64,000 nt of DNA, from assembly GCF_022170825.1 (NCBI RefSeq), contig NZ_CP081878.1, positions 2,692,001 through 2,756,000 on the forward strand, written 5' to 3'. Below the pieces are notes generated by a model that saw nothing but the letters and a program-made list of their open reading frames with translations, ran no database searches and was not told the DNA's origin. This DNA comes from Exiguobacterium acetylicum. GTDB lineage: Bacteria; Bacillota; Bacilli; Exiguobacteriales; Exiguobacteriaceae. The position numbers were made by a program, and so were the translations under genes. The first letter of the stretch is position 1. Each line of letters opens with the position of its first letter. Below, one piece after another: positions 1 through 64,000 of the stretch.

Positions 1-210
1 TTTTCAAAAATCGATGTTAATGGGGAGCAGGCACACCCATTATTTGAAGAACTAAAAGCACAAGCGCCAACGACGGATGGTGCAACAGACATCGAGTGGA
101 ATTTCACGAAATTCCTCGTGACACGCGATGGGGAAGTGACACGATTCTCTCCAAAAACGAATCCGACCGACTTAACGGCAGCAATCGAACGACTGCTCGT
201 TCAAGTCTAA
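1..210 (+). CDS. Glutathione peroxidase family protein, C-terminal part
   Basis: The open frame enters from the left edge and stops with TAA. About 69 residues remain. They carry the family's C-terminal hallmark, a tryptophan-asparagine-phenylalanine stretch (EWNFTKFLV) followed by a basic-Asp-Gly turn, as in thiol peroxidases of the glutathione peroxidase family (BsaA/GpxA). These cytoplasmic enzymes reduce peroxides using a Cys or Sec that lies upstream of the visible part, so the catalytic residue cannot be checked. The gene ends just before a strong bidirectional terminator. Confidence 0.85.
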   Translation, partial: FSKIDVNGEQAHPLFEELKAQAPTTDGATDIEWNFTKFLVTRDGEVTRFSPKTNPTDLTAAIERLLVQV

Positions 211-257
211 AAAACAAGCTTCCACCCTTCTCGTGAAGGAATGGAAGCTTGTTTTTT
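211..257. terminator. Bidirectional intrinsic terminator
   Basis: A 12-bp perfect stem (AACAAGCTTCCA paired with TGGAAGCTTGTT) is flanked by A and T tracts. It lies between the convergent peroxidase gene and the minus-strand gene whose stop is at 256-258, and can serve both. Confidence 0.85.
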
Positions 258-825
258 ATGTCGTTCCCGGTTCAAGATGACGGCTAATCATCTCTTCTGC
301 CAATCGTTTGACGTCATCGATATCACGCATTTCCGTGAATGGGTGTCCCCAGACGATCAACTCTTCGATTTCTTCAATCGGTTGCGTCGTGTATCGTGTT
401 CCATCGGCAACGAACTCTTGCGCAATCGTCGATTCAAACGCAGCATATTTCAGGAGCCATGGTTTTTCACTTAAGATTTTTTGCGCATGTTTCGCATGCT
501 TGAACGCAACATCGCCGACGAGGACGACCGGATCGAATCGTTCATGAAGCGGATGCGTATATTGAACCGAGATCAGCAACCCGTGTTGGTTCGATTTTTC
601 CTGTTGTCGGACATACGTCCGCGTCAAAAAGTGCGGGACGAGTGACTCGGCACTCTCCTTCGTCTGATGGATGCTCAGACCATGTTCCGTTTGGACGACT
701 TCCGGCAGAACCGGTTCGTATCCACGATTCGCTAATTGTTGATCGAGCTCTTTGAATAATAGCAGAGTATGTTCGACCAGCGCTCGAACTTGGCGAAACG
801 ATAATTGAATCGATTGATTGATCAT
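256..825 (-). CDS. Conserved hypothetical protein, 189 aa
   Basis: The reading frame starts with ATG behind a purine-rich stretch (AGAAGGTAGGT). The protein is soluble, with no signal peptide and no membrane segment. It is rich in charged residues and His, with a long N-terminal helix (about residues 5-35) and an acidic C-terminal part. I do not recognise a family. It sits alone between the peroxidase and glycerate kinase genes and ends inside the shared terminator. Confidence 0.7.
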   Translation of the reverse strand: MINQSIQLSFRQVRALVEHTLLLFKELDQQLANRGYEPVLPEVVQTEHGLSIHQTKESAESLVPHFLTRTYVRQQEKSNQHGLLISVQYTHPLHERFDPVVLVGDVAFKHAKHAQKILSEKPWLLKYAAFESTIAQEFVADGTRYTTQPIEEIEELIVWGHPFTEMRDIDDVKRLAEEMISRHLEPGTT

Positions 826-888
826 AAAGTGACCTACCTTCTCTAAAAGTATGGCAATATACAGTTATTTACCCAAACTTTTCCGACT

Positions 889-1962
889 TCATCCCTGTTT
901 CACTGAAAGTTCTTCGAGCCACTTACGTGCCTGTTCACTCATCCGAATCATCGTCTGTTCTGAGTCGAACGTGATTGCTTGATCGGCATGAATCGATCGA
1001 CAATCGAGCGCTTGTGGCATCTTTTCTTCTACGATTCCAGCAAGGATCAAACAAGGAACATTTGCTGCATTCGCCATGCGCGCAACCTCGCCTGGTAACT
1101 TGCCGATTTGGCTTTGACGGTCGACGCGTCCTTCTCCTGTCCAAACATAATCAGCATGCTGCATCCGCTCTGCTACGCGAAGGTGTTGCAGGATCGTCCG
1201 TGCCCCTGGAACGATCAATCCACCAAGAGCACGCACGGCTCCCCCGAGTCCACCCGCTGCTCCGGCTCCTGCGACACCTTCTAGTCCAAGCAATCGCCCG
1301 ATCCGTTCAAGTTGCTGGTCGAGTCTTACGATGTCTTTCGGGAGCAATCCTTTTTGTGGTCCAAACAGATAAGCTGGACCGTCTGGACCGAAATACGGTG
1401 CTGTCACATCGACGAGTGCCTCGAGTTGAACAGGATATGCGTGGCAACGAATGTCTTGCGTCTCAAGTAAGGGATTCGTTTGAAACGAAATCGGAACACC
1501 GGACGCGTCTTGCAGCTTACAGCCGAGTTCTGCGAGCAAACCGAGTCCCCCATCGGTCGTTCCTGTCCCTCCTAATGCTAGTCGAATGTGCGTTATTCCC
1601 TGGTCGCGTAACTGATTCATCAAACGACCGACACCACGCGTGTTCATGCGAATCGGATCGTCTTCGACGCGCCGCATCGGCAGTCCACAAATACGCGCGA
1701 CTTCGATGATAGCGTCCGGACCTTTGACGGCATACTGTACTTCACACGGGCGACCTGCTAAATCCATCGTCATCGCTGTTTTCAACTCATATCCGAGCGC
1801 GAGATAAACGTCGAGCGTACCTTCTCCACCGTCCGCGACAGGTGAGGAATCGATGATCGCTGTCGGGTCATGTGCCCGTATACCAGACGCAACGGCTTCT
1901 GCCGCGTCTTTTGAGGAAATACTTCCTTTGAACGCATCCATTAAAATCAAGTGACGTGCCAT
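889..1962 (-). CDS. glxK: Glycerate kinase (glycerate 2-kinase family)
   Basis: Family length (357 aa). The N-terminal pattern DAFKGSISSKDAAEAV followed by the ADGGEGT motif near residue 45 is the signature of bacterial class-II glycerate kinases (GlxK/GarK, pfam Gly_kinase), as are the LGGTGTTDGG segment and the Gly/Ala-rich AGAGAAGGLGGA stretch. These phosphorylate D-glycerate with ATP in the cytoplasm, feeding glyoxylate or serine-derived glycerate into glycolysis. The start has a strong AAGGGGG ribosome site. Monocistronic. The paralogues GarK and GlxK cannot be told apart from the sequence. Confidence 0.9.
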   Translation of the reverse strand: MARHLILMDAFKGSISSKDAAEAVASGIRAHDPTAIIDSSPVADGGEGTLDVYLALGYELKTAMTMDLAGRPCEVQYAVKGPDAIIEVARICGLPMRRVEDDPIRMNTRGVGRLMNQLRDQGITHIRLALGGTGTTDGGLGLLAELGCKLQDASGVPISFQTNPLLETQDIRCHAYPVQLEALVDVTAPYFGPDGPAYLFGPQKGLLPKDIVRLDQQLERIGRLLGLEGVAGAGAAGGLGGAVRALGGLIVPGARTILQHLRVAERMQHADYVWTGEGRVDRQSQIGKLPGEVARMANAANVPCLILAGIVEEKMPQALDCRSIHADQAITFDSEQTMIRMSEQARKWLEELSVKQG

Positions 1963-2095
1963 CTGTAGATTCCCCCTTCAAAAAAGTAATATCAGGTTTT
2001 GATTGCGTTTCCAATTAATGTTACGATGATACTAATTTCAAATTACCATTACCTTATCTGACATTTCATTTTACATACACAGGAGGTCTTATTTC

Positions 2096-2785
2096 ATGGA
2101 ACGCTGTTCGTTATGTGGTACACCACTTCGTCAAAACGATACGACTTGTTCTCATTGTCAGCATCCTGTCATCAAGAAAGAACAACCCGCTGACCCACCC
2201 GCTCCGTCGTCTTCGCGGACTTGGCTCATCAGTATGTTTCTGTTCCTTCTTCTCGTCGGAGGAGCCGGTTTCCTGTGGTATTCGTTACAAGATCCGGTTT
2301 CACCTGAAGCCGGTCAGACACCAAGCGTCGAAGCACTCGCCCTTTCCGAATGGTCAGATGAGCAAACAGCGTACAATCAAACGTATTCGAAAGATCGTCC
2401 ACCGACGTCATACGATGTTCTTCGTTTCGTCCGTCAATACACTCGGACGATTCCAGAGCTTGCGACTTACGCGAAGGAATACGATTCGATCGAGACGTTT
2501 TCAGCGATCCAGTTCACGACATTGAACGTGTTCGAATCCGAGTTCAAACACCTCGAGCGGTTAACGAATGCCGTAGATGCCCCTGTTTCTCCGAGTGTTC
2601 TCGCCGTCACCTTCCAAAAGTTCACGTCAAAGGGTGAGACTTATCGTTTACGCACACAGGAAACGTATCAAATCGAGACGGCAAAAGGGACGACGCCCGT
2701 GACCTACCGCGTCCACTATCGTTTGAAGGTGCATACGGATCATCTCCAAATCATTGATGTCAATCGGACGGAGGTGAGCTCATGA
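2096..2785 (+). CDS. Zinc-ribbon single-pass membrane protein
   Basis: The first 25 residues contain two CxxC pairs (CSLC and CSHC), a zinc ribbon. Then follow a Pro/Ser linker, one membrane helix at about residues 43-64, and an extracytoplasmic domain of about 160 residues with the look of an NTF2-like/TcaA-type C-terminal domain. It resembles Firmicute zinc-ribbon membrane proteins of the YvbJ/TcaA kind. Function is unknown; a cell-envelope sensing or assembly role is inferred. The start has an AGGAGG site. Its stop overlaps the next start by 4 bp (ATGA), so the two are translationally coupled. Confidence 0.75.
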   Translation: MERCSLCGTPLRQNDTTCSHCQHPVIKKEQPADPPAPSSSRTWLISMFLFLLLVGGAGFLWYSLQDPVSPEAGQTPSVEALALSEWSDEQTAYNQTYSKDRPPTSYDVLRFVRQYTRTIPELATYAKEYDSIETFSAIQFTTLNVFESEFKHLERLTNAVDAPVSPSVLAVTFQKFTSKGETYRLRTQETYQIETAKGTTPVTYRVHYRLKVHTDHLQIIDVNRTEVSS

Positions 2786-3405
2786 AACGTATACTCTTCT
2801 GTCTGCCGCTTTGTCTCTTGATGGCGTGTACACCTGAAACATCAAAGATTCAAGAACAGCTCGAACAGCAAACGTACACTCGTGCCGTCGAACAATCGAA
2901 ACAAGACATCGATGAACCAGCTGCTCGACTGATGGTTCAGCTTGAGCGACAGCTTGCGGGTTATCAATTACGTGATGTCTTAAAAACAGCAGAGGCGATT
3001 GAACGCCTCCAACTCACAACGGACCATCCTGTCCGAAAACGAGCCGAAGCCATTGCCCTCAGTGCAAAGGAGACGTTGCAGCAAGTCAAACAGTTCGAGG
3101 GCACATACGAAGTCGAACGCAGTACGCTCGAAGACGAGCCCTTTGATGGGACCGGACGGATCCACGTCTCCTTCGACGAGCAAGATACCTTCATTGCAAC
3201 GCTTCGTTTTGATCAGTTCGGTCTCCCGGACGCACTCCGAAACGATGAAGAGATCATCCGTTTTGAACCGGACCTATCTGCTCGTGTCAATCTATCCGAA
3301 GGACAAGTCAGCTATCGTTTCGCCCGTTCGACGCTCCGCGTGACATTTGAAGGACCAGGCGGAAAACGGATCTATCAACTCAAACAACTTTCAGAAAAAG
3401 AATAG
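2782..3405 (+). CDS. Putative lipoprotein, 207 aa
   Basis: The N-terminus is a type-II signal peptide: two basic residues, a Leu-rich core and the lipobox LMAC with the lipidated Cys near residue 16. The rest is a charged helical region (residues 20-110) and a beta-rich C-terminal domain. No family recognised. It overlaps the zinc-ribbon gene by 4 bp, so the two products probably act together at the outer face of the membrane. Confidence 0.75.
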   Translation: MKRILFCLPLCLLMACTPETSKIQEQLEQQTYTRAVEQSKQDIDEPAARLMVQLERQLAGYQLRDVLKTAEAIERLQLTTDHPVRKRAEAIALSAKETLQQVKQFEGTYEVERSTLEDEPFDGTGRIHVSFDEQDTFIATLRFDQFGLPDALRNDEEIIRFEPDLSARVNLSEGQVSYRFARSTLRVTFEGPGGKRIYQLKQLSEKE

Positions 3406-3410
3406 GTCAA

Positions 3411-3454
3411 ACGCCGCTCCACTTGAGACGTTCCTCGAGTGAAGCGGCGCTTTT
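3411..3454. terminator. Intrinsic terminator
   Basis: GCCGCTCCACTTGAG pairs imperfectly with CTCGAGTGAAGCGGC and is followed by TTTTT. It closes the zinc-ribbon/lipoprotein operon and faces the convergent oxidoreductase gene. Confidence 0.8.
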
Positions 3455-3465
3455 TAAATCTCTAT

Positions 3466-4377
3466 TCATCGTGAAGCTTGAACCTGCTCATACACTTGTT
3501 GACACAGTTCATGAGTCGCGAGGCTATCTGACGCTACGACCGATTCAGATGGTTCCCCTTTGACTGTCCGAAGGAATGCCTCCAGCATATCGACGAATCC
3601 ACGACGCTTTAAGGTTGCTTCCCAGTTATCAAGCGGATACCGGAGCGTTCCTTGTTTCGTCATTTGATCAAGCGTCGTCACGTCAGTTGCGATTCGCTTT
3701 TCTTCTGGTCCCATCACTTCGACCCGTTCCTCCGTGACACCGTTATTGCGGTTCATGACACCGATTGCCGTGATCCCGTTTGAGACGAATTGGATCGTCA
3801 CGTGATGTAGACCGCTTTCGTCCTGTTTACTCTTGACGTGCAAGTCTTCAATCTCACCGCATCTCGTCAAGAAACGAAGGGTATCCGCGACATGAATGAA
3901 GTCATCGAATAAGAACGGCTTTGCATCTTCGATGAACGATGTTCGGTTCTTTTGCATGAGGACGAGATTCGGATCGTTCACCTCAAGCAATCGTTGATGC
4001 GCTGATGCGAAGCGACGGTTGAATCCCGTGATGAACGGTAACTGTTTCTCTTCCGATAGACGTGTCAGTTCACGAATCTCCTCGATTTCCATCGAGACAG
4101 GTTTATCCACGTAAACGGCAATTCCTGCTTCGAGCGCTTGGCGTGCTTGCTCGGCATGGACGATTGTTGCTGAATGGATCATGACCGCATCGATCCCCGC
4201 TTGTACAGCGTCTTCAAACGTCGCGTATGTTCCTGCAAAGCGATAGGCCGCTTGCAACCGCTTCGCTTTTTCCTCGTCTCGCGAAATCAAATAGACTTCG
4301 ATATCGGATCGTTCGGCATAGACAGGTAAGTATGCTTTTTGAGCAATATCCCCTAAACCAATGACTGCTAATTTCAT
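3466..4377 (-). CDS. Gfo/Idh/MocA family NAD(P)-dependent oxidoreductase
   Basis: Rossmann fold at the N-terminus with a glycine motif AVIGLGDIAQKAYLP (residues 4-18), then the family motif DKPVS near residue 96 (the EKP motif with Asp) and FNRR near 120. The roughly 300-aa length fits the family, whose members oxidise sugars, inositols or biliverdin-like substrates with NAD(P). The substrate cannot be read. Start chosen at ATG behind AAGGAGGAG. Single gene with no pathway neighbours. Confidence 0.85.
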   Translation of the reverse strand: MKLAVIGLGDIAQKAYLPVYAERSDIEVYLISRDEEKAKRLQAAYRFAGTYATFEDAVQAGIDAVMIHSATIVHAEQARQALEAGIAVYVDKPVSMEIEEIRELTRLSEEKQLPFITGFNRRFASAHQRLLEVNDPNLVLMQKNRTSFIEDAKPFLFDDFIHVADTLRFLTRCGEIEDLHVKSKQDESGLHHVTIQFVSNGITAIGVMNRNNGVTEERVEVMGPEEKRIATDVTTLDQMTKQGTLRYPLDNWEATLKRRGFVDMLEAFLRTVKGEPSESVVASDSLATHELCQQVYEQVQASR

Positions 4378-4549
4378 CTGAACTCCTCCTTCTTTTCTGT
4401 TGCTTACATTCCCTATGATACGTCAATTGACACGAAAAGATGAGAAACGACCCTTTAAAGGATTAGAATTCCTTTTTTTGAAAAGAAGTGAATTTCCTTT
4501 TTTTGTTTTATGATAAAACCATATTTGAACAAGGAGGGAATGAGTTTTT

Positions 4550-5803
4550 ATGAAGCGCTTGCTCCGTACTAGTCTTACGCTCTTATTATTGTTCGCTTTA
4601 TGTCTTCCTGCCATTCCGGCTCAGGCAGCCAGCTATCAAGTCGTCGTCACTTCGACGATTGGAGCGAACGTCCGCTCGAAGCCGAGTACTGCCTCGTCTA
4701 CAACAATTGTAAGACGTGCTGCGTACAAAGCAAAATTCACAGCCGTCTCGTATACGAATGGCTGGTACAAGATCAAGGACGGAGGTACATATCGTTATCT
4801 ATCGAACCAAGTCGCTCAAAAAGTATCGAGTAGTTCAGTGAAGACGTACAAAATCGTTGTCTACTCGAAAGCTGGAGCGAACGTCCGGACATCACCAAGC
4901 ACGGCATCGTCAAAGAACATCAAGCGACTCGCATCATACAACTCGAAGTTTAATGCAGTCTCGTACTCGAACGGTTGGTATAAGGTCAAAGGGAAAGTCA
5001 ATTATTATTACGTCTCTAGTCAAGTCGCCCGAAAAGTGACGACGAGCAGTCCAAAACCATCAAGCGGTAGTTATCCTGTTGCGTCGATGCGGTATTTCAA
5101 GCTTGGATCGTCAAGTTATCAATTGACGAAAGAAAGCTTCGTCCGCCGTTACCCAGCGAGTACGACAAAACTGTTGACGGGCATCGTCGCGTATGACGAA
5201 GCAGCACGTAAAGGTACGCTCGATCAAACGTTCACGCTGACGTCTTCGATGTTATCCGTTCCTGCAGGTAGCAGCGTTGCCGGTTTCCGTGCCGGGGATA
5301 AAGTCACGATGCGCCAACTGTTGAACGGGATGCTCATCCGTTCTGGTAACGATGCAGCAAAAGCGATCGCCGTTCGCACAGCAGGTTCTGAATCGAAGTT
5401 CGTCTCGTACATGAACAACCGCGCCCGTTCGATCGGGATGAGTGCGAGCCATTTCATGAACCCACACGGCTTCTATCATTCAAGTCATTACACGACGGCC
5501 GCTGATATGCAAAAACTCGCGAATACATACGCGAAGTATAGCTACCTCATGACAGTCAGTGGACGCAAGTCGTATCAGACGACCGTCAAAGGTCCCTATG
5601 CACGGACATTGACGTGGTACCATACGAACACATCACTCCCGGGTGATACACGTGTTTATGCGAGCAAGACTGGTTACACACCAGAATCTGGCTACACACG
5701 TGTCTTCTTCATCAAAAAAGGTTCGACACGATACGGTCTCGTCACACTGAAAGGAACGTTGTCTCAAACTGAGACGACACTCCGCTCCGTCCTGAACCAA
5801 TGA
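4550..5803 (+). CDS. Secreted D-alanyl-D-alanine carboxypeptidase with two SH3b domains
   Basis: Signal peptide (residues 1-27, cleavage after AQA), then two bacterial SH3 repeats (about 28-90 and 100-160; both contain the GANVR and GWYK motifs), then a peptidase S11 domain. All three active-site motifs are present: S204-T-T-K207, S265-G-N267 and K373-T-G375. Family knowledge: low-molecular-weight penicillin-binding proteins that trim the terminal D-Ala of peptidoglycan stems. Here N-terminal SH3b modules replace the usual C-terminal anchor, so the enzyme is probably held by wall binding. AAGGAGG precedes the ATG. Monocistronic. Confidence 0.9.
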   Translation: MKRLLRTSLTLLLLFALCLPAIPAQAASYQVVVTSTIGANVRSKPSTASSTTIVRRAAYKAKFTAVSYTNGWYKIKDGGTYRYLSNQVAQKVSSSSVKTYKIVVYSKAGANVRTSPSTASSKNIKRLASYNSKFNAVSYSNGWYKVKGKVNYYYVSSQVARKVTTSSPKPSSGSYPVASMRYFKLGSSSYQLTKESFVRRYPASTTKLLTGIVAYDEAARKGTLDQTFTLTSSMLSVPAGSSVAGFRAGDKVTMRQLLNGMLIRSGNDAAKAIAVRTAGSESKFVSYMNNRARSIGMSASHFMNPHGFYHSSHYTTAADMQKLANTYAKYSYLMTVSGRKSYQTTVKGPYARTLTWYHTNTSLPGDTRVYASKTGYTPESGYTRVFFIKKGSTRYGLVTLKGTLSQTETTLRSVLNQ

Positions 5804-5816
5804 TTTTTCAATCAGC

Positions 5817-5853
5817 AACCTGATTCCCCATTTCGGGAGTCAGGTTGTTTTTC
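5817..5853 (+). terminator. Intrinsic terminator
   Basis: AACCTGATTCCC and GGGAGTCAGGTT form a 12-bp stem with one mismatch, followed by TTTTT, just after the carboxypeptidase stop. Confidence 0.8.
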
Positions 5854-5951
5854 GTTTCTCCTTTAAAATTATGCTTGCGCTGAAAACGAATTCATCTTAG
5901 AGTTAACTTTAGAATCAGACGTCTGACGTCTTAATGAAGGAGAGGTTTTAC

Positions 5952-6557
5952 GTGGGAAATGTCAGTTTATTATTTGGGGGCGTCGCGCTCTTTTTAAATA
6001 GTTTGACCTTGTTCGGAAAAGTCGATCTCCGTAGCGCTGGTGTCTTCAGTCTCATCACGGGTCTACTGCAGACGTTCATCGCGACGTATCTCGTCATCGG
6101 TGCAGCAGGCGATCCGGCGCTGACGTTCGGATATGCGAGCATTTATCTGTTTGCTTTTACGTACGTCTATGTCGGAATCACGTTCTTGTTTAATCTCGAT
6201 GGAAGCGGAGTCGGTTGGTTCTCTTTGTTTGTTGCGATCGCCGCATTGTTTTATGCGTTCGTCAGCTTCACGACGAATGACATCATCGGTGGCGTGACGT
6301 GGTTGTTCTGGGCGCTGCTTTGGAGCCTGTTCTTCCTTGGAATGGGAATGAATCGCCCGATCGACGCGATCACGGCCCGCGTTGCCCTCGTCTTAAGCTG
6401 GTTGACATTAATCGTCCCAGCACTGATCGGTCTTCGGTTCGGCTACTTTAGTTCGGCATACCAATGGTTATGGAGCGGTGCTGCCATTCTGACTGCTGTC
6501 TATTTCCTTTATACGATGATGAAATTCTCGATGCTTCGGACGATCCGTTCGTCGTAA
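5952..6557 (+). CDS. AmiS/UreI family transporter (amide/urea channel)
   Basis: A very hydrophobic protein of about 201 residues with six or seven predicted membrane helices. The order GLVLLY-like N-terminus, then FAFTYVYVGITFLFNLDGSGVGWFSLFVAI matches the central signature of the AmiS/UreI channels that pass urea or short-chain amides. The GTG at 5952 is preferred over the ATG at 5934: AAGGAGAGG at 5937-5945 lies six bases before the GTG and inside the longer version. No urease or amidase gene is visible, so the permeant is unknown. Confidence 0.8.
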   Translation: MGNVSLLFGGVALFLNSLTLFGKVDLRSAGVFSLITGLLQTFIATYLVIGAAGDPALTFGYASIYLFAFTYVYVGITFLFNLDGSGVGWFSLFVAIAALFYAFVSFTTNDIIGGVTWLFWALLWSLFFLGMGMNRPIDAITARVALVLSWLTLIVPALIGLRFGYFSSAYQWLWSGAAILTAVYFLYTMMKFSMLRTIRSS

Positions 6558-6585
6558 TGGATACATGGCGTCAAATCACTAACAT

Positions 6586-6634
6586 GAAAAGAGGTCCTTT
6601 CCCGAATATATACTGGGAAACGGACCTCTTTCGT
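6586..6634. terminator. Intrinsic terminator shared by convergent genes
   Basis: GAAAAGAGGTCC-type arm at 6586-6597 and GGACCTCTTTC arm at 6622-6632 with further pairing (TTTCCC/GGGAAA) form a long hairpin between the AmiS/UreI gene and the end of the minus-strand EPS operon. Confidence 0.75.
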
Positions 6635-6651
6635 TCAATGAATGTAGAACG

Positions 6652-6846
6652 CTACAATTCATCCGCGACTCCTACAGGAAAAGAAAGTGCTATCGGCACT
6701 TTCTTCAGGGATGGATCAGACCCGGCAAATCGCATAAAGTGCGAGATGCCGCGGCTGATTTCCCGCCTGAGGAAAGCGCGGATGGTAGTAGCGTTCGTTT
6801 CGTTATACATCAGACCTAACGTCATTTCTTTCTCTATTTCAATCAT
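6652..6846 (-). CDS. Small ORF coupled to the LCP gene, 64 aa
   Basis: The ATG at 6846 overlaps the stop of the LCP gene by 4 bp (ATGA), and an AGGAAG-like site lies a few bases upstream inside that gene. The product is a basic, helical, soluble polypeptide of no recognised family. It would be the last gene of the EPS operon, just before the terminator. Placement and coupling favour a real gene; absence of any family makes it tentative. Confidence 0.4.
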   Translation of the reverse strand: MIEIEKEMTLGLMYNETNATTIRAFLRREISRGISHFMRFAGSDPSLKKVPIALSFPVGVADEL

Positions 6847-7739
6847 TCCAATGCTTCCTGCAGTTGAACTTGAACTTCTTTCAACGACTTATCTGTCGGA
6901 TGCCAGTAATAGATGCCGTCCGACTCGATGCCCCCTTCTCCGTCAAGCGACAACGTCTCGACGTTTCGTAAAGCATCCCGGTAGTCCGTCGCAACGGTCC
7001 GCGCAACAGAGAACGGTACGTTCGTCTTGACGTTTTTCCCAAGTGCTTCAAGGACCGCGTTGAAACGACGAATCGAGAAGTCTTCTGTCATCTTATCAGC
7101 GACCGCCTGAACGACTTGCCGTTGACGAATTTGTCGTCCGAAATCTCCGCGTGGATCATCATAGCGCATCCGCGCATAGGCAAGTGCTTCCTTCCCGTTC
7201 AGCGACAGTTCTCCTTTTGGGAACTGCATCTCGTAATATGAGAAATTGATATCGTTCTCGACGGTGACGCCATCGACGGCATTGACAAGATCCGTAAAGC
7301 CGTCTAGATTGATTTCCGCAAAGTAGTCGATCCGAATATCAAGCAGGTGGCTGACCGTATCGAGTGCCATCTGTGGACCACCAAAGGCATACGCATGGTT
7401 GATTTTATCGTTCGATCCATTGCCGATGATCGCTGTCTTCAAATCACGCGGAATGCTGATCATCTGACTTTTATTCGTCTTTGGGTCAACCGTCACGACG
7501 ATGATCGTATCACTGCGTCCTGTCTCATTTTTCCGTTGGTCGACGCCGAGTAAGAGAAACGAAAGTCCTTTTTTCTGTTCGACGGCCTTCTCTGTCTCGA
7601 CGCTCGCCTTGACGGGCACTTGCACTTGAACTTCTTTCATCGTCTGACTCGCTTTATGATACACATATCCGCCTGAACCGAAGAGAAGGAGCAGGCATAT
7701 CCCCGTTAGTGTCAACACGATCCATTTCCACTTCTTCAT
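6843..7739 (-). CDS. LytR-CpsA-Psr (LCP) family glycopolymer-peptidoglycan ligase
   Basis: Type-II membrane topology: a lysine-rich start, a membrane helix (about residues 5-25), then the LCP catalytic domain. Visible LCP signatures are LLLGVDQR (about 63-70), the RSDTI motif, SIPRD, NDKINHAYAFGG and the arginine-rich ARMRYDD-GDFGRQ-RQRQV region that binds the lipid pyrophosphate. The family moves undecaprenyl-linked glycopolymers onto peptidoglycan, so it may attach the polysaccharide made upstream. The ATG at 7739 is eight bases behind AAAAGGAG. A longer in-frame start at 7856 would overlap the preceding gene and lacks a site. Confidence 0.9.
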   Translation of the reverse strand: MKKWKWIVLTLTGICLLLLFGSGGYVYHKASQTMKEVQVQVPVKASVETEKAVEQKKGLSFLLLGVDQRKNETGRSDTIIVVTVDPKTNKSQMISIPRDLKTAIIGNGSNDKINHAYAFGGPQMALDTVSHLLDIRIDYFAEINLDGFTDLVNAVDGVTVENDINFSYYEMQFPKGELSLNGKEALAYARMRYDDPRGDFGRQIRQRQVVQAVADKMTEDFSIRRFNAVLEALGKNVKTNVPFSVARTVATDYRDALRNVETLSLDGEGGIESDGIYYWHPTDKSLKEVQVQLQEALE

Positions 7740-7767
7740 CATCCATTCTCCTTTTCTTCGTTCTAAA

Positions 7768-8511
7768 TCAGGACGGTCTCTGCGCTTCAAGTACAAGCAA
7801 GGCATTGCGCCAGCTACCGAACAAGGCGGTGATGACACCGATGCTTGGTGCATCACGACCGATGCTGAACCGTTGGTAACTTGCGATCGTCAGATGTTCC
7901 GTTTCTTGCGCGGCTGCAGCAAGTACGTCGAGTACCTCTTCTTCTCGCCAGCGTTTCCGCGGGAATTCGATGCCGATGATTTCAAGGGCGTTTGACCAAG
8001 AGCCGTACCGGCGAGCAATCGTTGCGACGGTCGGACGATTTTGACCAGCCGCCCACTTCGTGTAGGTCTGGCTCGTCAAGACCGGCAAGGCACCTTGCGC
8101 TTCAAGTAATGACTCGATGATTCGTTGTTCCATTTCTTGTACGCGTTCCTTCAAGATATCTGCTTCTGACAATGCTTGCTGCCACGAGTTGAATTGATGG
8201 ACGATATCCGTCAGGCTAGGTGCTTGCTTCTGCTGAGCCCATTCGCGGTACGTCGCGCTCGTGAAAGGATCGAGTTCCTCTCGTGCCTGACGCAAAGCGT
8301 CAATGATTTCCGATTTCGTGAACGTCAAGCGGGCATGCCCGATGCCAGCTCGTTCCAAGGCGATTTGCCACGATCCAAATAGCATCAAGATTTCCGCGAC
8401 GCTTGGATGCGTAGTATTCAGTTGCCAGCGGAAATAGGTATTGGCCGTCAATTCATTCTTCCCGTTCGCAGCGAGACGGAGTGCGTGGATCGCTTCCTCC
8501 ATATCGCGCAT
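7768..8511 (-). CDS. Protein of four homing-endonuclease-associated repeats (EPS-operon member)
   Basis: About 247 aa made almost entirely of four repeats of roughly 60 residues. Each has the pattern: helix, TY..W, PS or PT, a short I.. stretch, FGSW or YGSW, AL. This matches the homing endonuclease-associated repeat (HNH_repeat type), a small DNA-contacting module, but no nuclease domain is present. A closely similar protein lies at 22921-23679. Start chosen at 8511, eight bases after GGAAGGGG; a start at 8538 overlapping the aminotransferase stop by 4 bp is possible. Inferred role: DNA binding or regulation of the EPS locus. Confidence 0.75.
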   Translation of the reverse strand: MRDMEEAIHALRLAANGKNELTANTYFRWQLNTTHPSVAEILMLFGSWQIALERAGIGHARLTFTKSEIIDALRQAREELDPFTSATYREWAQQKQAPSLTDIVHQFNSWQQALSEADILKERVQEMEQRIIESLLEAQGALPVLTSQTYTKWAAGQNRPTVATIARRYGSWSNALEIIGIEFPRKRWREEEVLDVLAAAAQETEHLTIASYQRFSIGRDAPSIGVITALFGSWRNALLVLEAQRPS

Positions 8512-8534
8512 GACGATGTCCCCTTCCCATATAT

Positions 8535-9686
8535 TCATGACTGGACGTTCCGGCGTACGGTCGTCTGCAAGGCTTGACGAACGTTTCGGATGACGACGGC
8601 TTGTTCGGTGAATGTCATTTGTGAAGCAGACGGAAGGCAGATACCGTCTTCAAACAAGCGACGGCTGACATCCATCCCTTCTGCTGTGACGAATGGTACG
8701 TCTCGGTAAACGGGCTGTAAGTGCATCGGTTTCCAAACCGGACGGGATTCCGCATTCGCTTGTTGCAGCGTCTGAATCATCGCATCACGTTGCGCTTGAC
8801 CACCCGGTAAGAGGAAGGCACTGAGCCAACGATTGGCGAATGTCCCAGACTGTTCGACTTGCGACGTGACGCCGACCGGTGCAAAGGCACGGTCGTAGCG
8901 ATCAAAGATGTTCCGCCGTGCCTCGACACGTTGATCGAGCACCTCCAGCTGTCCCCGTCCGATACCAGCAGCGACATTACTCATCCGGTAATTGTAGCCA
9001 ACTTCCGTATGCTCATAATGTAAGACCGGTTGGCGTGCCTGTGTTCCAAGATAAAAGGCGCGTTCGATCAAAGCGGGATCATTTGCGACAAGCATCCCGC
9101 CACCTGAGGTCGTGATGATTTTATTGCCATTGAAGGAATAGATCCCGCACGTCCCGAACGTTCCGGTCATCCGCCCGTTGACGCGTGTCCCAAGCGATTC
9201 TGCTGCGTCTTCAATCAACGGAACATCGTACTCTTCACAGAGAGCCGCGATCTCCTCGATTTGCGCTGCGACGCCGTACAGATGAACGACGATGACCGCT
9301 TTTGGAAGTTTTCCTCGCGTTGCTGCCTGCAATAACGCCCGACGAAGTGCAGCGGGTGACATGTTCCACGTCTCTTCTTCCGAATCGATCAACACCGGTT
9401 GCGCTCCGACGTAGCGGATCGGATTCGTCGAAGCGATGAACGTCAAGGACTGACAGAAGACATCATCTCCGGCAGTGACACCAAGTGTTGCGAGTGCTAA
9501 GTGGATCGCCGCCGTGCCACTGCTCGTCGCAAGTGTGGCGCCAGCTCCTGTATACGTCTGCATATCGCGTTCGAAGGCATCGACGTTCGGTCCGAGTGGT
9601 GCAACCCAGTTCGTCTCGAGTGCTTCCGTAACGTAACGTGCTTCCTGACCACTTAAGTGCGGGATGGAGAGCGGGATGTGTTTCAT
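8535..9686 (-). CDS. epsN: DegT/DnrJ/EryC1/StrS-family sugar aminotransferase (PglE/EpsN-like)
   Basis: 383 aa from the ATG at 9686, seven bases behind GGAGG. Fold type I PLP enzyme with TSSGTAAIHLAL (residues 54-65) for cofactor phosphate, D160-A-A-E for the pyridine nitrogen, and SFNGNK, where K189 is the Schiff-base lysine. SFNGNKIIT is typical of enzymes that aminate UDP-4-keto-6-deoxy-GlcNAc (PglE, EpsN). With the 4,6-dehydratase of the same operon it would make a UDP-4-amino-4,6-dideoxy sugar. Ends in a 4-bp overlap with the longest frame of the repeat protein. Confidence 0.85.
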   Translation of the reverse strand: MKHIPLSIPHLSGQEARYVTEALETNWVAPLGPNVDAFERDMQTYTGAGATLATSSGTAAIHLALATLGVTAGDDVFCQSLTFIASTNPIRYVGAQPVLIDSEEETWNMSPAALRRALLQAATRGKLPKAVIVVHLYGVAAQIEEIAALCEEYDVPLIEDAAESLGTRVNGRMTGTFGTCGIYSFNGNKIITTSGGGMLVANDPALIERAFYLGTQARQPVLHYEHTEVGYNYRMSNVAAGIGRGQLEVLDQRVEARRNIFDRYDRAFAPVGVTSQVEQSGTFANRWLSAFLLPGGQAQRDAMIQTLQQANAESRPVWKPMHLQPVYRDVPFVTAEGMDVSRRLFEDGICLPSASQMTFTEQAVVIRNVRQALQTTVRRNVQS

Positions 9687-10756
9687 GATGTTTCCTCCCT
9701 TCGAGGTGACAGCTGACGGATTGGCGTTCGGTAGAGCGGAAACCATTGACCTGTCTCGACTTCTGGATGTTGTCGTTCGAATTGTCGCGCGAGCCGTTCG
9801 TAGATCGTCGCATCAAGAATCGATGTACCGAGACCGAAGAACGTCAGATTCGCTTCGCCAAAAGAGCGTTTATAAGCGAGTAAGCTATCCTCGTCGGACC
9901 GTGTCGTTCCTCCACCGAGGTGAAGGACTTGAAAACCAGCTTGTTTCGCCCAGCGGATCATCTCTGCGAATAACAGATGATTCGGCCGAAGAGCCAAGTA
10001 GGCAGGATCCGAGGCACCGAGATGGTAGTGCGCGAATTGTCGACCCGTTAGTACGATGCATCCAGCGATGATATGCCCGTCTTGTTCGGCAAGCAAGAGG
10101 ACGTTGTTGATCCGTCCTTCTGCGAAGTGGTCGAAGTAGTTCTGGTCGAAGTAATACCGTGCATCGGCATGATGTTTGTCCATCGTCATCTGATAGAGAC
10201 GCGCGAAGTCCTGGTATTCTTCCGGACGTCCAAGGCGAATCGTAACGCCTTCGCGACGTGCCTTCCGGATGTTGCGTCGTGTCATCTGTGAAAATCCGCC
10301 TTCGATCGTCTCAAACGGATCGGTCAGTTCGAGTGTCACAGTCGGTTGCAAGATATTCGTATGATGACACCAATATTGCCCGAGTTCTTGATTGTGCAAA
10401 AGTGGATGAAAGCGAACCGTCTCGGTAACGATCCCTGTTTCGTTGCAGTACCGTTCGAATCGCTCACGCGCTTCGCGAATTTGATCGAGCGACCAGATGC
10501 CCGTGAAGTAAGGGCCACCGTATCCATATGGTGTCGTAATGTCTTCAAAGAGTGTCCCTGGAATCCGTCGCCGCAAGTACGGATAGATCAACGTCCCGAA
10601 CTCCGTCGGATAATAAAAGAGTTCAGGAATCTCATCGTGCTCTTTTGCGAGTTCGAAGTAAGCATATTCGTAATAACAATCAAGTTGATAGGTCGTAACG
10701 AGTGCGTCCCATTCGCGGGGATCCCGAATCAACCGTTCATCGCTTAGCGACATCAT
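9683..10756 (-). CDS. FemAB-like / GNAT-fold acyltransferase
   Basis: About 357 aa. The ATG at 10756 follows GGAGG by eight bases; the gene overlaps the phosphoglycosyl transferase by 20 bp and the aminotransferase by 4 bp. The two-lobed pattern, with SQMTRRNIRKARREGV in the middle and GGGTTRSDEDSLLAYKRSFG near the end, is typical of FemAB-related GNAT proteins (Acetyltransf_6) found in polysaccharide operons. Members transfer acyl or aminoacyl groups to amino sugars or peptides. Here it could acylate the 4-amino sugar, since no PglD/EpsM-type acetyltransferase is present; this is inference. Confidence 0.75.
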   Translation of the reverse strand: MMSLSDERLIRDPREWDALVTTYQLDCYYEYAYFELAKEHDEIPELFYYPTEFGTLIYPYLRRRIPGTLFEDITTPYGYGGPYFTGIWSLDQIREARERFERYCNETGIVTETVRFHPLLHNQELGQYWCHHTNILQPTVTLELTDPFETIEGGFSQMTRRNIRKARREGVTIRLGRPEEYQDFARLYQMTMDKHHADARYYFDQNYFDHFAEGRINNVLLLAEQDGHIIAGCIVLTGRQFAHYHLGASDPAYLALRPNHLLFAEMIRWAKQAGFQVLHLGGGTTRSDEDSLLAYKRSFGEANLTFFGLGTSILDATIYERLARQFERQHPEVETGQWFPLYRTPIRQLSPRREETS

Positions 10757-11357
10757 GGGGAACACCTCCGTCGAGACCCTTGAACTCACCCATGCCAGTC
10801 TGGTGAGCCGTCGAGTTCCCTTCTGACGAGATAACCATCTTGAACGTCTTGAACAAGATATAGAGATCGAGTCGGAACGTATGGTGTGCTGCGTACCATT
10901 GATCTTGCTCGAGGCGTTGTTGCCACGTCGTTGCGTTCCGTCCGTGAATTTGCGCCCAGCCCGTCAGACCAGGTAAGACGTCGTGACGCGTCATCTGCTC
11001 TTTCGTATAGTGGTTCAAGTAGCTGACGAGTAAAGGACGTGGTCCGACGAAACTCATCTGTCCACGGAGGATGTTGACGAACTGCGGGATCTCATCGAGA
11101 CTCAAGCGACGGATCCACTCGAGCGATGCTGGAATCCGGTCCGCGTCCGGTAGGAGTTGTCCTTCAGCATCCATTTCGTTCGTCATCGTGCGGAACTTAT
11201 AGATTTTGAACAGCTCCCCCTTATAGCCAGGGCGGACCTGATTGAAGAAGATCGGTCGTCCGAGTTTCGTATAGATGACTAAAGCGACGACGGCATAAAC
11301 AGGAACTAGGATGAGGATGGCGATGAGACTAACCGTGAAGTCGAATATGCGTTTCAT
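10737..11357 (-). CDS. epsL: Undecaprenyl-phosphate phosphoglycosyl transferase (PglC/EpsL-like)
   Basis: 206 aa, the minimal monotopic PglC type: an N-terminal re-entrant hydrophobic helix (7-29), YKFRTM (53-58), the catalytic Asp-Glu dyad in RLSLDEIPQ (D88, E89), FVGPRPLL and the PG.TGWAQ..GRN block. It starts polysaccharide assembly by moving a phospho-sugar from its UDP form to undecaprenyl phosphate at the inner face of the membrane. AAAGGAGG precedes the ATG. Confidence 0.9.
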   Translation of the reverse strand: MKRIFDFTVSLIAILILVPVYAVVALVIYTKLGRPIFFNQVRPGYKGELFKIYKFRTMTNEMDAEGQLLPDADRIPASLEWIRRLSLDEIPQFVNILRGQMSFVGPRPLLVSYLNHYTKEQMTRHDVLPGLTGWAQIHGRNATTWQQRLEQDQWYAAHHTFRLDLYILFKTFKMVISSEGNSTAHQTGMGEFKGLDGGVPHDVAKR

Positions 11358-11372
11358 GATGACGTCCTCCTT

Positions 11373-12482
11373 TTACATAGCTGAAAAGAGATCAAGTTGT
11401 CGTTTGATGACGTCGGCTTCGTTGAAATGTTTCATGGCACGGTCAAATCCGTTCCGTCCCATCTCGTTGGAACGGTCCGGGTGTTCGACGAGTGTGTTCA
11501 TCCGTTTGGCAAGTTTTTTGACGTCGTGGACTTCAACGAGATACCCCGTTTTCCCCTCGACGACTTCTTCGCGGCAGCCCCGGATGTTTGTTGCGATGAC
11601 CGGTTTTGCACTCGCCATCGCTTCGATGATCGAACGTGGTACCCCTTCGCGATGCGACGGTAAGACGAAGGCATCGACTTGCTGGAACAAGGTCGGCACA
11701 TCTTCGACGAATCCAAGATAGTCGACGTTTGGAATCTCGCGAATCCGTCGTAAGAATAAGTGTTTCGTCGTCTGATCCCGCTCGCTTGCCATCATCTCAC
11801 CGGCAATGACGAGGCGGGCTTCCGGGTGACGATAGACGACATCCTCGAACGCATCAAGGAGTTCGAGAATCCCCTTCTCTTCGACGATCCGACCAATGAA
11901 TAAAAAGGTGAACGGTGCGCCTGCTTCACGCGGGCGTGGATAGAAACGCGTTAAGTCGATCCCATTTCCAAGGTGCATCAGGCGAGTATTCGCTTTGAAG
12001 CGTTTGCGCTGAGCGAGCTGATAATCTTCTTCACTCTGGAGGAGCAAATAATCGGTTGCAAAACGTGCCAGCCACTTCTCGACGGAGTACGTCAGCTGAT
12101 ACGTCATTCGCCCCATCTTCTCGTGGAAGTAAAAACCGTGTGCTGTATAGACGATGTGCTTCGTTCCGGCCCGCTTCGCGGCGACCCGACCGAGGGCGGC
12201 GGCGACCGGTGTGTGGACATGGACGGCGTCGTAGCCGTCCTCCTTCAAGATTCGTGTGATTTCACGGATCGTCCGCCAGTTACTCGTCCAGTCAATCCGG
12301 CGCTCAATCGGAATGTCGTGCATCCGAAAGCCTTTGGCTGCGAGTTTGACGGAGGCTCCCGTATCAGCACAGGCAATGCCGACGTCGTGTCCGGCATTTT
12401 GTAAAGCGAGTAAGAGCGGCTGCAACATCGTCTCTGCCGTCGTATCAAGAGCACAGACTTGAAGAATTTTTAGAGGCGCCAT
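11373..12482 (-). CDS. epsD: Glycosyltransferase family 4 (EpsD/PglA-like)
   Basis: 369 aa, GT-B fold. N-terminal acceptor domain with VHVHTPVAAALGR and YTAHGFYF; C-terminal domain with FIGRIVEEKG and the donor-binding SHREGVPRSIIEAMA segment of GT4. It would add the second sugar to the lipid-linked first sugar. AGAGGGGG precedes the ATG; the gene overlaps the dehydrogenase upstream by 13 bp, in one tightly packed operon. Confidence 0.88.
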   Translation of the reverse strand: MAPLKILQVCALDTTAETMLQPLLLALQNAGHDVGIACADTGASVKLAAKGFRMHDIPIERRIDWTSNWRTIREITRILKEDGYDAVHVHTPVAAALGRVAAKRAGTKHIVYTAHGFYFHEKMGRMTYQLTYSVEKWLARFATDYLLLQSEEDYQLAQRKRFKANTRLMHLGNGIDLTRFYPRPREAGAPFTFLFIGRIVEEKGILELLDAFEDVVYRHPEARLVIAGEMMASERDQTTKHLFLRRIREIPNVDYLGFVEDVPTLFQQVDAFVLPSHREGVPRSIIEAMASAKPVIATNIRGCREEVVEGKTGYLVEVHDVKKLAKRMNTLVEHPDRSNEMGRNGFDRAMKHFNEADVIKRQLDLFSAM

Positions 12483-13813
12483 ACGTGAACCCCCTCTGGC
12501 TGTTCTGCTCGTGGTAACATCCCTTTGATGTCGACGACAATGCCGCGTCCGACTTTTAATAAGTGTTGCGCAAGATTCCAGCCACCCTCGACGTATTCTT
12601 CGTGTGAGACAGCAAAGATGACGACGTCGGCTGGTTTGAGTTCGCTCATCTCGAGCAAGTCGATCCCGTACTCGCGTTTTGCTTCACTCTTTTCGACGAG
12701 TCGATCCGTCACTTGGACGTCGATCCCGAACTCTTCGATTTCGCGGACGAGATTCGCGACTTTCGAGTTACGGATGTCGCTGACGTTTTCCTTGAACGAT
12801 AAGCCGAGAATCGTAACGCGCGCGCCGAGGACCGGCATATTTTGTTTAATCAAGTTCTTGACGAGTGCCGTTGCGATGAAACGTCCCATCGTATCGTTGA
12901 TTCGGCGACCAGCGAGGATGACTTCCGGATGATAACCGAGGGACTCGGCTTTCATCGTCAGATAGAATGGATCGACACCGATACAATGCCCACCGACGAG
13001 ACCTGGTCGAAACGGGAGGAAGTTCCATTTCGTGCCGGCTGCTTCGAGGACTTCAAGCGTATCGATGTCCATCCGGTCGAAGATGATCGCTAATTCGTTC
13101 ATCAAGGCGATGTTGAGATCACGTTGTGTGTTTTCGATGATTTTCGCAGCTTCCGCGACCTTGATCGACGAGGCCCGGTGAACACCAGCTTCAACGACCG
13201 CTTCGTAGACTTCAGCGACGATGTCGAGCGTCTGTTCATCCTGGGCAGAGACGATTTTTTTGATCGTCTTGAACGTATGCTCGTGATCGCCCGGGTTGAT
13301 CCGTTCCGGTGAGTAACCGACGAAGAAGTCGACGCCAGCACGTAATCCGGATGCTTCTTCAAGAACCGGAATACAATCTTCTTCTGTCGCTCCTGGGTAA
13401 ACCGTCGACTCGTAGACGACGATGTCGCCTTTATTGAGTTGGCGACCGACGAGATGAGAAGCGCGTAGGAGCGGCGTTAAATCCGGTTGATTCTGCGCAT
13501 TGATCGGTGTCGGAACGGCGATGATGATGAAGTCGCTCGCTTGTAGCGCCGCTGGATCAGAGACGTAGTCGACGGTTACGTTCTTCAACGTGAACGGACT
13601 GAGTTCGAGCGTCGCGTCGATCCCTTCTTGTAGTTCTTGAACGCGTTGTTCCTTGATATCAAAGCCGACGACGTCTGTTTTTTCGCCAAAGGCGACGGCG
13701 ACAGGAAGTCCGACGTATCCGAGTCCGACGACGGCAATCGAACGGTTGGCAACGGGAAGTGCACCGGTATGGGCTGCTGTCGTATCTACGATGTGTTTGA
13801 CTGCCTTGTTCAT
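12470..13813 (-). CDS. Nucleotide-sugar dehydrogenase (UDP-N-acetylhexosamine 6-dehydrogenase type)
   Basis: 447 aa. NAD Rossmann motif VVGLGYVGLPVAVAFG near residue 28, central helix, and the active-site segment GGHCIGVDPFYL with catalytic Cys near 277. This form of the motif is typical of WecC/TviB/WbpO enzymes acting on UDP-HexNAc rather than the [10 protein letters not shown] of UDP-glucose dehydrogenases (compare the gene at 61153-62319). Four-electron oxidation at C6 gives an amino-uronic acid. The neighbouring epimerase may act on a related sugar. AGGAGG lies eight bases before the ATG. Confidence 0.85.
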   Translation of the reverse strand: MNKAVKHIVDTTAAHTGALPVANRSIAVVGLGYVGLPVAVAFGEKTDVVGFDIKEQRVQELQEGIDATLELSPFTLKNVTVDYVSDPAALQASDFIIIAVPTPINAQNQPDLTPLLRASHLVGRQLNKGDIVVYESTVYPGATEEDCIPVLEEASGLRAGVDFFVGYSPERINPGDHEHTFKTIKKIVSAQDEQTLDIVAEVYEAVVEAGVHRASSIKVAEAAKIIENTQRDLNIALMNELAIIFDRMDIDTLEVLEAAGTKWNFLPFRPGLVGGHCIGVDPFYLTMKAESLGYHPEVILAGRRINDTMGRFIATALVKNLIKQNMPVLGARVTILGLSFKENVSDIRNSKVANLVREIEEFGIDVQVTDRLVEKSEAKREYGIDLLEMSELKPADVVIFAVSHEEYVEGGWNLAQHLLKVGRGIVVDIKGMLPRAEQPEGVHVWRL

Positions 13814-13825
13814 GGTGGGTTCCTC

Positions 13826-15175
13826 CTATTTCATCGACTGTTTGACGATCAACGTTTTTCCGTTCGGTTCTTGTTTGACTTGTTCGACTGGCTCGAGAAC
13901 GATCTTCATCTCGGAGCCGAGTAGCTTGCGCATCTCGTTTAAGAGGATCTGTTCGTGTTTCGGATGGAAACGTTTCGTATCTGGAATATAACGAAGTGTC
14001 ACGTAATCGAGCGTGTGCTGCTCAACTTGGAGTCGTAAGACCGAATTCGGAAGTTCACGGGCAATCGTCGTGATATCCCCTTCAAACACCTTGCCCCGCT
14101 TTTCGCTGACGATATAACTCGTTCCCCGTCCATCAATCGAAGCGATGACCGGTCCGTTTAAGCCACAGCTGCAGGTCTCGTCACTCAGCGTCATTCGGTC
14201 ACCGATCCGGTATCGAATCAGCGGTGTCCCACGTGTCGTAAAACACGTGACGACGACTTCTCCGTCCTCTCCATACGGTTCGATGATGCCTGTTTCATGG
14301 TGGAGATGTAGTTTTCGATGACTACATTCCGAGATGATTGGAGCACCTTCTGAAGAACCGTATTGATCGAAGACCGGTGCGCGGAAGGCTTCTTCGAGTA
14401 CGGAGCGCATCTCTTCTGTTACCGTCTCAGACGTCGGGAAGATGGCAATCAGCGGAATATCCAGCTGAATGTGATGCTTCAGCATATAACGGGCGATTTC
14501 GACCATCGCTGTCGGTGTACCATCGAGTGCTCGCGGCTGGAATCGATTTAGCTCCTCGATGTAGGCTGGGAAATTTTCCTCCTTCATATGAAAGATTGAG
14601 ACGAGTAATTGATTGAGCGGTCGATTCATCCGCCAGAAGATTGGTTTCTTTTGATCGACAGCTGTTAGCGTCCGACCGGTGAAGCTCGCCCGACGCATCC
14701 CAGCGTGAAAACCATGGCGTTCCTTGAAGTAGTCGAGGTGTGCCATCCGTTCTTGAACATCCTCGCGCATGAATGCCACTTGGAGTGACTTCCCGCTCGT
14801 TCCTCCTGTTCGTCCCCGGACCGGTGCATCGACGCGGGACATGAACGCATCGTTGTTTTGGCGGAGCGTCTCTTTTTCAAGGATCGGAATCGTCTTCAAC
14901 TGGTCGAGTGACGTCAACGGTAATTGGATCTCGTGTTCGTGAAAGAGATGTGTATAGTACGGTGTATGCGTCACGACGAAAGCGAGAAAGGCATTCAGGC
15001 GATCGAGTTGTTCTGCTTTATAGTCCTGCGTCCGGTCCTTCATCCGGAGTTCCTTCATCTTTTGCTCATAAAAGGAACCGTAACGTTCTTGCATCAACTT
15101 GCGACCGTATAACGATGTCAGCCAGTTTTGGATGAAGATCGGAGAGCGGTAGTAGAATTCCTCTTTAAGCGCCAT
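13826..15175 (-). CDS. CapK/PaaK-like adenylate-forming ligase
   Basis: 449 aa. The P-loop-like TGGTSGKSL segment, QYGSSEGAP and RYRIGDRM are the adenylation motifs of phenylacetate-CoA ligase relatives called CapK or coenzyme F390 synthetase-like in capsule loci. A CSCG pair near residue 330 fits the family's zinc knuckle. The carboxylate it activates is unknown; a glycan decoration is inferred. AAGGAGG precedes the ATG, and the gene overlaps the epimerase by 11 bp. Confidence 0.8.
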   Translation of the reverse strand: MALKEEFYYRSPIFIQNWLTSLYGRKLMQERYGSFYEQKMKELRMKDRTQDYKAEQLDRLNAFLAFVVTHTPYYTHLFHEHEIQLPLTSLDQLKTIPILEKETLRQNNDAFMSRVDAPVRGRTGGTSGKSLQVAFMREDVQERMAHLDYFKERHGFHAGMRRASFTGRTLTAVDQKKPIFWRMNRPLNQLLVSIFHMKEENFPAYIEELNRFQPRALDGTPTAMVEIARYMLKHHIQLDIPLIAIFPTSETVTEEMRSVLEEAFRAPVFDQYGSSEGAPIISECSHRKLHLHHETGIIEPYGEDGEVVVTCFTTRGTPLIRYRIGDRMTLSDETCSCGLNGPVIASIDGRGTSYIVSEKRGKVFEGDITTIARELPNSVLRLQVEQHTLDYVTLRYIPDTKRFHPKHEQILLNEMRKLLGSEMKIVLEPVEQVKQEPNGKTLIVKQSMK

Positions 15176-16199
15176 CTTGGATTTCCTCCTTCAGCAAGTA
15201 GTGACTCTCATACCAGTCGATGAATGCATTAACTCCCGCTTCGACCGTCGTCTGTGGTCGGTAGCCGATCGTCTCGAACAAGGAAGTGACGTCAGCAAAG
15301 CTTTCTGGAACGTCACCTGGTTGAAGCGGCATCCCATTTTTAATTGCCGTCTTCCCGAGACGCCGTTCAATCAAGGCGACAAATTCGTTCAGTCGAATTG
15401 GGCTGTGACTGCCGATGTTGTAGACACGGTACGGAACATTGCTGCGATCCGGCAACGGATTTGAAGCATCGAACGCTTCGTCGACTTGCGGTTCAGTCTG
15501 GAACAGGCGATAGATGCTTTCGATGATGTCGTCGACGTAAGTGAAGTCTCGCCCCATCTCGCCGTAGTTGTAGAGATCAATCGGTTCGCCCTTCGCAATC
15601 GCCTCTGTGAACTTGAACAATGCCATATCCGGGCGTCCCCACGGACCGTAGACGCTGAAGAAGCGAAGGCCTGTCGTCTTAATCCCGTAAAGGCTGCTGT
15701 AGGTGTGTGCCATCAGTTCATTCGCTTTTTTTGAGGCGGCGTAAAGACTTAGCGGATGATCGACGGCATCCGTCGTCGCGAACGGCATCTTCGTATTCGA
15801 TCCGTAGACGGAACTTGAGGAAGCGTAGATCAATTGTTCAACTGGATGATGCCTACAGGCTTCAAGAATCGAGAGAAAACCGACGATATTTGACGTCATG
15901 TAGACGTCCGGTCGATCGATGCTGTATCGTACGCCTGCTTGTGCTGCCAGATGGAGAACGAGATCGATTGATTCCTGTTCAAAGATCCGCGCGACGGCTG
16001 CCGTCTCTTCGAGTGAGACCCGGTAAAACGTGTAGTTCGTTCCGAGTTCAGCGAGCCGGGCTTCTTTTAACGTCGGGTCGTAATAGTCGTTCACTTCATC
16101 GAGTCCGATGACTCGGTAACCCTCCCGGATGAAACGACGTGCGGCGTGAAATCCAATGAAGCCTGCGATACCTGTAATTAAGATCGTTTTATTCAGCAC
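15165..16199 (-). CDS. NAD-dependent epimerase, UDP-glucuronate 4-epimerase type
   Basis: 344 aa from a GTG start at 16199, eight bases behind AGGAGGT and 11 bp inside the preceding gene; longer in-frame starts lack a site. Extended SDR: ITGIAGFIGFHAA for NAD, Y.AASKK as the catalytic YxxxK, and the block [18 protein letters not shown] that marks the CapI/LpsL UDP-glucuronate 4-epimerases. A paralogue lies at 62334-63356. It would supply UDP-galacturonate or an amino relative for the EPS. Confidence 0.85.
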   Translation of the reverse strand: MLNKTILITGIAGFIGFHAARRFIREGYRVIGLDEVNDYYDPTLKEARLAELGTNYTFYRVSLEETAAVARIFEQESIDLVLHLAAQAGVRYSIDRPDVYMTSNIVGFLSILEACRHHPVEQLIYASSSSVYGSNTKMPFATTDAVDHPLSLYAASKKANELMAHTYSSLYGIKTTGLRFFSVYGPWGRPDMALFKFTEAIAKGEPIDLYNYGEMGRDFTYVDDIIESIYRLFQTEPQVDEAFDASNPLPDRSNVPYRVYNIGSHSPIRLNEFVALIERRLGKTAIKNGMPLQPGDVPESFADVTSLFETIGYRPQTTVEAGVNAFIDWYESHYLLKEEIQDGA

Positions 16200-17475
16200 G
16201 GTGTTCGACCTCCTCGAAGTAGTGGCGCGCTTGTAAGCGCATGTAGTGAACGGATGTGTAGACGATGAGTAACATCGGGAACAACTTATACCGGTGTCGA
16301 ATGGCCGTTCCGACATTGCCGGTTCCTAGACCGAAGATGACGGCGTTGAGAGCAAAGAGAAGGAAAAAGAAGAAGAGGACGCTGCCGAACGGATGCTGAC
16401 GGATCAGTTTAAAGGACCGGACGATCGCAAAACAGGCGATGAAGTAGAAGATGGCATCAAGGAAGAAGATTAGAATGTTCATGACGCTCGACCATTGCCA
16501 CGGGAACGGTGAGAACAGGAAGTAAATCGTCCGGATCGGTGAGTAGAGAATCATGTCAGCTGGACCCGTCACCGTCAATCCGTTCAGATAAGCGGAGCCG
16601 CCACGGTCGTAACTCATTCCGCTGAACAACTGGCCGTTTTCTGAGACGTGGGTGAACTTCGCGAACAAGACGTCTTGGAAGCTATAGACGATGAAGCCGA
16701 CGACCAGTACTTGAAAGATCAGTCGCTGCACCTTCGTCGGTTCAAAATTCATTCGTCGTGACTCGTGACTGTAAAACGAGAAGTAGACGAGTAAGACGAT
16801 GATGCCAACAGCAAGACCGGAGTGGAACATCGTACTGACGAAGTAGCCGAGATACGCGAGAATCATAGACCAGCCGGACTTCTCTTCCGTCCAGCGCACC
16901 ATGTAGTAGAGCGTGTAGACGATACCAAGGGCGACGATTTGGTCGCGTAAGAGAATTGGCGAGAGCAACAATCCTTGCGGGAAGAACGCGAAGATCAATG
17001 TCGCTCCGAACACGTAGCGTTCCGGTAAGCGTAACCGTTGCAGTGTCTTCGCGAGGATGACGACGGCGACGACGCCGAGGATGACGTTTAAGAACTGAGC
17101 GAGTATCCGTTCTGGACCAAACATCAGGTAGAAGATTCCGAGAAACTTAGAATAGGTGCCGCGGACGACATCATTGAAGGTCGACGGATCGGTGAAGATT
17201 TGGACACCTTCGAGATGAAAGGCTTCGGTATCGTCACCACTGTGTGGTGGTAAGCGAAAGAATTCGAGATCGATGAACATCAGGACCAGTCGGACGAAGA
17301 AAGCGGTGATGAAGATAAGAAAGAGTGGCGTCGTCTCTGCCTGACGGAGCAGATAATAAAGAAACAACACCGAGTTGATGAGCAGCAAGGCGGTCACGTA
17401 GGTGTCCGGGAAGAGCGACCGGGCGAATTGACAAACGAGCGCTTCGAGCACGATGAGTAGTAGGATTGGTCGCAT
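16189..17475 (-). CDS. Multi-pass membrane protein, GT-C/polymerase-like
   Basis: 428 aa with about ten to twelve membrane helices. A large early extracytoplasmic loop contains FRLPPHSGDDTEAFH (about residues 75-90), where acidic residues after the second or third helix recall GT-C glycosyltransferases. In this operon position a polysaccharide polymerase or lipid-dependent glycosyltransferase is likely. AAGGAGG precedes the ATG. The exact family is not recognised. Confidence 0.65.
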   Translation of the reverse strand: MRPILLLIVLEALVCQFARSLFPDTYVTALLLINSVLFLYYLLRQAETTPLFLIFITAFFVRLVLMFIDLEFFRLPPHSGDDTEAFHLEGVQIFTDPSTFNDVVRGTYSKFLGIFYLMFGPERILAQFLNVILGVVAVVILAKTLQRLRLPERYVFGATLIFAFFPQGLLLSPILLRDQIVALGIVYTLYYMVRWTEEKSGWSMILAYLGYFVSTMFHSGLAVGIIVLLVYFSFYSHESRRMNFEPTKVQRLIFQVLVVGFIVYSFQDVLFAKFTHVSENGQLFSGMSYDRGGSAYLNGLTVTGPADMILYSPIRTIYFLFSPFPWQWSSVMNILIFFLDAIFYFIACFAIVRSFKLIRQHPFGSVLFFFFLLFALNAVIFGLGTGNVGTAIRHRYKLFPMLLIVYTSVHYMRLQARHYFEEVEHRAE

Positions 17476-17487
17476 CTTCTTCCCTCC

Positions 17488-18747
17488 TTAGCTGCTTTGT
17501 TCGACGACGAGGGCGACGTCCCGTGGATATAAGGACCGATACAGTGCTGGTAACAGTAGGACGATCTGAGTGACGGCGCAGAGTGTGTAAGCGATCGTCG
17601 CTCCGTACAGCCCGTACAGCGGAATCAACAAGCTACACGCGACGAGATTGACGACGACACTGCCGAAGATCGAGATCGTCTGGATCCGAAACTGTTGGAA
17701 ACCGGTCAGGAGTGCCTGAATGACGGTCGAATTGTAGAAAAAGAGTGAGGCAACCATCATCAAGACGAAAATCAGATGGTACTGAACGAACGAAGCATTG
17801 TAGAAAATCGTCAAGCCCCACTTCCCAAAGAAGATCGCTCCGATAATCAACAGGATTCCGACGACGTTCGTCATGACTAACATCGATCGCGTCAACTTCC
17901 GCAGTTCTGGCAAACTTTGACGCTCACCGGTCTCAGACGAGAAGTTCGGTAGTAAGACAGCGATCAAGGAGTGTATGAATAGACTTCCGAGTACGAGTAG
18001 ATAGGCGATACTGGCGTAGTACCCGAGCTCTTCTGTTCCGATTGCGTGCCCGACGAACAATCGCGGGATGTTTGCGTTCAAGGCGATCAGGAGAGCGACG
18101 AATCCGAGTGGCATTGCTTTGAGGAACAATTCCTTGCCTGACCGGTACCGTAAGTCAAGCGCTTGGTTGTCAAAACCACGACCGACCCGGCGAATTGTCG
18201 GCAAGTCGTATACGAGGAGCATGATCAAGTTCCCAGCAATTAAGGCGAGCACGAAACCGTGAATCGAATGGGTCGTAAAGAGGACGAGTGCTGCGCCCGA
18301 GACGTTCAAGAGACTACGGAAAATCTTTGAGACAGCGACTTCCTTGAAAGCGGTGTGTCCTTGCAAGAAACCATATGCGAGGTCTGCGAACGACTCCATG
18401 TATTTATTGAGATAAACGAGTAACGTCAGGAGTAAGATGTCCGCTTCACCAAAGAAGTAATAGATACCGAGTAAGACAAACACGCCTGCTGAGAGGAGCG
18501 AAAAACGCGTTTTGATGAAGAGCCAGAAGTTCGTCAGCCCAGCCCGTTCTGCCGTCAGGATCGTACTGGCATTGAGCCAACAGAACATGACGATCGGTGC
18601 GGTGATGGCAAGGGCGTAGTTGAAATAACCGATGTTGAGCGGTGTGCTCCATTTGATCAGGAGCGTCAAAATCATCCATTGATGCAGTGAATAGGCGGTA
18701 TCGGCAATGAAGATGAGATTGAAGCGGGACAGCCGGGCTGTTTTCAT
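17488..18747 (-). CDS. Wzx-type polysaccharide flippase (PST/MATE-like)
   Basis: 419 aa with about twelve membrane helices evenly spread and few large loops, the pattern of the polysaccharide transport family. Typical features are the N-terminal NLIFIADTAYSLHQW-like helix and the repeated Gly/Pro-rich helices. It should flip the undecaprenyl-linked repeat unit across the membrane. AGGAGG precedes the ATG; close spacing on both sides. Confidence 0.82.
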   Translation of the reverse strand: MKTARLSRFNLIFIADTAYSLHQWMILTLLIKWSTPLNIGYFNYALAITAPIVMFCWLNASTILTAERAGLTNFWLFIKTRFSLLSAGVFVLLGIYYFFGEADILLLTLLVYLNKYMESFADLAYGFLQGHTAFKEVAVSKIFRSLLNVSGAALVLFTTHSIHGFVLALIAGNLIMLLVYDLPTIRRVGRGFDNQALDLRYRSGKELFLKAMPLGFVALLIALNANIPRLFVGHAIGTEELGYYASIAYLLVLGSLFIHSLIAVLLPNFSSETGERQSLPELRKLTRSMLVMTNVVGILLIIGAIFFGKWGLTIFYNASFVQYHLIFVLMMVASLFFYNSTVIQALLTGFQQFRIQTISIFGSVVVNLVACSLLIPLYGLYGATIAYTLCAVTQIVLLLPALYRSLYPRDVALVVEQSS

Positions 18748-18762
18748 CGTTTTCCCTCCTCT

Positions 18763-20628
18763 CTATTTGCGAGCGATCCGCATCGTTGTCGCGACTGGAT
18801 CGATATCGGTCTCGTTCGTGATCCCTAACAAGTACTGGCGAAGTGCCTCATCCTGTCCAAGCGTTTGGGCAATCTCACGCAAGTACGGGTCGACGGATCC
18901 GAAGGGACGTGTCTTACCGACGAGAATTTTGTCGAAGACGAGTTCGTCATGGACCTCATCTCGAGCGAGTAGTTCCTCATACAGTTTTTCACCTTTTCGA
19001 ATCCCGCTGTAGACGATCGGGATCTGCTCTTCCGTGAAGCCACTTAAGTGAATCAAGTTCTTCGCCAGTGTCGTGATGTGAACTGGTTCGCCCATGTCGA
19101 GGACGAAGACTTCGCCACCTTTTGCGAGAACACTTGCTTGGATGACGAGACGACTCGCTTCCGGGATTGTCATGAAGTAGCGCGTCATCCGCGGATCCGT
19201 GATCGTAATCGGTCCGCCTTTGGCAATTTGTTCTTTAAAGAGTGGAATGACGGAACCGCGGCTACCGAGGACGTTCCCGAACCGAACGACGGCGAACGTC
19301 GTCTCGCTGTTACGGGCCATCTGTTGGATGATCATCTCGGCGATCCGTTTCGTCGCGCCCATCACACTCGTCGGATTGACGGCCTTATCGGTCGAGATCA
19401 TGACGAATCGTTTGACACCAGCTGCTTCTGCTGCTCGAGCGACGTTGCGTGTTCCGTAGATGTTGTTCTTGACCGCTTCGCTTGGATTATCCTCCATCAG
19501 CGGCACGTGTTTATGGGCTGCTGCATGATAGACGAGATCCGGTTCGAAACGCCGCATGACTTCAAGCATCCGGTCACTGTCTTGTACATCAGCGATGACG
19601 GATTCGAACTGGATGTCCCGACTAAGACACTCGAGCTCCCGGCGAATCAAGTAGATGCTGTTTTCACCGTGTCCGAGGAGAACGAGTCGTTCAGGACGGA
19701 AACGAATCAGTTGCCGGCAAATCTCGGAACCAATCGAACCACCGGCACCGGTGACGAGAACGGTCGCACCGTGGACACTTCGCTCGATTTCTGTAATATC
19801 GAGCTCGACGGGTTCGCGACCGAGTAGGTCAGCGATCGAGACTTCACGGATCTGTTTGATGGAGACTTTTCCGGACGCCAGTTCGACGAGCATCGGTAAC
19901 GTATGCGCCTCGACCTGCGTCTGTTTGATTCGGTTCAGCAGTTCAATTCGTTGCGGGTAAGGTAAGGATGGAATCGCCAGGACGACCGCTTCGATTTTTT
20001 GTTCCTCGATGATGCATTCGAGTTGATCGATTGCTCCGATGACGGGAACACCGTGAATCCGCATTCCGCGTAGTTCGAGCGAATCGTCGAGGAGTCCTAC
20101 GACATTTAAGATATGCGATTTCTTTTGCTTCAGTTCTTTTGTAATCATCTGACCGGAAGCACCGGCACCGATGATCAGCGTTCGTTTACCGAGCGTCTTA
20201 TGATCTGGGACGAGTCTTAAACTACGTCCACGAATCAACAGCCGGACGAATAAGATCCCGTTTAGGACAAGCCCTGTTTGCAAGAAAATCGCCCGTTCGA
20301 CAGCGAAGTCGAACAACGCGTATTCAAGACCAAGTAAGACGAAGCTGCTGGCGAGGACGACGACGAGTAAAACAGCGAGATCACGTAGACTTGCGTAACG
20401 CCAGATGATTTGATAGAAGCGCATCCAATGAGCGACGAACGTAAGGGCAACCCACTGGATGAGGGCGATTTCGAGTGCATCCTGCAACTCGAAGTTGACG
20501 GTGAGATGGAGTGGATTGAAGAAATAAAACGTCACTACGGTCGCGAGTGCGATGATTCCGGCGTCGATCAGGCGAAGGAGTCCGATCTTCAACTGCCGAC
20601 GGTACGGGGTGAGCGGGGAATGCTGCAT
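18763..20628 (-). CDS. epsC: Membrane-bound nucleotide-sugar 4,6-dehydratase (PglF/CapD/EpsC-like)
   Basis: 621 aa. Four N-terminal membrane helices (to about 120), a first Rossmann-like domain, then an SDR domain with VTGAGGSIGSEICRQL (about 290) and ISTDKAVNPTSVMGATK. In PglF-type enzymes the usual catalytic Tyr is replaced by Met in VMGATK and TDK forms the active site; both features are visible. The reaction is UDP-GlcNAc to UDP-4-keto-6-deoxy-GlcNAc, the substrate of the aminotransferase at 8535. GAGAGGAG precedes the ATG. Confidence 0.9.
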   Translation of the reverse strand: MQHSPLTPYRRQLKIGLLRLIDAGIIALATVVTFYFFNPLHLTVNFELQDALEIALIQWVALTFVAHWMRFYQIIWRYASLRDLAVLLVVVLASSFVLLGLEYALFDFAVERAIFLQTGLVLNGILFVRLLIRGRSLRLVPDHKTLGKRTLIIGAGASGQMITKELKQKKSHILNVVGLLDDSLELRGMRIHGVPVIGAIDQLECIIEEQKIEAVVLAIPSLPYPQRIELLNRIKQTQVEAHTLPMLVELASGKVSIKQIREVSIADLLGREPVELDITEIERSVHGATVLVTGAGGSIGSEICRQLIRFRPERLVLLGHGENSIYLIRRELECLSRDIQFESVIADVQDSDRMLEVMRRFEPDLVYHAAAHKHVPLMEDNPSEAVKNNIYGTRNVARAAEAAGVKRFVMISTDKAVNPTSVMGATKRIAEMIIQQMARNSETTFAVVRFGNVLGSRGSVIPLFKEQIAKGGPITITDPRMTRYFMTIPEASRLVIQASVLAKGGEVFVLDMGEPVHITTLAKNLIHLSGFTEEQIPIVYSGIRKGEKLYEELLARDEVHDELVFDKILVGKTRPFGSVDPYLREIAQTLGQDEALRQYLLGITNETDIDPVATTMRIARK

Positions 20629-20649
20629 GACGGTGTCTCCTCTCCTCTC

Positions 20650-21294
20650 TCATGAATGACTGCGGGGAATCGCTTTCGGATAACTATCAGTGGATTCGCG
20701 TGTCGCTTCCTTTTTGCTTAACGAGCGAGAATAGACGATCAGGAGTCCGAGCATTAGACCAAGGACGCCACCGATGCCTGTATTCATCAGAATGTTCGGT
20801 GACACGGGTTTCGTTGGAATCCGTGCGCTCGAGAACACTTCCGTCTTACTCGTGTTGATCAGTTGTGGGAGATAATCCTGGAAGACTTCCGTCATCGTAT
20901 TTGCCTGGATAGCTGCCTGCTCCGCCGAACGATCCGTGACGGATAAGGCGATGACTTGCGAATCGAGATTGCTCGAGACCGTCAGACGATCCGTCAAATC
21001 GAATAACCGCTTGTCGGTGACGTCCATCTTTTGGGCGACCTGATCGACGACCTCTGGGCTTCGTAGGATATCTTGATAGGTACTGACGAGTGTCGGCGTC
21101 GATGTCGCTTCTGCGTTCGCTTGAGGAACGACGAGGATGTAGGCCGTCGCCTCGTATGTCTTCGGGATGACATACGTGCTAAGCGCATATCCGGCTCCCG
21201 CAAAGAGAATCATGAAGAGTGCGAGTAGCCACCAGCCGCGTCGGAGTGTCTTCAAATGATCTCCGAAGGTTTTTCTTTGATGCATCGAGCTCAC
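20650..21294 (-). CDS. Wzz/CapA-type chain-length and kinase-activator protein (YveK-like)
   Basis: 214 aa with two membrane helices (about 23-45 and 173-193) enclosing an extracytoplasmic domain; N-terminal LRRGWWLLALF and YEATAYILVVPQ are typical of Wzz-domain proteins. First gene of the EPS operon, starting at GTG behind AGAGGTG. These proteins usually activate a cytoplasmic BY-kinase; no such kinase or its phosphatase lies in this operon. Confidence 0.85.
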   Translation of the reverse strand: MSSMHQRKTFGDHLKTLRRGWWLLALFMILFAGAGYALSTYVIPKTYEATAYILVVPQANAEATSTPTLVSTYQDILRSPEVVDQVAQKMDVTDKRLFDLTDRLTVSSNLDSQVIALSVTDRSAEQAAIQANTMTEVFQDYLPQLINTSKTEVFSSARIPTKPVSPNILMNTGIGGVLGLMLGLLIVYSRSLSKKEATRESTDSYPKAIPRSHS

Positions 21295-21623
21295 TGTTGT
21301 TCACCTCTTTCTGGCTTGACCGAATGGATGGACATTGGTTATGTCTACACCTTATTTCCAATCGACTCCCAAAACAATTAGAGCTTGGTGGAAATGATTA
21401 TATTTTTTTCGGTAGCTATCTCGCTTGCGTGACGCTAGTTCACAGCATGAATTCATGTCACGAAAAAAACGCGATTCACGAAAAAATGATCACGTTTTTC
21501 TTAATGTTTTTTCATTTATCTGCATGATATTTTGAAAGATAAGGGTAAATACCAATTTGATGATTAAAAAGTGTTCAAATCGGTAATAAGTCCTATATGA
21601 AGGGTGGATAGACTTTAGAAATC
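21295..21623. promoter_or_regulatory. Divergent control region of the EPS locus
   Basis: A 329-bp gap between the divergent EPS operon and the Wzy-like gene. It is AT-rich, unlike its surroundings. A minus-strand TATAAT sits at 21397-21402 but has no good -35 partner at 17 bases, which would fit an activator-dependent EPS promoter. Around 21460-21500 the motif CACGAAAAAA occurs twice near ATCACG. No gene is seen in it. Confidence 0.4.
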
Positions 21624-22892
21624 ATGTTAAAATCAGCCAATATACCCACATCGTTTACCTTATCCATCCTAGTCGTTTGGATCATGCTCGATGCCTGGAT
21701 TCGTCCTTTAGCCTTCACGGACGAAGTGTTGCCGAAACAGTGGTCCCTTTGGTTGCTTCCCGTATACATTCTTCTATTCAGTCTCTGTTGGGTCATCTTA
21801 CAACCGTTCTATCGCGTCAACCGTGCAACAGGACATCAAATCGCACTTATTTTTCTGATTTATCTGACATTTCATATCGTATTTTTCTTTTTTAACGCGA
21901 ATACGGATCGTATTCTTGCTTCGCTTTATCTCATCTCGACTTGGCTTTTCGTTGGCATCGTCACTTCGCTCTCGCGTACATCGATCGACCAATGGCATCG
22001 TCTTCTCTATTACTTCCTTTACGGACAAGCCGTCTTTCTCGCTTCCTATGCACTCATCGTCTCATTTGGTTCAGAGTATGTTCCGATCGAAAACCTGCAA
22101 TGGCTTCAGATCGGTCCTTTGTCGTTTCCTCAGTTGTACGTCGGCGAACAAGGCTCATTCCTTCGCCTTGCTGGTCTGATGAACAATCCGAATACGTTTG
22201 CGGCCTGGCTCGTTCCGGGAGGGCTGTTCGCCTGGTTCTATCTGCTCAAACAGTTCCCCCGTCGGCAAAGCTTTCTGCACGCCGTCTTCCTATCTCTGAT
22301 CATTATCGCTTTACTCAGAAGCGGTTCGCAGACAGGAATCTATTCTTTTCTCCTTCTTGCTCTTTTGACGAGTATTCGAATGGTTCCGGGAACGAGACGA
22401 CGGTTGCAAGTAACGGCCTGTTACGTGACGGGAAGTCTGATTCTTCTCATCGTCTTTGCGTTTGAAGGACTGCTTCCTCGTTTGCTCAGTCTCAATGGAC
22501 GATTTACGCTCTGGCAGGCAGGATGGCGGGCTTCCGCTGACGCACTCTGGTTCGGACACGGCATCGGGAGTGCACCACGCGGACTGCAGGAACAACTAAA
22601 CGAACAGGTTCTCTATACGTTTCACAGTACACCGATCACCTATCTCTATGAATTCGGACTCATCGGTTGTCTCCTGTACGGCGCAGTCTTTCTGTATCTG
22701 TTGTATCGACTCTTTCGCATTCAAACGACGGACCTTGCTTTCCTTGCCCTGTTGCTTACTGGATGGCTCGGGTTGCTCCAATTCACGGAAAGCATTCTCG
22801 TCCGACCGAGTGGTTTTTATTTCATTTGGCTCAGCCTTCTTGCTTATACGTCGCTTCGTCGACTTCCACCTCACGACAGTACCCACACCTAG
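21624..22892 (+). CDS. O-antigen ligase/polymerase-like membrane protein (Wzy_C domain)
   Basis: 422 aa with ten to twelve membrane helices. The central part contains GLMNNPNTFAAWLVPGGLF, a hydrophobic LRSGSQTGIYSFL helix and a large loop with WQAGWRASADALWFGHGIGSAP, the pattern of Wzy_C proteins that polymerise or ligate lipid-linked glycans outside the membrane. It is read opposite to the EPS operon. The ATG lacks a clear ribosome site at normal spacing (GGGTGGA is far upstream), so the start is less certain. Confidence 0.75.
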   Translation: MLKSANIPTSFTLSILVVWIMLDAWIRPLAFTDEVLPKQWSLWLLPVYILLFSLCWVILQPFYRVNRATGHQIALIFLIYLTFHIVFFFFNANTDRILASLYLISTWLFVGIVTSLSRTSIDQWHRLLYYFLYGQAVFLASYALIVSFGSEYVPIENLQWLQIGPLSFPQLYVGEQGSFLRLAGLMNNPNTFAAWLVPGGLFAWFYLLKQFPRRQSFLHAVFLSLIIIALLRSGSQTGIYSFLLLALLTSIRMVPGTRRRLQVTACYVTGSLILLIVFAFEGLLPRLLSLNGRFTLWQAGWRASADALWFGHGIGSAPRGLQEQLNEQVLYTFHSTPITYLYEFGLIGCLLYGAVFLYLLYRLFRIQTTDLAFLALLLTGWLGLLQFTESILVRPSGFYFIWLSLLAYTSLRRLPPHDSTHT

Positions 22893-22920
22893 AGCACCTA
22901 CACGAAAGGGGTATGACATC

Positions 22921-23679
22921 ATGAAGAAATGGACAGAACAACAAGTCATCGATAGCCTAATCGAAGCTAGTATCGAATATCCCGCTCTCGACGCAAAGAC
23001 GTATGCGCGCTGGTCGATCGGAAAAGACATTCCGTCGATCACGACGATTATCAATGTATTCGGCTCTTGGCGTGAAGCACTCCAAGCTGCTGGTCTCTCA
23101 TCGATCCGTCCTTATTTCTCTGACGAAGAGATCCTTGCTTTCATCAAGGAAGCGTCAACACGTCTCCACCCTTTCCATAGCAACAGCTACCGGGAATGGG
23201 CAAAGGCGAAACATGGACCATCCTTGACACTGATCAACTTACGTTTCGGATCATGGTCACGCGCACTCGAAGAAGCGCACATCGAGATGACACGTTCCAT
23301 CTCGATGACGGAAGAACGGATCATCACAGCCTTACTCGAAGCTTCTGATGTCCTCCCCCGTCTGACGACGCAGACGTATGCAATTTGGGCACAGGAAAAC
23401 GGACATCCGACAGTCGCGACGATTGCCCGTAAATACGGTTCATGGGCTGATGCCCTCGCTTGCCTCGACATTGCACCGCCTCGCCGGAAATGGGTCGAAG
23501 AGGATGTCCTTGAAGCACTACGGCAGGCGCAAGAAGAATTACCTTCTCTCAGCATCATTCATTACCGAAAATGGGCAGAAGGTCGCTCGGTTCCGAGCAC
23601 CTCAACGATCAATGCCCTCTTTGGTAGCTGGACCTCTGCCGTGCAATGCCTCAAGCGTGCACGCGTCTCTCTTTCCTGA
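22921..23679 (+). CDS. Second protein of four homing-endonuclease-associated repeats
   Basis: 252 aa from ATG 22921, nine bases behind AAAGGGG; longer frames run back into the preceding gene. Four repeats of about 60 residues with TYARW/SYREW, PS or PT, then VFGSW, RFGSW, KYGSW and LFGSW. The third repeat shares PTVATIAR.YGSW with the paralogue at 7768-8511, and the two align in the same register over their whole length. No nuclease domain. It follows the Wzy-like gene by 28 bp and is probably co-transcribed with it. Confidence 0.75.
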   Translation: MKKWTEQQVIDSLIEASIEYPALDAKTYARWSIGKDIPSITTIINVFGSWREALQAAGLSSIRPYFSDEEILAFIKEASTRLHPFHSNSYREWAKAKHGPSLTLINLRFGSWSRALEEAHIEMTRSISMTEERIITALLEASDVLPRLTTQTYAIWAQENGHPTVATIARKYGSWADALACLDIAPPRRKWVEEDVLEALRQAQEELPSLSIIHYRKWAEGRSVPSTSTINALFGSWTSAVQCLKRARVSLS

Positions 23680-23695
23680 TCATCCCCTTCTATCG

Positions 23696-23737
23696 AAAAG
23701 GAGTGACCCGGTATCACACCGAATCACTCCTTTTTCG
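23696..23737. terminator. Bidirectional intrinsic terminator
   Basis: GAAAAGGAGTGA and TCACTCCTTTTTC form a 12-bp stem with A and T tracts on either side, between the convergent repeat-protein gene and the ATP-grasp gene. Confidence 0.85.
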
Positions 23738-23742
23738 TACGC

Positions 23743-24738
23743 CTATGCTTTTTTGATTTGCTCGAGCAGCGACGCCGGTAAGAGCGTTACTGTATCGTGC
23801 TTCAATAAATAGATGTCTTCCACATATGCACCGATGCGTCGAGGATTACGTTGCCCCTGTAAATTGTTTCGGATTGCTTTCGGAAAATTGACGCCGCATT
23901 CATAAGCATGTGGATACCCACCACCAAATCGCGGATTGATTTCTGATAAATAGAGCGTTCCGTCAACATCGAAGAGATCAAAATCAAGCGGACCGACGAG
24001 ACCCGTTCCCGCTAAGACATGCTCGACTAATTCAAAGACGTCGTCGCGTTTGACGGAGCGACTCTTATCGGTTTCTCCAGCACGCATGACAAGTTTCTCC
24101 TTGATGAAAATATCGGTCACTTCATGCGTTAGCCAGTCGACATAAACATCAACACCAAGCTCTTGTCCTCTTAAGTATTCTTGAATCAATAGATTCGGAT
24201 GGACGGCAAACAATCCTTCAACGACCTCAAGTGAAGAGACCGACTGGACATGGAGACTCGCGCTCCCATTACGTGGTTTTACGAAGACTGGAAACTGGAC
24301 TTCCCCTTGCGTCAGTGCGCTCCTGAACGCTTCGAGCGTCACGTATGTCCGCGCATGTGCAATACCTTCCGCAACACAGTACGTATACATCGCATATTTG
24401 TCGAAACAGAGATGACACGCGTCCATCGGTGAGACTAGTACGGTGACACCGATTGCTTCAAAGCGTTCCGCCGCCGCTGCCAGCAACTCCAGTTCAGGAT
24501 CAATCAATGACAACAACGCTGTCACCTGTTCACGCTGACACAGTTCAAGTAAATGATCGATATAATCCGGTGCATCGGTCCGTGGTACGAGATGATGACG
24601 TTCTGTCATATAGAGCCCCGGTGCGAGTGGGCTACAATCCGCCGTACTAACTTGACCGTTTGGCATCTCACGAACGAAATACTCGACCAGCTTCGTCCGG
24701 CGACCGACGCTCGTCATCAACAAATGGGAAGTCTTCAT
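23743..24738 (-). CDS. ATP-grasp enzyme (carbamoyl-phosphate synthase large-subunit-like)
   Basis: 331 aa from ATG 24738, eight bases after GGAG. N-terminal pre-ATP-grasp domain with LLMTSVGRRTKLVEYF, then an ATP-grasp domain: FPVFVKPRNGSASLHV for nucleotide binding and FDLFDVDGTLYLSEINPRFGGGYPHAY with the metal-binding Glu-Ile-Asn-Pro-Arg. Stand-alone members join a carboxylate to an amine. The substrate is unknown; nearness to EPS genes hints at glycan or cell-wall chemistry. Followed by the VanZ gene 16 bp upstream. Confidence 0.8.
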   Translation of the reverse strand: MKTSHLLMTSVGRRTKLVEYFVREMPNGQVSTADCSPLAPGLYMTERHHLVPRTDAPDYIDHLLELCQREQVTALLSLIDPELELLAAAAERFEAIGVTVLVSPMDACHLCFDKYAMYTYCVAEGIAHARTYVTLEAFRSALTQGEVQFPVFVKPRNGSASLHVQSVSSLEVVEGLFAVHPNLLIQEYLRGQELGVDVYVDWLTHEVTDIFIKEKLVMRAGETDKSRSVKRDDVFELVEHVLAGTGLVGPLDFDLFDVDGTLYLSEINPRFGGGYPHAYECGVNFPKAIRNNLQGQRNPRRIGAYVEDIYLLKHDTVTLLPASLLEQIKKA

Positions 24739-24754
24739 AAGGCAGTCTCCTTCG

Positions 24755-25279
24755 TTAAAAGTGATGCCTGTTCTTTTCGTGCTGCAAGGAAACACTTCCT
24801 GCTTGGCGTCGTACTTTTTTCCTATAGACGAGTAGAAAACATCCGATTCCGATCAAGGCACCGGTCCCATCGAGTAAGACATCTTGGATGAGTCCCGTCC
24901 GGTCCCCTGTCAAAATCTGATGGAACTCATCAAAGACAGCGACCATAATCGCTAACGAATAGGCAAACAAGACGGCCAGTCCTAGCGTCAGGCGACGACG
25001 TGTCAAATCGATCAATCCGATCCCTAATGCGAGAAACGTCGAGACATGAGCTGCTTTTCGGATGAAAAACTCAATGAAGCCACTTCGTCCAAGTGCATCG
25101 ACACTGACTTCTCCATGATACGAGAAGGAAATAAAACGCAGATGATCGACGAATCCTAACGGGATGTATCGTGATAATCCTGGTTTGATGGATTGTGCCT
25201 GATATGGCATCGAACTTGAGATGAAGAGGATCAATAGAACGGCAAGGACAATGTAGCCGGACCACGTAATTTTTTTCAT
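24755..25279 (-). CDS. VanZ family membrane protein
   Basis: 174 aa, four to five membrane helices. FSSMPYQ near the start, FFIRKAAHVSTFLALG and FDEFHQILTGDRTGLIQDVLLDGTGALIG are the VanZ signature (R-K-x-x-H and D-E-x-H-Q). VanZ proteins confer low-level teicoplanin resistance in some hosts; most chromosomal copies have unknown function. A paralogue is at 37567-38079. AAAGGAG precedes the ATG. Confidence 0.85.
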   Translation of the reverse strand: MKKITWSGYIVLAVLLILFISSSMPYQAQSIKPGLSRYIPLGFVDHLRFISFSYHGEVSVDALGRSGFIEFFIRKAAHVSTFLALGIGLIDLTRRRLTLGLAVLFAYSLAIMVAVFDEFHQILTGDRTGLIQDVLLDGTGALIGIGCFLLVYRKKVRRQAGSVSLQHEKNRHHF

Positions 25280-25403
25280 GAAGACACTCCTTTTTTTAGT
25301 ATCACTTTAGAATAGTATGAGTGGAAACGACAAACGATTCCTTCTAAAATTCAATTTCTAGTTTAACCCATTTCATTTTTTTAGTTTCCTTGAAAAACGA
25401 TAT

Positions 25404-25431
25404 TTTACATTTCACAGGTTTCTTTTATAAT
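25404..25431 (+). promoter_or_regulatory. SigA-type promoter of the XRE regulator gene
   Basis: TTTACA at 25404-25409, a 16-base spacer and TATAAT at 25426-25431, about 55 bp before the regulator start. Confidence 0.65.
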
Positions 25432-25486
25432 GAAAGTGGTTAATTAGTACTATACACGATGACCTGAAGAATAGGAGTGGAGTGCC

Positions 25487-25906
25487 ATGAACCGTGCACT
25501 AGGTAAAAAAATCATGCAATTGCGCAAACAACACAAGTATACTCAAAAGTTTTTGGCTGAACGCTGTGGTGAATCAGCAACGGACATCTCCGCTTACGAA
25601 CGTGGTCAGCGCATGCCCTCTCCTCAAGTCCTAGAACGCTTGGCTCTTGCTTTAGACACGACGGTCATTGATCTCATCGATCCGAAGTATGTACAGCATC
25701 CTTCGTTGAATGAATTCATGCAACAAGCGCTTGAACCATCGCAACCGCTTGATCTGAAGCTCATTCTCGAGGACCTACTCGTTCATCTTAGTCTATCAAA
25801 GGAAATTTATTTCGATGGGCGCCTCGTCTCACCGAACGTCCGGGATGAGATGGCGACGTCTATTGACCAAGCATTAAAACGCGGGCTTTCTTCGATTGAG
25901 GCGTAA
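25487..25906 (+). CDS. XRE-family regulator, SinR-like
   Basis: 139 aa. An HTH_3 domain spans residues 6-60 (KIMQLRKQHKYTQKFLAER, then the recognition helix TDISAYERG and the PSPQVLERLA helix). A 75-residue C-terminal helical part could dimerise or bind a partner. Short XRE proteins of this kind include SinR and SlrR, repressors of matrix genes; being near an EPS locus makes that link attractive but unproven. Own promoter; GGAGTGG precedes the ATG. Confidence 0.75.
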   Translation: MNRALGKKIMQLRKQHKYTQKFLAERCGESATDISAYERGQRMPSPQVLERLALALDTTVIDLIDPKYVQHPSLNEFMQQALEPSQPLDLKLILEDLLVHLSLSKEIYFDGRLVSPNVRDEMATSIDQALKRGLSSIEA

Positions 25907-25946
25907 TAAAAAATGGGATCAAAATCAGCTGATTTTGATCCCTCTT
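25905..25946. terminator. Palindromic intrinsic terminator
   Basis: A perfect 28-bp palindrome at 25915-25942 (GGGATCAAAATCAG and its complement) with a T run when read on the minus strand. It separates the regulator from the convergent hypothetical gene. Confidence 0.85.
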
Positions 25947-25947
25947 C

Positions 25948-26259
25948 TTATTCCGTTTGGACGATATGGTCGATGTACAATTGACCGTCTTCATATGTCG
26001 CTTCTAGAAGCTTGCGAAAAAACGTATTCTCACTTGTTTTCTCGGATACGAATACACGCGCGTAACGCTGATGCGCCTGCGCGAGTACGCTGAATTTCAG
26101 AGTACGAGCAGATGAAGAGAAGAACAATTGTCGACCGGGATGCCCAAAGGCGTCTGTTACTTTCGATTCTTCTAAGAAGTGAAAAGATTCATCTGGAAAC
26201 AAGGTCTCAATGAACGATAAACAGCTTTGCTGAAAGGTACTTCCGCTCTGATTTTCCAT
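25948..26259 (-). CDS. Hypothetical protein, 103 aa
   Basis: Starts with ATG behind GAGGAG. Soluble, aromatic-rich, mixed alpha/beta pattern, no signal peptide or motif recognised. Ends in the palindromic terminator shared with the XRE regulator. Confidence 0.6.
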   Translation of the reverse strand: MENQSGSTFQQSCLSFIETLFPDESFHFLEESKVTDAFGHPGRQLFFSSSARTLKFSVLAQAHQRYARVFVSEKTSENTFFRKLLEATYEDGQLYIDHIVQTE

Positions 26260-26400
26260 GATGTGTCCGGCTCCTCTTTCTCATGATGTACTTCGAATCG
26301 TGAAAAGGAAACTACTGTATCACATTACCCAGTCTTTAGACCTATCCAAACCAGTATATTACATATAATTTTAATTGTATCGTTACATTATATTATTTGA

Positions 26401-27138
26401 CTACTGTTTCTCGAATTCCAGCACCAACATTGTTTTCCCCTCATACAGAAACTGTCCCTGATAGCGTGATAACGTCGCAAATTCAAACAACGTTTTCGGT
26501 TCGTACAAATATTCGACCGCATAACTGACCTTTTCCTCTTGCCCCAATTTGAGATAGGCGTTGAATAATAAACGTTCGCCATCAATGTGGTAGCCATAGA
26601 AGAGCAATGTCTTTTGAAAACGTCGTGTCGCGATCGGATGTGCGATCGATCTCAAGTGATCGACGTGATACAAGGACACGAGCAATCGTCCGCTCGGTCG
26701 CAATAATTGACGGATGTTTCGGAAGAACAACAACAGCTCCCCGCGCGTATAACGTAAAATCGTCGTTCCCGGTAAGATAATCCGGTCAAAATACTCAGGA
26801 CCGACGACATCCGTTATGTCATGACTCCACCCGTAAATCTTATGCTGATACTTCTCCGCAATCTGTTTCGTCCGCGTAGCTTCCGGTTCGATCAGATAAA
26901 GATCATAGCCTTCATCAGACAAGAGATTAAATAGCGAGGGATCAAACGTGCCATGAAACAGAATGCTCTCTCCTTTTTGTAGATAACGTCGGTATAACAT
27001 CAGCTCATCAACTTCAGTAAGTTGCTGCGCTTCTTGATACAGTTGACCGAATCGTTCATCCGCTTGGACATGATCCAGCACCTGGACACGCGAGTAGCTA
27101 CCTTTGCGTAAGAATGGACCGAATAAGACGTCACCCAT
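26401..27138 (-). CDS. Class I methyltransferase-like protein, 245 aa
   Basis: The middle looks like a Rossmann-type methyltransferase: ESILFHGTFDPSLFNLL in the place of the SAM-binding glycine loop, EGYDLYLIEPEA as motif with the acidic ribose-binding residue, FDRIILPGTTILRY, then a helix and RPSGRLLVSLYHVDHL. The glycine motif is poor (HGTFD), so activity is uncertain. It overlaps the 401-aa gene by 8 bp and is the last gene of the small-peptide operon, which suggests a tailoring or partner role there. Confidence 0.6.
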   Translation of the reverse strand: MGDVLFGPFLRKGSYSRVQVLDHVQADERFGQLYQEAQQLTEVDELMLYRRYLQKGESILFHGTFDPSLFNLLSDEGYDLYLIEPEATRTKQIAEKYQHKIYGWSHDITDVVGPEYFDRIILPGTTILRYTRGELLLFFRNIRQLLRPSGRLLVSLYHVDHLRSIAHPIATRRFQKTLLFYGYHIDGERLLFNAYLKLGQEEKVSYAVEYLYEPKTLFEFATLSRYQGQFLYEGKTMLVLEFEKQ

Positions 27139-28336
27139 GATACATCAACTCCTTGTAATGCTGAATCGCTTCTGCATAATCTGCGCCGAGCCGCTCCGGT
27201 AACACGTCGAACTGTTCCTTTTGATCCGCTTCAAGAATCCAAAGGAATGCTTCGTTCGTCTCAAATAACCGTAATGTCGTCCGGTTGAAAGCAAAACAGC
27301 CTTCTTCGTTTTGAATGCCGATCAATGTCAACGGTCCAATCCGTCCGGACGTCCGTGGCAATTCGAGATCGGAGTACGGTGTGATGAAACGACTCGTACC
27401 CTGAAACGATCCTGCCAGTTGATACAAAAGAGGAAATAGCTCCAGCTCGGTTTGCGACGCGAGGGGTTCCGGTTGTGGTTGCTGTTCCCGGAACGACTCG
27501 ATATCAACAGAGATGTCCGCACTCAACTGAATCGTCTTCTGGCGATCGGCGTAAATCCCGTCTGCAAAAAAGAACAGTCGATGCGAGACGCGTAAGCCAC
27601 TTAACGTCGCATAATCGAGTATCCCCATCGAATGATCGTTTCGAATCCGTCCCGTTTGTTGCCAATCCTTTAATCTTTCCGCAAGCGCATCACGCGACAA
27701 AACGGTCAGCTGTGACTCAAGCGACGGAGAGAGGCGATCAGAAAACGTCAATAGAATTGGTGTTCGACTCATCAGTTCGATGATCGGTAGATCGTGACGC
27801 ATCGGGTGATCAAAGTAGATGACGCTATTGATCGTCATCGCTCGGAAATTACTAGCTGGAATCTGGTCCAGTAACGAGCTATCCTCAATGTAGACATGAC
27901 GTAACGGTTGCGGATGGTGCGGCACAGATGCTGGGTAAACACCCGTCATCAACGAGAGAAGCGCATGATGGACAGCTGGAACGGATGCAGAAGCAGGCAT
28001 TTCTTCTTGCGGTAAGACGAGACCATTCAAGAAATCAGGTTGTCCGAACAGCACTTCTCCATTCGGACGAATCAGATGGAACTGGACGTGCAGCATCTCA
28101 TGTTGTAAATACGCGACGAGCCGTAACGTCCGCTCGCCTTCTCCTTGGAGGACGAAGACGTAATGTTCGTACTCCTGAAAATCCATATAATCGAGTAAAT
28201 CATGGAATGTATGCGTATCGTAATCAAAAGCGTCGAGTGAAATACGGTGCGTCTGGCAAAAAGTTTGCAGGTCGGTCGACGGAAGAGAACGTTGTAGCCA
28301 GCCGTCTTGTTCCGATAAAAGCGATAATCCGATCAT
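27131..28336 (-). CDS. Unknown 401-aa protein downstream of a small peptide gene
   Basis: Strong GAAAGGAGAG site before the ATG. Soluble, about 401 aa, rich in His, Gln and Leu, no recognised catalytic motif. The last 65 residues (GCFAFNRTTLRLFETNEAFLWILEA-like, given here only in part as FNRTTLRLFETNEAF) recall the small winged-helix peptide-recognition domains found in RiPP enzymes, but this is a weak resemblance. Located between the 48-aa peptide gene and the methyltransferase-like gene, in one operon. A role in peptide maturation or export is inference. Confidence 0.6.
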   Translation of the reverse strand: MIGLSLLSEQDGWLQRSLPSTDLQTFCQTHRISLDAFDYDTHTFHDLLDYMDFQEYEHYVFVLQGEGERTLRLVAYLQHEMLHVQFHLIRPNGEVLFGQPDFLNGLVLPQEEMPASASVPAVHHALLSLMTGVYPASVPHHPQPLRHVYIEDSSLLDQIPASNFRAMTINSVIYFDHPMRHDLPIIELMSRTPILLTFSDRLSPSLESQLTVLSRDALAERLKDWQQTGRIRNDHSMGILDYATLSGLRVSHRLFFFADGIYADRQKTIQLSADISVDIESFREQQPQPEPLASQTELELFPLLYQLAGSFQGTSRFITPYSDLELPRTSGRIGPLTLIGIQNEEGCFAFNRTTLRLFETNEAFLWILEADQKEQFDVLPERLGADYAEAIQHYKELMYHG

Positions 28337-28368
28337 GCCCTCTCTCCTTTCTCGTTAAGTGATTGAAA

Positions 28369-28404
28369 AAAGGGCTTCATTCTAATAGCCGAATGAAGTC
28401 CTTT
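28369..28404 (-). terminator. Terminator/attenuator between the small peptide gene and the 401-aa gene
   Basis: Minus-strand hairpin: AAAGGACTTCATTC pairs with GAATGAAGCCCTTT (one mismatch), followed by a T run. It lies inside the operon, ten bases after the peptide stop. Such leaky terminators are common directly after precursor genes, giving more peptide mRNA than enzyme mRNA. Confidence 0.7.
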
Positions 28405-28413
28405 TTGCGTGCA

Positions 28414-28560
28414 TTAAGCCGATTTGACGTTTGCCTTAGGTTTCGTAGCAGTCCGGTCCATTTCCCGATGAGCGAGGGGGGCGACGGAGACGGTAGCAGG
28501 ATTAAGACACCAAGCGCAAGAAGTCATGTTACGTCGCGTTTCTTTTAAGATGAGTGTCAT
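28414..28560 (-). CDS. Small Cys-containing peptide, 48 aa (candidate precursor peptide)
   Basis: ATG at 28560 lies seven bases behind AAAGGGG, a strong site. The product begins MTLILKETRRNMTSC, has a CAWC pair at residues 15-18, and a tail rich in Pro, Ala, Thr and Lys. There is no signal peptide or membrane helix. It is first in a minus-strand operon with the 401-aa and methyltransferase-like genes, divergent from the PlcR-like regulator, and is followed by a terminator. These are the hallmarks of a ribosomal peptide precursor, yet no known class matches. A small regulatory or zinc-binding protein is an alternative. Confidence 0.55.
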   Translation of the reverse strand: MTLILKETRRNMTSCAWCLNPATVSVAPLAHREMDRTATKPKANVKSA

Positions 28561-28603
28561 GGTTGTACCCCTTTCTGAATCAAGTGAGATGGTCGTTGAA
28601 ACA

Positions 28604-28661
28604 TTGATACGAAATCAAGTAAATCAGTAGTATCTAGTCTTGTTCGCTTCTATAATAGAAG
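28604..28661. promoter_or_regulatory. Palindromes in the divergent promoter region of the PlcR-like gene
   Basis: Two inverted repeats sit between the divergent regulator and peptide operon: TTGAT-ACGAA-ATCAA at 28604-28618, and CTTCTATAATAGAAG at 28647-28661. The latter is a near-perfect 7-1-7 palindrome that contains TATAAT, a likely -10 of the regulator gene. Either could be an operator controlling both directions. Confidence 0.45.
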
Positions 28662-28707
28662 TTGATACCCTATACCAGTTCAATCTCCACGAAAGGACGA
28701 GGAGCCG

Positions 28708-29589
28708 ATGGATCAATTCATGTCACCGCAAATCGGCTTAGCATTACGCCGATTGCGGAAGAAACACAACCTGACCCAAAAAGATTTAGCGAACGGAATC
28801 TGCAGTCAAGCAGAGATTAGTAAGATTGAAAGTGGCACACATTCACCGACGGTAGAGTTGCTCTATGCACTATCGCGTCGATTGCAAGTGCCAATGACAC
28901 TTTTTCTTGATCATACTAATTTTAGAGAGTCACTTAAACTTTTAGATGAAAAACTACTACATCGATTTAGAAGTGGTGACTTCCAAGCACTACATTTTGA
29001 GACTCAAAAAATAATAAATTCAAGTCCCTTGGATGAAGAACTTAACCTACTTGTTCGATATTTCTACTTACTCAGTTCTTATAGGTTAGAAAAATTAGAC
29101 TATCGTACATGTATTATAGAATTACAGCAAATTTCAGAGAAATATTCATCACTTTATTATTCACCTAGTATGATACTTCGAATTAAATCGGCGATTGCCA
29201 TCCTTCATTTTGAGAATAAAAGTTATAAGCATAGTCGAATCGTTTATGAAGAACTAATGAATTTGGACTATGATAGCGATGAACTAATTCTTGAAAAAAT
29301 TCGAATACATTATAATTACTCGAAAATCTTACTAAAACTTAATGAAGTTCAGAAATCATTAGAGATCGTTCAAAAAGCAATTAATATTAGCCTGCTCAAT
29401 AAGAATATGTCGTTGTTAGGTCAACTTTACTCCCAAAAAGGTGAATGCCAAGAACTTTTAAATCATTCTCAAAAAGAAATTATGCATTCATACAAGAATG
29501 CCTTATTACTTTTTGATTTATTAAATATGAAAGAATACACTCAGATTATTTTAGACACAAAGTCGCACTTTGTAGTACTTGACCAATGA
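28708..29589 (+). CDS. PlcR-like quorum-sensing regulator (HTH + TPR, RNPP family)
   Basis: 293 aa; B. cereus PlcR is about 285. Residues 8-63 form an XRE HTH (LRKKHNLTQKDLA, QAEISKIESG, PTVELLYALSRRL). The rest is helical TPR repeats. The C-terminal stretch MSLLGQLYSQKGECQELL and the following FDLLNMKEYT closely match the remembered PlcR segments MALIGQLYYQRGEC and FDILEMHAY, and LDYRTCIIEL matches VDYEYCILEL. PlcR dimers bind DNA when the imported PapR peptide binds the TPRs. Here the convergent neighbour encodes PapR-like repeats, so it is the likely receptor pair. GAGGAG precedes the ATG. The TPR part is much more AT-rich than the HTH part. Confidence 0.88.
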   Translation: MDQFMSPQIGLALRRLRKKHNLTQKDLANGICSQAEISKIESGTHSPTVELLYALSRRLQVPMTLFLDHTNFRESLKLLDEKLLHRFRSGDFQALHFETQKIINSSPLDEELNLLVRYFYLLSSYRLEKLDYRTCIIELQQISEKYSSLYYSPSMILRIKSAIAILHFENKSYKHSRIVYEELMNLDYDSDELILEKIRIHYNYSKILLKLNEVQKSLEIVQKAINISLLNKNMSLLGQLYSQKGECQELLNHSQKEIMHSYKNALLLFDLLNMKEYTQIILDTKSHFVVLDQ

Positions 29590-29629
29590 TTCGCTTCACA
29601 GAGAACTCAAGTAACCTCTCTTAAGCTAA
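29588..29629 (-). pseudogene. Decayed sixth pheromone repeat beyond the stop codon
   Basis: Continuing the precursor's frame past its TAA gives LA*ERLLEFSVKR, which keeps the 14-residue period and the EFSVKR core of the active repeats. The stop falls where the Lys codon (AAA or AAG) should be. The relic reaches the stop codon of the PlcR-like gene. It shows the array once had at least six units. Confidence 0.7.
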
Positions 29630-29938
29630 ATCACGCTTTACCGAAAACTCGAATGGGATCTCTTTCGCTAAATCACGCTTCACTGAAAACTCGAATGGGA
29701 TCTCTTTCGCTAAATCACGCTTCACTGAAAACTCGAACGGGATCTCTTTCGCTAAATCACGCTTCACTGAAAACTCGAACGGGATCTCTTTCGCTAAATC
29801 ACGCTTCACTGAAAACTCGAACGGGATCTCTTTCGCTAATTGTTTACTTGAATCAATTGAATGAATAGATGTTGTGGCTAAGGTGATAGATAGAGTTATT
29901 GTTCCTAAAACTAAACCTAATTTCTTTTTCAAGTTCAT
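29621..29938 (-). CDS. PapR-like pheromone precursor with five tandem 14-residue repeats
   Basis: 105 aa. Residues 1-27 form a Sec signal peptide (MNLKKK, then a hydrophobic core); a short spacer follows, then five identical units LAKEIPFEFSVKRD (residues 34-103) and a final LA. PapR of the B. cereus group is a 48-aa secreted precursor whose processed C-terminal peptide ends in LPFEF (for example ADLPFEF); here KEIPFEF is repeated five times. So one precursor could yield five signals after cleavage behind FEF or at the KR pairs. AGGAGG precedes the ATG. Convergent with the PlcR-like gene. Confidence 0.88.
   Translation of the reverse strand: MNLKKKLGLVLGTITLSITLATTSIHSIDSSKQLAKEIPFEFSVKRDLAKEIPFEFSVKRDLAKEIPFEFSVKRDLAKEIPFEFSVKRDLAKEIPFEFSVKRDLA
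29630..29839 (-). repeat. Five 42-bp tandem repeats coding the pheromone units
   Basis: Five head-to-tail 42-bp copies, nearly identical at DNA level (GAACGGG or GAATGGG variants on the plus strand; the last copy has a TCGGTA change). Such an array can expand or shrink by slippage or unequal recombination, changing pheromone dose. It is not a CRISPR: no unique spacers. Confidence 0.95.
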
Positions 29939-30007
29939 ATAAATTACCTCCTAATTTTTTTCGTATGGCTTCGTAACAACATCATATAACCTTAGACCCC
30001 CTCTGAA

Positions 30008-30023
30008 TATTCGAATACGAATA
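30008..30023. promoter_or_regulatory. Candidate PlcR-type operator upstream of the pheromone gene
   Basis: A 16-bp inverted repeat, TATTCG-N4-CGAATA, 70 bp before the pheromone start. The known PlcR box is also a 16-bp palindrome, TATG-N8-CATA with outer TAT/ATA. Downstream on the minus strand a TATGAT-like -10 is seen without a good -35, as expected of an activated promoter. Confidence 0.5.
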
Positions 30024-30185
30024 ATTATGGTATTTTACACATTATTTTCATTTTCCATTACTATTGACGCGGGTCATATGTCCTGATTACTGTGTTTTTT
30101 TTACAAATCATCCATCAATATGTCGAACTTGTGTATGAAAATAGATTTTTTTGAATATTCCATCATGGTGAAATTCCGTAACAGA

Positions 30186-30229
30186 CAAAAAAAGAGCTCG
30201 TCCAACTCCTACGAGTCGACGAGCTCTCT
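30186..30229 (-). terminator. Intrinsic terminator
   Basis: AGAGCTCGTC and GACGAGCTCT form the stem; on the minus strand it is followed by a run of seven T. Ends the 57-aa membrane protein gene. Confidence 0.85.
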
Positions 30230-30403
30230 TCATTTTGAGGATTGTCGTAACGCAATGACGTAAAAGATACCGAGTACTACAATCACGCCTAGTAGTATCG
30301 AACTAATCGTCGTCCGAGTCGACGTATCCGGCATCCATATCCCAAGTCCTAAATTGATTGCTGCGATAATTAGGACGAGCCAAACAATCGTACGTGGTCG
30401 CAT
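30230..30403 (-). CDS. Small two-helix membrane protein, 57 aa
   Basis: ATG at 30403 behind GAAAGGAGC. Two hydrophobic segments (about residues 6-23 and 34-51) with a short polar loop (PDTSTRTT) and a Lys end. Strong ribosome site and own terminator support a real gene. No family recognised. Confidence 0.65.
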   Translation of the reverse strand: MRPRTIVWLVLIIAAINLGLGIWMPDTSTRTTISSILLGVIVVLGIFYVIALRQSSK

Positions 30404-30482
30404 ATCGAGCTCCTTTCTGGTCTACCCTGCCGTCCGATCACCGAATATGCTATGGTGGAAATAACGAAGGAGGTTCTGTTTC

Positions 30483-31064
30483 ATGAATAGACTTGCTGTA
30501 TTTTGTGGTTCTAAAGATGGTGCTAGCCCAGTCTTTCGCGAGGCTGCGGGGAAGCTTGGTCAAGCGCTCGCTGCGCACGGCATCGGACTCGTATACGGTG
30601 GTTCCCGCGTTGGAACGATGGGAGCTGTTGCGGACGCTACGCTCGCTGCTCAAGGTCAAGTCCTCGGTGTCTTGCCTCATTTTCTACAAGAAAAGGAACT
30701 TGCCCATCCGGGATTAACTGAATTACATCTCGTCCACTCGATGCATGAGCGGAAAGCAAAGATGTCAGAGCTTGCCGACGGATTCATCATTCTCCCTGGT
30801 GGTCCCGGTACGATGGAAGAGTTCTTCGAAGTCTTTACGTGGGCGCAACTCGGTCTACATGAAAAGCCCTGTGGTGTCCTTAACATCGACGGCTACTACG
30901 ATCCCTTGATCGCCCTATTCGATACGATGGAACGTCAAGGATTCTTGATTCCGGAACACCGCGCGATGTTGATCGTCGAGTCAGACCCCGATTGTCTCCT
31001 TGAACGCTTCGCGACGTATGAAGCCCCACACGTCAAAACATATATGGATCGCTCACAAACTTGA
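30483..31064 (+). CDS. LOG family protein (nucleoside 5'-monophosphate phosphoribohydrolase type)
   Basis: 193 aa. The family signature PGGPGTMEEFFE is complete at about residues 100-111, with GGSRVGTMGAVADA near 40. LOG proteins split nucleoside monophosphates into base and ribose-5-phosphate; in plants and some bacteria they release cytokinins. In Firmicutes (YvdD) a nucleotide-turnover role is assumed. AAGGAGG precedes the ATG. Monocistronic with its own terminator. Confidence 0.9.
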   Translation: MNRLAVFCGSKDGASPVFREAAGKLGQALAAHGIGLVYGGSRVGTMGAVADATLAAQGQVLGVLPHFLQEKELAHPGLTELHLVHSMHERKAKMSELADGFIILPGGPGTMEEFFEVFTWAQLGLHEKPCGVLNIDGYYDPLIALFDTMERQGFLIPEHRAMLIVESDPDCLLERFATYEAPHVKTYMDRSQT

Positions 31065-31069
31065 TGAAA

Positions 31070-31096
31070 GCGGAGTCCTCGACTCCGTTTTTTTTG
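31070..31096 (+). terminator. Intrinsic terminator of the LOG gene
   Basis: CGGAGTC-CTC-GACTCCG hairpin followed by eight T. Confidence 0.85.
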
Positions 31097-31175
31097 ATTC
31101 CTAACTCTTCCGATTCTACTTCTCTCTCGTTACTAGTGTTCTCCATGACGCTTTAGGATTCCTACTCTTCTGATA

Positions 31176-31206
31176 CAAAAAAACCAGATGCACGTTGGCA
31201 CCTGGC
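31176..31206 (-). terminator. Intrinsic terminator of tagGH
   Basis: Minus strand: CCAGGTGC, a short loop, GCATCTGG, then seven T, directly after the tagH stop. Confidence 0.8.
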
Positions 31207-31212
31207 TTACTA

Positions 31213-32166
31213 TTAAAAGAAATTCAAGATCGCATCGCTGAGATTCGTCAAAGACGGCGTTTCGTCAATGACCATCAAACTCCCGGCTGCCAGGACGATT
31301 AGACCAAGACCTGACAAGATCCAACCTGGATGTTTGACCGTATCCGCTGAATCCGCGTTTTCTTTACCTGACCGTGCATTGGCTGCTTGTTCTTTCAAGC
31401 GATCACGTCGGTATTGATGCTGTTCCTCTTTCGACCATTTCTTATATTCAGCGAGGAACTTCTTGTACTCTGGCAAGACATCTTTCGTCGTTCCGTCGAG
31501 CCGGACCTGACCGTACTCGAGCCAAACGACGCGCTCACAGAAACTTTTGATTTGCGAAAGCGAGTGACTGACGAAGATGATCGTCTTTCCTTCTTCTTTA
31601 AACTCGTTCATCTTATCGATACAACGGTTGTAGAAGGTTTGGTCCCCGACCGATAATGCTTCATCGACGATCAAAATGTCCGCGTCGACGTTGACGGCGA
31701 TCGCAAAACCGAGGCGCGACTTCATCCCACTCGAATATTTCTTGATTGGCTGATCGATGAAGTCACCAATATCGGCAAAATCGATGATGCCAGGCATCCG
31801 GCGTTCGATTTCCGCATCGTCCATCCCGAGCATAAGACACTTCAAGCGAATGTTCTCCCGCCCTGTCAGGACGTTCTTCAATCCTTGTGAGACGGCGATG
31901 ATCGCAACTTCACCGTTGATCGCGACGTCTCCTTCGTTTGCGTAGATGATGCCTGAAATCAAGTTCGATAACGTCGACTTACCGGAACCATTGATTCCGA
32001 CGAGTCCAACGACTTCACCTGATCCGATTTCAAGTGAGACGTCCCGTAGTGCAGTGAATGTTTTAACGCTCTTGCTTTGATTCTTGAACAAGAGCTTGAA
32101 TTTTTCTTTTGTAGTCGTGACCATGTCGAAGCGTTTCGTGACATGGTCGAGTTTAATCATAGACAT
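31213..32166 (-). CDS. tagH: Teichoic acid exporter ATP-binding protein TagH
   Basis: 317 aa. ABC ATPase with Walker A GINGSGKST (about 58-66), signature KYSSGMKSRL, Walker B ADILIVDEAL and the H-loop VSHSL. Like TagH it has a C-terminal extension after the ATPase, here a charged coiled stretch and one membrane helix (about 280-300). With TagG it exports wall teichoic acid, or a similar lipid-linked glycan, to the outer face. AAGGAAA precedes the ATG; 15 bp after tagG. Confidence 0.9.
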   Translation of the reverse strand: MSMIKLDHVTKRFDMVTTTKEKFKLLFKNQSKSVKTFTALRDVSLEIGSGEVVGLVGINGSGKSTLSNLISGIIYANEGDVAINGEVAIIAVSQGLKNVLTGRENIRLKCLMLGMDDAEIERRMPGIIDFADIGDFIDQPIKKYSSGMKSRLGFAIAVNVDADILIVDEALSVGDQTFYNRCIDKMNEFKEEGKTIIFVSHSLSQIKSFCERVVWLEYGQVRLDGTTKDVLPEYKKFLAEYKKWSKEEQHQYRRDRLKEQAANARSGKENADSADTVKHPGWILSGLGLIVLAAGSLMVIDETPSLTNLSDAILNFF

Positions 32167-32181
32167 GGCGATTTCCTTCCC

Positions 32182-32991
32182 TTAAACGAGCTCTGTGAAT
32201 GATTTACGGAACTTGATGTGCAAGAATGTTCCCGCTGTGAACAATAGGAGCGTCACACTCCAGAAGTACAGACCGGTCGGCCACTCCTGCCAGACCCAAT
32301 GCCCACCGAGCAAGCTCGCCCGGTATCCCTCGACGAGATAAAAGACAGGATTTAAACGAAGGACGCCGTGTAAAAAGTCCGGGAACCGATCAATGTTCCA
32401 GAGGATCGGTGTCATATAAAAGAGCATCCGCATCATCGATTGCAAGAAGAGCTGGATGTCCTTGACGAGTGTGATGAGTGTTGAAAAACAAAGTGAGAAC
32501 GCATAGACGAAAATGTACGTCGCGATCATATAATACGGCAATTGAAGTAACTTCCACGTGATTGGGATGCCATTTGCGATAATGACGATGAAGACGATCA
32601 AGAGCATCGCAAAATGTTGATACATCCGTGACAAGATGACATACGATGGAATCGCACTCATCGGGAAACGCATCTTCGTCACCATCGCGAGACGACTGTT
32701 GATCGAGTTCGATCCGCGAAGTAACGCATCATTAATGAAGAACCAGACGACGATCCCGCAAAGGAGCCAGACGATGAACGGAATGTCGCCATCCACGTTC
32801 TTATTTCCTTTAAGACCGACACCAAAGACGAACCAATAGATAAAGATTTGGAGACCCGGATTGAGGAGCTCCCATAAAAGGCCAAGGCGTTGCTCTGCAT
32901 GCGCTGATTTGATCTCATATCGCGCCAACCGGCGAATCAGAGGGAAATTCTCCACCTGTTCCCGGATGATACTTCTCATTTCTTTCAGCAT
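32182..32991 (-). CDS. tagG: Teichoic acid exporter permease TagG
   Basis: About 269 aa from ATG 32991 (MLKEMRSIIREQ), which has GGAAGG eleven bases upstream and matches the N-terminus of known TagG; the frame stays open to 33015 (277 aa), but that ATG has no site. Six membrane helices of the ABC-2 type; FVFGVGLKG, GDIPFIVWLLCGIVVWFF and RFPMSAIPSYVILSR match TagG strongly. Partner of TagH. Preceded by a long leader from the promoter at 33199-33227. Confidence 0.9.
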   Translation of the reverse strand: MLKEMRSIIREQVENFPLIRRLARYEIKSAHAEQRLGLLWELLNPGLQIFIYWFVFGVGLKGNKNVDGDIPFIVWLLCGIVVWFFINDALLRGSNSINSRLAMVTKMRFPMSAIPSYVILSRMYQHFAMLLIVFIVIIANGIPITWKLLQLPYYMIATYIFVYAFSLCFSTLITLVKDIQLFLQSMMRMLFYMTPILWNIDRFPDFLHGVLRLNPVFYLVEGYRASLLGGHWVWQEWPTGLYFWSVTLLLFTAGTFLHIKFRKSFTELV

Positions 32992-33015
32992 AAGTGTAAG
33001 TTCCTTCCGATTCAT

Positions 33016-33198
33016 GATACATGTATTTTATTTTCATATTCGTTGATTCCACTCAAAAAAAGACAGATGCCGTCCGCGATTACTCAAACGAACGCTCTCT
33101 CTGCGTGAACGGGACCTTGCCCGGTCAATTCCGACTCGCCTCCTTTATCCACTCATTCGTGCATGACAGAAGCAATACTTCTTATATACACTTAATCA
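33016..33198 (-). promoter_or_regulatory. Long 5' leader of tagGH
   Basis: About 175 nt of transcript are predicted between promoter and start. It holds a GC-rich segment (GACCGGG-CAAGG-TCCCG) and, close to tagG, CTGTC followed by seven T at 33053-33059, which might be a weak internal termination site. No known riboswitch class was recognised. Confidence 0.4.
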
Positions 33199-33227
33199 AT
33201 TCTAGCTATCGTGAAAAAGCGTGTCAA
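33199..33227 (-). promoter_or_regulatory. SigA promoter of tagGH
   Basis: Minus strand: TTGACA (33227-33222), 17-base spacer, TAGAAT (33204-33199). Near-consensus and well placed before the tagG leader. Confidence 0.8.
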
Positions 33228-33264
33228 TGTATAGGACGAACCGACACCAAACTGTAGTTTTTCG

Positions 33265-33302
33265 GGCACGAAAAAAACCGGCGGGTATACCACCGGTCAT
33301 CT
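33265..33302 (-). terminator. Terminator of the 40-aa membrane protein gene
   Basis: Minus strand: ACCGGTGG, short loop, CCCGCCGGT, then seven T. Confidence 0.7.
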
Positions 33303-33317
33303 CCTAGTTTGTTTCCT

Positions 33318-33440
33318 TTACGCGTGATTAAAATGTGGAAACTCAATCGTCGTCGGTGGTGATGCAAGCCCCCATACGAGGAGCACCGTGATCACACAAA
33401 TAATGCCGACGAGGACGCCTCCTCGAATCGTATCATTCAT
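33318..33440 (-). CDS. Small single-pass membrane protein, 40 aa
   Basis: ATG at 33440 with AGAGG nine bases upstream. One hydrophobic helix (about residues 7-26, GGVLVGIICVITVLLVWGLA) followed by a short tail ending PHFNHA. It has its own terminator, which supports expression. No family recognised. Confidence 0.5.
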   Translation of the reverse strand: MNDTIRGGVLVGIICVITVLLVWGLASPPTTIEFPHFNHA

Positions 33441-33740
33441 CTATCGTTGCCTCTTTTCATCCGAACTTTATCCTTAATCAAAATTATACAATTTTTAGTA
33501 ATTTTAAACCACTAACAAATCGGAATTATTCGTAATAAATTTCCTATTACTCATATTTTAAGGTATATATTTAAAAATAATATTCATTTTTGTAAGCGTT
33601 ATCATATATTTAGTTTGTTTTTAAAATTTTTACCTTAATTTTAAACCCAAATCCTAAAAAAAGATTTATAGTAATAAATAGAGGTCGCTGATTGCACGTT
33701 GACCTTTAAACTAATCATCATATTTCATAGGGGGTCTATC
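33441..33740. other. AT-rich intergenic region before the nucleotidase gene
   Basis: About 300 bp of very AT-rich DNA. A hairpin AGGTC-N14-GACCT lies at about 33682-33706, just before the nucleotidase start, and may be regulatory. No further gene is seen. Confidence 0.4.
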
Positions 33741-35426
33741 ATGAAGAATCCAAAAGTCTTACTCTCGAATGCAGTTGCCCTGTCTCTTGTCTCGTCCGCT
33801 TTTCTGATCAATCAACCGATTAATGTGCTTGCCTCTCCAAAAGAAAAAGAAGAAAAGCAAAAGCCGTCATTTTCACTTCATTTAATGCACACAAACGACA
33901 CACATGCAAATCTAGATAAGGCACCAAAAAGAGCAACTGTCATTAACGAATTGCGCTTGGATTCTCAGAAAAAAGGAATTCCATCTTTGTTACTAGATGC
34001 AGGTGATGTTTTTTCAGGATCTTTATACTTCAATAAATTTAAAGGTCAAGCTGATTTAGAACTAATGAATTATATGAAGTATGATCTTATGACATTTGGT
34101 AACCATGAATTTGATCTTGGAAGCCAAGATAACCACCAAGCTTTGCGGGATTTCGTTGCAAATGCTGACTTCCCTTTTGTCACAGCAAATATTGACTTTA
34201 GTAAAAATGAATTACTTTCAAATCTTCAATCAGATTCCTATAAGTCTAACCCAAAAAACGGTCAAATTTATCCTGGCGTCATTAAACAATATAAAAATGA
34301 AAAAATCGGTTTCTTCGGATTGACGACTGAAGAGACAGCAGAAATCTCAAGTGCTGGATCAGTAACATTTGCGAATTATATTGCAAGTGCTAAAAAAGCT
34401 GTAAAAGATTTAGAAAAACGTGGCGCAAATAAAATTGTTGCTTTGACACACATTGGATTCGATGATAATGAAGCGGTCGACAATGACCAATTGCTTGCTC
34501 GTAACGTCGATGGCATCGACGTTATCATCGGTGGTCATTCTCATACGAAACTTGAAAAGCCTGTAGTTGTCGATGAGACAGTCGTTCCTGGAAAGACTGA
34601 GCCTACCATCATTACTCAAGCCTATCAATATGGTGATTTCCTAGGAAATCTTGATGTCACTTTTGATTATCAAGGAAAACTGACAGCTTACAACGGTTCA
34701 TTGATTGATGTGTCGAAAGCTGCGGAAGATGCGCGCGCTGCTGAAATTCTCAAACCGTATGCTGATCAAATTGCGGAACTCAAAAATGAAGAAGTCGGTG
34801 CGAATATCATTAACGCCTTACCGAATCCGCGCGGAACAGTTAGCGTTCGAAATAGTGAGACAGCACTCGGCAACTTCATTACTGACGGTATGCTAAAAAA
34901 AGCAAAAGAATATAATAAAGATACAGTTATCACAATGCAAAATGGCGGTGGAATTCGTGCTGCTATCGATGCAGGTCCATTGACTGTTGGAGAAGTTTTG
35001 ACAACACTCCCATTCGGAAATACTTTAGCGATAGCAAAAATGACAGGACAGGAAATTAAAGATCTTCTTGAAATCAGTGTTGGTGTGGCACCAATCGAAA
35101 ATGGTGGTTTCCTTCATGTAGCAGGTATGAAATTTGAATATGACGCTTCAAAGGTGAAAGGCTCTCGAGTCACAAAAATGCAGGTCAATAACAACGGCAC
35201 ATTCGAAACGATTGATCTCGCTAAGTCTTATGTGATTGCAACGAATGCTTTCACTGCAAAAGGAGGAGACGGTCTTACACCATTCGCGACAGCATATAAA
35301 GAAGGTCGCGTTACTGACCTTGGGTTATCAGACTGGGAAAACCTTCGAGATTATGCAGCTTCATTAAAAGAAGTCAATTACAAAGTAGAGGGTCGCATCG
35401 TTAATGTTTCGGCAACTGCAAAATAA
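33741..35426 (+). CDS. Secreted 5'-nucleotidase/UshA-like metallophosphoesterase
   Basis: 561 aa from ATG 33741 behind GGGGG; a longer frame start at 33699 lacks a site. Signal peptide (1-31), then a calcineurin-like phosphatase domain with all metal motifs: MHTNDTHAN, DAGDVFSG, FGNHEFD, THIGFD and GGHSHT. A C-terminal 5_nucleotid_C domain follows (NGGGIRAAIDAG, GDGLTPF). It would release phosphate from extracellular nucleotides. No wall-anchor motif, so probably secreted. The gene is more AT-rich than its neighbours. Confidence 0.9.
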   Translation: MKNPKVLLSNAVALSLVSSAFLINQPINVLASPKEKEEKQKPSFSLHLMHTNDTHANLDKAPKRATVINELRLDSQKKGIPSLLLDAGDVFSGSLYFNKFKGQADLELMNYMKYDLMTFGNHEFDLGSQDNHQALRDFVANADFPFVTANIDFSKNELLSNLQSDSYKSNPKNGQIYPGVIKQYKNEKIGFFGLTTEETAEISSAGSVTFANYIASAKKAVKDLEKRGANKIVALTHIGFDDNEAVDNDQLLARNVDGIDVIIGGHSHTKLEKPVVVDETVVPGKTEPTIITQAYQYGDFLGNLDVTFDYQGKLTAYNGSLIDVSKAAEDARAAEILKPYADQIAELKNEEVGANIINALPNPRGTVSVRNSETALGNFITDGMLKKAKEYNKDTVITMQNGGGIRAAIDAGPLTVGEVLTTLPFGNTLAIAKMTGQEIKDLLEISVGVAPIENGGFLHVAGMKFEYDASKVKGSRVTKMQVNNNGTFETIDLAKSYVIATNAFTAKGGDGLTPFATAYKEGRVTDLGLSDWENLRDYAASLKEVNYKVEGRIVNVSATAK

Positions 35427-35562
35427 GTAGAAAATACATTTAGTCTTTCATATACTTCCTTACAAAAGCAATTTGGCTAATAAATTTATCTGCTTTTATA
35501 AGCATATTTTGTAATAAATTTTCGATTTGAACATTTAACGAACCATTCAACTTTATAGACGC

Positions 35563-35602
35563 AAACGGCTTAATCCTCTCATTTAAGGATTAAGCCGTTT
35601 TT
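35563..35602. terminator. Bidirectional intrinsic terminator
   Basis: AAACGGCTTAATCCT pairs with AGGATTAAGCCGTTT, with T run on one side and A-rich on the other, between the convergent nucleotidase and ankyrin genes. Confidence 0.88.
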
Positions 35603-35627
35603 ATAATGATTTGAATTAGTCTTCATT

Positions 35628-37061
35628 TCATAACGTCTGTGCTGAGTGTTGTTTCAACAAATCAATGATTTCATCGAGTTCATACTCCTGCGCCATCATC
35701 AGTGGTGTGAATCCATCGGCATTTTTGATTGACGGATCGGCACCACGATCGAGCAGCAGCTTGACTGTCTGTTTCCCTTCCCCTTCGACCGCATGATGAA
35801 GTGGCGTGAACTTATCGTCATCCTGCTGATTGATCTTTTCGCCTCGTTTTAAATACAGATCGACGAGTTCATTGTTATTGCTGAAGACGGCTGTAATGAA
35901 TGGTCGTTCGCCAAAGTCATTGACGGCATCAACATCACTCCCTGCTGCAAGTAGTTCCTTAAAAATCGATTCAAGCCCCTTGCTCGACTTCCGGTAACCG
36001 AGATAATGCAACGCCGTATCCCCGTCTGCATCGACTGCCTTCATATCACTTTTCGGAATCAAACGATGGATGTCTTCAAGCTTCCCTTTTTGAATCGCCA
36101 CCATCAATTCCGTCTCGTTCAAATCCTGATTGTTCGTCTTTGTCGTCGCCATGTCGTTACTGGCTACCGTTTGCGTTCCCTCTTCGTCCAGCAGAATCCC
36201 CGCCCCTGCACTAACGAAGAACATAGCTGTTAGAACGCTGAGACCGATGACGATCCCCTGACTATAACGCAGGACAGGACGAGGTTGATCGAGCGGTTCC
36301 CCCATCAAGCGAAGCCGTTCCAGCATCGAAAGATTGGTCCGTAGTTTCTCATACAATAAGACAGAAAACGTTCGTTGCTGACGCTTCTCCGCCGCATAGA
36401 CGGCGAGATCCGTCGTCGCAAGAAGTGTTGGTCCCAGGGTATCTTCAAAGGTCGCTTGCCGGGCAATTTGATTAGATACAAGCGGTAGGACCATCTGATA
36501 GCGGGTCCGTTCGCATGCGCGCGTGTAAGCCGGACGTAAAAATGGAACCCAGCTCCCGACCCAAAGCAAGACCTGCTTCTCTTGATGATTTCGTTTGATG
36601 CGCGCGAGTTCAAGCAATAACTGGAACCGTCGTACCTCTGTCAATTCCAAATACGACGTCGGAAGGGCAATCAAATACTTTTGAAATAATCCGATGACGT
36701 TTGGTCGTTCCACGTCGTTTTGGAAGTAAATTTCTGGGATCCGCCACAACTGCAATTGTTCTGTATATAGACCGATTTGCTCGAACAACTCCGGGAACTG
36801 CTCCGCACTCAAGCGAACCCCTTCACTTCGAATCCGGGATACTCGCCGCCATTGACGTAACCAAAGTAGGAATAGTAGGATCACTAGCGCGAACATGGCA
36901 TAGATCCCGCTCTCACCTGTTTCAAATACTAATCCAATGATGCCACCCACCGTCAAAATGGCGACTGCTAATAATAAACTAAAAAAAGTGGTCTCTTTGC
37001 GTGTCACCGCTTGCCTGATCAATTGTGCATGATCGTTTGATTCGTTCATCTCCTGTTCCAT
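35628..37061 (-). CDS. Membrane protein with degenerate M48-like domain and ankyrin repeats
   Basis: 477 aa. Two N-terminal membrane helices (27-45 and 53-70), a domain like M48 peptidases (about 90-250), a third helix (about 270-290) and four ankyrin repeats at the end (about 315-470; GDTALHYLG, GERPFITAV, KFTPLHHAV, GFTPLMMAQ). Where an M48 enzyme has HELAH, this protein reads L150-E-L-A-R154 followed by IKRNH, so both zinc histidines are lost and proteolysis is unlikely. A scaffold or sensor role is inferred. Confidence 0.72.
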   Translation of the reverse strand: MEQEMNESNDHAQLIRQAVTRKETTFFSLLLAVAILTVGGIIGLVFETGESGIYAMFALVILLFLLWLRQWRRVSRIRSEGVRLSAEQFPELFEQIGLYTEQLQLWRIPEIYFQNDVERPNVIGLFQKYLIALPTSYLELTEVRRFQLLLELARIKRNHQEKQVLLWVGSWVPFLRPAYTRACERTRYQMVLPLVSNQIARQATFEDTLGPTLLATTDLAVYAAEKRQQRTFSVLLYEKLRTNLSMLERLRLMGEPLDQPRPVLRYSQGIVIGLSVLTAMFFVSAGAGILLDEEGTQTVASNDMATTKTNNQDLNETELMVAIQKGKLEDIHRLIPKSDMKAVDADGDTALHYLGYRKSSKGLESIFKELLAAGSDVDAVNDFGERPFITAVFSNNNELVDLYLKRGEKINQQDDDKFTPLHHAVEGEGKQTVKLLLDRGADPSIKNADGFTPLMMAQEYELDEIIDLLKQHSAQTL

Positions 37062-37319
37062 GATTACTCTCCTTTATATATCAGTTGGTACATTATAATC
37101 GTTGCTACTTTTTTATTTTAACGGTAATCCCCTTAAAGTTCCAAGGTAATCCTTTTTTGGAATACTAAAAGGACGATAGTTATACAAATTACATTAATCT
37201 ATATCTAATCAAACAAAATTCGAAATTTAATATTTCTAACTCATTTCCGATTACAACTCGTAATAAAAGGTTATTAACTAAATAATCGACAAAAATTCAT
37301 GAACAGAGGAGTGAGTATA

Positions 37320-37514
37320 TTGGGTGTACTTAACTTATTTAAGCGAGACTATACGATTCAGTATCAAGTATTACATCAAGACGAGGTTATTGATACGGAT
37401 CGGCTTAATGTTCGAGCTGGTAACCACACCATAGCTAGAAAAAAAGCGGATGAAACTTTAAGAAAAGAATTCGGACGTACCCAATTCAAAATTGAATGGG
37501 TGCAACGATTCTAA
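37320..37514 (+). CDS. Small hypothetical protein, 64 aa
   Basis: A TTG at 37320 lies eight bases behind GAGGAG and is preferred; the ATG at 37299 has no ribosome site and would include GAGGAG in its own coding region. The basic, soluble product (LNLFKRDYTIQYQVLHQ...) forms a small alpha/beta fold with no recognised family. Its own strong terminator follows. Confidence 0.6.
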   Translation: MGVLNLFKRDYTIQYQVLHQDEVIDTDRLNVRAGNHTIARKKADETLRKEFGRTQFKIEWVQRF

Positions 37515-37518
37515 TCGC

Positions 37519-37568
37519 TAAAATACCCCATTGCCTCAGTCATAGGATTGAGACAATGGGGTATTTTC
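37519..37568. terminator. Bidirectional intrinsic terminator
   Basis: AAAATACCCCATTG and CAATGGGGTATTTT form a 14-bp perfect outer stem with further pairing of CTCA and TGAG inside, between the 64-aa gene and the convergent VanZ gene. Confidence 0.88.
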
Positions 37569-38079
37569 ATGCCCGCTGCTGTTCTTGTTCGCGAACGATC
37601 TGATCGGCTTTTAAATACAGTCGTATCATTGTATACAATAGGATACCGATGAGTGCTCCACTTCCATCGATCAGTACATCTCCAACGAGTGGTGTTCGTC
37701 CACCCGTCAACAATTGATGGAACTCATCCATGACACCAATCGTCATCGCCGTCGTGAAGGCAAAGAAGGCAGCTGGTAATGCCGCGTAGCCTCGTCCACG
37801 TAAGAAATGAACGATACTGATCCCGAGGATAAAGAACAAACCAGCGTGCATCCCCTTACGAATGAAAAACTCAAGGAATGCTGCAGGTCCAAGCGACGCG
37901 ACACTAATCGGCACTTCATAATGGAACGATACGAAGGAAAACGCATAGACCCAGTCAAGCGGGATATGTTGCGTCAAAAACGGAATCAAGGATTGTTGCT
38001 GGTACGTCATTGAACTAAAGACGAATAAGGAAAGTAAGATGGCTGCTCCTACATAAGCAGCAATGGGTATCCGGCGCAT
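37567..38079 (-). CDS. VanZ family membrane protein (second copy)
   Basis: 170 aa, four to five membrane helices. FSSMTYQQQS, FFIRKGMHAGLF and MDEFHQLLTGGRTPLVGDVLIDGSGALIG carry the VanZ signature. It aligns end to end with the copy at 24755-25279 (shared DEFHQ.LTG.RT, SGALIG or TGALIG), so the two are paralogues. Function unknown. Single gene. Confidence 0.85.
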   Translation of the reverse strand: MRRIPIAAYVGAAILLSLFVFSSMTYQQQSLIPFLTQHIPLDWVYAFSFVSFHYEVPISVASLGPAAFLEFFIRKGMHAGLFFILGISIVHFLRGRGYAALPAAFFAFTTAMTIGVMDEFHQLLTGGRTPLVGDVLIDGSGALIGILLYTMIRLYLKADQIVREQEQQRA

Positions 38080-38204
38080 CCTGCACTCTCCTCTCTATTG
38101 GTACATCCTATCATGGATGATCACGAAGAACATACGTCATAAGACGGACATCCGCTGTTTGTGATACATATGATATTCCCGTTTTCACTTCGAATACAAC
38201 AAAA

Positions 38205-38236
38205 AACACCCCATCCACATGGATGAGGTGCAGTAA
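38205..38236 (-). terminator. Intrinsic terminator of the desaturase gene
   Basis: Minus strand: CACCTCATCC-ATGT-GGATGGGGTG, then six T. Confidence 0.85.
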
Positions 38237-38237
38237 C

Positions 38238-39257
38238 TTACAACGATGACGTCTTTGGCTCGCGTAAGAGGTGCTTGATGTCTTGGAACGTCACGAACGT
38301 TCTGTTCTTCGCATCGTATAATTTATAGCGAAGCGATTTCAGACTCGAGAATAATCCGATCTTCGTCGCCTTATGAAGCGGTGGCGTCGAGACGTGTGCT
38401 TTTTCAAGATGATAGTTCGGAACTCGCGGGCTGAGATGGTGGACGTGGTGGAAGCCGATGTTTCCTGTCACCCATTGTAAGACCTTCGGTAACTCGTAAT
38501 ACGAGCTCCCTTCGATCGCCGCCTTGACGTAATCCCATTCGCTCTCATCCTCGAAATACGAGTCTTCGAACGTATGCTGGACGTAGAATAACCAGATCCC
38601 AAGAACGCCTGCTGTGAACATCGTCGTTCCTTGAATGATCAAGAAAGCTTGCCATCCGATGAAGTAAATCAGAATACCATACAGGACGATGAGTGACGCA
38701 TTGATGACATGCGTGTTGATGCGTTCTTTTTTACGAGCGTCCTTCCGGTTGAAGCGGCTCGAAACAAGAATCAATAGGAGTGGTCCGAGACCGAACATGA
38801 CAAGCGGATTCCGGTATAGACGATACTTGAGACGTGTGAAGCGTGACGCTTCGATGTACTCATCAATCGTCATGATCCAGATGTCACCGACACCACGCTT
38901 ATCAAGATTTCCGCTTGATGCGTGATGGATCGCGTGTTCCCGCTTCCATTTCTCGTACGGGAATAACGTCAAGATTCCGGTAATCGTTCCGACGATAGCA
39001 TTCGCTTTCTTATTCTTGAAAAATGAACCGTGCGTACAGTCATGGAAGATGATGAACATCCGGACGACGAATCCAGCGGCGAGGATCGCCAAAGGAACCG
39101 CAAGAAACACAGATAGCTTCAGGGCCTGATATGCCAGAAACCATAGGACGAGAAACGGCAGGATCGTGTTGATCATCTGCCGGACGCTGGCTTTAATGTC
39201 CGCCTTTTCAAACGGCGACACGTGCTTGCGCAGCTGGGCAATCTTTTCTTTACTCAT
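38238..39257 (-). CDS. des: Acyl-lipid fatty acid desaturase
   Basis: 339 aa from ATG 39257, ten bases behind GGAGG; a longer frame lacks a site. Integral membrane di-iron enzyme with the three histidine boxes HDCTH, HAIHH and HHVHH, and four membrane helices in two pairs. In Bacillus such enzymes desaturate phospholipid acyl chains when the cell is cooled. The 5' region has a minus-strand TATAAT at 39425-39420 and a 12-bp palindrome TTTAGCGCTAAA at 39389-39400 inside the leader. Confidence 0.88.
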   Translation of the reverse strand: MSKEKIAQLRKHVSPFEKADIKASVRQMINTILPFLVLWFLAYQALKLSVFLAVPLAILAAGFVVRMFIIFHDCTHGSFFKNKKANAIVGTITGILTLFPYEKWKREHAIHHASSGNLDKRGVGDIWIMTIDEYIEASRFTRLKYRLYRNPLVMFGLGPLLLILVSSRFNRKDARKKERINTHVINASLIVLYGILIYFIGWQAFLIIQGTTMFTAGVLGIWLFYVQHTFEDSYFEDESEWDYVKAAIEGSSYYELPKVLQWVTGNIGFHHVHHLSPRVPNYHLEKAHVSTPPLHKATKIGLFSSLKSLRYKLYDAKNRTFVTFQDIKHLLREPKTSSL

Positions 39258-39388
39258 AGTGGTGCTTCCTCCTCGGGTTGTTTCAGCGTTCACGACGCTA
39301 AGTAAAATAGTGAAACTAAATATGAAACCAGTGAGCAACGGTCGTGACGGTGCCTCTACAACACGATTCAAAAGCGGCACTCTAATTG

Positions 39389-39400
39389 TTTAGCGCTAAA
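39389..39400. promoter_or_regulatory. Palindrome in the desaturase leader
   Basis: TTTAGCGCTAAA, perfect 12-bp inverted repeat between the presumed start of transcription and the coding region. It could be an operator; no known consensus was matched. Confidence 0.35.
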
Positions 39401-39463
39401 ATATTTTTAATACCAGGTGATTATATCACATATCATAAATCGTCTACGGATTATTTTTAAAAT

Positions 39464-39492
39464 AAAAAAAGCAGAGACGAACGCCTCTGCTT
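39464..39492 (-). terminator. Intrinsic terminator of the FAD/Rieske gene
   Basis: Minus strand: AGCAGAG-N8-CTCTGCT followed by seven T. Confidence 0.85.
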
Positions 39493-41017
39493 AATCGATT
39501 GGTTTAAGTGGTGTGACAGCGGGTCCTTCTAGCACCTCTCCCGTAGAGGCAAATCGTGAACCATGACACGGACAATCCCATGACCGTTCCGCCTCGTTCC
39601 ACTTCGTATCGCATCCCATATGAGTACAGGTCGTCGAGACGAGATGAAGATTCCCTTCTGGATCACGATACCCACCAACCGTCTTTCCATGATGAGTGAC
39701 GAGTCCACCCTCGTCCGGTTGCAACTCGTCAGCACGACGACGCGCTTTCGTCAGCTTTCCTTTGACGAGTTCAATGGCAACGTCCGCGTTGTTCTTGACG
39801 AACTGCGTCGCGTCCTTCGTCTTTAGTTTCGAACGGTTCGGATCAAACAGATGACGATAACGGTTTGGTGTTCCCGTCAATAAGTCGCTCAGCAATAATC
39901 CGGCTGCAATTCCGTTCGTCATCCCCCACTTGGCGAAGCCCGTCGCAACGAATACGTTTGGATCATGTGCCGTCATCTGTCCGATATAGGGAATTTTATC
40001 GAGCGTGATCAAGTCTTGCGCTGACCAAAACTGTCCGAACGACTCGACATGGAATTCACTGTGTGCAAAGTCAGCAAGATGCTCATAACGCTGCATCGTC
40101 TCCGTCTCGTGACCAGATAAATGATTCTCCCCACCAAACAGACCAAGTAAATGCCCATCTTCTGTCCGCGTGTGACGTAAGGAACGACTTGGTTGATCGG
40201 CACTCATGAACATGCCGTCCGGAAACGTCTCGTCAACATGACCCGACACGATATACGAGCGATGGACTTCAAGTTTTGAAAAATACAACCCTTTGAAGTC
40301 ATGAAACGGAAAATGGGTCGCGATGACGACTTTTTTCGCCTCGATCCGGTGACCATTCTCAAGGATAACGGTTGGCGTCCGGTTCGACTCGAGCGATACG
40401 GCACGTGTCTGTTCATATACAGCACCACCGTGACGGACGATTTGTTGCGCGAGTCCTTGAAGATATTTGACGGGATGGAACTGCGCTTGATTGCGCAAGA
40501 CGGCCGCTCGCTTTACAGCGTACGGTAATTTGCTCTGGACCTCATCCGTCGCCTCTCCCCCGTTCAACCCTAAACGTTCATAAGCTTGAACTTCTCGTTC
40601 CATCGCTTGCTCTTTTGAGTTCGCAACGTAGAGATAAGCGTCTTGCGTTTCAAGTTCGCATTCAATGTCGAGCCGTTCTACTTGATGGCGTAAAAACGTG
40701 ATTGCTTCTTCGTTCGCGTCATAATAGAGTCGCGCTGATTGCTCACCGACGGTTCGAATCAACGTATCATAAATTAAACCGTGCTGGGAGGAGACCTTCG
40801 CTGTCGTGTAACCGGTCGTACCGACAGCAACGTCACCCGCTTCAATTACAGCGACATCATAGCCCCGTTCAGTCAGTTGCATCGCTGTGACAAGTCCCGC
40901 AATCCCAGCTCCAATGACGACAACATCGTGATGCGCGTCTTGATTTAAAGCAGGATACGTAGTGCCAGGAGTACTTTGTTTCCAATAAGACGACGGAAAT
41001 CCAGATAAGTAAGGCAT
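39491..41017 (-). CDS. FAD-dependent oxidoreductase with C-terminal Rieske domain
   Basis: 508 aa from ATG 41017, seven bases behind AAGGAG. N-terminal DAO-type FAD domain with VVVIGAGIAGLVTAMQL (about 31-47) and IEAGDVAVGTTGYTTAK; C-terminal Rieske [2Fe-2S] domain with CTHMGCD and CPCHGSRF, giving the two Cys and two His ligands. This architecture is widespread in Firmicutes; substrates are unknown, often glycine-oxidase-like. Monocistronic. Confidence 0.88.
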   Translation of the reverse strand: MPYLSGFPSSYWKQSTPGTTYPALNQDAHHDVVVIGAGIAGLVTAMQLTERGYDVAVIEAGDVAVGTTGYTTAKVSSQHGLIYDTLIRTVGEQSARLYYDANEEAITFLRHQVERLDIECELETQDAYLYVANSKEQAMEREVQAYERLGLNGGEATDEVQSKLPYAVKRAAVLRNQAQFHPVKYLQGLAQQIVRHGGAVYEQTRAVSLESNRTPTVILENGHRIEAKKVVIATHFPFHDFKGLYFSKLEVHRSYIVSGHVDETFPDGMFMSADQPSRSLRHTRTEDGHLLGLFGGENHLSGHETETMQRYEHLADFAHSEFHVESFGQFWSAQDLITLDKIPYIGQMTAHDPNVFVATGFAKWGMTNGIAAGLLLSDLLTGTPNRYRHLFDPNRSKLKTKDATQFVKNNADVAIELVKGKLTKARRRADELQPDEGGLVTHHGKTVGGYRDPEGNLHLVSTTCTHMGCDTKWNEAERSWDCPCHGSRFASTGEVLEGPAVTPLKPID

Positions 41018-41221
41018 GAACAAACTCCTTTCGAAAAAGCACGATAGATCAACATGGTTAGTGCTTCCCTGAACGATACGAAAACATGCAAAAATCGTAT
41101 TGTTTTAAAAAGAAGCTCCAATTAAGAGGAATTAATTTACTTTATTAAAAAATAATATGGAATAATTAGTATATTATTCATTTATACTGAAGTTAGGAAG
41201 TTTAAGAGAGGAGTTTACTTC

Positions 41222-41668
41222 ATGAAACTGGGCCGCCATCTCATTGAAACATTTCGTCGTTTTACACTCGCCACAAGTATTGATGAATACGATCTCGCAA
41301 GCGCGCTAACAAAGGAAATTCCGGAGCTGACAGACATCTGTGTCACGATTCGACCAACGCACCTTCACATTCAAGCTGCCGTACCGTTGACGCGTTATGG
41401 TTTAGAGCGCGACTTACCGGTTGAACTGACGCTCCAATTACGAACAGCCAACAAACGCATCGTCACGTTCGAAGTCTTTGATGTCTGTCCTCATGATACC
41501 GAATCCTTTAATGAAACCTACCTCATTCGTCCACCTTACCTTCATTACGCAAACCGACTCCTAACCGTTGATCTTTCCTTCTATTTTCCTTTCCGTCATG
41601 CCCGTTACCGTTCGATTCGTCACGTTAAACTTGAAGAAGGTTTTTTACTTGCTTACTTATCCCACTAA
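41222..41668 (+). CDS. Conserved hypothetical protein, 148 aa (paralogue of 47463-47906)
   Basis: ATG behind AGAGGAG. A small beta-rich soluble protein. Its middle (ICVTIRPTHLHI, then KRIVTFEVFDVCPHD) lines up with LRITPHELVI and IISFHIYDISPAS of the gene at 47463. Both have the order I-x-P-x-x-L, then F-x-[IV]-[YF]-D-[IV]. So they form a small local family. Function unknown. The two copies bracket the recombinase/HNH island. Confidence 0.65.
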   Translation: MKLGRHLIETFRRFTLATSIDEYDLASALTKEIPELTDICVTIRPTHLHIQAAVPLTRYGLERDLPVELTLQLRTANKRIVTFEVFDVCPHDTESFNETYLIRPPYLHYANRLLTVDLSFYFPFRHARYRSIRHVKLEEGFLLAYLSH

Positions 41669-41672
41669 ACAA

Positions 41673-41721
41673 GACATCCTCTTCCGAATTAACGCGGAAG
41701 AGGATGTCTTGTTTATTATAA
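41673..41721 (+). terminator. Strong intrinsic terminator
   Basis: AACAAGACATCCTCTTCCG pairs with CGGAAGAGGATGTCTTGTT (19-bp stem, short loop), followed by TATTATAAAT. Confidence 0.9.
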
Positions 41722-41904
41722 ATTATAGAATCTATCATATTTATTATGAGAGGACGTCTACAATTCTTTTAGAATAAATGAAACTCATTCATTCGATCAG
41801 CAGTCTATTGAGTAGTGAATCGATTTGTACTCTGTTCGAATGATTCAGAAATATTTCCGAATTATTTATCTTTAGATAATGAATTTTAAAATTTAGTGCA
41901 TCAA

Positions 41905-42312
41905 TTCAGTGAATATACAAAACCGAAATTTGAGAAACGGCGAGATACATCATGGTCTCCTGCACAGATTGCAGGGGCGACTATTTCCTGATTAGGGACT
42001 ATCGTAAAGAAAGATTTCTCGATGGAACACTCTATTCGAACACTACTCATTACTTTTTGGGCAACGGTCTAAACTATTGTCACTTATCATAATGAGAAAT
42101 TTAGCCGTCATAAACGAACGCAGAATCCCTTTCATAATCTATTGTACTTTGCAGATTCATTTTCTTCATGGCAATGTGGAAGCAATAAAAACATCAGTTG
42201 ACTTATACGTAAGTTCTTTTCAAAGAAAACTAATATCGAAATAACCAACTCAACAGAACTGAATCATGTACTTTCTCAAATCGACAACTAACTAAGAGAG
42301 TATTTGGATTCG
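41905..42312 (+). pseudogene. IS30-family transposase relic
   Basis: One reading frame, broken by stops at 41989, 42070, 42199 and 42289, still shows IS30 landmarks in order: SWSPAQIAG, TIVTYHNEKFSRH (normally T.T.DNG.EF..H), YFADSFSSWQ and GSNKNIS*LIRKFFSKKT (normally GSNENTNGLIRxFFPKGT). The stretch between the first and second landmarks is far too short, so most of the catalytic DDE core is deleted. The catalytic Asp of DNG is His. No clear terminal repeats were seen. Confidence 0.78.
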
Positions 42313-42436
42313 ATAACAGCGTACAATTTTTTTCTGAAGATTTGTTTCTTTTTTTGGAAAATCGCATCACATTTCAATAAAAAAACATTTTTATTTGAAA
42401 GGTTATTAGCTCAAATTAAAGTAGTAGTGTTTTAAA

Positions 42437-42760
42437 TTATTTACGATTTTGTTGTAGTGTTCTCCAAGATCTATCAAATTCATACAATTCTTCCTCTTTA
42501 AATTCTTTACGAAGCTTTTTTAATTCTCTTTTTTTACGTCTGTTCTCTTTTTTTATAAAGCCTTCTTGAGCGTAGACTCTACTTGTCTCAATTCCTTTTT
42601 TAGAACTTTCAATTATAGCAGTAATTAAAAAGAGAGGTACAAGAACATACAAAGCTTTAAAATAAAAGTAACCTACGGCTCCACAAATTACCGCAGATCC
42701 TATTAGCATTTTAAAAAATTCCATTAAAAATCCAACCAAAAACCCTATCAATCTACTCAA
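42437..42760 (-). CDS. Small membrane protein, 107 aa (third gene of HNH operon)
   Basis: TTG start eight bases behind GGGAGG, overlapping the previous gene by 8 bp. Two hydrophobic helices (about 1-15 and 18-48) followed by a highly basic helix (KKENRRKKRELKKLRKEF). Membrane topology puts the basic tail in the cytoplasm. No family recognised. AT-rich like the rest of the operon. Confidence 0.6.
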   Translation of the reverse strand: MSRLIGFLVGFLMEFFKMLIGSAVICGAVGYFYFKALYVLVPLFLITAIIESSKKGIETSRVYAQEGFIKKENRRKKRELKKLRKEFKEEELYEFDRSWRTLQQNRK

Positions 42761-43262
42761 TGTATCTTCCTCCCAGAGCTAAAGATAAATCTTCTTCATT
42801 TATTGAAATCATTTTCTTTATTTCATAACGATATTTTTCTGTTATATAAACTTTAAGTAATCCTTTTTCTTCTAAACTAACACTTTCCCCATAAAATAAA
42901 TTGTTTAGTATATTGTATACAAGTTCTTCAGGAGAATTTGAATCTAGTTTTCCATCTGCATTTAATCGAATTAATTTTAAATATTCTTTGAACGAGTACT
43001 GGAAAATTATGATACCACGTGTTTTTTTAGTCAATTCCAAACGCTTTATAAAGAATAACGCGTTTAAACTTTGGTTTTCTGCTTTCATTTCTTTTATGAC
43101 TATATTTTGTTTGTTAATCATATTTTGATGTATTATTAATTCTTGTTCTAATTCCATAATTCTTTGCTTTAATTCATTAACTTCACCTTGCCTAGAAAAT
43201 CGACCTATCCCGAATGAGGTACCAGCTAATAACGCTGCAGCTCCAATTAAAAAAAATGGCAT
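42753..43262 (-). CDS. Membrane-anchored coiled-coil protein, 169 aa (second gene of HNH operon)
   Basis: ATG at 43262 is seven bases behind GAGGAG; a longer start at 43277 would be inside the site. One N-terminal membrane helix with Gly/Ala (about 2-20), a coiled coil (about 28-65: NELKQRIMELEQELI) and a C-terminal globular part. No family recognised. The HNH gene upstream ends just 5 bp before this start, so the three genes form one operon. Confidence 0.6.
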   Translation of the reverse strand: MPFFLIGAAALLAGTSFGIGRFSRQGEVNELKQRIMELEQELIIHQNMINKQNIVIKEMKAENQSLNALFFIKRLELTKKTRGIIIFQYSFKEYLKLIRLNADGKLDSNSPEELVYNILNNLFYGESVSLEEKGLLKVYITEKYRYEIKKMISINEEDLSLALGGRYIE

Positions 43263-43266
43263 TTTT

Positions 43267-44781
43267 TCACTCCTCAAAATAATCTACTGTATCATTAACA
43301 TTACGATCAGAATTTACGATTCTATCTACTATATTTTTTGATGGTAAACCCTGAGTAACAAATTCAAATTCCTCTTGTAATTGGTAACGGTTCTCAATTA
43401 TTTCAGACGAATTTTTTAACAACTCTTCTGTCGAAGGTAACATCCCCCATACTTGGTCTATCATGTATAGTACAGTAACCAATGCAACACCTGTTAATAT
43501 CCCTACTAGAGTAGAAGTAATTAATGGAATAAAAGGTATTCCTAAGCCATTTAAAAACTGTTCTATTGCACCTTCTAATGTAATCCCTCCAGCAGCAATA
43601 ATTCCTGTAATGATTAATTTTGTTACTTCGCGATAAAGCACAGATTTTGATAATTTTTGAGGATTAGTCATCAAAATTTTCAATGCATGAAAAATTGATA
43701 AAAATCCCTCTCTTATGATTCTAACTATTCTTTTTTTGGTAGTTACAAACATATTAATAATCGTTGTCAATATTGAAGAGATTAATCCGCTTATTACGCC
43801 TTCACCAAATGCTAACGAAATCGAACTTAGAAGTCCTTTTAATTTTTGATTAATACTTAAATTAATTCTCTTCATCATTTTATTTAATTCGTATATCATT
43901 ACTTTATCTTCCCGATAATTTTTAATCATTTTTGTATAACTCTTCAGTTCTTTAAATAATTCCTTATTCAAAGTATGAAGTATAATTCCTACCGCCTCAC
44001 GTACTCCTAATTTTAATCCGTCTTGTAATCCTGCTGCTACTCCAGTTACTGCATAGCTTCTTAATTTATTTCCTGTCGATACTTGATGTTCGTCATAAGC
44101 AATATTTGCATTCAAAGCAATTTTTTGCGCTCTATCTTCATCAATTGAAAACCGTAAATCATTAGTTTCGTGTTGTCCATTAACCTTACGATTTCTAAAT
44201 TCATCTAACTGTTGATTTCCTTTTGATTTATTTAAAGTTTCATCGGTAACAACAAGATTTCTGTTATCACTTGAGAACGCCCGTTTCGCTTCATCCTTTA
44301 ACAAAAAACCACCATTTTTGTGAAATGCATGTAAAGGTATAACGTGATCAACATTTGGTCTCTCGATCGTTTTACCTGTATAAGCATCAATATGCCCACC
44401 ATGCCTTTTTTCATTTTGTTGCAAAACAATTTTTCTTGAAGATTCATATTCATATTTCGATCGATCATATTTATCTTTATCTTGTGCAATAATATTTTTT
44501 TGGGAATTATGAATCGTAGTCACTTCCCCACCGTGCTGATCCTGATGAAAAAGATGACTTAGTCCAAAACTTTGTATAATAGTTTTAGAAACAACTCCTC
44601 CATACTCATAAATTAAGTCATCAAACATATTCTCTTTTTCTTTAGAAGATTTATTATTTAAATCATTAATTATTTTTTCGTATTCTTCGATATTTAATTG
44701 ACTTCTCTCATAATGATTGTCAAATCTCTCTTGAAAGTAAGAGAACATTAGTTCTTCTTCACCAGATAATCGACTTTTCAA
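43267..44781 (-). CDS. HNH nuclease-like protein with C-terminal membrane helices
   Basis: 504 aa from a TTG six bases behind AGGAGGT. Residues about 125-190 are HNH-like: GHIDAYTGK, then NVDHVIPLHAF (D145-H146), then DNRNLVVTDETLNKSKGN with the expected Asn residues. The N-terminal 110 residues are helical and acidic. The C-terminal half has hydrophobic stretches at about 315-345, 385-405 and 412-442, so the protein is probably membrane-bound. A nuclease tethered to membrane segments is typical of abortive-infection effectors, but I recognise no named system. AT content is far above the window average. Confidence 0.6.
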   Translation of the reverse strand: MKSRLSGEEELMFSYFQERFDNHYERSQLNIEEYEKIINDLNNKSSKEKENMFDDLIYEYGGVVSKTIIQSFGLSHLFHQDQHGGEVTTIHNSQKNIIAQDKDKYDRSKYEYESSRKIVLQQNEKRHGGHIDAYTGKTIERPNVDHVIPLHAFHKNGGFLLKDEAKRAFSSDNRNLVVTDETLNKSKGNQQLDEFRNRKVNGQHETNDLRFSIDEDRAQKIALNANIAYDEHQVSTGNKLRSYAVTGVAAGLQDGLKLGVREAVGIILHTLNKELFKELKSYTKMIKNYREDKVMIYELNKMMKRINLSINQKLKGLLSSISLAFGEGVISGLISSILTTIINMFVTTKKRIVRIIREGFLSIFHALKILMTNPQKLSKSVLYREVTKLIITGIIAAGGITLEGAIEQFLNGLGIPFIPLITSTLVGILTGVALVTVLYMIDQVWGMLPSTEELLKNSSEIIENRYQLQEEFEFVTQGLPSKNIVDRIVNSDRNVNDTVDYFEE

Positions 44782-45169
44782 TGAAATACCTCCTAATAGT
44801 CATTTTTTTGAATAAATTATCTTTTTTGTAATATCATAATATATAATCCCATTATATTGCATAAACAAATAAATAAGTATTATTGTTTCAAAAAATGTTT
44901 TAAGTTAAATAAAGCTTTGGTTTATAATATTTCCGAACACCCTAGCGGATAAGTAGAGTTATCCTGAAAGGGTTCGCGATAGAATGCGGGTTTATCTAAA
45001 GCAAACGGATAGAATGACGCTGAATTGCGTCACTTACGCTATTTAAAAGTTGAAGAATCCGTTGGCATGATTGAAGAAATCGGTCGTTGCATCGAGCGGA
45101 TAACTCTACTTATACTAAAACTACCGCGGAATACATAACAGATATGCATATCTGAAGAAACGGACACTC
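44782..45169. other. Intergenic region with a long inverted repeat
   Basis: 388 bp without a gene. It is AT-rich on the left and contains the paired inverted repeats listed at 44948-45114. A hairpin GACGC-TGAATT-GCGTC lies between them (about 45016-45031). The layout could be a folded RNA, a recombination site or a transposon end. Confidence 0.5.
44948..45114. repeat. 16-bp inverted repeats 130 bp apart beside the recombinase genes
   Basis: Left copy at 44950-44965 reads ATAAGTAGAGTTATCC; right copy at 45099-45114 is its exact reverse complement. The left one also contains its own smaller palindrome (GGATAA-N6-TTATCC). Both are preceded by AGCGG. They are upstream of the sigma-like and recombinase genes. 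Possible recombination targets, but not shown. Confidence 0.65.
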
Positions 45170-45604
45170 ATGAACGACTTACTACGCAACTGGATTCCCC
45201 TCGTTAACTCCCTCCTGTCTTGCCTCTCGATCCATCCGAACGAACATGATGAATGCCGGCAAGCCGCTTTGCTCCGACTGTGGAAATCAATCGAAGAAGG
45301 GAAAGTCATGACCGTCACCTTCGCCCGGATTCGGGCGAAAGGCGCGATGCTCGACTACCTCGCAACCCGCAACCGGACGCTTTCAACGGAAGTCGCAGTC
45401 GAAACGATGCCAGAACTCCCTCGCAACCCGAACGTTTCCTTTCATTATCTCCTCAGTGAACTCAAGCGTGAGTTATCAAACAAGGAGTACACGTTTCTTG
45501 AAGCCTTGATGCACGGAACAGAAGAGACGCTCGGTTACTCACCGGCACGACTGCGCTCATTGAAGTCGGAACTCCGACAGAAAGTCCAGTATCTCCTCGG
45601 ATGA
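45170..45604 (+). CDS. Sigma-70-like protein, 144 aa
   Basis: About 144 aa with ECRQAALLRLWKSIEEGK, then FARIRAKGAMLDYLATRNR, which resembles sigma region 2 (IRGAILDYLR-like), and a C-terminal helical part (YSPARLRSLKSELRQKV) in the place of region 4. Length fits a small sigma or sigma-like protein. Its stop overlaps the recombinase start by 4 bp, so both are one operon. Weak ribosome site. Confidence 0.55.
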   Translation: MNDLLRNWIPLVNSLLSCLSIHPNEHDECRQAALLRLWKSIEEGKVMTVTFARIRAKGAMLDYLATRNRTLSTEVAVETMPELPRNPNVSFHYLLSELKRELSNKEYTFLEALMHGTEETLGYSPARLRSLKSELRQKVQYLLG

Positions 45605-46434
45605 TGACGTATTACCAAGAACGTCTACTCGCAATCATCGACCAGGCGGACTACAGTCAGCTGACGAAAAAAGCCTACCGCTCGGACGTACGGCATCTCT
45701 GCCGACACGTTGAACGGATTGATGTCCCGTCCTTGCAACGTTACGGTAAGTTTCTGCGCGACACCTACGCGCCAGCGACTGCTGCCCGCCGTCTGCACGC
45801 CCTCTCGATTTTGTTCGATCACCTCGTCGCAGAACGTTCACTCCAGACAAATCCACTAATACGCGTCAAAAAACCGGTTCCAGCGCCCCACCGAAGACTT
45901 GCCTTCACCTACGATGACATCCACCGTGTCATCGAGACGATTCGCGACGAAACCGTTTACGCCTTTAGCTTTCTGCTCCTGCATACAGGACTGCGGTTTT
46001 CGGAAGCCCGTGACTTACGGCTTGCAGACGTCGACTTTACGCATGATCAGTTACTCGTCCGGCGTGGTAAAGGTGATAAAGTACGGCAAGTTCCACTGCA
46101 CCATGCGTTACGCCGTGTCCTGATACGTTACATCGAAACGATTCGCCCTGATGCCCTTCCACTGTTTTGCGAAGACAGCGGTCGACCTGTCAATCCAGCA
46201 AAGTTCCGTCGTGTCCTGAAGGAAGCAAGTGTGCACTGTCTCGGACGAATCATTCGTCCGCACGACATCCGGGTGACGTTTGCGACGACACTTTATCACG
46301 CCTATCAGACGAACATTCTGACGATCATGCGGTTGCTCGGTCATAGCGATGTCCGGACGACCCAGCACTATGTCCTACCATCGCACGACATTGCCCATAC
46401 ATCAGTCAACCGGCTCAAGCGGACAGACGGTTAA
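45601..46434 (+). CDS. Tyrosine recombinase (phage-integrase family) A
   Basis: 277 aa. N-terminal SAM-like core-binding domain (YRSDVRHLCRHVERI) and C-terminal catalytic domain: HTGLRFSEARDL (first Arg), RRGKGDKVRQVPL (Lys), HDIRVTFAT (His-x-x-Arg), LLGHSDVRTTQHYV (His and the nucleophile Tyr). All catalytic residues are present. Its start overlaps the sigma-like gene. Its 3' end overlaps by 20 bp the convergent recombinase B. Confidence 0.85.
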   Translation: MMTYYQERLLAIIDQADYSQLTKKAYRSDVRHLCRHVERIDVPSLQRYGKFLRDTYAPATAARRLHALSILFDHLVAERSLQTNPLIRVKKPVPAPHRRLAFTYDDIHRVIETIRDETVYAFSFLLLHTGLRFSEARDLRLADVDFTHDQLLVRRGKGDKVRQVPLHHALRRVLIRYIETIRPDALPLFCEDSGRPVNPAKFRRVLKEASVHCLGRIIRPHDIRVTFATTLYHAYQTNILTIMRLLGHSDVRTTQHYVLPSHDIAHTSVNRLKRTDG

Positions 46435-47233
46435 GGACATCCCGCACATGGTTCGTCTGACTACGGATATAGCCTTCCGTCGTCGAGATGCTGGCGTGAC
46501 CAAGCAACCGCTTTATCTCGAGCAACTTTAGTCCTGCCTGCTGATAAAGATAGGTTGCATAGGCAATCCGCAGCATATGGGGACGGACGTGACGCTTCAG
46601 ATGTATGAACCCCACTTCACGCAGTGCCCTTCTCGCTGCATGTTCATTGATCATCCGTCCCGTGACGGACTGAAACAAATAGCCCGTCCTCCGACCTGCT
46701 AAAAAGGCAACGATCTTATCACGGAGTACCTCTCCGATTGGAACAGTCCGTGTTCGTCCCCCTTTTCCGTAACGAACGTACAGTTCATTCTTCCCCACAT
46801 CAAGATCCTGTACCGTCAACAAACGGGCCTCCATGAAGCGGAGGCCCGTTTGGCTGAGCACCTCGAAGAAGAGGCGATATGTGGCATCTGTAATGTGTCG
46901 GATCACTGGAATTAACTCTTCACTATCATGATACGTCTCATCTTGGAGACGTTGATGGACGATCGGACGGATCTCGCCCATCGGATTCTTTTTAAGGCGT
47001 CGCCGTTCGACGAGGACGTTCCCGAGTCGATGTAAGACGTGATACCGTCGCAAAATCGTCGACGGCTTATAATGGGCTTTCATCCAGTGAAAGTAACGTT
47101 GCAAGGACGCGACTGACCAGTCGACGTGATGTAAACGCATCTGTCGCAGATCACTCCGATACGCCTTGATTGTATGGGCTGTCCGTGAGGAATCCGTCAA
47201 TAAATAGTGATCGAGATAGTCATAGTGAGTCAT
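46415..47233 (-). CDS. Tyrosine recombinase (phage-integrase family) B
   Basis: 272 aa from ATG 47233, eight bases behind GGAGG; longer frames lack a site. YRSDLRQMRLHH at the N-terminus; catalytic QTGLRFMEARLL, RYGKGGRTRTVPI, HMLRIAYATYL and LLGHASISTTEGYI with Arg, Lys, His-x-x-Arg, His and Tyr all present. It is related to but distinct from recombinase A, and the two genes are tail to tail with overlapping ends. Paired recombinases of this kind often move a short element. Confidence 0.85.
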   Translation of the reverse strand: MTHYDYLDHYLLTDSSRTAHTIKAYRSDLRQMRLHHVDWSVASLQRYFHWMKAHYKPSTILRRYHVLHRLGNVLVERRRLKKNPMGEIRPIVHQRLQDETYHDSEELIPVIRHITDATYRLFFEVLSQTGLRFMEARLLTVQDLDVGKNELYVRYGKGGRTRTVPIGEVLRDKIVAFLAGRRTGYLFQSVTGRMINEHAARRALREVGFIHLKRHVRPHMLRIAYATYLYQQAGLKLLEIKRLLGHASISTTEGYIRSQTNHVRDVLNRLSA

Positions 47234-47462
47234 AGGTAGTTCCTCCTTTGGATGGTGACAGGTGATGGAGCACACGAGTGATTTTCTATGGAATATCAAG
47301 AAACGCTTCCCCTAAACGATCAATGAACGAAAACCAAAAACAAGGAAAAAAGTTACAATCGTATTGAATCTACTTTCTGTCGAACAGGATAGAAAACATA
47401 CCTTTCTTTACCCTGATCGACAGCGCGTTGATTCCATTCCCAACAAACAAAGGAGCTTACAT

Positions 47463-47906
47463 ATGAATACGGATAACGACTATCTTGGTAACCCATCGGA
47501 TATTCTCGTCACGACGTATGTGACGGAAGAAGACTTACGCGACGTCATCGCCATCGAATTCAGAGACTTCTGGCACCCGAAACTGCGCATCACCCCACAT
47601 GAGCTCGTGATTACCGGATCGACCGTCTCAACTGAACATCGCTTCGCCCATCATAAACCGTTCACCCTCACGATTGCCCCGTTTCGCATCCGTCATAACA
47701 TCATCTCGTTTCACATCTATGACATCAGTCCAGCATCCCAAGAACAGACGATTTTAAACTTGCTAAAGGCAAACCCTAACTTGTCATACAGCTATCACAT
47801 GATTCATGTCCACCTCCAACCATGCGACTTTGGAAATCAATTTTTCCATACGTTACAGTATACGAAATTAATGGATCATAAAATTCTCGTCGGTCTTCAT
47901 CTATAG
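47463..47906 (+). CDS. Conserved hypothetical protein, 147 aa (paralogue of 41222-41668)
   Basis: ATG at 47463 is seven bases behind AAAGGAG; a longer frame from 47364 has no site. Beta-rich soluble protein with LRITPHELVITGSTV and IISFHIYDISPAS, which align with the protein at 41222. Function unknown. Confidence 0.65.
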   Translation: MNTDNDYLGNPSDILVTTYVTEEDLRDVIAIEFRDFWHPKLRITPHELVITGSTVSTEHRFAHHKPFTLTIAPFRIRHNIISFHIYDISPASQEQTILNLLKANPNLSYSYHMIHVHLQPCDFGNQFFHTLQYTKLMDHKILVGLHL

Positions 47907-48041
47907 TCGATACGCTTGATTTTTCCTTACCCGTCAGATGTTATTTGAAAAAAATGTATATGATCAGATAAAAAAGGGTATTTAGATTACACCTTTATAT
48001 TTGATTAAACATTTCATTCTGCCGAGGTGACTCCATCCATC

Positions 48042-50372
48042 ATGCCAAACCATACGATGCATGCTCATACTGACTTTTTACTCGTCACGTTATCTTATCT
48101 GATTGCTGCAACATCCGCTTACATCGCAATTGAACTTGCAGGACGCGTCAAGACGGCGACAAATCGTTCGAAACATCTTTGGTTGATTGCCGGTGGATCG
48201 ATTTTAGGTCTTGGCATCTGGTCGATGCATTTCGTCGCGATGCTTGGGCACGGTACATTGAAGGAGGCGACCTACTCGTTCCCACTCGTTTTTTTATCGG
48301 TCATCATCGCGATGGTCGGGTGTATCCTTGGCTTTTATCTTGTCGCCCGTCGCATGTCCCGTGAATCATTCGTCCTTGGTGGTTTTTTGATGGGGAGCGC
48401 GATTGCTGGAATGCATTATGTCGGGATTGCCGCTTTGCAGGGAATGACCCTGCAGTATCACACGGGGTACGTCTTACTCTCGATTTTGATTGCGATCGCT
48501 GCGTCTTGGACAGCACTTTGGATTGGCTTCTTTTCCCGTTACGCGAAACGACAAATGCTGGTACAGACGAAAGTCTTCTTTGCCCTCATCATGGGCATTG
48601 CGATTTCCGGGATGCATCACGTCGGAATGCTTGGCTTAGAGTTCCAGATGATTCCGTCATTCACGAGTGATCAAGTCATCGAACCGACGATGCTGCTAAC
48701 GCTTGTTTCGATCGTCACGCTGTTTTTATTCGTCGTCTTCTTCGCTTCCGTTTTGTTTGATCTTCAGTTACGTAAACGTGACTTCATCCAAGCGACGATT
48801 CTTGAATCAACTGAAGATGGTGTCGTGACGACGAATCCTGATGGTCTAATCCAATATGCGAACTCGCTGTTCTATGATTTTTTCCCGGAACGTCATCCAT
48901 ACTTAACGGAGCATGACGTAGCTTTACGTCTTGATGTACCCGATCATACGAAACAAATGCTACACGTCGACGAACGTATCCTTGAAGTCGTCAATCACCC
49001 GCTCAAAGGCGAGAACTTGAATCAGACACTGTGGTTCTTCCGAAACGTCACCGATCAAGTCTTGTCACAGCGGCAACTCGAACATCTCGCCTTCCACAAC
49101 CGGTTGACGGACTTACCGAATCGAGACAAGATCACTTTGTTCATCGAAGAACAGATTAGACAAGCGATTCCGATCTCCTGTCTATCCCTCAGCATGGATC
49201 GTTGGCTTTCTCTGAGTGACATGCTTGGTCATCACGGGATCGAAAACCTCCTCCTGCAAATCGCTGAGCGATTGCAGGCGACGATTCATGCGCGAGATGT
49301 CCTTGCGCAAGTTGATTCGTCCGAATTCCTCGTCGTCCTCAGTGATGAGCGGAGTCATCTTGCGACCCACAAGGCAGAAAAATGTTATGCTGCGCTGTCG
49401 CAACCGTTCGATATCGATGGAACGGTCATTACGCTAACGATGCGCGCTGGAATCAGTCATTATCCAGAAGATGCTCAATCAGCGGATGAGTTACTTCAAT
49501 ATGCGAAACTCGCCTTACATGCCTCTTTTAATGAAACGCAAGGTGTCATCAAAGAATTTAAAGTCGAAAACCGGAACGAGATTCTCCGGACGGTTGAGAT
49601 TGAGAAATACATGACGGAAGCTCTCAAAGAAAACGCCTTTGAACTCGCCTTTCAACCAAAGATTGCAGTAGCTACGGAACGAATGACAGGTGTAGAAGTG
49701 TTAGCACGCTGGACGCATGACGAGCTTGGTTTCGTCTCACCAGCGGAGTTTATTCCGGTTGCTGAAAACACGGGAGCGATTCATGCCTTAGGTGACTGGG
49801 TGCTACGTACTGCCTGCCTGCGCTGGGTCGCATGGCAAGATATCACACCTGAACCGTTCTCGATTGCCGTCAACGTCTCACCGCTTCAGTTCGCGAGTCA
49901 AAAATTCCTACGTCGCGTCGAAACGATTCTTGCGGAGACAGGAATGAATCCTGCATACCTCGAACTCGAAATCACGGAGTCGGCTGCCTTATCCTATGAG
50001 ACAGCGACCTATGAAAAATTAGCACGCTTACAGGAGTTAGGCATTCGCGTCTCACTCGACGATTTCGGGACTGGTTACTCGTCATTTAAGCAGCTTCGTT
50101 CGTTACCGATTCAGTTGTTAAAGATTGATCGTTCTTTCATTAGTTCGTTATTTGACGGTAAGAATCAACAAGCAGTCGTCCAATCAATGATTCAACTCGG
50201 GCACAATCTAGAGATGGAGGTCTTGATTGAAGGGGTAGAGACAGTCGAACAGGCAGACTGGCTTGCTCGAGAAGGTTGCGATTATTTCCAGGGCTATTAT
50301 TTCAGTCGACCGCTAAATGAAGAAGGATTGTTTGGGTATATAAACCTGTTGCGATCGAGCGGGAGTGCTTGA
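48042..50372 (+). CDS. MHYT-GGDEF(degenerate)-EAL c-di-GMP phosphodiesterase
   Basis: 776 aa. An N-terminal seven-helix MHYT sensor shows WSMHFVAM, GMHYVGI and GMHHVGM (metal-binding Met/His, thought to sense gases or copper). A short linker leads to a GGDEF domain where the signature is DSSEF, so cyclase activity is very unlikely. The EAL domain keeps all metal and catalytic residues (EVLARW, NVSPLQF, LEITES, DDFGTGYS, KIDRSF, EGVET, QGYYF). It should therefore hydrolyse c-di-GMP. The ATG at 48042 is chosen; a GTG at 48027 has no good site. c-di-GMP often controls EPS and motility. Confidence 0.88.
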   Translation: MPNHTMHAHTDFLLVTLSYLIAATSAYIAIELAGRVKTATNRSKHLWLIAGGSILGLGIWSMHFVAMLGHGTLKEATYSFPLVFLSVIIAMVGCILGFYLVARRMSRESFVLGGFLMGSAIAGMHYVGIAALQGMTLQYHTGYVLLSILIAIAASWTALWIGFFSRYAKRQMLVQTKVFFALIMGIAISGMHHVGMLGLEFQMIPSFTSDQVIEPTMLLTLVSIVTLFLFVVFFASVLFDLQLRKRDFIQATILESTEDGVVTTNPDGLIQYANSLFYDFFPERHPYLTEHDVALRLDVPDHTKQMLHVDERILEVVNHPLKGENLNQTLWFFRNVTDQVLSQRQLEHLAFHNRLTDLPNRDKITLFIEEQIRQAIPISCLSLSMDRWLSLSDMLGHHGIENLLLQIAERLQATIHARDVLAQVDSSEFLVVLSDERSHLATHKAEKCYAALSQPFDIDGTVITLTMRAGISHYPEDAQSADELLQYAKLALHASFNETQGVIKEFKVENRNEILRTVEIEKYMTEALKENAFELAFQPKIAVATERMTGVEVLARWTHDELGFVSPAEFIPVAENTGAIHALGDWVLRTACLRWVAWQDITPEPFSIAVNVSPLQFASQKFLRRVETILAETGMNPAYLELEITESAALSYETATYEKLARLQELGIRVSLDDFGTGYSSFKQLRSLPIQLLKIDRSFISSLFDGKNQQAVVQSMIQLGHNLEMEVLIEGVETVEQADWLAREGCDYFQGYYFSRPLNEEGLFGYINLLRSSGSA

Positions 50373-50398
50373 TACTCGATTCGTAAACTTTGAAGAAT

Positions 50399-50442
50399 AC
50401 AATAAAGCGAGCCTCGTAATGTAGGCTCGCTTTATTGTATAT
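50399..50442 (+). terminator. Intrinsic terminator
   Basis: AATAAAGCGAGCCT and AGGCTCGCTTTATT form a 14-bp stem, followed by a T-rich tract. Confidence 0.88.
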
Positions 50443-50512
50443 TTTTTATTATCATCTGAGAAAGGCGTGCTTGGTTCGAGTTAATGCACTGCATCCGATA
50501 AATCCTAAACAT

Positions 50513-50552
50513 CAAGTAGCGATACTTCCAATTTTAGAAGCGTCGCTACTTA
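50513..50552 (-). terminator. Probable terminator of the subtilase gene
   Basis: AAGTAGCGA and TCGCTACTT form a stem around an AT-rich loop, 25 bases after the stop of the minus-strand protease gene. The T run is weak. Confidence 0.5.
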
Positions 50553-50576
50553 AAATTCATTTCAAACCACTTCTGC

Positions 50577-53500
50577 TTACTTCACCGTAATCTTAACCTT
50601 CACACTCGTACTGTTCCCAGCCTTGTCCTTGACGGAATAGGTTAGAGCATATGTCCCTTTTCGTTTCGTATTAACGCTACCTGTCACTTTGATTGATTTC
50701 GTTAAAACACCATCCACATTGTCTTTTGCCGTGACTCCCGTTTTCGGATTAAAGGACGACTTATATTTTATCGTCTTCGATTTAGCGCCCAAAATGGTTG
50801 GTTTGACATTGTCTTTGACGGTGATTTTCCGAAGAGTCGTCACTGTGTTTCTGGAAGCATCACTGACTTTATACGTCAGCGTATATACACCAACCTTTTT
50901 GACATTAACAGTGCCAGAAACCTTGATATTTTTTGAGATGACACCATCGATATTATCTTTCGCCGTCACACCGCTCTTCGTATTAAATGAGCTGTTCAAG
51001 TTAATCGATTGGTTTTTGGCACCTGAAATCACCGGTTTGACCGTATCTTTGACCTTTACATTCCGAATCTGTTTATTCTCGTTTCCAGCTTTGTCTTTTA
51101 CGCCATACGTTAGACGATACAGACCTGGTTTTTTGTTATCTACTTTTCCAGCAATTGAAATCGATTTCGTCAGATCTCCATCCGTCTCGTCTGAAGCTGT
51201 CACCTTAATTTTAGGATCAAAAGGCGACCCTGCTTCAATCGTTGCATCTGTTACGCCCTTCAAAATAGGTAATGTCGTATCCAATGCTTTTAGCACCAAG
51301 ATATCGCTTTTGTTTCCTGAAGGATCAGAGACTGTGAATTTAAATTCAGCACCTGTTTTTGGTGTCACAATGGAGAAACTGAACTTACCGTTAGCATCAG
51401 CTATCGTTTCCATCGTTTTTGTAGCATATACCAACTGGACTTTCGCTTTCGCCTCTGTCAATCCAGTAATACTAACCGAACCATTTGTAATCTGATTAAC
51501 CTGTAGCACTGGTGCCGTTTTATCGGCTACAAGCGTAGTGACAGTAGAACTGACGTTTCCTGCACTATCCGTTGCCGTCGTTATTAATGTCGTTCCTGCT
51601 GCTTGCTTTGGAATCGTCACTTTAAACGCCCCATCTTTTCCGACAGTCGCTCTTCCGATTTCCTTCGAATTTGCTTTAATGGAAATCATAGATGCTGCCT
51701 CTGCCTTTCCTGTAATGATCGTCGTTTGATCTGTCACTTCAGATAGAGTTGGCACAGCCGGTGCTGTCCGATCAAGTACTTTCACTTCGAGCGTTTTACT
51801 AACGTTTCCTATTGTGTCTGTGCTAGTGATGAGTAATATTGTTCCTACTGTTTGTTTTGGGATAGCGAGCGTAAACATACCGTCCTTATCTACTGTTCCT
51901 TTCACCAGTTCCTGCGAACCAACTTTAACCGTTACTGTCGAACTGGCTTCGCTTGACCCTTTTACAGAAGTCGACTGATCCGTTACTTCTGTCACGACTG
52001 GAATAGCTGGAGCCGTCCGGTCGAGTACTTTCGTCTCGACCGCCTGACTCACGTTTCCTGCTTTATCCGTACTTGTGACAGACAAGACAGTATCTGCTTT
52101 TTGTTTACCGATGACTATCGTATATCGACCATCTTCTTTGACCGTGACTTCTCCTAAAACAGTCGATCCTGACTTGACGGTAACCATACTATTCGCTTCG
52201 GCTGTTCCTGTAACTGTTTCAAGGTGATCCGTCACAGTCTCGATCGTTGGCTTAGATGGTGCCGTTTTATCAACGACGATTACACTGAGTGGTGTACTTG
52301 CATTTCCTGCCTCATCCTGAGCAATGATTGAAAGTTCTGTTCCGGCTACTTGCTTTGGTACTGTCAATGTGAACTGACCAGTAGCATCGGCTGTCGTCCG
52401 TGCTAGTTCTTCCTTATTTTTCTGAAGAATGACTTTAGCATTTTTCTCAGTCGTTCCCGTAACCGTCGTCGAACGATCCGTTACTTCATTGACTTTCGGT
52501 TGAGATGGTGCCGTCCGGTCCTTGACTGTCACTTTCGTAACAGTGCTGATATTCTTTGCTTCATCGACCGCTGTTACTTCTAAAATCGCATTTGCCACCA
52601 ATTTTTCAACCGGTATGCTGAACGTTCCATCAGCAAGTACGGTAGTCCGCCATTTTTCTGCTTGATCAATGGATACGATGACGGTAGACTTCGCTTCCGC
52701 CTTACCTTTGATCACAGTCGAGCGGTCCGTCACTTCATTGACTTGTGGTGCTGTCGGAGCTGTTTTATCTGTGACTGTGATCGTTTTTGGATCACTTACA
52801 TTGCCAGCAGCATCCGTTACGGTTAAGACAAGTTTTGTTTTAGCTGCCTGTTTTAAAATCGCTACACTGAATGCGCCAGTTGCATCTGACGTTCCGCGAA
52901 CGACTTCTTTACTGTCTTTCTTCAAAATGACCGTCGTATTCGGCTCAGTCGTTCCCTTTACTTTTGTCGACTGGTCAGAGACTTCTTCTACTTTCTTAAT
53001 GACAGGTGCTGTCCGATCAAGTACGCTCAGTTTCTTTTGTTTACTGACGTTCCCGGCTTCATCTGTGGCTAGAAGATAGAGAGTAGCACCAACTTTTTGC
53101 TTTTCAATGACTAAGGAGAAGTTTCCTTTCTCATCCGTGTACCCTTGAGCTAATGTCTTTTTCGTTTCGTTTTTTAATTCAACGAAACTTCCAATTTCCG
53201 TTTGACCGGTAACAGTGTTGACACGGTCAGAGATTTCTGACAGCCCACTGAAAACAGGTAACGTGTTATCCATCACCGAAACTGACATGCGCTTACTTGT
53301 ATTTCCAGCAGCATCAACAGCCGTTACATACAATGTCGTACCTTTAGTCTGTTTCGCAATCGTAACGACGAAGTTACCATTTGCGTCCGCTGTTGATTGT
53401 CCGAGCAATTCTTTAGCAGCGTTTTTCACTTCGATGGTTGCATTGGCTTCGCTGACACCTTTAACTTCAGTAGTCGAATCCCCTACCGGTTCCACACTGA

Positions 53501-55418
53501 TCACCTTAGGTGGCGTACGGTCGATCACGGTCAGACTGACTCGCTCACTCATGTTTCCGGTAGCATCGCTTGCCACAACCGCTAATGTTTGTCCACTTGT
53601 TTGTCGTTTAATTGAAATCGTAAACGAGCCGGCCTCACCTGCGTTTGCTTGACCTAAAAGATTTTCGCTTGCATCGTAAACGGAAACACTAGCATATGCC
53701 TCCGTCACACCAGACACACTTGTCGACTGATCCGTCACCTCATTGACAGTCGAAATGACAGGTGGCGTCTGATCAGTAATCGTAACCGTGCTTGTCTCAC
53801 TTCGGTTACCTGCAGCATCCATCGCAAACACGGATAGATTTGATCCTGCCGGTTGCTTACCGACATAGAAGTTGAACTGACCATAATAATCCGAATAGCC
53901 ACTCGTAATGAACCCTTGATACGAGGACTCTACTTGTACGTACGTATTCGGTTCTGTATATCCGTATACGTATTCACTTTGATCCGACATGCTCCATAAT
54001 GACGGAGCACTTGGCGCTGTCCGATCAACCACCGTGGTATACGTGGTAGGACTGGAATTGCCATGGTAGTCCGCAAAAATAACACGAAGCTCTGTTCCTG
54101 CAGTCAAACGTGAAATCGGTAAAGTAAAGTATTCTCCACCGTACATTTCTGAACCGTAGGCAAGCAGATTCCCCCAATTATCAAATACGTAAAGACTTCC
54201 ATACCCATTGTTCCATGGAATGTATCCAGAAATATAATCCGAAACATCCGATACTTCATTGACCGAGACAGCAGACAAGTTCTGTGTTTGAAGGGCGGAC
54301 TTTGCATTGACACGACCATAACCAAAGTAGTCATCACGTCCTGTAGTTCCTAAATCATCTGCCGTACTTGTCAGGCGATCCGTAATGGCATCAGAAGATA
54401 AACTGTAGTCATATGACTTGATGAGAGCTGCAACACCAGCGACGACCGATGATGCCATCGAGGTTCCACTGTAATAGTCATATGAATTGTAAGGTGTTGT
54501 AGAATAGATACTGCTTCCCGGTGCCGTAATATCAATGTTTGATCCATAATTCGAAAAAGACGACAACTCGTCTGACGATGTCGTGGAGCCAACAGAAATG
54601 ACATGGTCGTAGGAAGACGGATAATGCGCCGAACTCGTCGCATCATTTCCAGCTGCGGCAATCACCAACACATCGCGATTATAAGCGTAATTGATCGCAT
54701 CCTGGAAAGAAGAACTATAGTAGTAATTCCCAAGACTCATATTGATGATGTTTGCTCCGTGATCGACTGCACGATAAATGCCTTTGATGACATCTGACGT
54801 ATAAGCCGATGTACCAGCAAATACATCAATCGGCATGATAGACGCATATGGCGCAACACCTGTTCCACCATAGTAGTTATCAATCGAACTTCCGACGATA
54901 CCCGCAACGTGGGTTCCGTGATCACCGCTCGTTAATGTATACGGAGAGTCATAAACCACATCATATGGATCCGTGATTTTACTTGCGAGATCTTCATGAT
55001 TCAGATCGATACCGTTGTCTAAGATGGCGACTGTGACATTTGCTCCCATTGAACGGTTCCAAGCTTCTTCCGAATGAATGTTTTGATGATGTGACTGTGC
55101 ATAAAAATAGTAATCGTTAGGTGAATACGTTAAATTCAACAATCGATCTTCTTCAACATGTAGTACATTGTCTTCCTTCTCTAGTTCTTTAATGAAAGAG
55201 GACGTCGAAGTGCCTTTTGGTACATCTACTTGAAGAATCGTCTGTTTTCGATCGCTCTTAGAAGAGACGATATCTCCTTCGATATCTCCAGCGTTTGTTC
55301 CTTTCACTTGCACGATAACTCGTTTAGGTTGTTCTGATTCTGTTGCTGATACGACGTGTGTCCATCCAAGAAAAGTGACACCTACGGCTAAAGCTAGGCC
55401 GGAATAATGAAATTTCAA
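50577..55418 (-). CDS. Giant secreted subtilisin-like protease with Ig-like repeats
   Basis: 1613 aa from a TTG seven bases behind GGAGG. Signal peptide (1-26), inhibitor-like propeptide (about 30-95), then a peptidase S8 domain with Asp134 (AILDNGID), His167 (DHGTHVAG), oxyanion Asn258 and Ser320 (SGTSMASS). About 12 Ig-like domains of some 80 residues follow (most start near DRTAP and EVTDRST), then three DUF5011/HYR-like domains (KPVISGAK, FNTKSGVTAKDNIDG). The C-terminus has no wall-anchor motif. The last domains resemble the repeats at 59000-61063. Likely an extracellular protease with adhesive stalk. Confidence 0.9.
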   Translation of the reverse strand: MKFHYSGLALAVGVTFLGWTHVVSATESEQPKRVIVQVKGTNAGDIEGDIVSSKSDRKQTILQVDVPKGTSTSSFIKELEKEDNVLHVEEDRLLNLTYSPNDYYFYAQSHHQNIHSEEAWNRSMGANVTVAILDNGIDLNHEDLASKITDPYDVVYDSPYTLTSGDHGTHVAGIVGSSIDNYYGGTGVAPYASIMPIDVFAGTSAYTSDVIKGIYRAVDHGANIINMSLGNYYYSSSFQDAINYAYNRDVLVIAAAGNDATSSAHYPSSYDHVISVGSTTSSDELSSFSNYGSNIDITAPGSSIYSTTPYNSYDYYSGTSMASSVVAGVAALIKSYDYSLSSDAITDRLTSTADDLGTTGRDDYFGYGRVNAKSALQTQNLSAVSVNEVSDVSDYISGYIPWNNGYGSLYVFDNWGNLLAYGSEMYGGEYFTLPISRLTAGTELRVIFADYHGNSSPTTYTTVVDRTAPSAPSLWSMSDQSEYVYGYTEPNTYVQVESSYQGFITSGYSDYYGQFNFYVGKQPAGSNLSVFAMDAAGNRSETSTVTITDQTPPVISTVNEVTDQSTSVSGVTEAYASVSVYDASENLLGQANAGEAGSFTISIKRQTSGQTLAVVASDATGNMSERVSLTVIDRTPPKVISVEPVGDSTTEVKGVSEANATIEVKNAAKELLGQSTADANGNFVVTIAKQTKGTTLYVTAVDAAGNTSKRMSVSVMDNTLPVFSGLSEISDRVNTVTGQTEIGSFVELKNETKKTLAQGYTDEKGNFSLVIEKQKVGATLYLLATDEAGNVSKQKKLSVLDRTAPVIKKVEEVSDQSTKVKGTTEPNTTVILKKDSKEVVRGTSDATGAFSVAILKQAAKTKLVLTVTDAAGNVSDPKTITVTDKTAPTAPQVNEVTDRSTVIKGKAEAKSTVIVSIDQAEKWRTTVLADGTFSIPVEKLVANAILEVTAVDEAKNISTVTKVTVKDRTAPSQPKVNEVTDRSTTVTGTTEKNAKVILQKNKEELARTTADATGQFTLTVPKQVAGTELSIIAQDEAGNASTPLSVIVVDKTAPSKPTIETVTDHLETVTGTAEANSMVTVKSGSTVLGEVTVKEDGRYTIVIGKQKADTVLSVTSTDKAGNVSQAVETKVLDRTAPAIPVVTEVTDQSTSVKGSSEASSTVTVKVGSQELVKGTVDKDGMFTLAIPKQTVGTILLITSTDTIGNVSKTLEVKVLDRTAPAVPTLSEVTDQTTIITGKAEAASMISIKANSKEIGRATVGKDGAFKVTIPKQAAGTTLITTATDSAGNVSSTVTTLVADKTAPVLQVNQITNGSVSITGLTEAKAKVQLVYATKTMETIADANGKFSFSIVTPKTGAEFKFTVSDPSGNKSDILVLKALDTTLPILKGVTDATIEAGSPFDPKIKVTASDETDGDLTKSISIAGKVDNKKPGLYRLTYGVKDKAGNENKQIRNVKVKDTVKPVISGAKNQSINLNSSFNTKSGVTAKDNIDGVISKNIKVSGTVNVKKVGVYTLTYKVSDASRNTVTTLRKITVKDNVKPTILGAKSKTIKYKSSFNPKTGVTAKDNVDGVLTKSIKVTGSVNTKRKGTYALTYSVKDKAGNSTSVKVKITVK

Positions 55419-55711
55419 CTAGATTCCTCCATCTTTATATAAATAATTCCAAAAATTAATTTACCACAAAAATTAACCGTTTCCTTTTATTACAAATCAA
55501 ATTAATTAAATGATTTATTTTGCGAGGATTATCTAATGAAATCTAAATAAGTGAAAGAATTTATTTGAATTTAATTAAGTAAGTTCATAAAAAAAAAAAA
55601 AAAAAAATTACTTTGCATATAAAAAAGACCTCCGTGAAAACAGAGATCTTTTTTACTTCGAACTATTAAATCAATGACTATGATGTATCACACTACTTTT
55701 TAAAAAAATCA
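55419..55711. other. AT-rich gap with a 19-A run
   Basis: 293 bp between the subtilase and a hypothetical gene. An uninterrupted run of 19 A lies at 55589-55607, and a terminator-like hairpin (AAAAGACCTC with GAGATCTTTT) at about 55622-55655. The subtilase promoter should lie here, but none is clear. No gene was seen. Confidence 0.6.
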
Positions 55712-56005
55712 TCATAATTTATTTCGTAATATTGTCGTAAGTATTTCTTCCAGCTTTGATATTTCTAAAAAACCCGTTTCATCCAATCTTGGAACCGCAT
55801 GATTTTCGAGATATCTCCAATCTTCTCGAATCGTTTGAATGTCATTGGCATTAGCAATTTCCTTACTTGTAGATCGCATTAAAATACGATAAGAATATAC
55901 CCAAAATCCTGTTTTATGTTGTTGCATGATAAAGTACTCATTTTGCTCAATATTTTTCCAAAAATTTAAACCACCTAGTGTGGAAACTGGTTTTCTGAAA
56001 GGCAT
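55712..56005 (-). CDS. Hypothetical protein, 97 aa
   Basis: ATG behind GAGGAG. Soluble, with a Trp/Tyr-rich first half (FWVYSYRILMRS) and a helical C-terminal half. No family recognised. Confidence 0.6.
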   Translation of the reverse strand: MPFRKPVSTLGGLNFWKNIEQNEYFIMQQHKTGFWVYSYRILMRSTSKEIANANDIQTIREDWRYLENHAVPRLDETGFLEISKLEEILTTILRNKL

Positions 56006-56047
56006 CTTTTTAGCTCCTCTTGTATATTCTTTTGTATAGTCGATTTT

Positions 56048-56230
56048 CTATCTTTTAAAAATATGTCTTAGTATCCCTATAATTTGAATGCATTCATCTA
56101 CAAAAGGAAGACCTTCTGGAATCATAAAGTTGACGCCAAAAGCGATGATTTTCCCAATGAAAGGTAAATACCATGTGAGAAGTGCTAATAAAATAATAAA
56201 TCCATAATAAATTGGTATGAATATGAACAT
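56048..56230 (-). CDS. Small membrane protein, 60 aa
   Basis: Two hydrophobic helices (about 3-20 and 25-37) and a short basic tail (RHIFKR). AGGAAA precedes the ATG at moderate spacing. It lies just after the 803-aa secreted protein gene and before the 97-aa gene, all on the minus strand and perhaps co-transcribed. Confidence 0.5.
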   Translation of the reverse strand: MFIFIPIYYGFIILLALLTWYLPFIGKIIAFGVNFMIPEGLPFVDECIQIIGILRHIFKR

Positions 56231-56268
56231 ATCGAAGATTTCCTACTTTCAGATATTAATGAATTTCA

Positions 56269-58680
56269 TTATTTTCGGGTGAATACCTTCTCGATAATCG
56301 TTTTCTTCTTATCTACATCATTTCTTATAACTATTTTGATGGATTTTGTTCCCTTTTTTAATTGATTTTTTAGCTTCAATTTAAAAGTACCGTCTTTCAA
56401 AGGCTTAACAGTGTACTTGTAATCGTTAGCGATAATTTCAAAAGGATTTTTGTTTGACGTTTTTCCTTTGATGTATGTATCACCAATGTATATTTTCTGC
56501 ACTTTAATACTTGGAAAGTCTGTATTTGTGACTTTAAAAGACACCCATGAAGACACTTGTTGGCTAACATTTGTAGCCCTCACCATAATTTTATCAATTT
56601 TATTTTCTTTATATGTGCTTTGATGTTTAGGCGAATAAATGAATGTTAAATACTTCACAGGAGATATCGACTTTTCTGAAATCATTTTATTTCCCGAAAA
56701 ATACTTAAGTTCTATTTTCTTCAACCGATCGTCTGATAATAAATTGATAGCCGGATCTGAGTCGGCAATATACTTTGAGTCTAGCTGCATAATCGGTGAT
56801 GTTTTATCACCAATCGTTTGATAATAGTAGTCCTTTTTTAATTTATCCTTGCTCGTTATATTCGAAGTAATATTTGCGCTGTAGTCAATTTGAAAACTTG
56901 TCTTTTTATCTAATACTATTTTGAAATTTCCCTTTTTGTCTGATGTAGTATTAAATGTTCTCTGCATCACGTAAGATGATTCACGACTTCGAAAAACTGG
57001 TAAGGTAAGTGCTACACTCGAAAGAGGCTCTGTTCGTCCAACTAACGTCGTCGCGTCACTTTTTTTCAGGTCGAATTCTGGTTTTATGATACGTTTAAAA
57101 ATACCTTTGTGAACACTTGCATTCGGATCATCTTGTTTTTTATACAGTGTCAAGGTGTATCTGTCACCATCATCTATAGTTTCAATAGTTATACTTTTTA
57201 ATTCTTCCATCCACTGATCAAACTTCAAATGTTCAATATTCCATTCTCCATTTGGTTTTTCAATCAATAGTTCGCCCATCAAATGCGCATCTTTTCCGTA
57301 CATAGGATTATCAATGACTAAGTCACCATTGTAAGCTTTTAAGACAGGTTTCGGAATTTTTCGATCATCTGAAACATCAAGATACTTTATTGGCTTATAA
57401 ATAGTACCTTTGTATTTTAAGGAAATTTGATAATTTAAATTGTAGGCTTTCGGAAGACTCAATTTAACAATCCCTTTGTCATCTGAATTGAAACCCAATG
57501 ACAATCCATTACTCGCTTCAATCTTAAATTCTTTATTTGGTAAAGTCTGACCAATCAACTCTGCGTTTCCTGAAGATAACGGTATATTTAATGATAGTGG
57601 AAACTCGTTTTCATTAAACTCTGTGTCAAAAAATCGCGAAACTGAGGACCCATTTGGAAGAGTCATCGTTAGTTCATGTGTTGGATTTTCTGACAATGAT
57701 AGTGTACAAGTAAATGTTCCTGAAGAATCCATCGTTGGACAAAGTTGTTGATCTAACATAACTTGAGCATCTTTAAAGGTCTTTACTAAAACTGAGTTAT
57801 CGGAGACATTGTGCGAAAAATATACGGGTTTAGTTTCTTCAGGTTTAAATGAAGGGATCTTGATTTTTTGAGTATATAACGGAATCGAAGATCGACCATC
57901 CTGTACAGTTAAATTTGTACCGTCCGACACATCAGAAGAAGATAGTGAAATGTTGGCATCCACTTTACCAGTTTGATCAACGTCTATCCATCCGCGAATT
58001 TCTCCATCATCATTCAGTACTTTCAGTTGTGCATATGGCCAAGCGACACCCTTTATTCGCGAACCTTCCAAATCAAAAGAATTAATTTTCAATTGTTCAA
58101 AGTCATTTACTTGTTTAACGACAACTTTACTTTTTTTCCCGAACTCTTGTGAGTCATCTTGTGCAAAAAACTTTAGTTCCGCTGATTTATTTTTGGTTAC
58201 GCGTAGAGTTTCTACTCCAGAATATGTTTTCCCTTCGTAAATTACATAGATGCGAACTGAAGGCCGGCTTTCAAATACAAACTGATTATCTTGAATACCT
58301 AGATAAGAAGGTGGTGCAATTTCGTTAATGCCTACTTTATCTGTTTGAACGTCAATAGCTGAATAAGTTATTGTCTTTTGCTCATAACCATCCTTATCTT
58401 TCTGGAATAAAACGATGGATTCATTCCCAGCAGCTTGTTTCAACGGAAATGAGAATACACCTTTAGAATTACTTTTTACCGTGTATAATTGATTCTTAAA
58501 CTGAAGATGTGCTTCCTGATTAGGTTGAAGTTTCCCGTGAATTACCTGATCTTTTTGTTGAAAAGGATCAACCGATGTGTGAGCCTCTGCTGCATTCACG
58601 TTTATATGTAGATATGCCAAGGCAATACATACTCCAAATATAACTCCTACATATCTAATAATTTTTAGTGCACAATTCAT
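56269..58680 (-). CDS. Large secreted protein, 803 aa, Ig-like/adhesin type
   Basis: ATG behind GGAGG. Signal peptide of about 31 residues (cleavage near VNAAEA), then a chain of beta-rich modules with Ig-like features (GSRIKGVAWPYAQLKVL, SDDKGIVKLSLPKA). No catalytic domain, no wall anchor. Domain patterns resemble those of the neighbouring subtilase, so both may be parts of a surface/secreted matrix set. Distinct enough that no named family is claimed. Confidence 0.65.
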   Translation of the reverse strand: MNCALKIIRYVGVIFGVCIALAYLHINVNAAEAHTSVDPFQQKDQVIHGKLQPNQEAHLQFKNQLYTVKSNSKGVFSFPLKQAAGNESIVLFQKDKDGYEQKTITYSAIDVQTDKVGINEIAPPSYLGIQDNQFVFESRPSVRIYVIYEGKTYSGVETLRVTKNKSAELKFFAQDDSQEFGKKSKVVVKQVNDFEQLKINSFDLEGSRIKGVAWPYAQLKVLNDDGEIRGWIDVDQTGKVDANISLSSSDVSDGTNLTVQDGRSSIPLYTQKIKIPSFKPEETKPVYFSHNVSDNSVLVKTFKDAQVMLDQQLCPTMDSSGTFTCTLSLSENPTHELTMTLPNGSSVSRFFDTEFNENEFPLSLNIPLSSGNAELIGQTLPNKEFKIEASNGLSLGFNSDDKGIVKLSLPKAYNLNYQISLKYKGTIYKPIKYLDVSDDRKIPKPVLKAYNGDLVIDNPMYGKDAHLMGELLIEKPNGEWNIEHLKFDQWMEELKSITIETIDDGDRYTLTLYKKQDDPNASVHKGIFKRIIKPEFDLKKSDATTLVGRTEPLSSVALTLPVFRSRESSYVMQRTFNTTSDKKGNFKIVLDKKTSFQIDYSANITSNITSKDKLKKDYYYQTIGDKTSPIMQLDSKYIADSDPAINLLSDDRLKKIELKYFSGNKMISEKSISPVKYLTFIYSPKHQSTYKENKIDKIMVRATNVSQQVSSWVSFKVTNTDFPSIKVQKIYIGDTYIKGKTSNKNPFEIIANDYKYTVKPLKDGTFKLKLKNQLKKGTKSIKIVIRNDVDKKKTIIEKVFTRK

Positions 58681-58999
58681 GTTCTATATCCTCCATAAGT
58701 AAAATAACTTCCCTTTAATATATTAAAATATTTTTATAAAATTGACCTTTTTATGTAAAAAATGGTTCCTCTTCATAACACGTTGGAACAAAGCGAAAAC
58801 TCCAATCATAGTTTGTCTAATCAATAATAACGATACTAGCGTTGTCGCTTTTTTCTATGTTCGATTCAAAATCCGATGGATTTTATGCGTCAACTACACC
58901 TTATAGTGATAAACCTATATATTTTTATTTATAGAATTTTTTTACATAAGTGGTATAATATAATCGTTTCACAAAAATGATTTTTTAGGAGAGATTTGA
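58681..58999. promoter_or_regulatory. Divergent intergenic region with an extended -10 promoter
   Basis: 319 bp of AT-rich DNA between the divergent secreted-protein genes. An extended -10 (TGG-TATAAT) lies at 58951-58959, 40 bp before the TTG start of the DUF5011-repeat gene. No small gene was seen. Confidence 0.5.
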
Positions 59000-61063
59000 T
59001 TGAAGGTAAATATCAAAAATTATTTTATCACGACTTGTCTTTTGGCAATTTGTTCGTCTATTCCAACTACGGCATTTGCAGCTTCAGACACAGTTAAGCC
59101 GTCTATTTCCGGTGCGACGAATACAACGGTTTATCTTGGAGCTTCTTTTAATACTCTAGCTGGTGTCACTGCAAAAGATAACATTGATGGAAACATTACA
59201 AAAAAGATTAAAGTTTCCGGCTCGGTCAATGTCAAGAAAACCGGTACTTATAAACTGACGTACACTGTTTCGGATAAAGCGAAAAATAAAAGAGTCGTCA
59301 CTCGTGCAGTCAAAGTGAAAAAAGATACTGTGAACCCCTCTATTTCCGGTGCTACTAATAAGACGATTTATATTGGTTCTTCTTTTAATAATTTGACTGG
59401 CATCGTCGCTAAAGATAATGCCGATGGAGTCATCACGAAAAACATTAAGGTTTCGGGTAAGGTGAACACTAAAAAAACTGGTACTTATAAGCTGATCTAT
59501 ACCGTTTTAGACAAGGCTAAAAATAAAACAACTGTTACTCGTACGATCATCGTAAAAAAAGATACTACCAAACCCGTAATTTCGGGTGCCTCCAATAAAA
59601 AAATCTATGTGAACTCTAGTTTCAATGCTTTGACTGGCATTATCGCAAAAGATAATGTCGACGGAAATATCACGCAAAATATCAAGGTTTCGGGTAAGGT
59701 GAACACTAAAAAAACTGGAATTTACAAGCTGACTTACACCGTGTCCGATAAGGCAAAAAACAAAACGGTTGTCACGCGTACGATTACAATCATTGATAAT
59801 ATTAAGCCGATAATTTCTGGCGCTAAAGATGTTCAAATTAACTTTGGAGATAAATTTAATGCTTTAACAGGTGTTTCTGCGTCTGACAACAATGATGGAA
59901 ATATTACCTCATCCATTCGAATTACTGGTTCAGTTAATGTCAATAAAGCTGGAACATACGTTCTAACATATAAGGTTAGTGATAAATCCGGAAACGTTAC
60001 TTCCATCAAACGTAAAGTAACAGTAATCGATAAAATCCTTCCTGTTTTTTCAGGAATCAAAGATATTCAAATCAATTTCGGTCAGGAATTTAATCCGTTA
60101 ACAGGTATTTCCGCATCTGATAATAGCGATGGTGATATCACGTCAACCATTCAAGTTAGCGGTTCAGTTGATGTTAATAAAGCCGGAACGTATTCCTTAA
60201 CATATTCCGTTACCGATCAATCTGGAAATATTGTTTCTACAACACGTACAGTGATTGTCATTGATAATATTAAACCCGTCATTTCCGGAGCAACGGATGT
60301 AGTGGCAGGTTTGAACACAACTTTTAATCCACTTGAAGGTGTCTCAGTTTCTGATAATAATGATGGAGACCTTACGGAGGAGATAAAAACGACTGGTTCG
60401 GTAGACACTTCAGTTGAAGGCGACTACTTTGTTACTTATAGTGTCTCAGACAAGTCGGGAAATAGCATGGAAATTAAACGTAAAGTCACGGTCAAAAAAA
60501 TTTCAGTGTCCGCTATCGAGATTGCAAATCTTAACACTATGAAAACGGATAAAACACAACAGTTGACTGCTACCATCTACCCAAGCGATGCGACATATCA
60601 GAAAGTGACTTGGACTAGTTCAAATGAATTGATTGCTAAAGTGGATGAAGATGGTTTATTAACGACATTATCCGAGGGAACTGTTACCATTACCGCAATA
60701 GCTGACGGAATCACTACATCAAAAACACTCATCGTTTCCGATCAACCTAATGTATCTATGAACGCGTATGGCTCTGTCATTATCAACAATCTTATTCAAG
60801 GTTTATCCATTAATTTATACAACTACGAACCGAAGGAACAAGTATTTATCGAAAAAATTGAAATCTACGAGAATGGTTCTTTATTTACATCATACTCTCC
60901 GGAGGCCCTTCAAAATTCAGGAATCGATACAGTAATTAATCCCTATTCCAACTGGGGAATTAGCATCAATTTCAGATTTGGTCTTTGGCAAAATCAAAGC
61001 AAAGTCGTCGTAACAGTCAGAACTGAAAATGATAAATTATATAAATACACTAAAGATCTATAA
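59000..61063 (+). CDS. Secreted protein of six DUF5011/HYR-like repeats and a BIG2-like domain
   Basis: 687 aa from a TTG seven bases behind AGGAGAG. Signal peptide (1-28, TTAFAAS), six repeats of about 78 residues (each with KPxISGA near the start, an F-N motif with AKDNIDG or ASDNNDG, then TYxLTYTVSDKA), then a BIG2-like domain (ATYQKVTWTSSNELIAKVD, about 520-590) and a C-terminal domain of about 90 residues. The first three repeats are the most alike. No anchor motif. A matrix or adhesion role is inferred. Confidence 0.82.
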   Translation: MKVNIKNYFITTCLLAICSSIPTTAFAASDTVKPSISGATNTTVYLGASFNTLAGVTAKDNIDGNITKKIKVSGSVNVKKTGTYKLTYTVSDKAKNKRVVTRAVKVKKDTVNPSISGATNKTIYIGSSFNNLTGIVAKDNADGVITKNIKVSGKVNTKKTGTYKLIYTVLDKAKNKTTVTRTIIVKKDTTKPVISGASNKKIYVNSSFNALTGIIAKDNVDGNITQNIKVSGKVNTKKTGIYKLTYTVSDKAKNKTVVTRTITIIDNIKPIISGAKDVQINFGDKFNALTGVSASDNNDGNITSSIRITGSVNVNKAGTYVLTYKVSDKSGNVTSIKRKVTVIDKILPVFSGIKDIQINFGQEFNPLTGISASDNSDGDITSTIQVSGSVDVNKAGTYSLTYSVTDQSGNIVSTTRTVIVIDNIKPVISGATDVVAGLNTTFNPLEGVSVSDNNDGDLTEEIKTTGSVDTSVEGDYFVTYSVSDKSGNSMEIKRKVTVKKISVSAIEIANLNTMKTDKTQQLTATIYPSDATYQKVTWTSSNELIAKVDEDGLLTTLSEGTVTITAIADGITTSKTLIVSDQPNVSMNAYGSVIINNLIQGLSINLYNYEPKEQVFIEKIEIYENGSLFTSYSPEALQNSGIDTVINPYSNWGISINFRFGLWQNQSKVVVTVRTENDKLYKYTKDL

Positions 61064-61087
61064 GTAGATTGTTTATCCATATGCTCC

Positions 61088-61143
61088 AAACAAAGAGAGC
61101 CACTATTATTCGAACTAACTTCGAATAATAGTGGCTCTCTTTC
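61088..61143. terminator. Bidirectional intrinsic terminator
   Basis: AAAGAGAGCCACTATTATTC and its complement form a 23-bp stem, one of the strongest in the window, between the repeat protein and the UDP-glucose dehydrogenase gene. Confidence 0.92.
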
Positions 61144-61152
61144 TGTTCCTAA

Positions 61153-62319
61153 TTAATCACGACTATATAAATCTCGCGTATAAACTTTCTCTTCCACATC
61201 ACCTAGCTCCGGATGCATTCGGTTCGAAAGGATAATATCTGATTCTTGTTTGAACGCTTCCAAATCACGAATGACACGTGAATTGTAGAACGTATCTTCC
61301 GTCAAGACCGGCTCGAAAACAGTGACTTCGATTCCTTTTGCCTTGATCCGCTTCATAATTCCTTGGATCGATGACGCACGGAAGTTATCCGAATCCGTCT
61401 TCATCGTCAGGCGATAGACACCTACGACTTTTGGATTTTGTCTGATAATCGTATCCGCAATGTAGTCTTTACGTGTCCGGTTTGCTTCGACGATTGCGCC
61501 AATGATGTTATTTGGGACATCCTCATAGTTCGCAAGCAACTGCTTCGTATCTTTCGGCAAGCAGTATCCACCGTAACCGAACGATGGATTATTGTAATGG
61601 CTACCGATACGGCTATCGAGACCAACACCTTCGATGATTTGTTTAGAATCTAGGCTTCTGACTTCTGCATATGTATCGAGTTCGTTAAAGAAGGCGACAC
61701 GCATTGCAAGATAGGTGTTCGAGAAGAGCTTGATCGCTTCTGCTTCCGTCGAGTCAGTCAATAAGACAGGAACGTCTTTCTTCACTGCTCCTTGTAGTAA
61801 CAAGTCTGCGAACTGCTGCGCACGCTCTGAACGTTCCCCAACAACAATTCGTGATGGGTAAAGGTTGTCGTGTAACGCTTGACCTTCACGCAAGAACTCT
61901 GGTGAGAAGACGATGTTCGGTGTATCAAACTTTTCTTTTAATTCTTGTGTATAACCGACTGGTACCGTCGACTTGATGATCATCGTCGCATCTGGATTAA
62001 TCGCAAGGACTGTCGCAACAACGCTCTCAACCGTACGTGTATTGAAGTAGTTCCGTGTTGGATCATAATCTGTCGGCGTTGCGATGACGACGAATTCTGC
62101 TTCTTTGTAAGCTTCGAAGTTGTCTGTCGTAGCGTGTAAGTTCAATTCCTTATGTTGAAGGAAGTTTTCAATTTCTGCGTCAACGATTGGTGATTTACGG
62201 TTGTTGACCATTTCGACTCGTTCTTTAATAATATCAATCGATGTAACTTCATTATGTTGTGCGAGTAATACGGCCATTGATAGACCAACGTATCCTGTTC
62301 CTGCTACTGTGATTTTCAA
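61153..62319 (-). CDS. ugd: UDP-glucose 6-dehydrogenase
   Basis: 388 aa from a TTG nine bases behind AGAGG; the upstream ATG at 62328 sits directly next to that site, which makes it unlikely. Rossmann motif [17 protein letters not shown]; active site [13 protein letters not shown] with the catalytic Cys. This is the UDP-glucose type ([10 protein letters not shown]), producing UDP-glucuronate, the substrate of the epimerase next door. It differs from the UDP-HexNAc dehydrogenase at 12470. Confidence 0.88.
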
Positions 62320-62333
62320 GTGTCTCATCCTCT

Positions 62334-63356
62334 TCAGTCTGTAATATTATAGTATTCTTTATACCAATCGACGAACTTCCCAAGCCCTTCTTCAATACTC
62401 GTGCTCGGTTTAAAGTCGATGTCTCGCTCTAGTTCTGAGACATCGGCATACGTACGCAAAACATCACCTGGTTGCATCTCCATGTATTGCTTATTCGCTT
62501 CCTTACCGATCTTCTCTTCTAAGACATTGATGAATTTCATAAGCTGGACCGGTTGGTTATTTCCGATATTATAGACACGATATGGAGCAAAGCTTGCACC
62601 TAATTCATCTGTGCTCTCATCCCACTCTGGGTTCGGTTCCGGGGCACGTGGAATCAGTTTGACGATTCCCTCGACGATGTCATCAATGTAAGTAAAATCG
62701 CGCTCCATCTTCCCGTGATTGAAAACTTTAATCGGATTGCCTTCGATAATGTCTTTCGTGAACGAGAAATATGCCATGTCTGGTCGTCCCCATGGACCGT
62801 AGACGGTAAAGAAGCGTAAACCTGTCGTAGGGATACCATATAAATGACTATATGTATGCGCCATCAATTCATTTGATTTCTTTGTGGCTGCATAAAGACT
62901 GACTGGGTGATCAACATTATGATTCGTTGAGAAAGGTGCTACCTTGTTCCCACCGTACACTGAGCTAGAAGACGCGTATAAGAGATGCTTCACAGGATAA
63001 TTACGACATGCCTCTAAAATATTTAAAAACCCTGTTAGATTTGAATCTAGATAAGCATATGGATTTTCAATTGAATAACGAACACCGGCTTGAGCTGCCA
63101 AATTGATAACTATATTGGGCTTATATTTGTTGAATATAGATTCAACTTCATCTTTATTTTCTAAACTAAGTTCATAAAATTTTACTTTCTTAACTGAGAT
63201 AAGCTGTTTTTTCCTATCGTTTTTTAAGTTCAATGAATAATAATTATTCATATCATCTATAACAATTATATTATCTACATCTTTTTTTAAGATTAATGTG
63301 TTTACTAAATGAAAACCTATAAAACCAGCTCCACCAGTAATTAAAATATTATTCAT
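62334..63356 (-). CDS. UDP-glucuronate 4-epimerase (second copy)
   Basis: 340 aa from ATG 63356, nine bases behind AGAAGG. NAD motif [19 protein letters not shown] as the YxxxK motif and [19 protein letters not shown]. It aligns closely with the copy at 15165 and makes UDP-galacturonate from UDP-glucuronate. It lies between the dehydrogenase and the flippase, so these three form one glycan operon. Confidence 0.87.
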
Positions 63357-63357
63357 A

Positions 63358-64000
63358 TTAAACAACCTTCTTCTTTTTACGTTTTATTTTGCTCTGATTT
63401 AAAATAAACTGAACGAATTCATTTTTTTGATTTAACTTATAATAAGTAAAGTACATAAGAATTACAAAAAATAGTATTATAGTCAACTTCAAAAACATTT
63501 CAACTAAGTTATTAAAGAAATCATTGTATATTTCAAAATTAATAAATTTATTAAGTATCGGCATTAGAGTACCTAATAATAATAACAATCCACTCAGTAA
63601 CAAAAATAGATTCTTAAACAAGTAAATGTAGTCAAATTTTATTATCTTCCAAATTAGTATAATCATTAGAATATAATTTAGCGTTATAGCTATTGTAGTT
63701 GAAATAGCAACTCCAACTATTCCCCACTGACTTCCAATAAGTGCACCCGTAAAGACCGCAATAGCATATACAACTTGAACCCAAAGTCTTTTATAAACAG
63801 CGCCTAGCGCTCGTACAGCGGTATCTGAAATTTTATACCCAACTCTAAAAAACAAACCTCCCATTAAAATTTGAAAAGGTAATACTACGTTATCCCATCT
63901 CTCACCTAAAAATAAGTGTATTAGCTCTTTTGAACAAATAATACTAATAAGCATAATAGGTAAAGATATTACTCCATAAATCAGCATAAAGTTTGTATAA
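63358..64000 (-). CDS. Wzx-type polysaccharide flippase, C-terminal part (cut by window edge)
   Basis: The frame stays open through the right edge (residues YTNF before the visible Met), so the visible part is the C-terminal ~213 residues. Six membrane helices, with HLFLGERWDNVVLPFQIL, typical of WzxC/TuaB-type flippases, and a basic tail. AT-rich compared with the neighbours. It would export the lipid-linked unit of this second glycan. Confidence 0.78.
   Translation of the reverse strand, partial: YTNFMLIYGVISLPIMLISIICSKELIHLFLGERWDNVVLPFQILMGGLFFRVGYKISDTAVRALGAVYKRLWVQVVYAIAVFTGALIGSQWGIVGVAISTTIAITLNYILMIILIWKIIKFDYIYLFKNLFLLLSGLLLLLGTLMPILNKFINFEIYNDFFNNLVEMFLKLTIILFFVILMYFTYYKLNQKNEFVQFILNQSKIKRKKKKVV

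Follow-up and report, generated by a model that had tools for sequence, protein, structure and literature searches.

An operon of three genes in Exiguobacterium, encoding a 48-aa peptide (pep48), a 401-aa protein (p401) and a 245-aa methyltransferase-like protein (mt245), is derived from a daptide biosynthetic cluster and is maintained by selection throughout the genus, in a form that lacks the class-defining residue of daptides and, in the DNA examined, their enzymes. We consider it probable that the operon was stripped of the known daptide chemistry and persists as a module that binds a peptide inside the cell.

The operon lies in a stretch of 64,000 nucleotides from Exiguobacterium acetylicum (hereafter the window), whose relevant features are listed in Table 1. 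Reading from 28560 to 26401 on the minus strand, the order is pep48, terminator, p401 and mt245, with the p401 and mt245 frames overlapping by 8 nt. The three open reading frames named in the first-pass annotation of this DNA (48, 401 and 245 aa) proved to be real and correctly placed, and the elements described around them also held. The strong ribosome site of the peptide corresponds to agaaaggggtacaacc, which precedes the gene, and all 19 Exiguobacterium genomes have a site of the AAAGG type there; the internal terminator, a hairpin and U-run between pep48 and the p401 gene, was recovered in all 18 species folded (the 19th, L037, has a longer spacer and was left out); and the divergent regulator, proposed to respond to a peptide, has an RNPP_C match of 9e-38. 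The palindrome CTTCTATTATAGAAG was considered as a regulon box and dropped, as it had 13 matches in the genome against 19 for the reversed control with two mismatches allowed. This palindrome includes TATAAT on the strand of the regulator.

Table 1. Features of the operon and its surroundings, in positions of the window.
Feature	Position	Strand	Basis
pep48, 48-aa daptide-precursor-like peptide	28414..28560	-	ORF, conserved frame, leader-like N-terminus
Intrinsic terminator, hairpin and U-run, between pep48 and p401	28366..28406	-	folding
p401, 401-aa DapB-like protein, predicted C-terminal RRE ~333-401	27131..28336	-	predicted fold, tblastn, hhalign
mt245, 245-aa DapM-like protein, probable pseudo-methyltransferase	26401..27138	-	profile match, hhalign, lost motifs
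Palindrome CTTCTATTATAGAAG, pep48/regulator intergenic region	28647..28661	.	function inferred
PlcR-like RNPP quorum-sensing regulator, divergent from the operon	28708..29589	+	RNPP_C, PlcR similarity
PapR-like pheromone precursor, five tandem repeats (AKEIPFEFSVKRDL)	29621..29938	-	Bacillus_PapR match
PlcR-box-like site TATTCGNNNNCGAATA upstream of the pheromone gene	30008..30023	.	conserved site
ABC-2 type transporter pair	31213-33015

We then examined how the operon is distributed and conserved. The arrangement of pep48, p401 and mt245 with the divergent regulator was the same in 19 of 19 Exiguobacterium genomes. p401 was present in each of these, and in none of the 19 sister-genus genomes or the 360 other Bacilli examined; mt245 was likewise present in 19/19 Exiguobacterium and 0/19 sister-genus genomes, with partial matches in three other Bacilli (E 7-9e-4). 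Moreover, the named p401 relatives among genome contigs were all from Exiguobacterium (10 of 10 loci), in a scan that detects close relatives only. For pep48, every genome of the genus (19 of 19) gave a match with an E value no higher than 1.2e-22; the best match in the sister genus (0.045) was at chance level, and secondary matches to the pep48 profile within the genus (E at least 0.007, several with internal stops) were taken as chance. Alignments A1-A3 comprised 18 of the 19 genomes (L023, near-identical to L022, was left out), A4 15 and A5 13. The dN/dS ratios (Nei-Gojobori, three clades, 18 genomes, L037 being left out and pairs with undefined dS or dS of 0.02 or less being dropped) were 0.04-0.08 for p401, 0.045-0.07 for mt245 and 0.17-0.24 for pep48, with 27, 21 and 35 of 36 pairs kept in clade B, respectively; the mean dS of the proteins, 0.9-1.6 outside clade A and above 1 in clade B, is near saturation. 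p401 and mt245 are under strong purifying selection, and the conserved frame and ribosome site of pep48 in 19 of 19 genomes, together with its dN/dS, indicate more than chance.

Relatives of p401 were found on plasmids, where tblastn returned five records: two from Priestia (32.5% identity over the full length, E 3e-69), one from Weissella confusa (24.5%, E 4e-11) and two from S. epidermidis (21%, E 7e-8). Comparison by hhalign gave 7.5e-52, 4.7e-9 and 1.2e-7 for Priestia, Weissella and Staphylococcus, respectively. The neighbours of these relatives encode a methyltransferase, a class III aminotransferase, an SDR oxidoreductase and an ABC pair (four of five regions examined), to which the Priestia cluster adds an M50 peptidase. 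In NCBIfam, a daptide model came first, though below the cut-off in every case, for the Priestia peptidase as well as for the two aminotransferases and the two methyltransferases (daptide_amino, daptide_MTase and daptide_HExxH for the Priestia neighbours); the best names for the Priestia SDR were not daptide ones, and the plasmid relatives of p401 themselves matched no NCBIfam model at 1e-4. The expectation that small peptides always precede the 401-aa family was borne out, since pep48 does so as a conserved frame in 19/19 genomes of the genus, and two or three peptides, annotated or found by ORF scan, precede each of the three distinct plasmid relatives. Neither observation that would have spoken against the first-pass reading, a family widespread without small upstream peptides or a 48-aa frame lacking conservation in relatives, was made. 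These plasmid precursors open with a short leader (for example MNFKEISVQDLN or MRFEFKESNANHLN), followed by CGWC in one Priestia peptide, and end in Thr in 8 of 8 cases (five annotated, three from Weissella picked by eye).

In the daptide pathway as described in PMC10036551 (see also PMC12670281), MpaB is a DUF protein whose C-terminal RRE binds the leader, and it passes the C-terminal Thr to the dehydrogenase MpaC, after which the account assigns transamination to MpaD and dimethylation to MpaM; the daptide clusters of Bacillota are described as using an SDR-type oxidoreductase. As the relatives of p401 lie inside daptide-type clusters, p401 can be regarded as DapB-like, mt245 as DapM-like and the pep48 leader as daptide-like, which supports the RiPP ancestry that the first-pass annotation had suggested. 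Its further suggestion of an unusual new class of modifying operon was not upheld: the 401-aa family belongs with the DUF-RRE proteins (DapB), and recognisable chemistry was not found. The name DapB is given to the p401 relatives by position and RRE, as distinct from a direct comparison with MpaB or with the B. cereus DapB. G095, a daptide cluster whose methyltransferase lies over the NCBIfam cut-off, encodes an 815-aa protein with a C-terminal-RRE-like region, which was discarded as support because it had no significant similarity to p401 (hhalign 1.6%, single sequences), a result that counts against the DapB identity; its methyltransferase had no significant similarity to mt245 (6.8%, single sequences), and the 815-aa protein had no relatives in plasmids or viral contigs. 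Priestia DapB, which had no relative in the phage collection at 1e-3, is 33% identical to p401, and 25% and 23% identical to the other two plasmid relatives; as it is nearest to p401, a loss in Exiguobacterium is a simpler explanation than several separate gains, on a tree that is small and unrooted.

As the first-pass annotation stated, p401 belongs to no recognised family: there was no Pfam match, and the NCBIfam matches were spurious (best 0.017); at E 10, 17 of 18 members had no Pfam match and one had a spurious match (E 0.5). A peptide-recognition winged helix had been proposed for residues 335-401, and an RRE is defined as a bbb-aaa winged helix (PMC12710340). Structure prediction gave a weak model for the whole protein (pLDDT 69, pTM 0.62); residues 314-401 (the C-terminal 88) modelled alone reached pLDDT 83 and pTM 0.72, with the order bbb-aa(a). 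In Foldseek, the first nine rows for this C-terminus were RiPP proteins (lasso B1, SuiB), with E values of 0.09-0.61, none significant alone. In VIA-align, 17 of the 21 rows with Z of at least 2.9 were RiPP proteins of many classes, the best being 5wgg (Z 6.9, rmsd 2.1, 66 aligned), followed by 6jx3, 5v1u, 5v1v, TigE, PqqD, SuiB, ThcOx, PbtF, NisB, the McbBCD complex and TruD; the other four were OmpR-type DNA-binding domains, and all remaining rows had Z of 2.3 or less. Every Z was below 8, a range in which values can mean a common arrangement, but the list is nonetheless specific. We take the matched RiPP structures to carry RREs at the aligned places. With RRE-bearing structures at the top of both lists, the models suggest that residues ~333-401 of p401 fold like a RiPP recognition element (RRE), in keeping with the winged helix proposed. 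The predicted bbb-aa(a) winged helix is common to p401 and to known RREs (PqqD, lasso B1, CteB, SuiB, NisB), from which p401 differs in that helices 2 and 3, the last two, merge in its model, and in that the region has no sequence match in the PDB at E 10; peptide binding by p401 is accordingly a prediction from the model. One other identity was rejected, namely a radical SAM / B12 enzyme, suggested by the layout of the low-confidence model (pLDDT 69): hhalign against ten rSAM_ocin_1-type proteins gave a probability of 0.4%, and p401 has one invariant Cys only. For residues 110-330 of the whole model, VIA returned scattered rows (RNA methyltransferases, glycosyltransferases) with Z of 4.2 or less and no recognised relative.

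Regarding mt245, the protein of the window matched the NCBIfam daptide methyltransferase model weakly (E 1.6e-4, 21 bits, cut-off 175), the model also matching in all 18 members, and hhalign against the plasmid methyltransferases gave 2.6e-28 (Priestia), 1.5e-7 (Weissella) and 3.9e-5 (Staphylococcus). The SAM loop is indeed poor, as first noted: GxGxG is found in 0/19 mt245 proteins, and the EIGSGNGR of Priestia DapM is replaced by sequences such as FHGTFDPS. In all 19 proteins, motif I has lost its acidic residue and two of its three glycines; its remaining glycine is retained, as is the post-I acidic residue, and an FDY-type motif is absent from the three Exiguobacterium proteins aligned. 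Judging from these motifs, mt245 is probably a pseudo-methyltransferase, although a degenerate motif I is no proof that SAM binding has been lost.

pep48 starts with MNL[TI]FKESRRTISSCGWC in two species and with MNLTFKESRRTMTSYGWC in others, and follows the pattern SxGWCxNxAxVxVAPLAxRxM[DE]R before a basic tail. After the leader, S14, W17, C18, N20, V26, A27, P28, L29, R32 and M34 are invariant, and mean pairwise identity is 81% in the core, 68% in the leader and 43% in the tail (18 sequences in both cases). The CAWC pair attributed to the peptide stands in part: W17 and the second Cys, C18, are conserved in 19/19, and Cys15 in 11/19 only. The last residue is Ala in nine genomes, Ser in nine and Arg in one, Thr occurring in 0/19, and the part after the leader has no hydrophobic stretch, unlike the plasmid daptide-type precursors. 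The pep48 HMM was run over 601 unselected small ORFs from four loci, where it ranked the Priestia CGWC precursor 1st (E 0.004), two Weissella precursors 3rd and 7th, and the remaining five of the eight daptide precursors 54th, 70th, 97th, 281st and 295th (Mann-Whitney p 4e-4, with the precursor-like ORFs of L212 counted as 'other' and the three Weissella precursors picked by eye). The N-terminus of pep48 thus appears to resemble daptide leaders, and GWC is common to pep48 and one Priestia precursor, which agrees with the proposed precursor-like nature of the peptide.

The conservation of the core, the most conserved part of the peptide, together with the retained glycine and post-I acidic residue of mt245, would fit a working RiPP pathway with new chemistry, in which pep48, presented by p401, is modified in its invariant core, at targets such as W17, C18 or N20, by an mt245 whose cofactor loop has changed, the product being a signal or an antimicrobial. 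We regard this as unlikely, since the motif I and FDY-type residues are lost as described, no protease of the daptide kind but only a generic ABC ATPase is found nearby, and a core that stays the same from species to species is not what a diversifying antimicrobial would show. Another alternative is that pep48 is a regulatory leader ORF that serves the terminator only and is no partner of the proteins. In clade A, the dS of pep48 is low (0.14 against 0.65-0.82 for the proteins), so that a second constraint on its nucleotides may exist, and the frame does precede a terminator. However, the daptide-like N-terminus, the GWC shared with Priestia and the selection on its amino acids speak for a peptide with a role of its own, and positions 25000-31500 had no Rfam match at the gathering thresholds; we give this alternative little credence.

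Bacillota daptide clusters (Priestia megaterium pKNU_01_4, S. epidermidis and Weissella confusa) and the operon share the order peptide-DapB-DapM, and with it a precursor leader, a homologue of p401 in the DapB position and a DapM homologue. By position and predicted fold, the operon thus includes the DapB-type protein with C-terminal RRE of daptide clusters; it differs from them in being without DapC, DapD and DapP nearby, a C-terminal Thr on the precursor, a hydrophobic core and motif I, the SAM-binding motif of DapM. DapP and the DapT exporter are likewise missing from the cluster, the only candidate being the generic ABC ATPase ~3 kb away. It is also chromosomal and occurs in every species of the genus sampled, whereas the daptide relatives found here are plasmid-borne. 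The plasmid aminotransferases, SDRs and M50 peptidase (DapD, DapC and DapP) had no tblastn relative at 1e-3 in the window, in the loci of 18 relatives (9.5-15 kb each) or on the second contig C2. One distant aminotransferase, HemL-like by eye, did turn up with these queries in the locus L078, so that remote relatives were within reach of the search. A full daptide pathway with the other enzymes acting in trans from elsewhere in the genome would be compatible with the extent of this search (the window, 18 loci and contig C2), and the ABC-2 type transporter pair could be placed in its favour. Nevertheless, no precursor ends in Thr, for which MpaC is described as having stringent selectivity (PMC10036551), and the ATPase of the transporter shares only ~21% identity with its Priestia counterpart, which makes this explanation very improbable. 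Finally, a decaying, functionless relic would agree with the loss of catalytic motifs and partners, but is already contradicted by the conserved order, frames and terminator and by the dN/dS of the proteins, and we attach almost no weight to it.

We thus return to the reading of a daptide operon that lost its chemistry. Its ancestor would be a daptide-type cluster of Bacillota, from which the precursor (pep48), the leader-binding DapB with its C-terminal RRE (p401) and DapM (mt245) would have been kept, and DapC, DapD, the C-terminal Thr, the SAM motif, the protease, the dedicated transporter and the hydrophobic core would have been lost. As modelled, p401 would bind the leader of pep48 via its RRE, mt245, to judge from its motifs, may be a catalytically silent subunit, and the three would form a cytosolic peptide-protein complex; we infer peptide binding without modification and a role inside the cell. 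The intraoperon terminator would yield more peptide than protein. The complex would probably be regulatory or sensing, possibly for the PlcR-like circuit that is always beside it, a tie to quorum sensing that we propose in conditional terms.

The regulator has the HTH and RNPP C-terminal domain of the PlcR type and is similar over its full length to B. cereus PlcR (2QFC, E 5.6e-33). Mean pairwise identity among 13 of the 19 sequences is 89% in the first 65 residues and 51% in the remainder, suggesting that the part which reads DNA is conserved and the part which reads the peptide changes fast. The adjacent PapR-like pheromone gene is complete in 17/19 genomes, and partial in one and missing in another, at contig ends. 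The precursor has 105 aa, five copies of AKEIPFEFSVKRDL, a Bacillus_PapR match of 1.8e-6 and a secretion signal judged by eye, and its repeats vary between species. All 17 sequences upstream of the gene share an invariant TATTCGTATTCGAATAT. Exact copies of TATTCGNNNNCGAATA number two per genome in 17 genomes and three in the other two, with none for the reversed control (0/19). The copy at the pheromone gene was seen in 17 genomes, in two others the place being near a contig end; in 19/19, another begins 93-96 nt upstream of a 265-aa gene that belongs to no recognised family. This gene is found in 19/19 genomes of the genus and 0/19 of the sister genus, a co-occurrence that is weak evidence alone, as any clade-specific gene would show the same. 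A PlcR-like box at the pep48 operon was not accepted, the best site per intergenic region having 3-5 mismatches (19 regions).

The link between regulator and operon suggested at first is therefore one of adjacency, the predicted box standing at the gene for the pheromone and at a single distant gene, and not at the operon, and this adjacency may be chance fixed by descent. That the operon is an intracellular peptide-protein switch coupled to the PlcR-like circuit, with all recognisable chemistry lost, is put forward tentatively and with more doubt than confidence. With the PlcR-PapR system of B. cereus, the circuit shares full-length homology of the regulator, an adjoining pheromone with a P-x-E-[FYH] core and a 16-nt palindromic box; it differs in the tandem copies of the pheromone, in the TATTCG/CGAATA box and in having two or three exact sites per genome. 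The PlcR box of B. cereus is TATGNANNNNTNCATA, which is like TATTCGNNNNCGAATA in length and palindromy alone. Streptococcal Rgg-controlled RaS-RiPPs (tryglysin) also combine a small peptide gene with a peptide-responsive regulator, but here no radical SAM enzyme was seen and the box of the regulator lies away from the operon.

No publication was found in the literature for 'daptide' with 'Exiguobacterium', or for 'Exiguobacterium' with 'RRNPP' and 'quorum sensing'. In its account of RiPP clusters, the paper on Exiguobacterium sp. KRL4 (PMC8143284) describes them as uncommon in the family and, for the most part, confined to one genome each, in contrast to the genus-wide operon described here. 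If our reading is right, the half of a RiPP pathway that recognises the precursor can survive the loss of the chemistry and become fixed across a genus, and genome mining by RRE should reread those hits in which a precursor and an RRE occur without enzymes. Exiguobacterium, which can be cultivated, would then allow tests of what an RRE and its peptide do together when no modification takes place. In addition, the PlcR-like neighbour, with its many tandem-repeat pherotypes and a predicted regulon of two genes, represents a compact natural case of receptor-pheromone co-evolution.

An exact copy of the PlcR-like box was found 93 to 96 nt upstream (-93 to -96) of a gene encoding a 265-aa protein in 19/19 genomes of the Exiguobacterium set, this being the sole gene, besides the pheromone gene, preceded by the exact box in all of them; a third exact box occurs elsewhere in two genomes (L145, L146). 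Searches of Pfam and NCBIfam returned no match for the protein. The 265-aa gene is likely a target of the quorum-sensing circuit.

Positions of the features considered (window coordinates unless a genome or locus is given)
Feature	Position	Strand or remark
265-aa protein	G000:C1:1805726-1806520 (L077 3724-4521)	- in L077
PapR-like pheromone precursor	29621-29938	tandem repeats; relatives too
Daptide cluster L212	G095:C10:86000-105000	
pep48 gene	28414-28560	-
Terminator U-run pairing	28337-28375	predicted folds
Polysaccharide-synthesis genes	11373-20628	
HNH_repeat (homing-endonuclease-repeat) protein	22648-23679	
Phage-type integrase	45601-46434	

Within the operon, synonymous divergence of the gene for the 48-aa peptide (pep48) is approximately 3 to 7 times below that of its partners, which would reflect either a second, nucleotide-level constraint or very high expression. 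The U-run of the terminator is predicted to base-pair with the ribosome-binding site of the DapB-like p401 in the window as well as in L020 and L021. The pep48-p401 spacer is longer in E. flavidum (L050/L037), the most divergent species, and holds a 59-aa membrane-protein-like frame. Cluster L212, in which YcaO was judged by eye to be present, carries in place of a short DapB an 815-aa protein with, also by eye, a winged-helix-like end and SPASM-like cysteines.

Moreover, repeats of the PapR-like precursor in the window and its relatives are species-specific, ranging from two to about nine tandem copies. As E. sibiricum 255-15 (L036) has the motif KEIPFEF in common with the window, and the regulators of the two are 78-79% identical whereas the adjacent p401 proteins share only 58-59% identity, the receptor-pheromone pair has probably been exchanged between clades.
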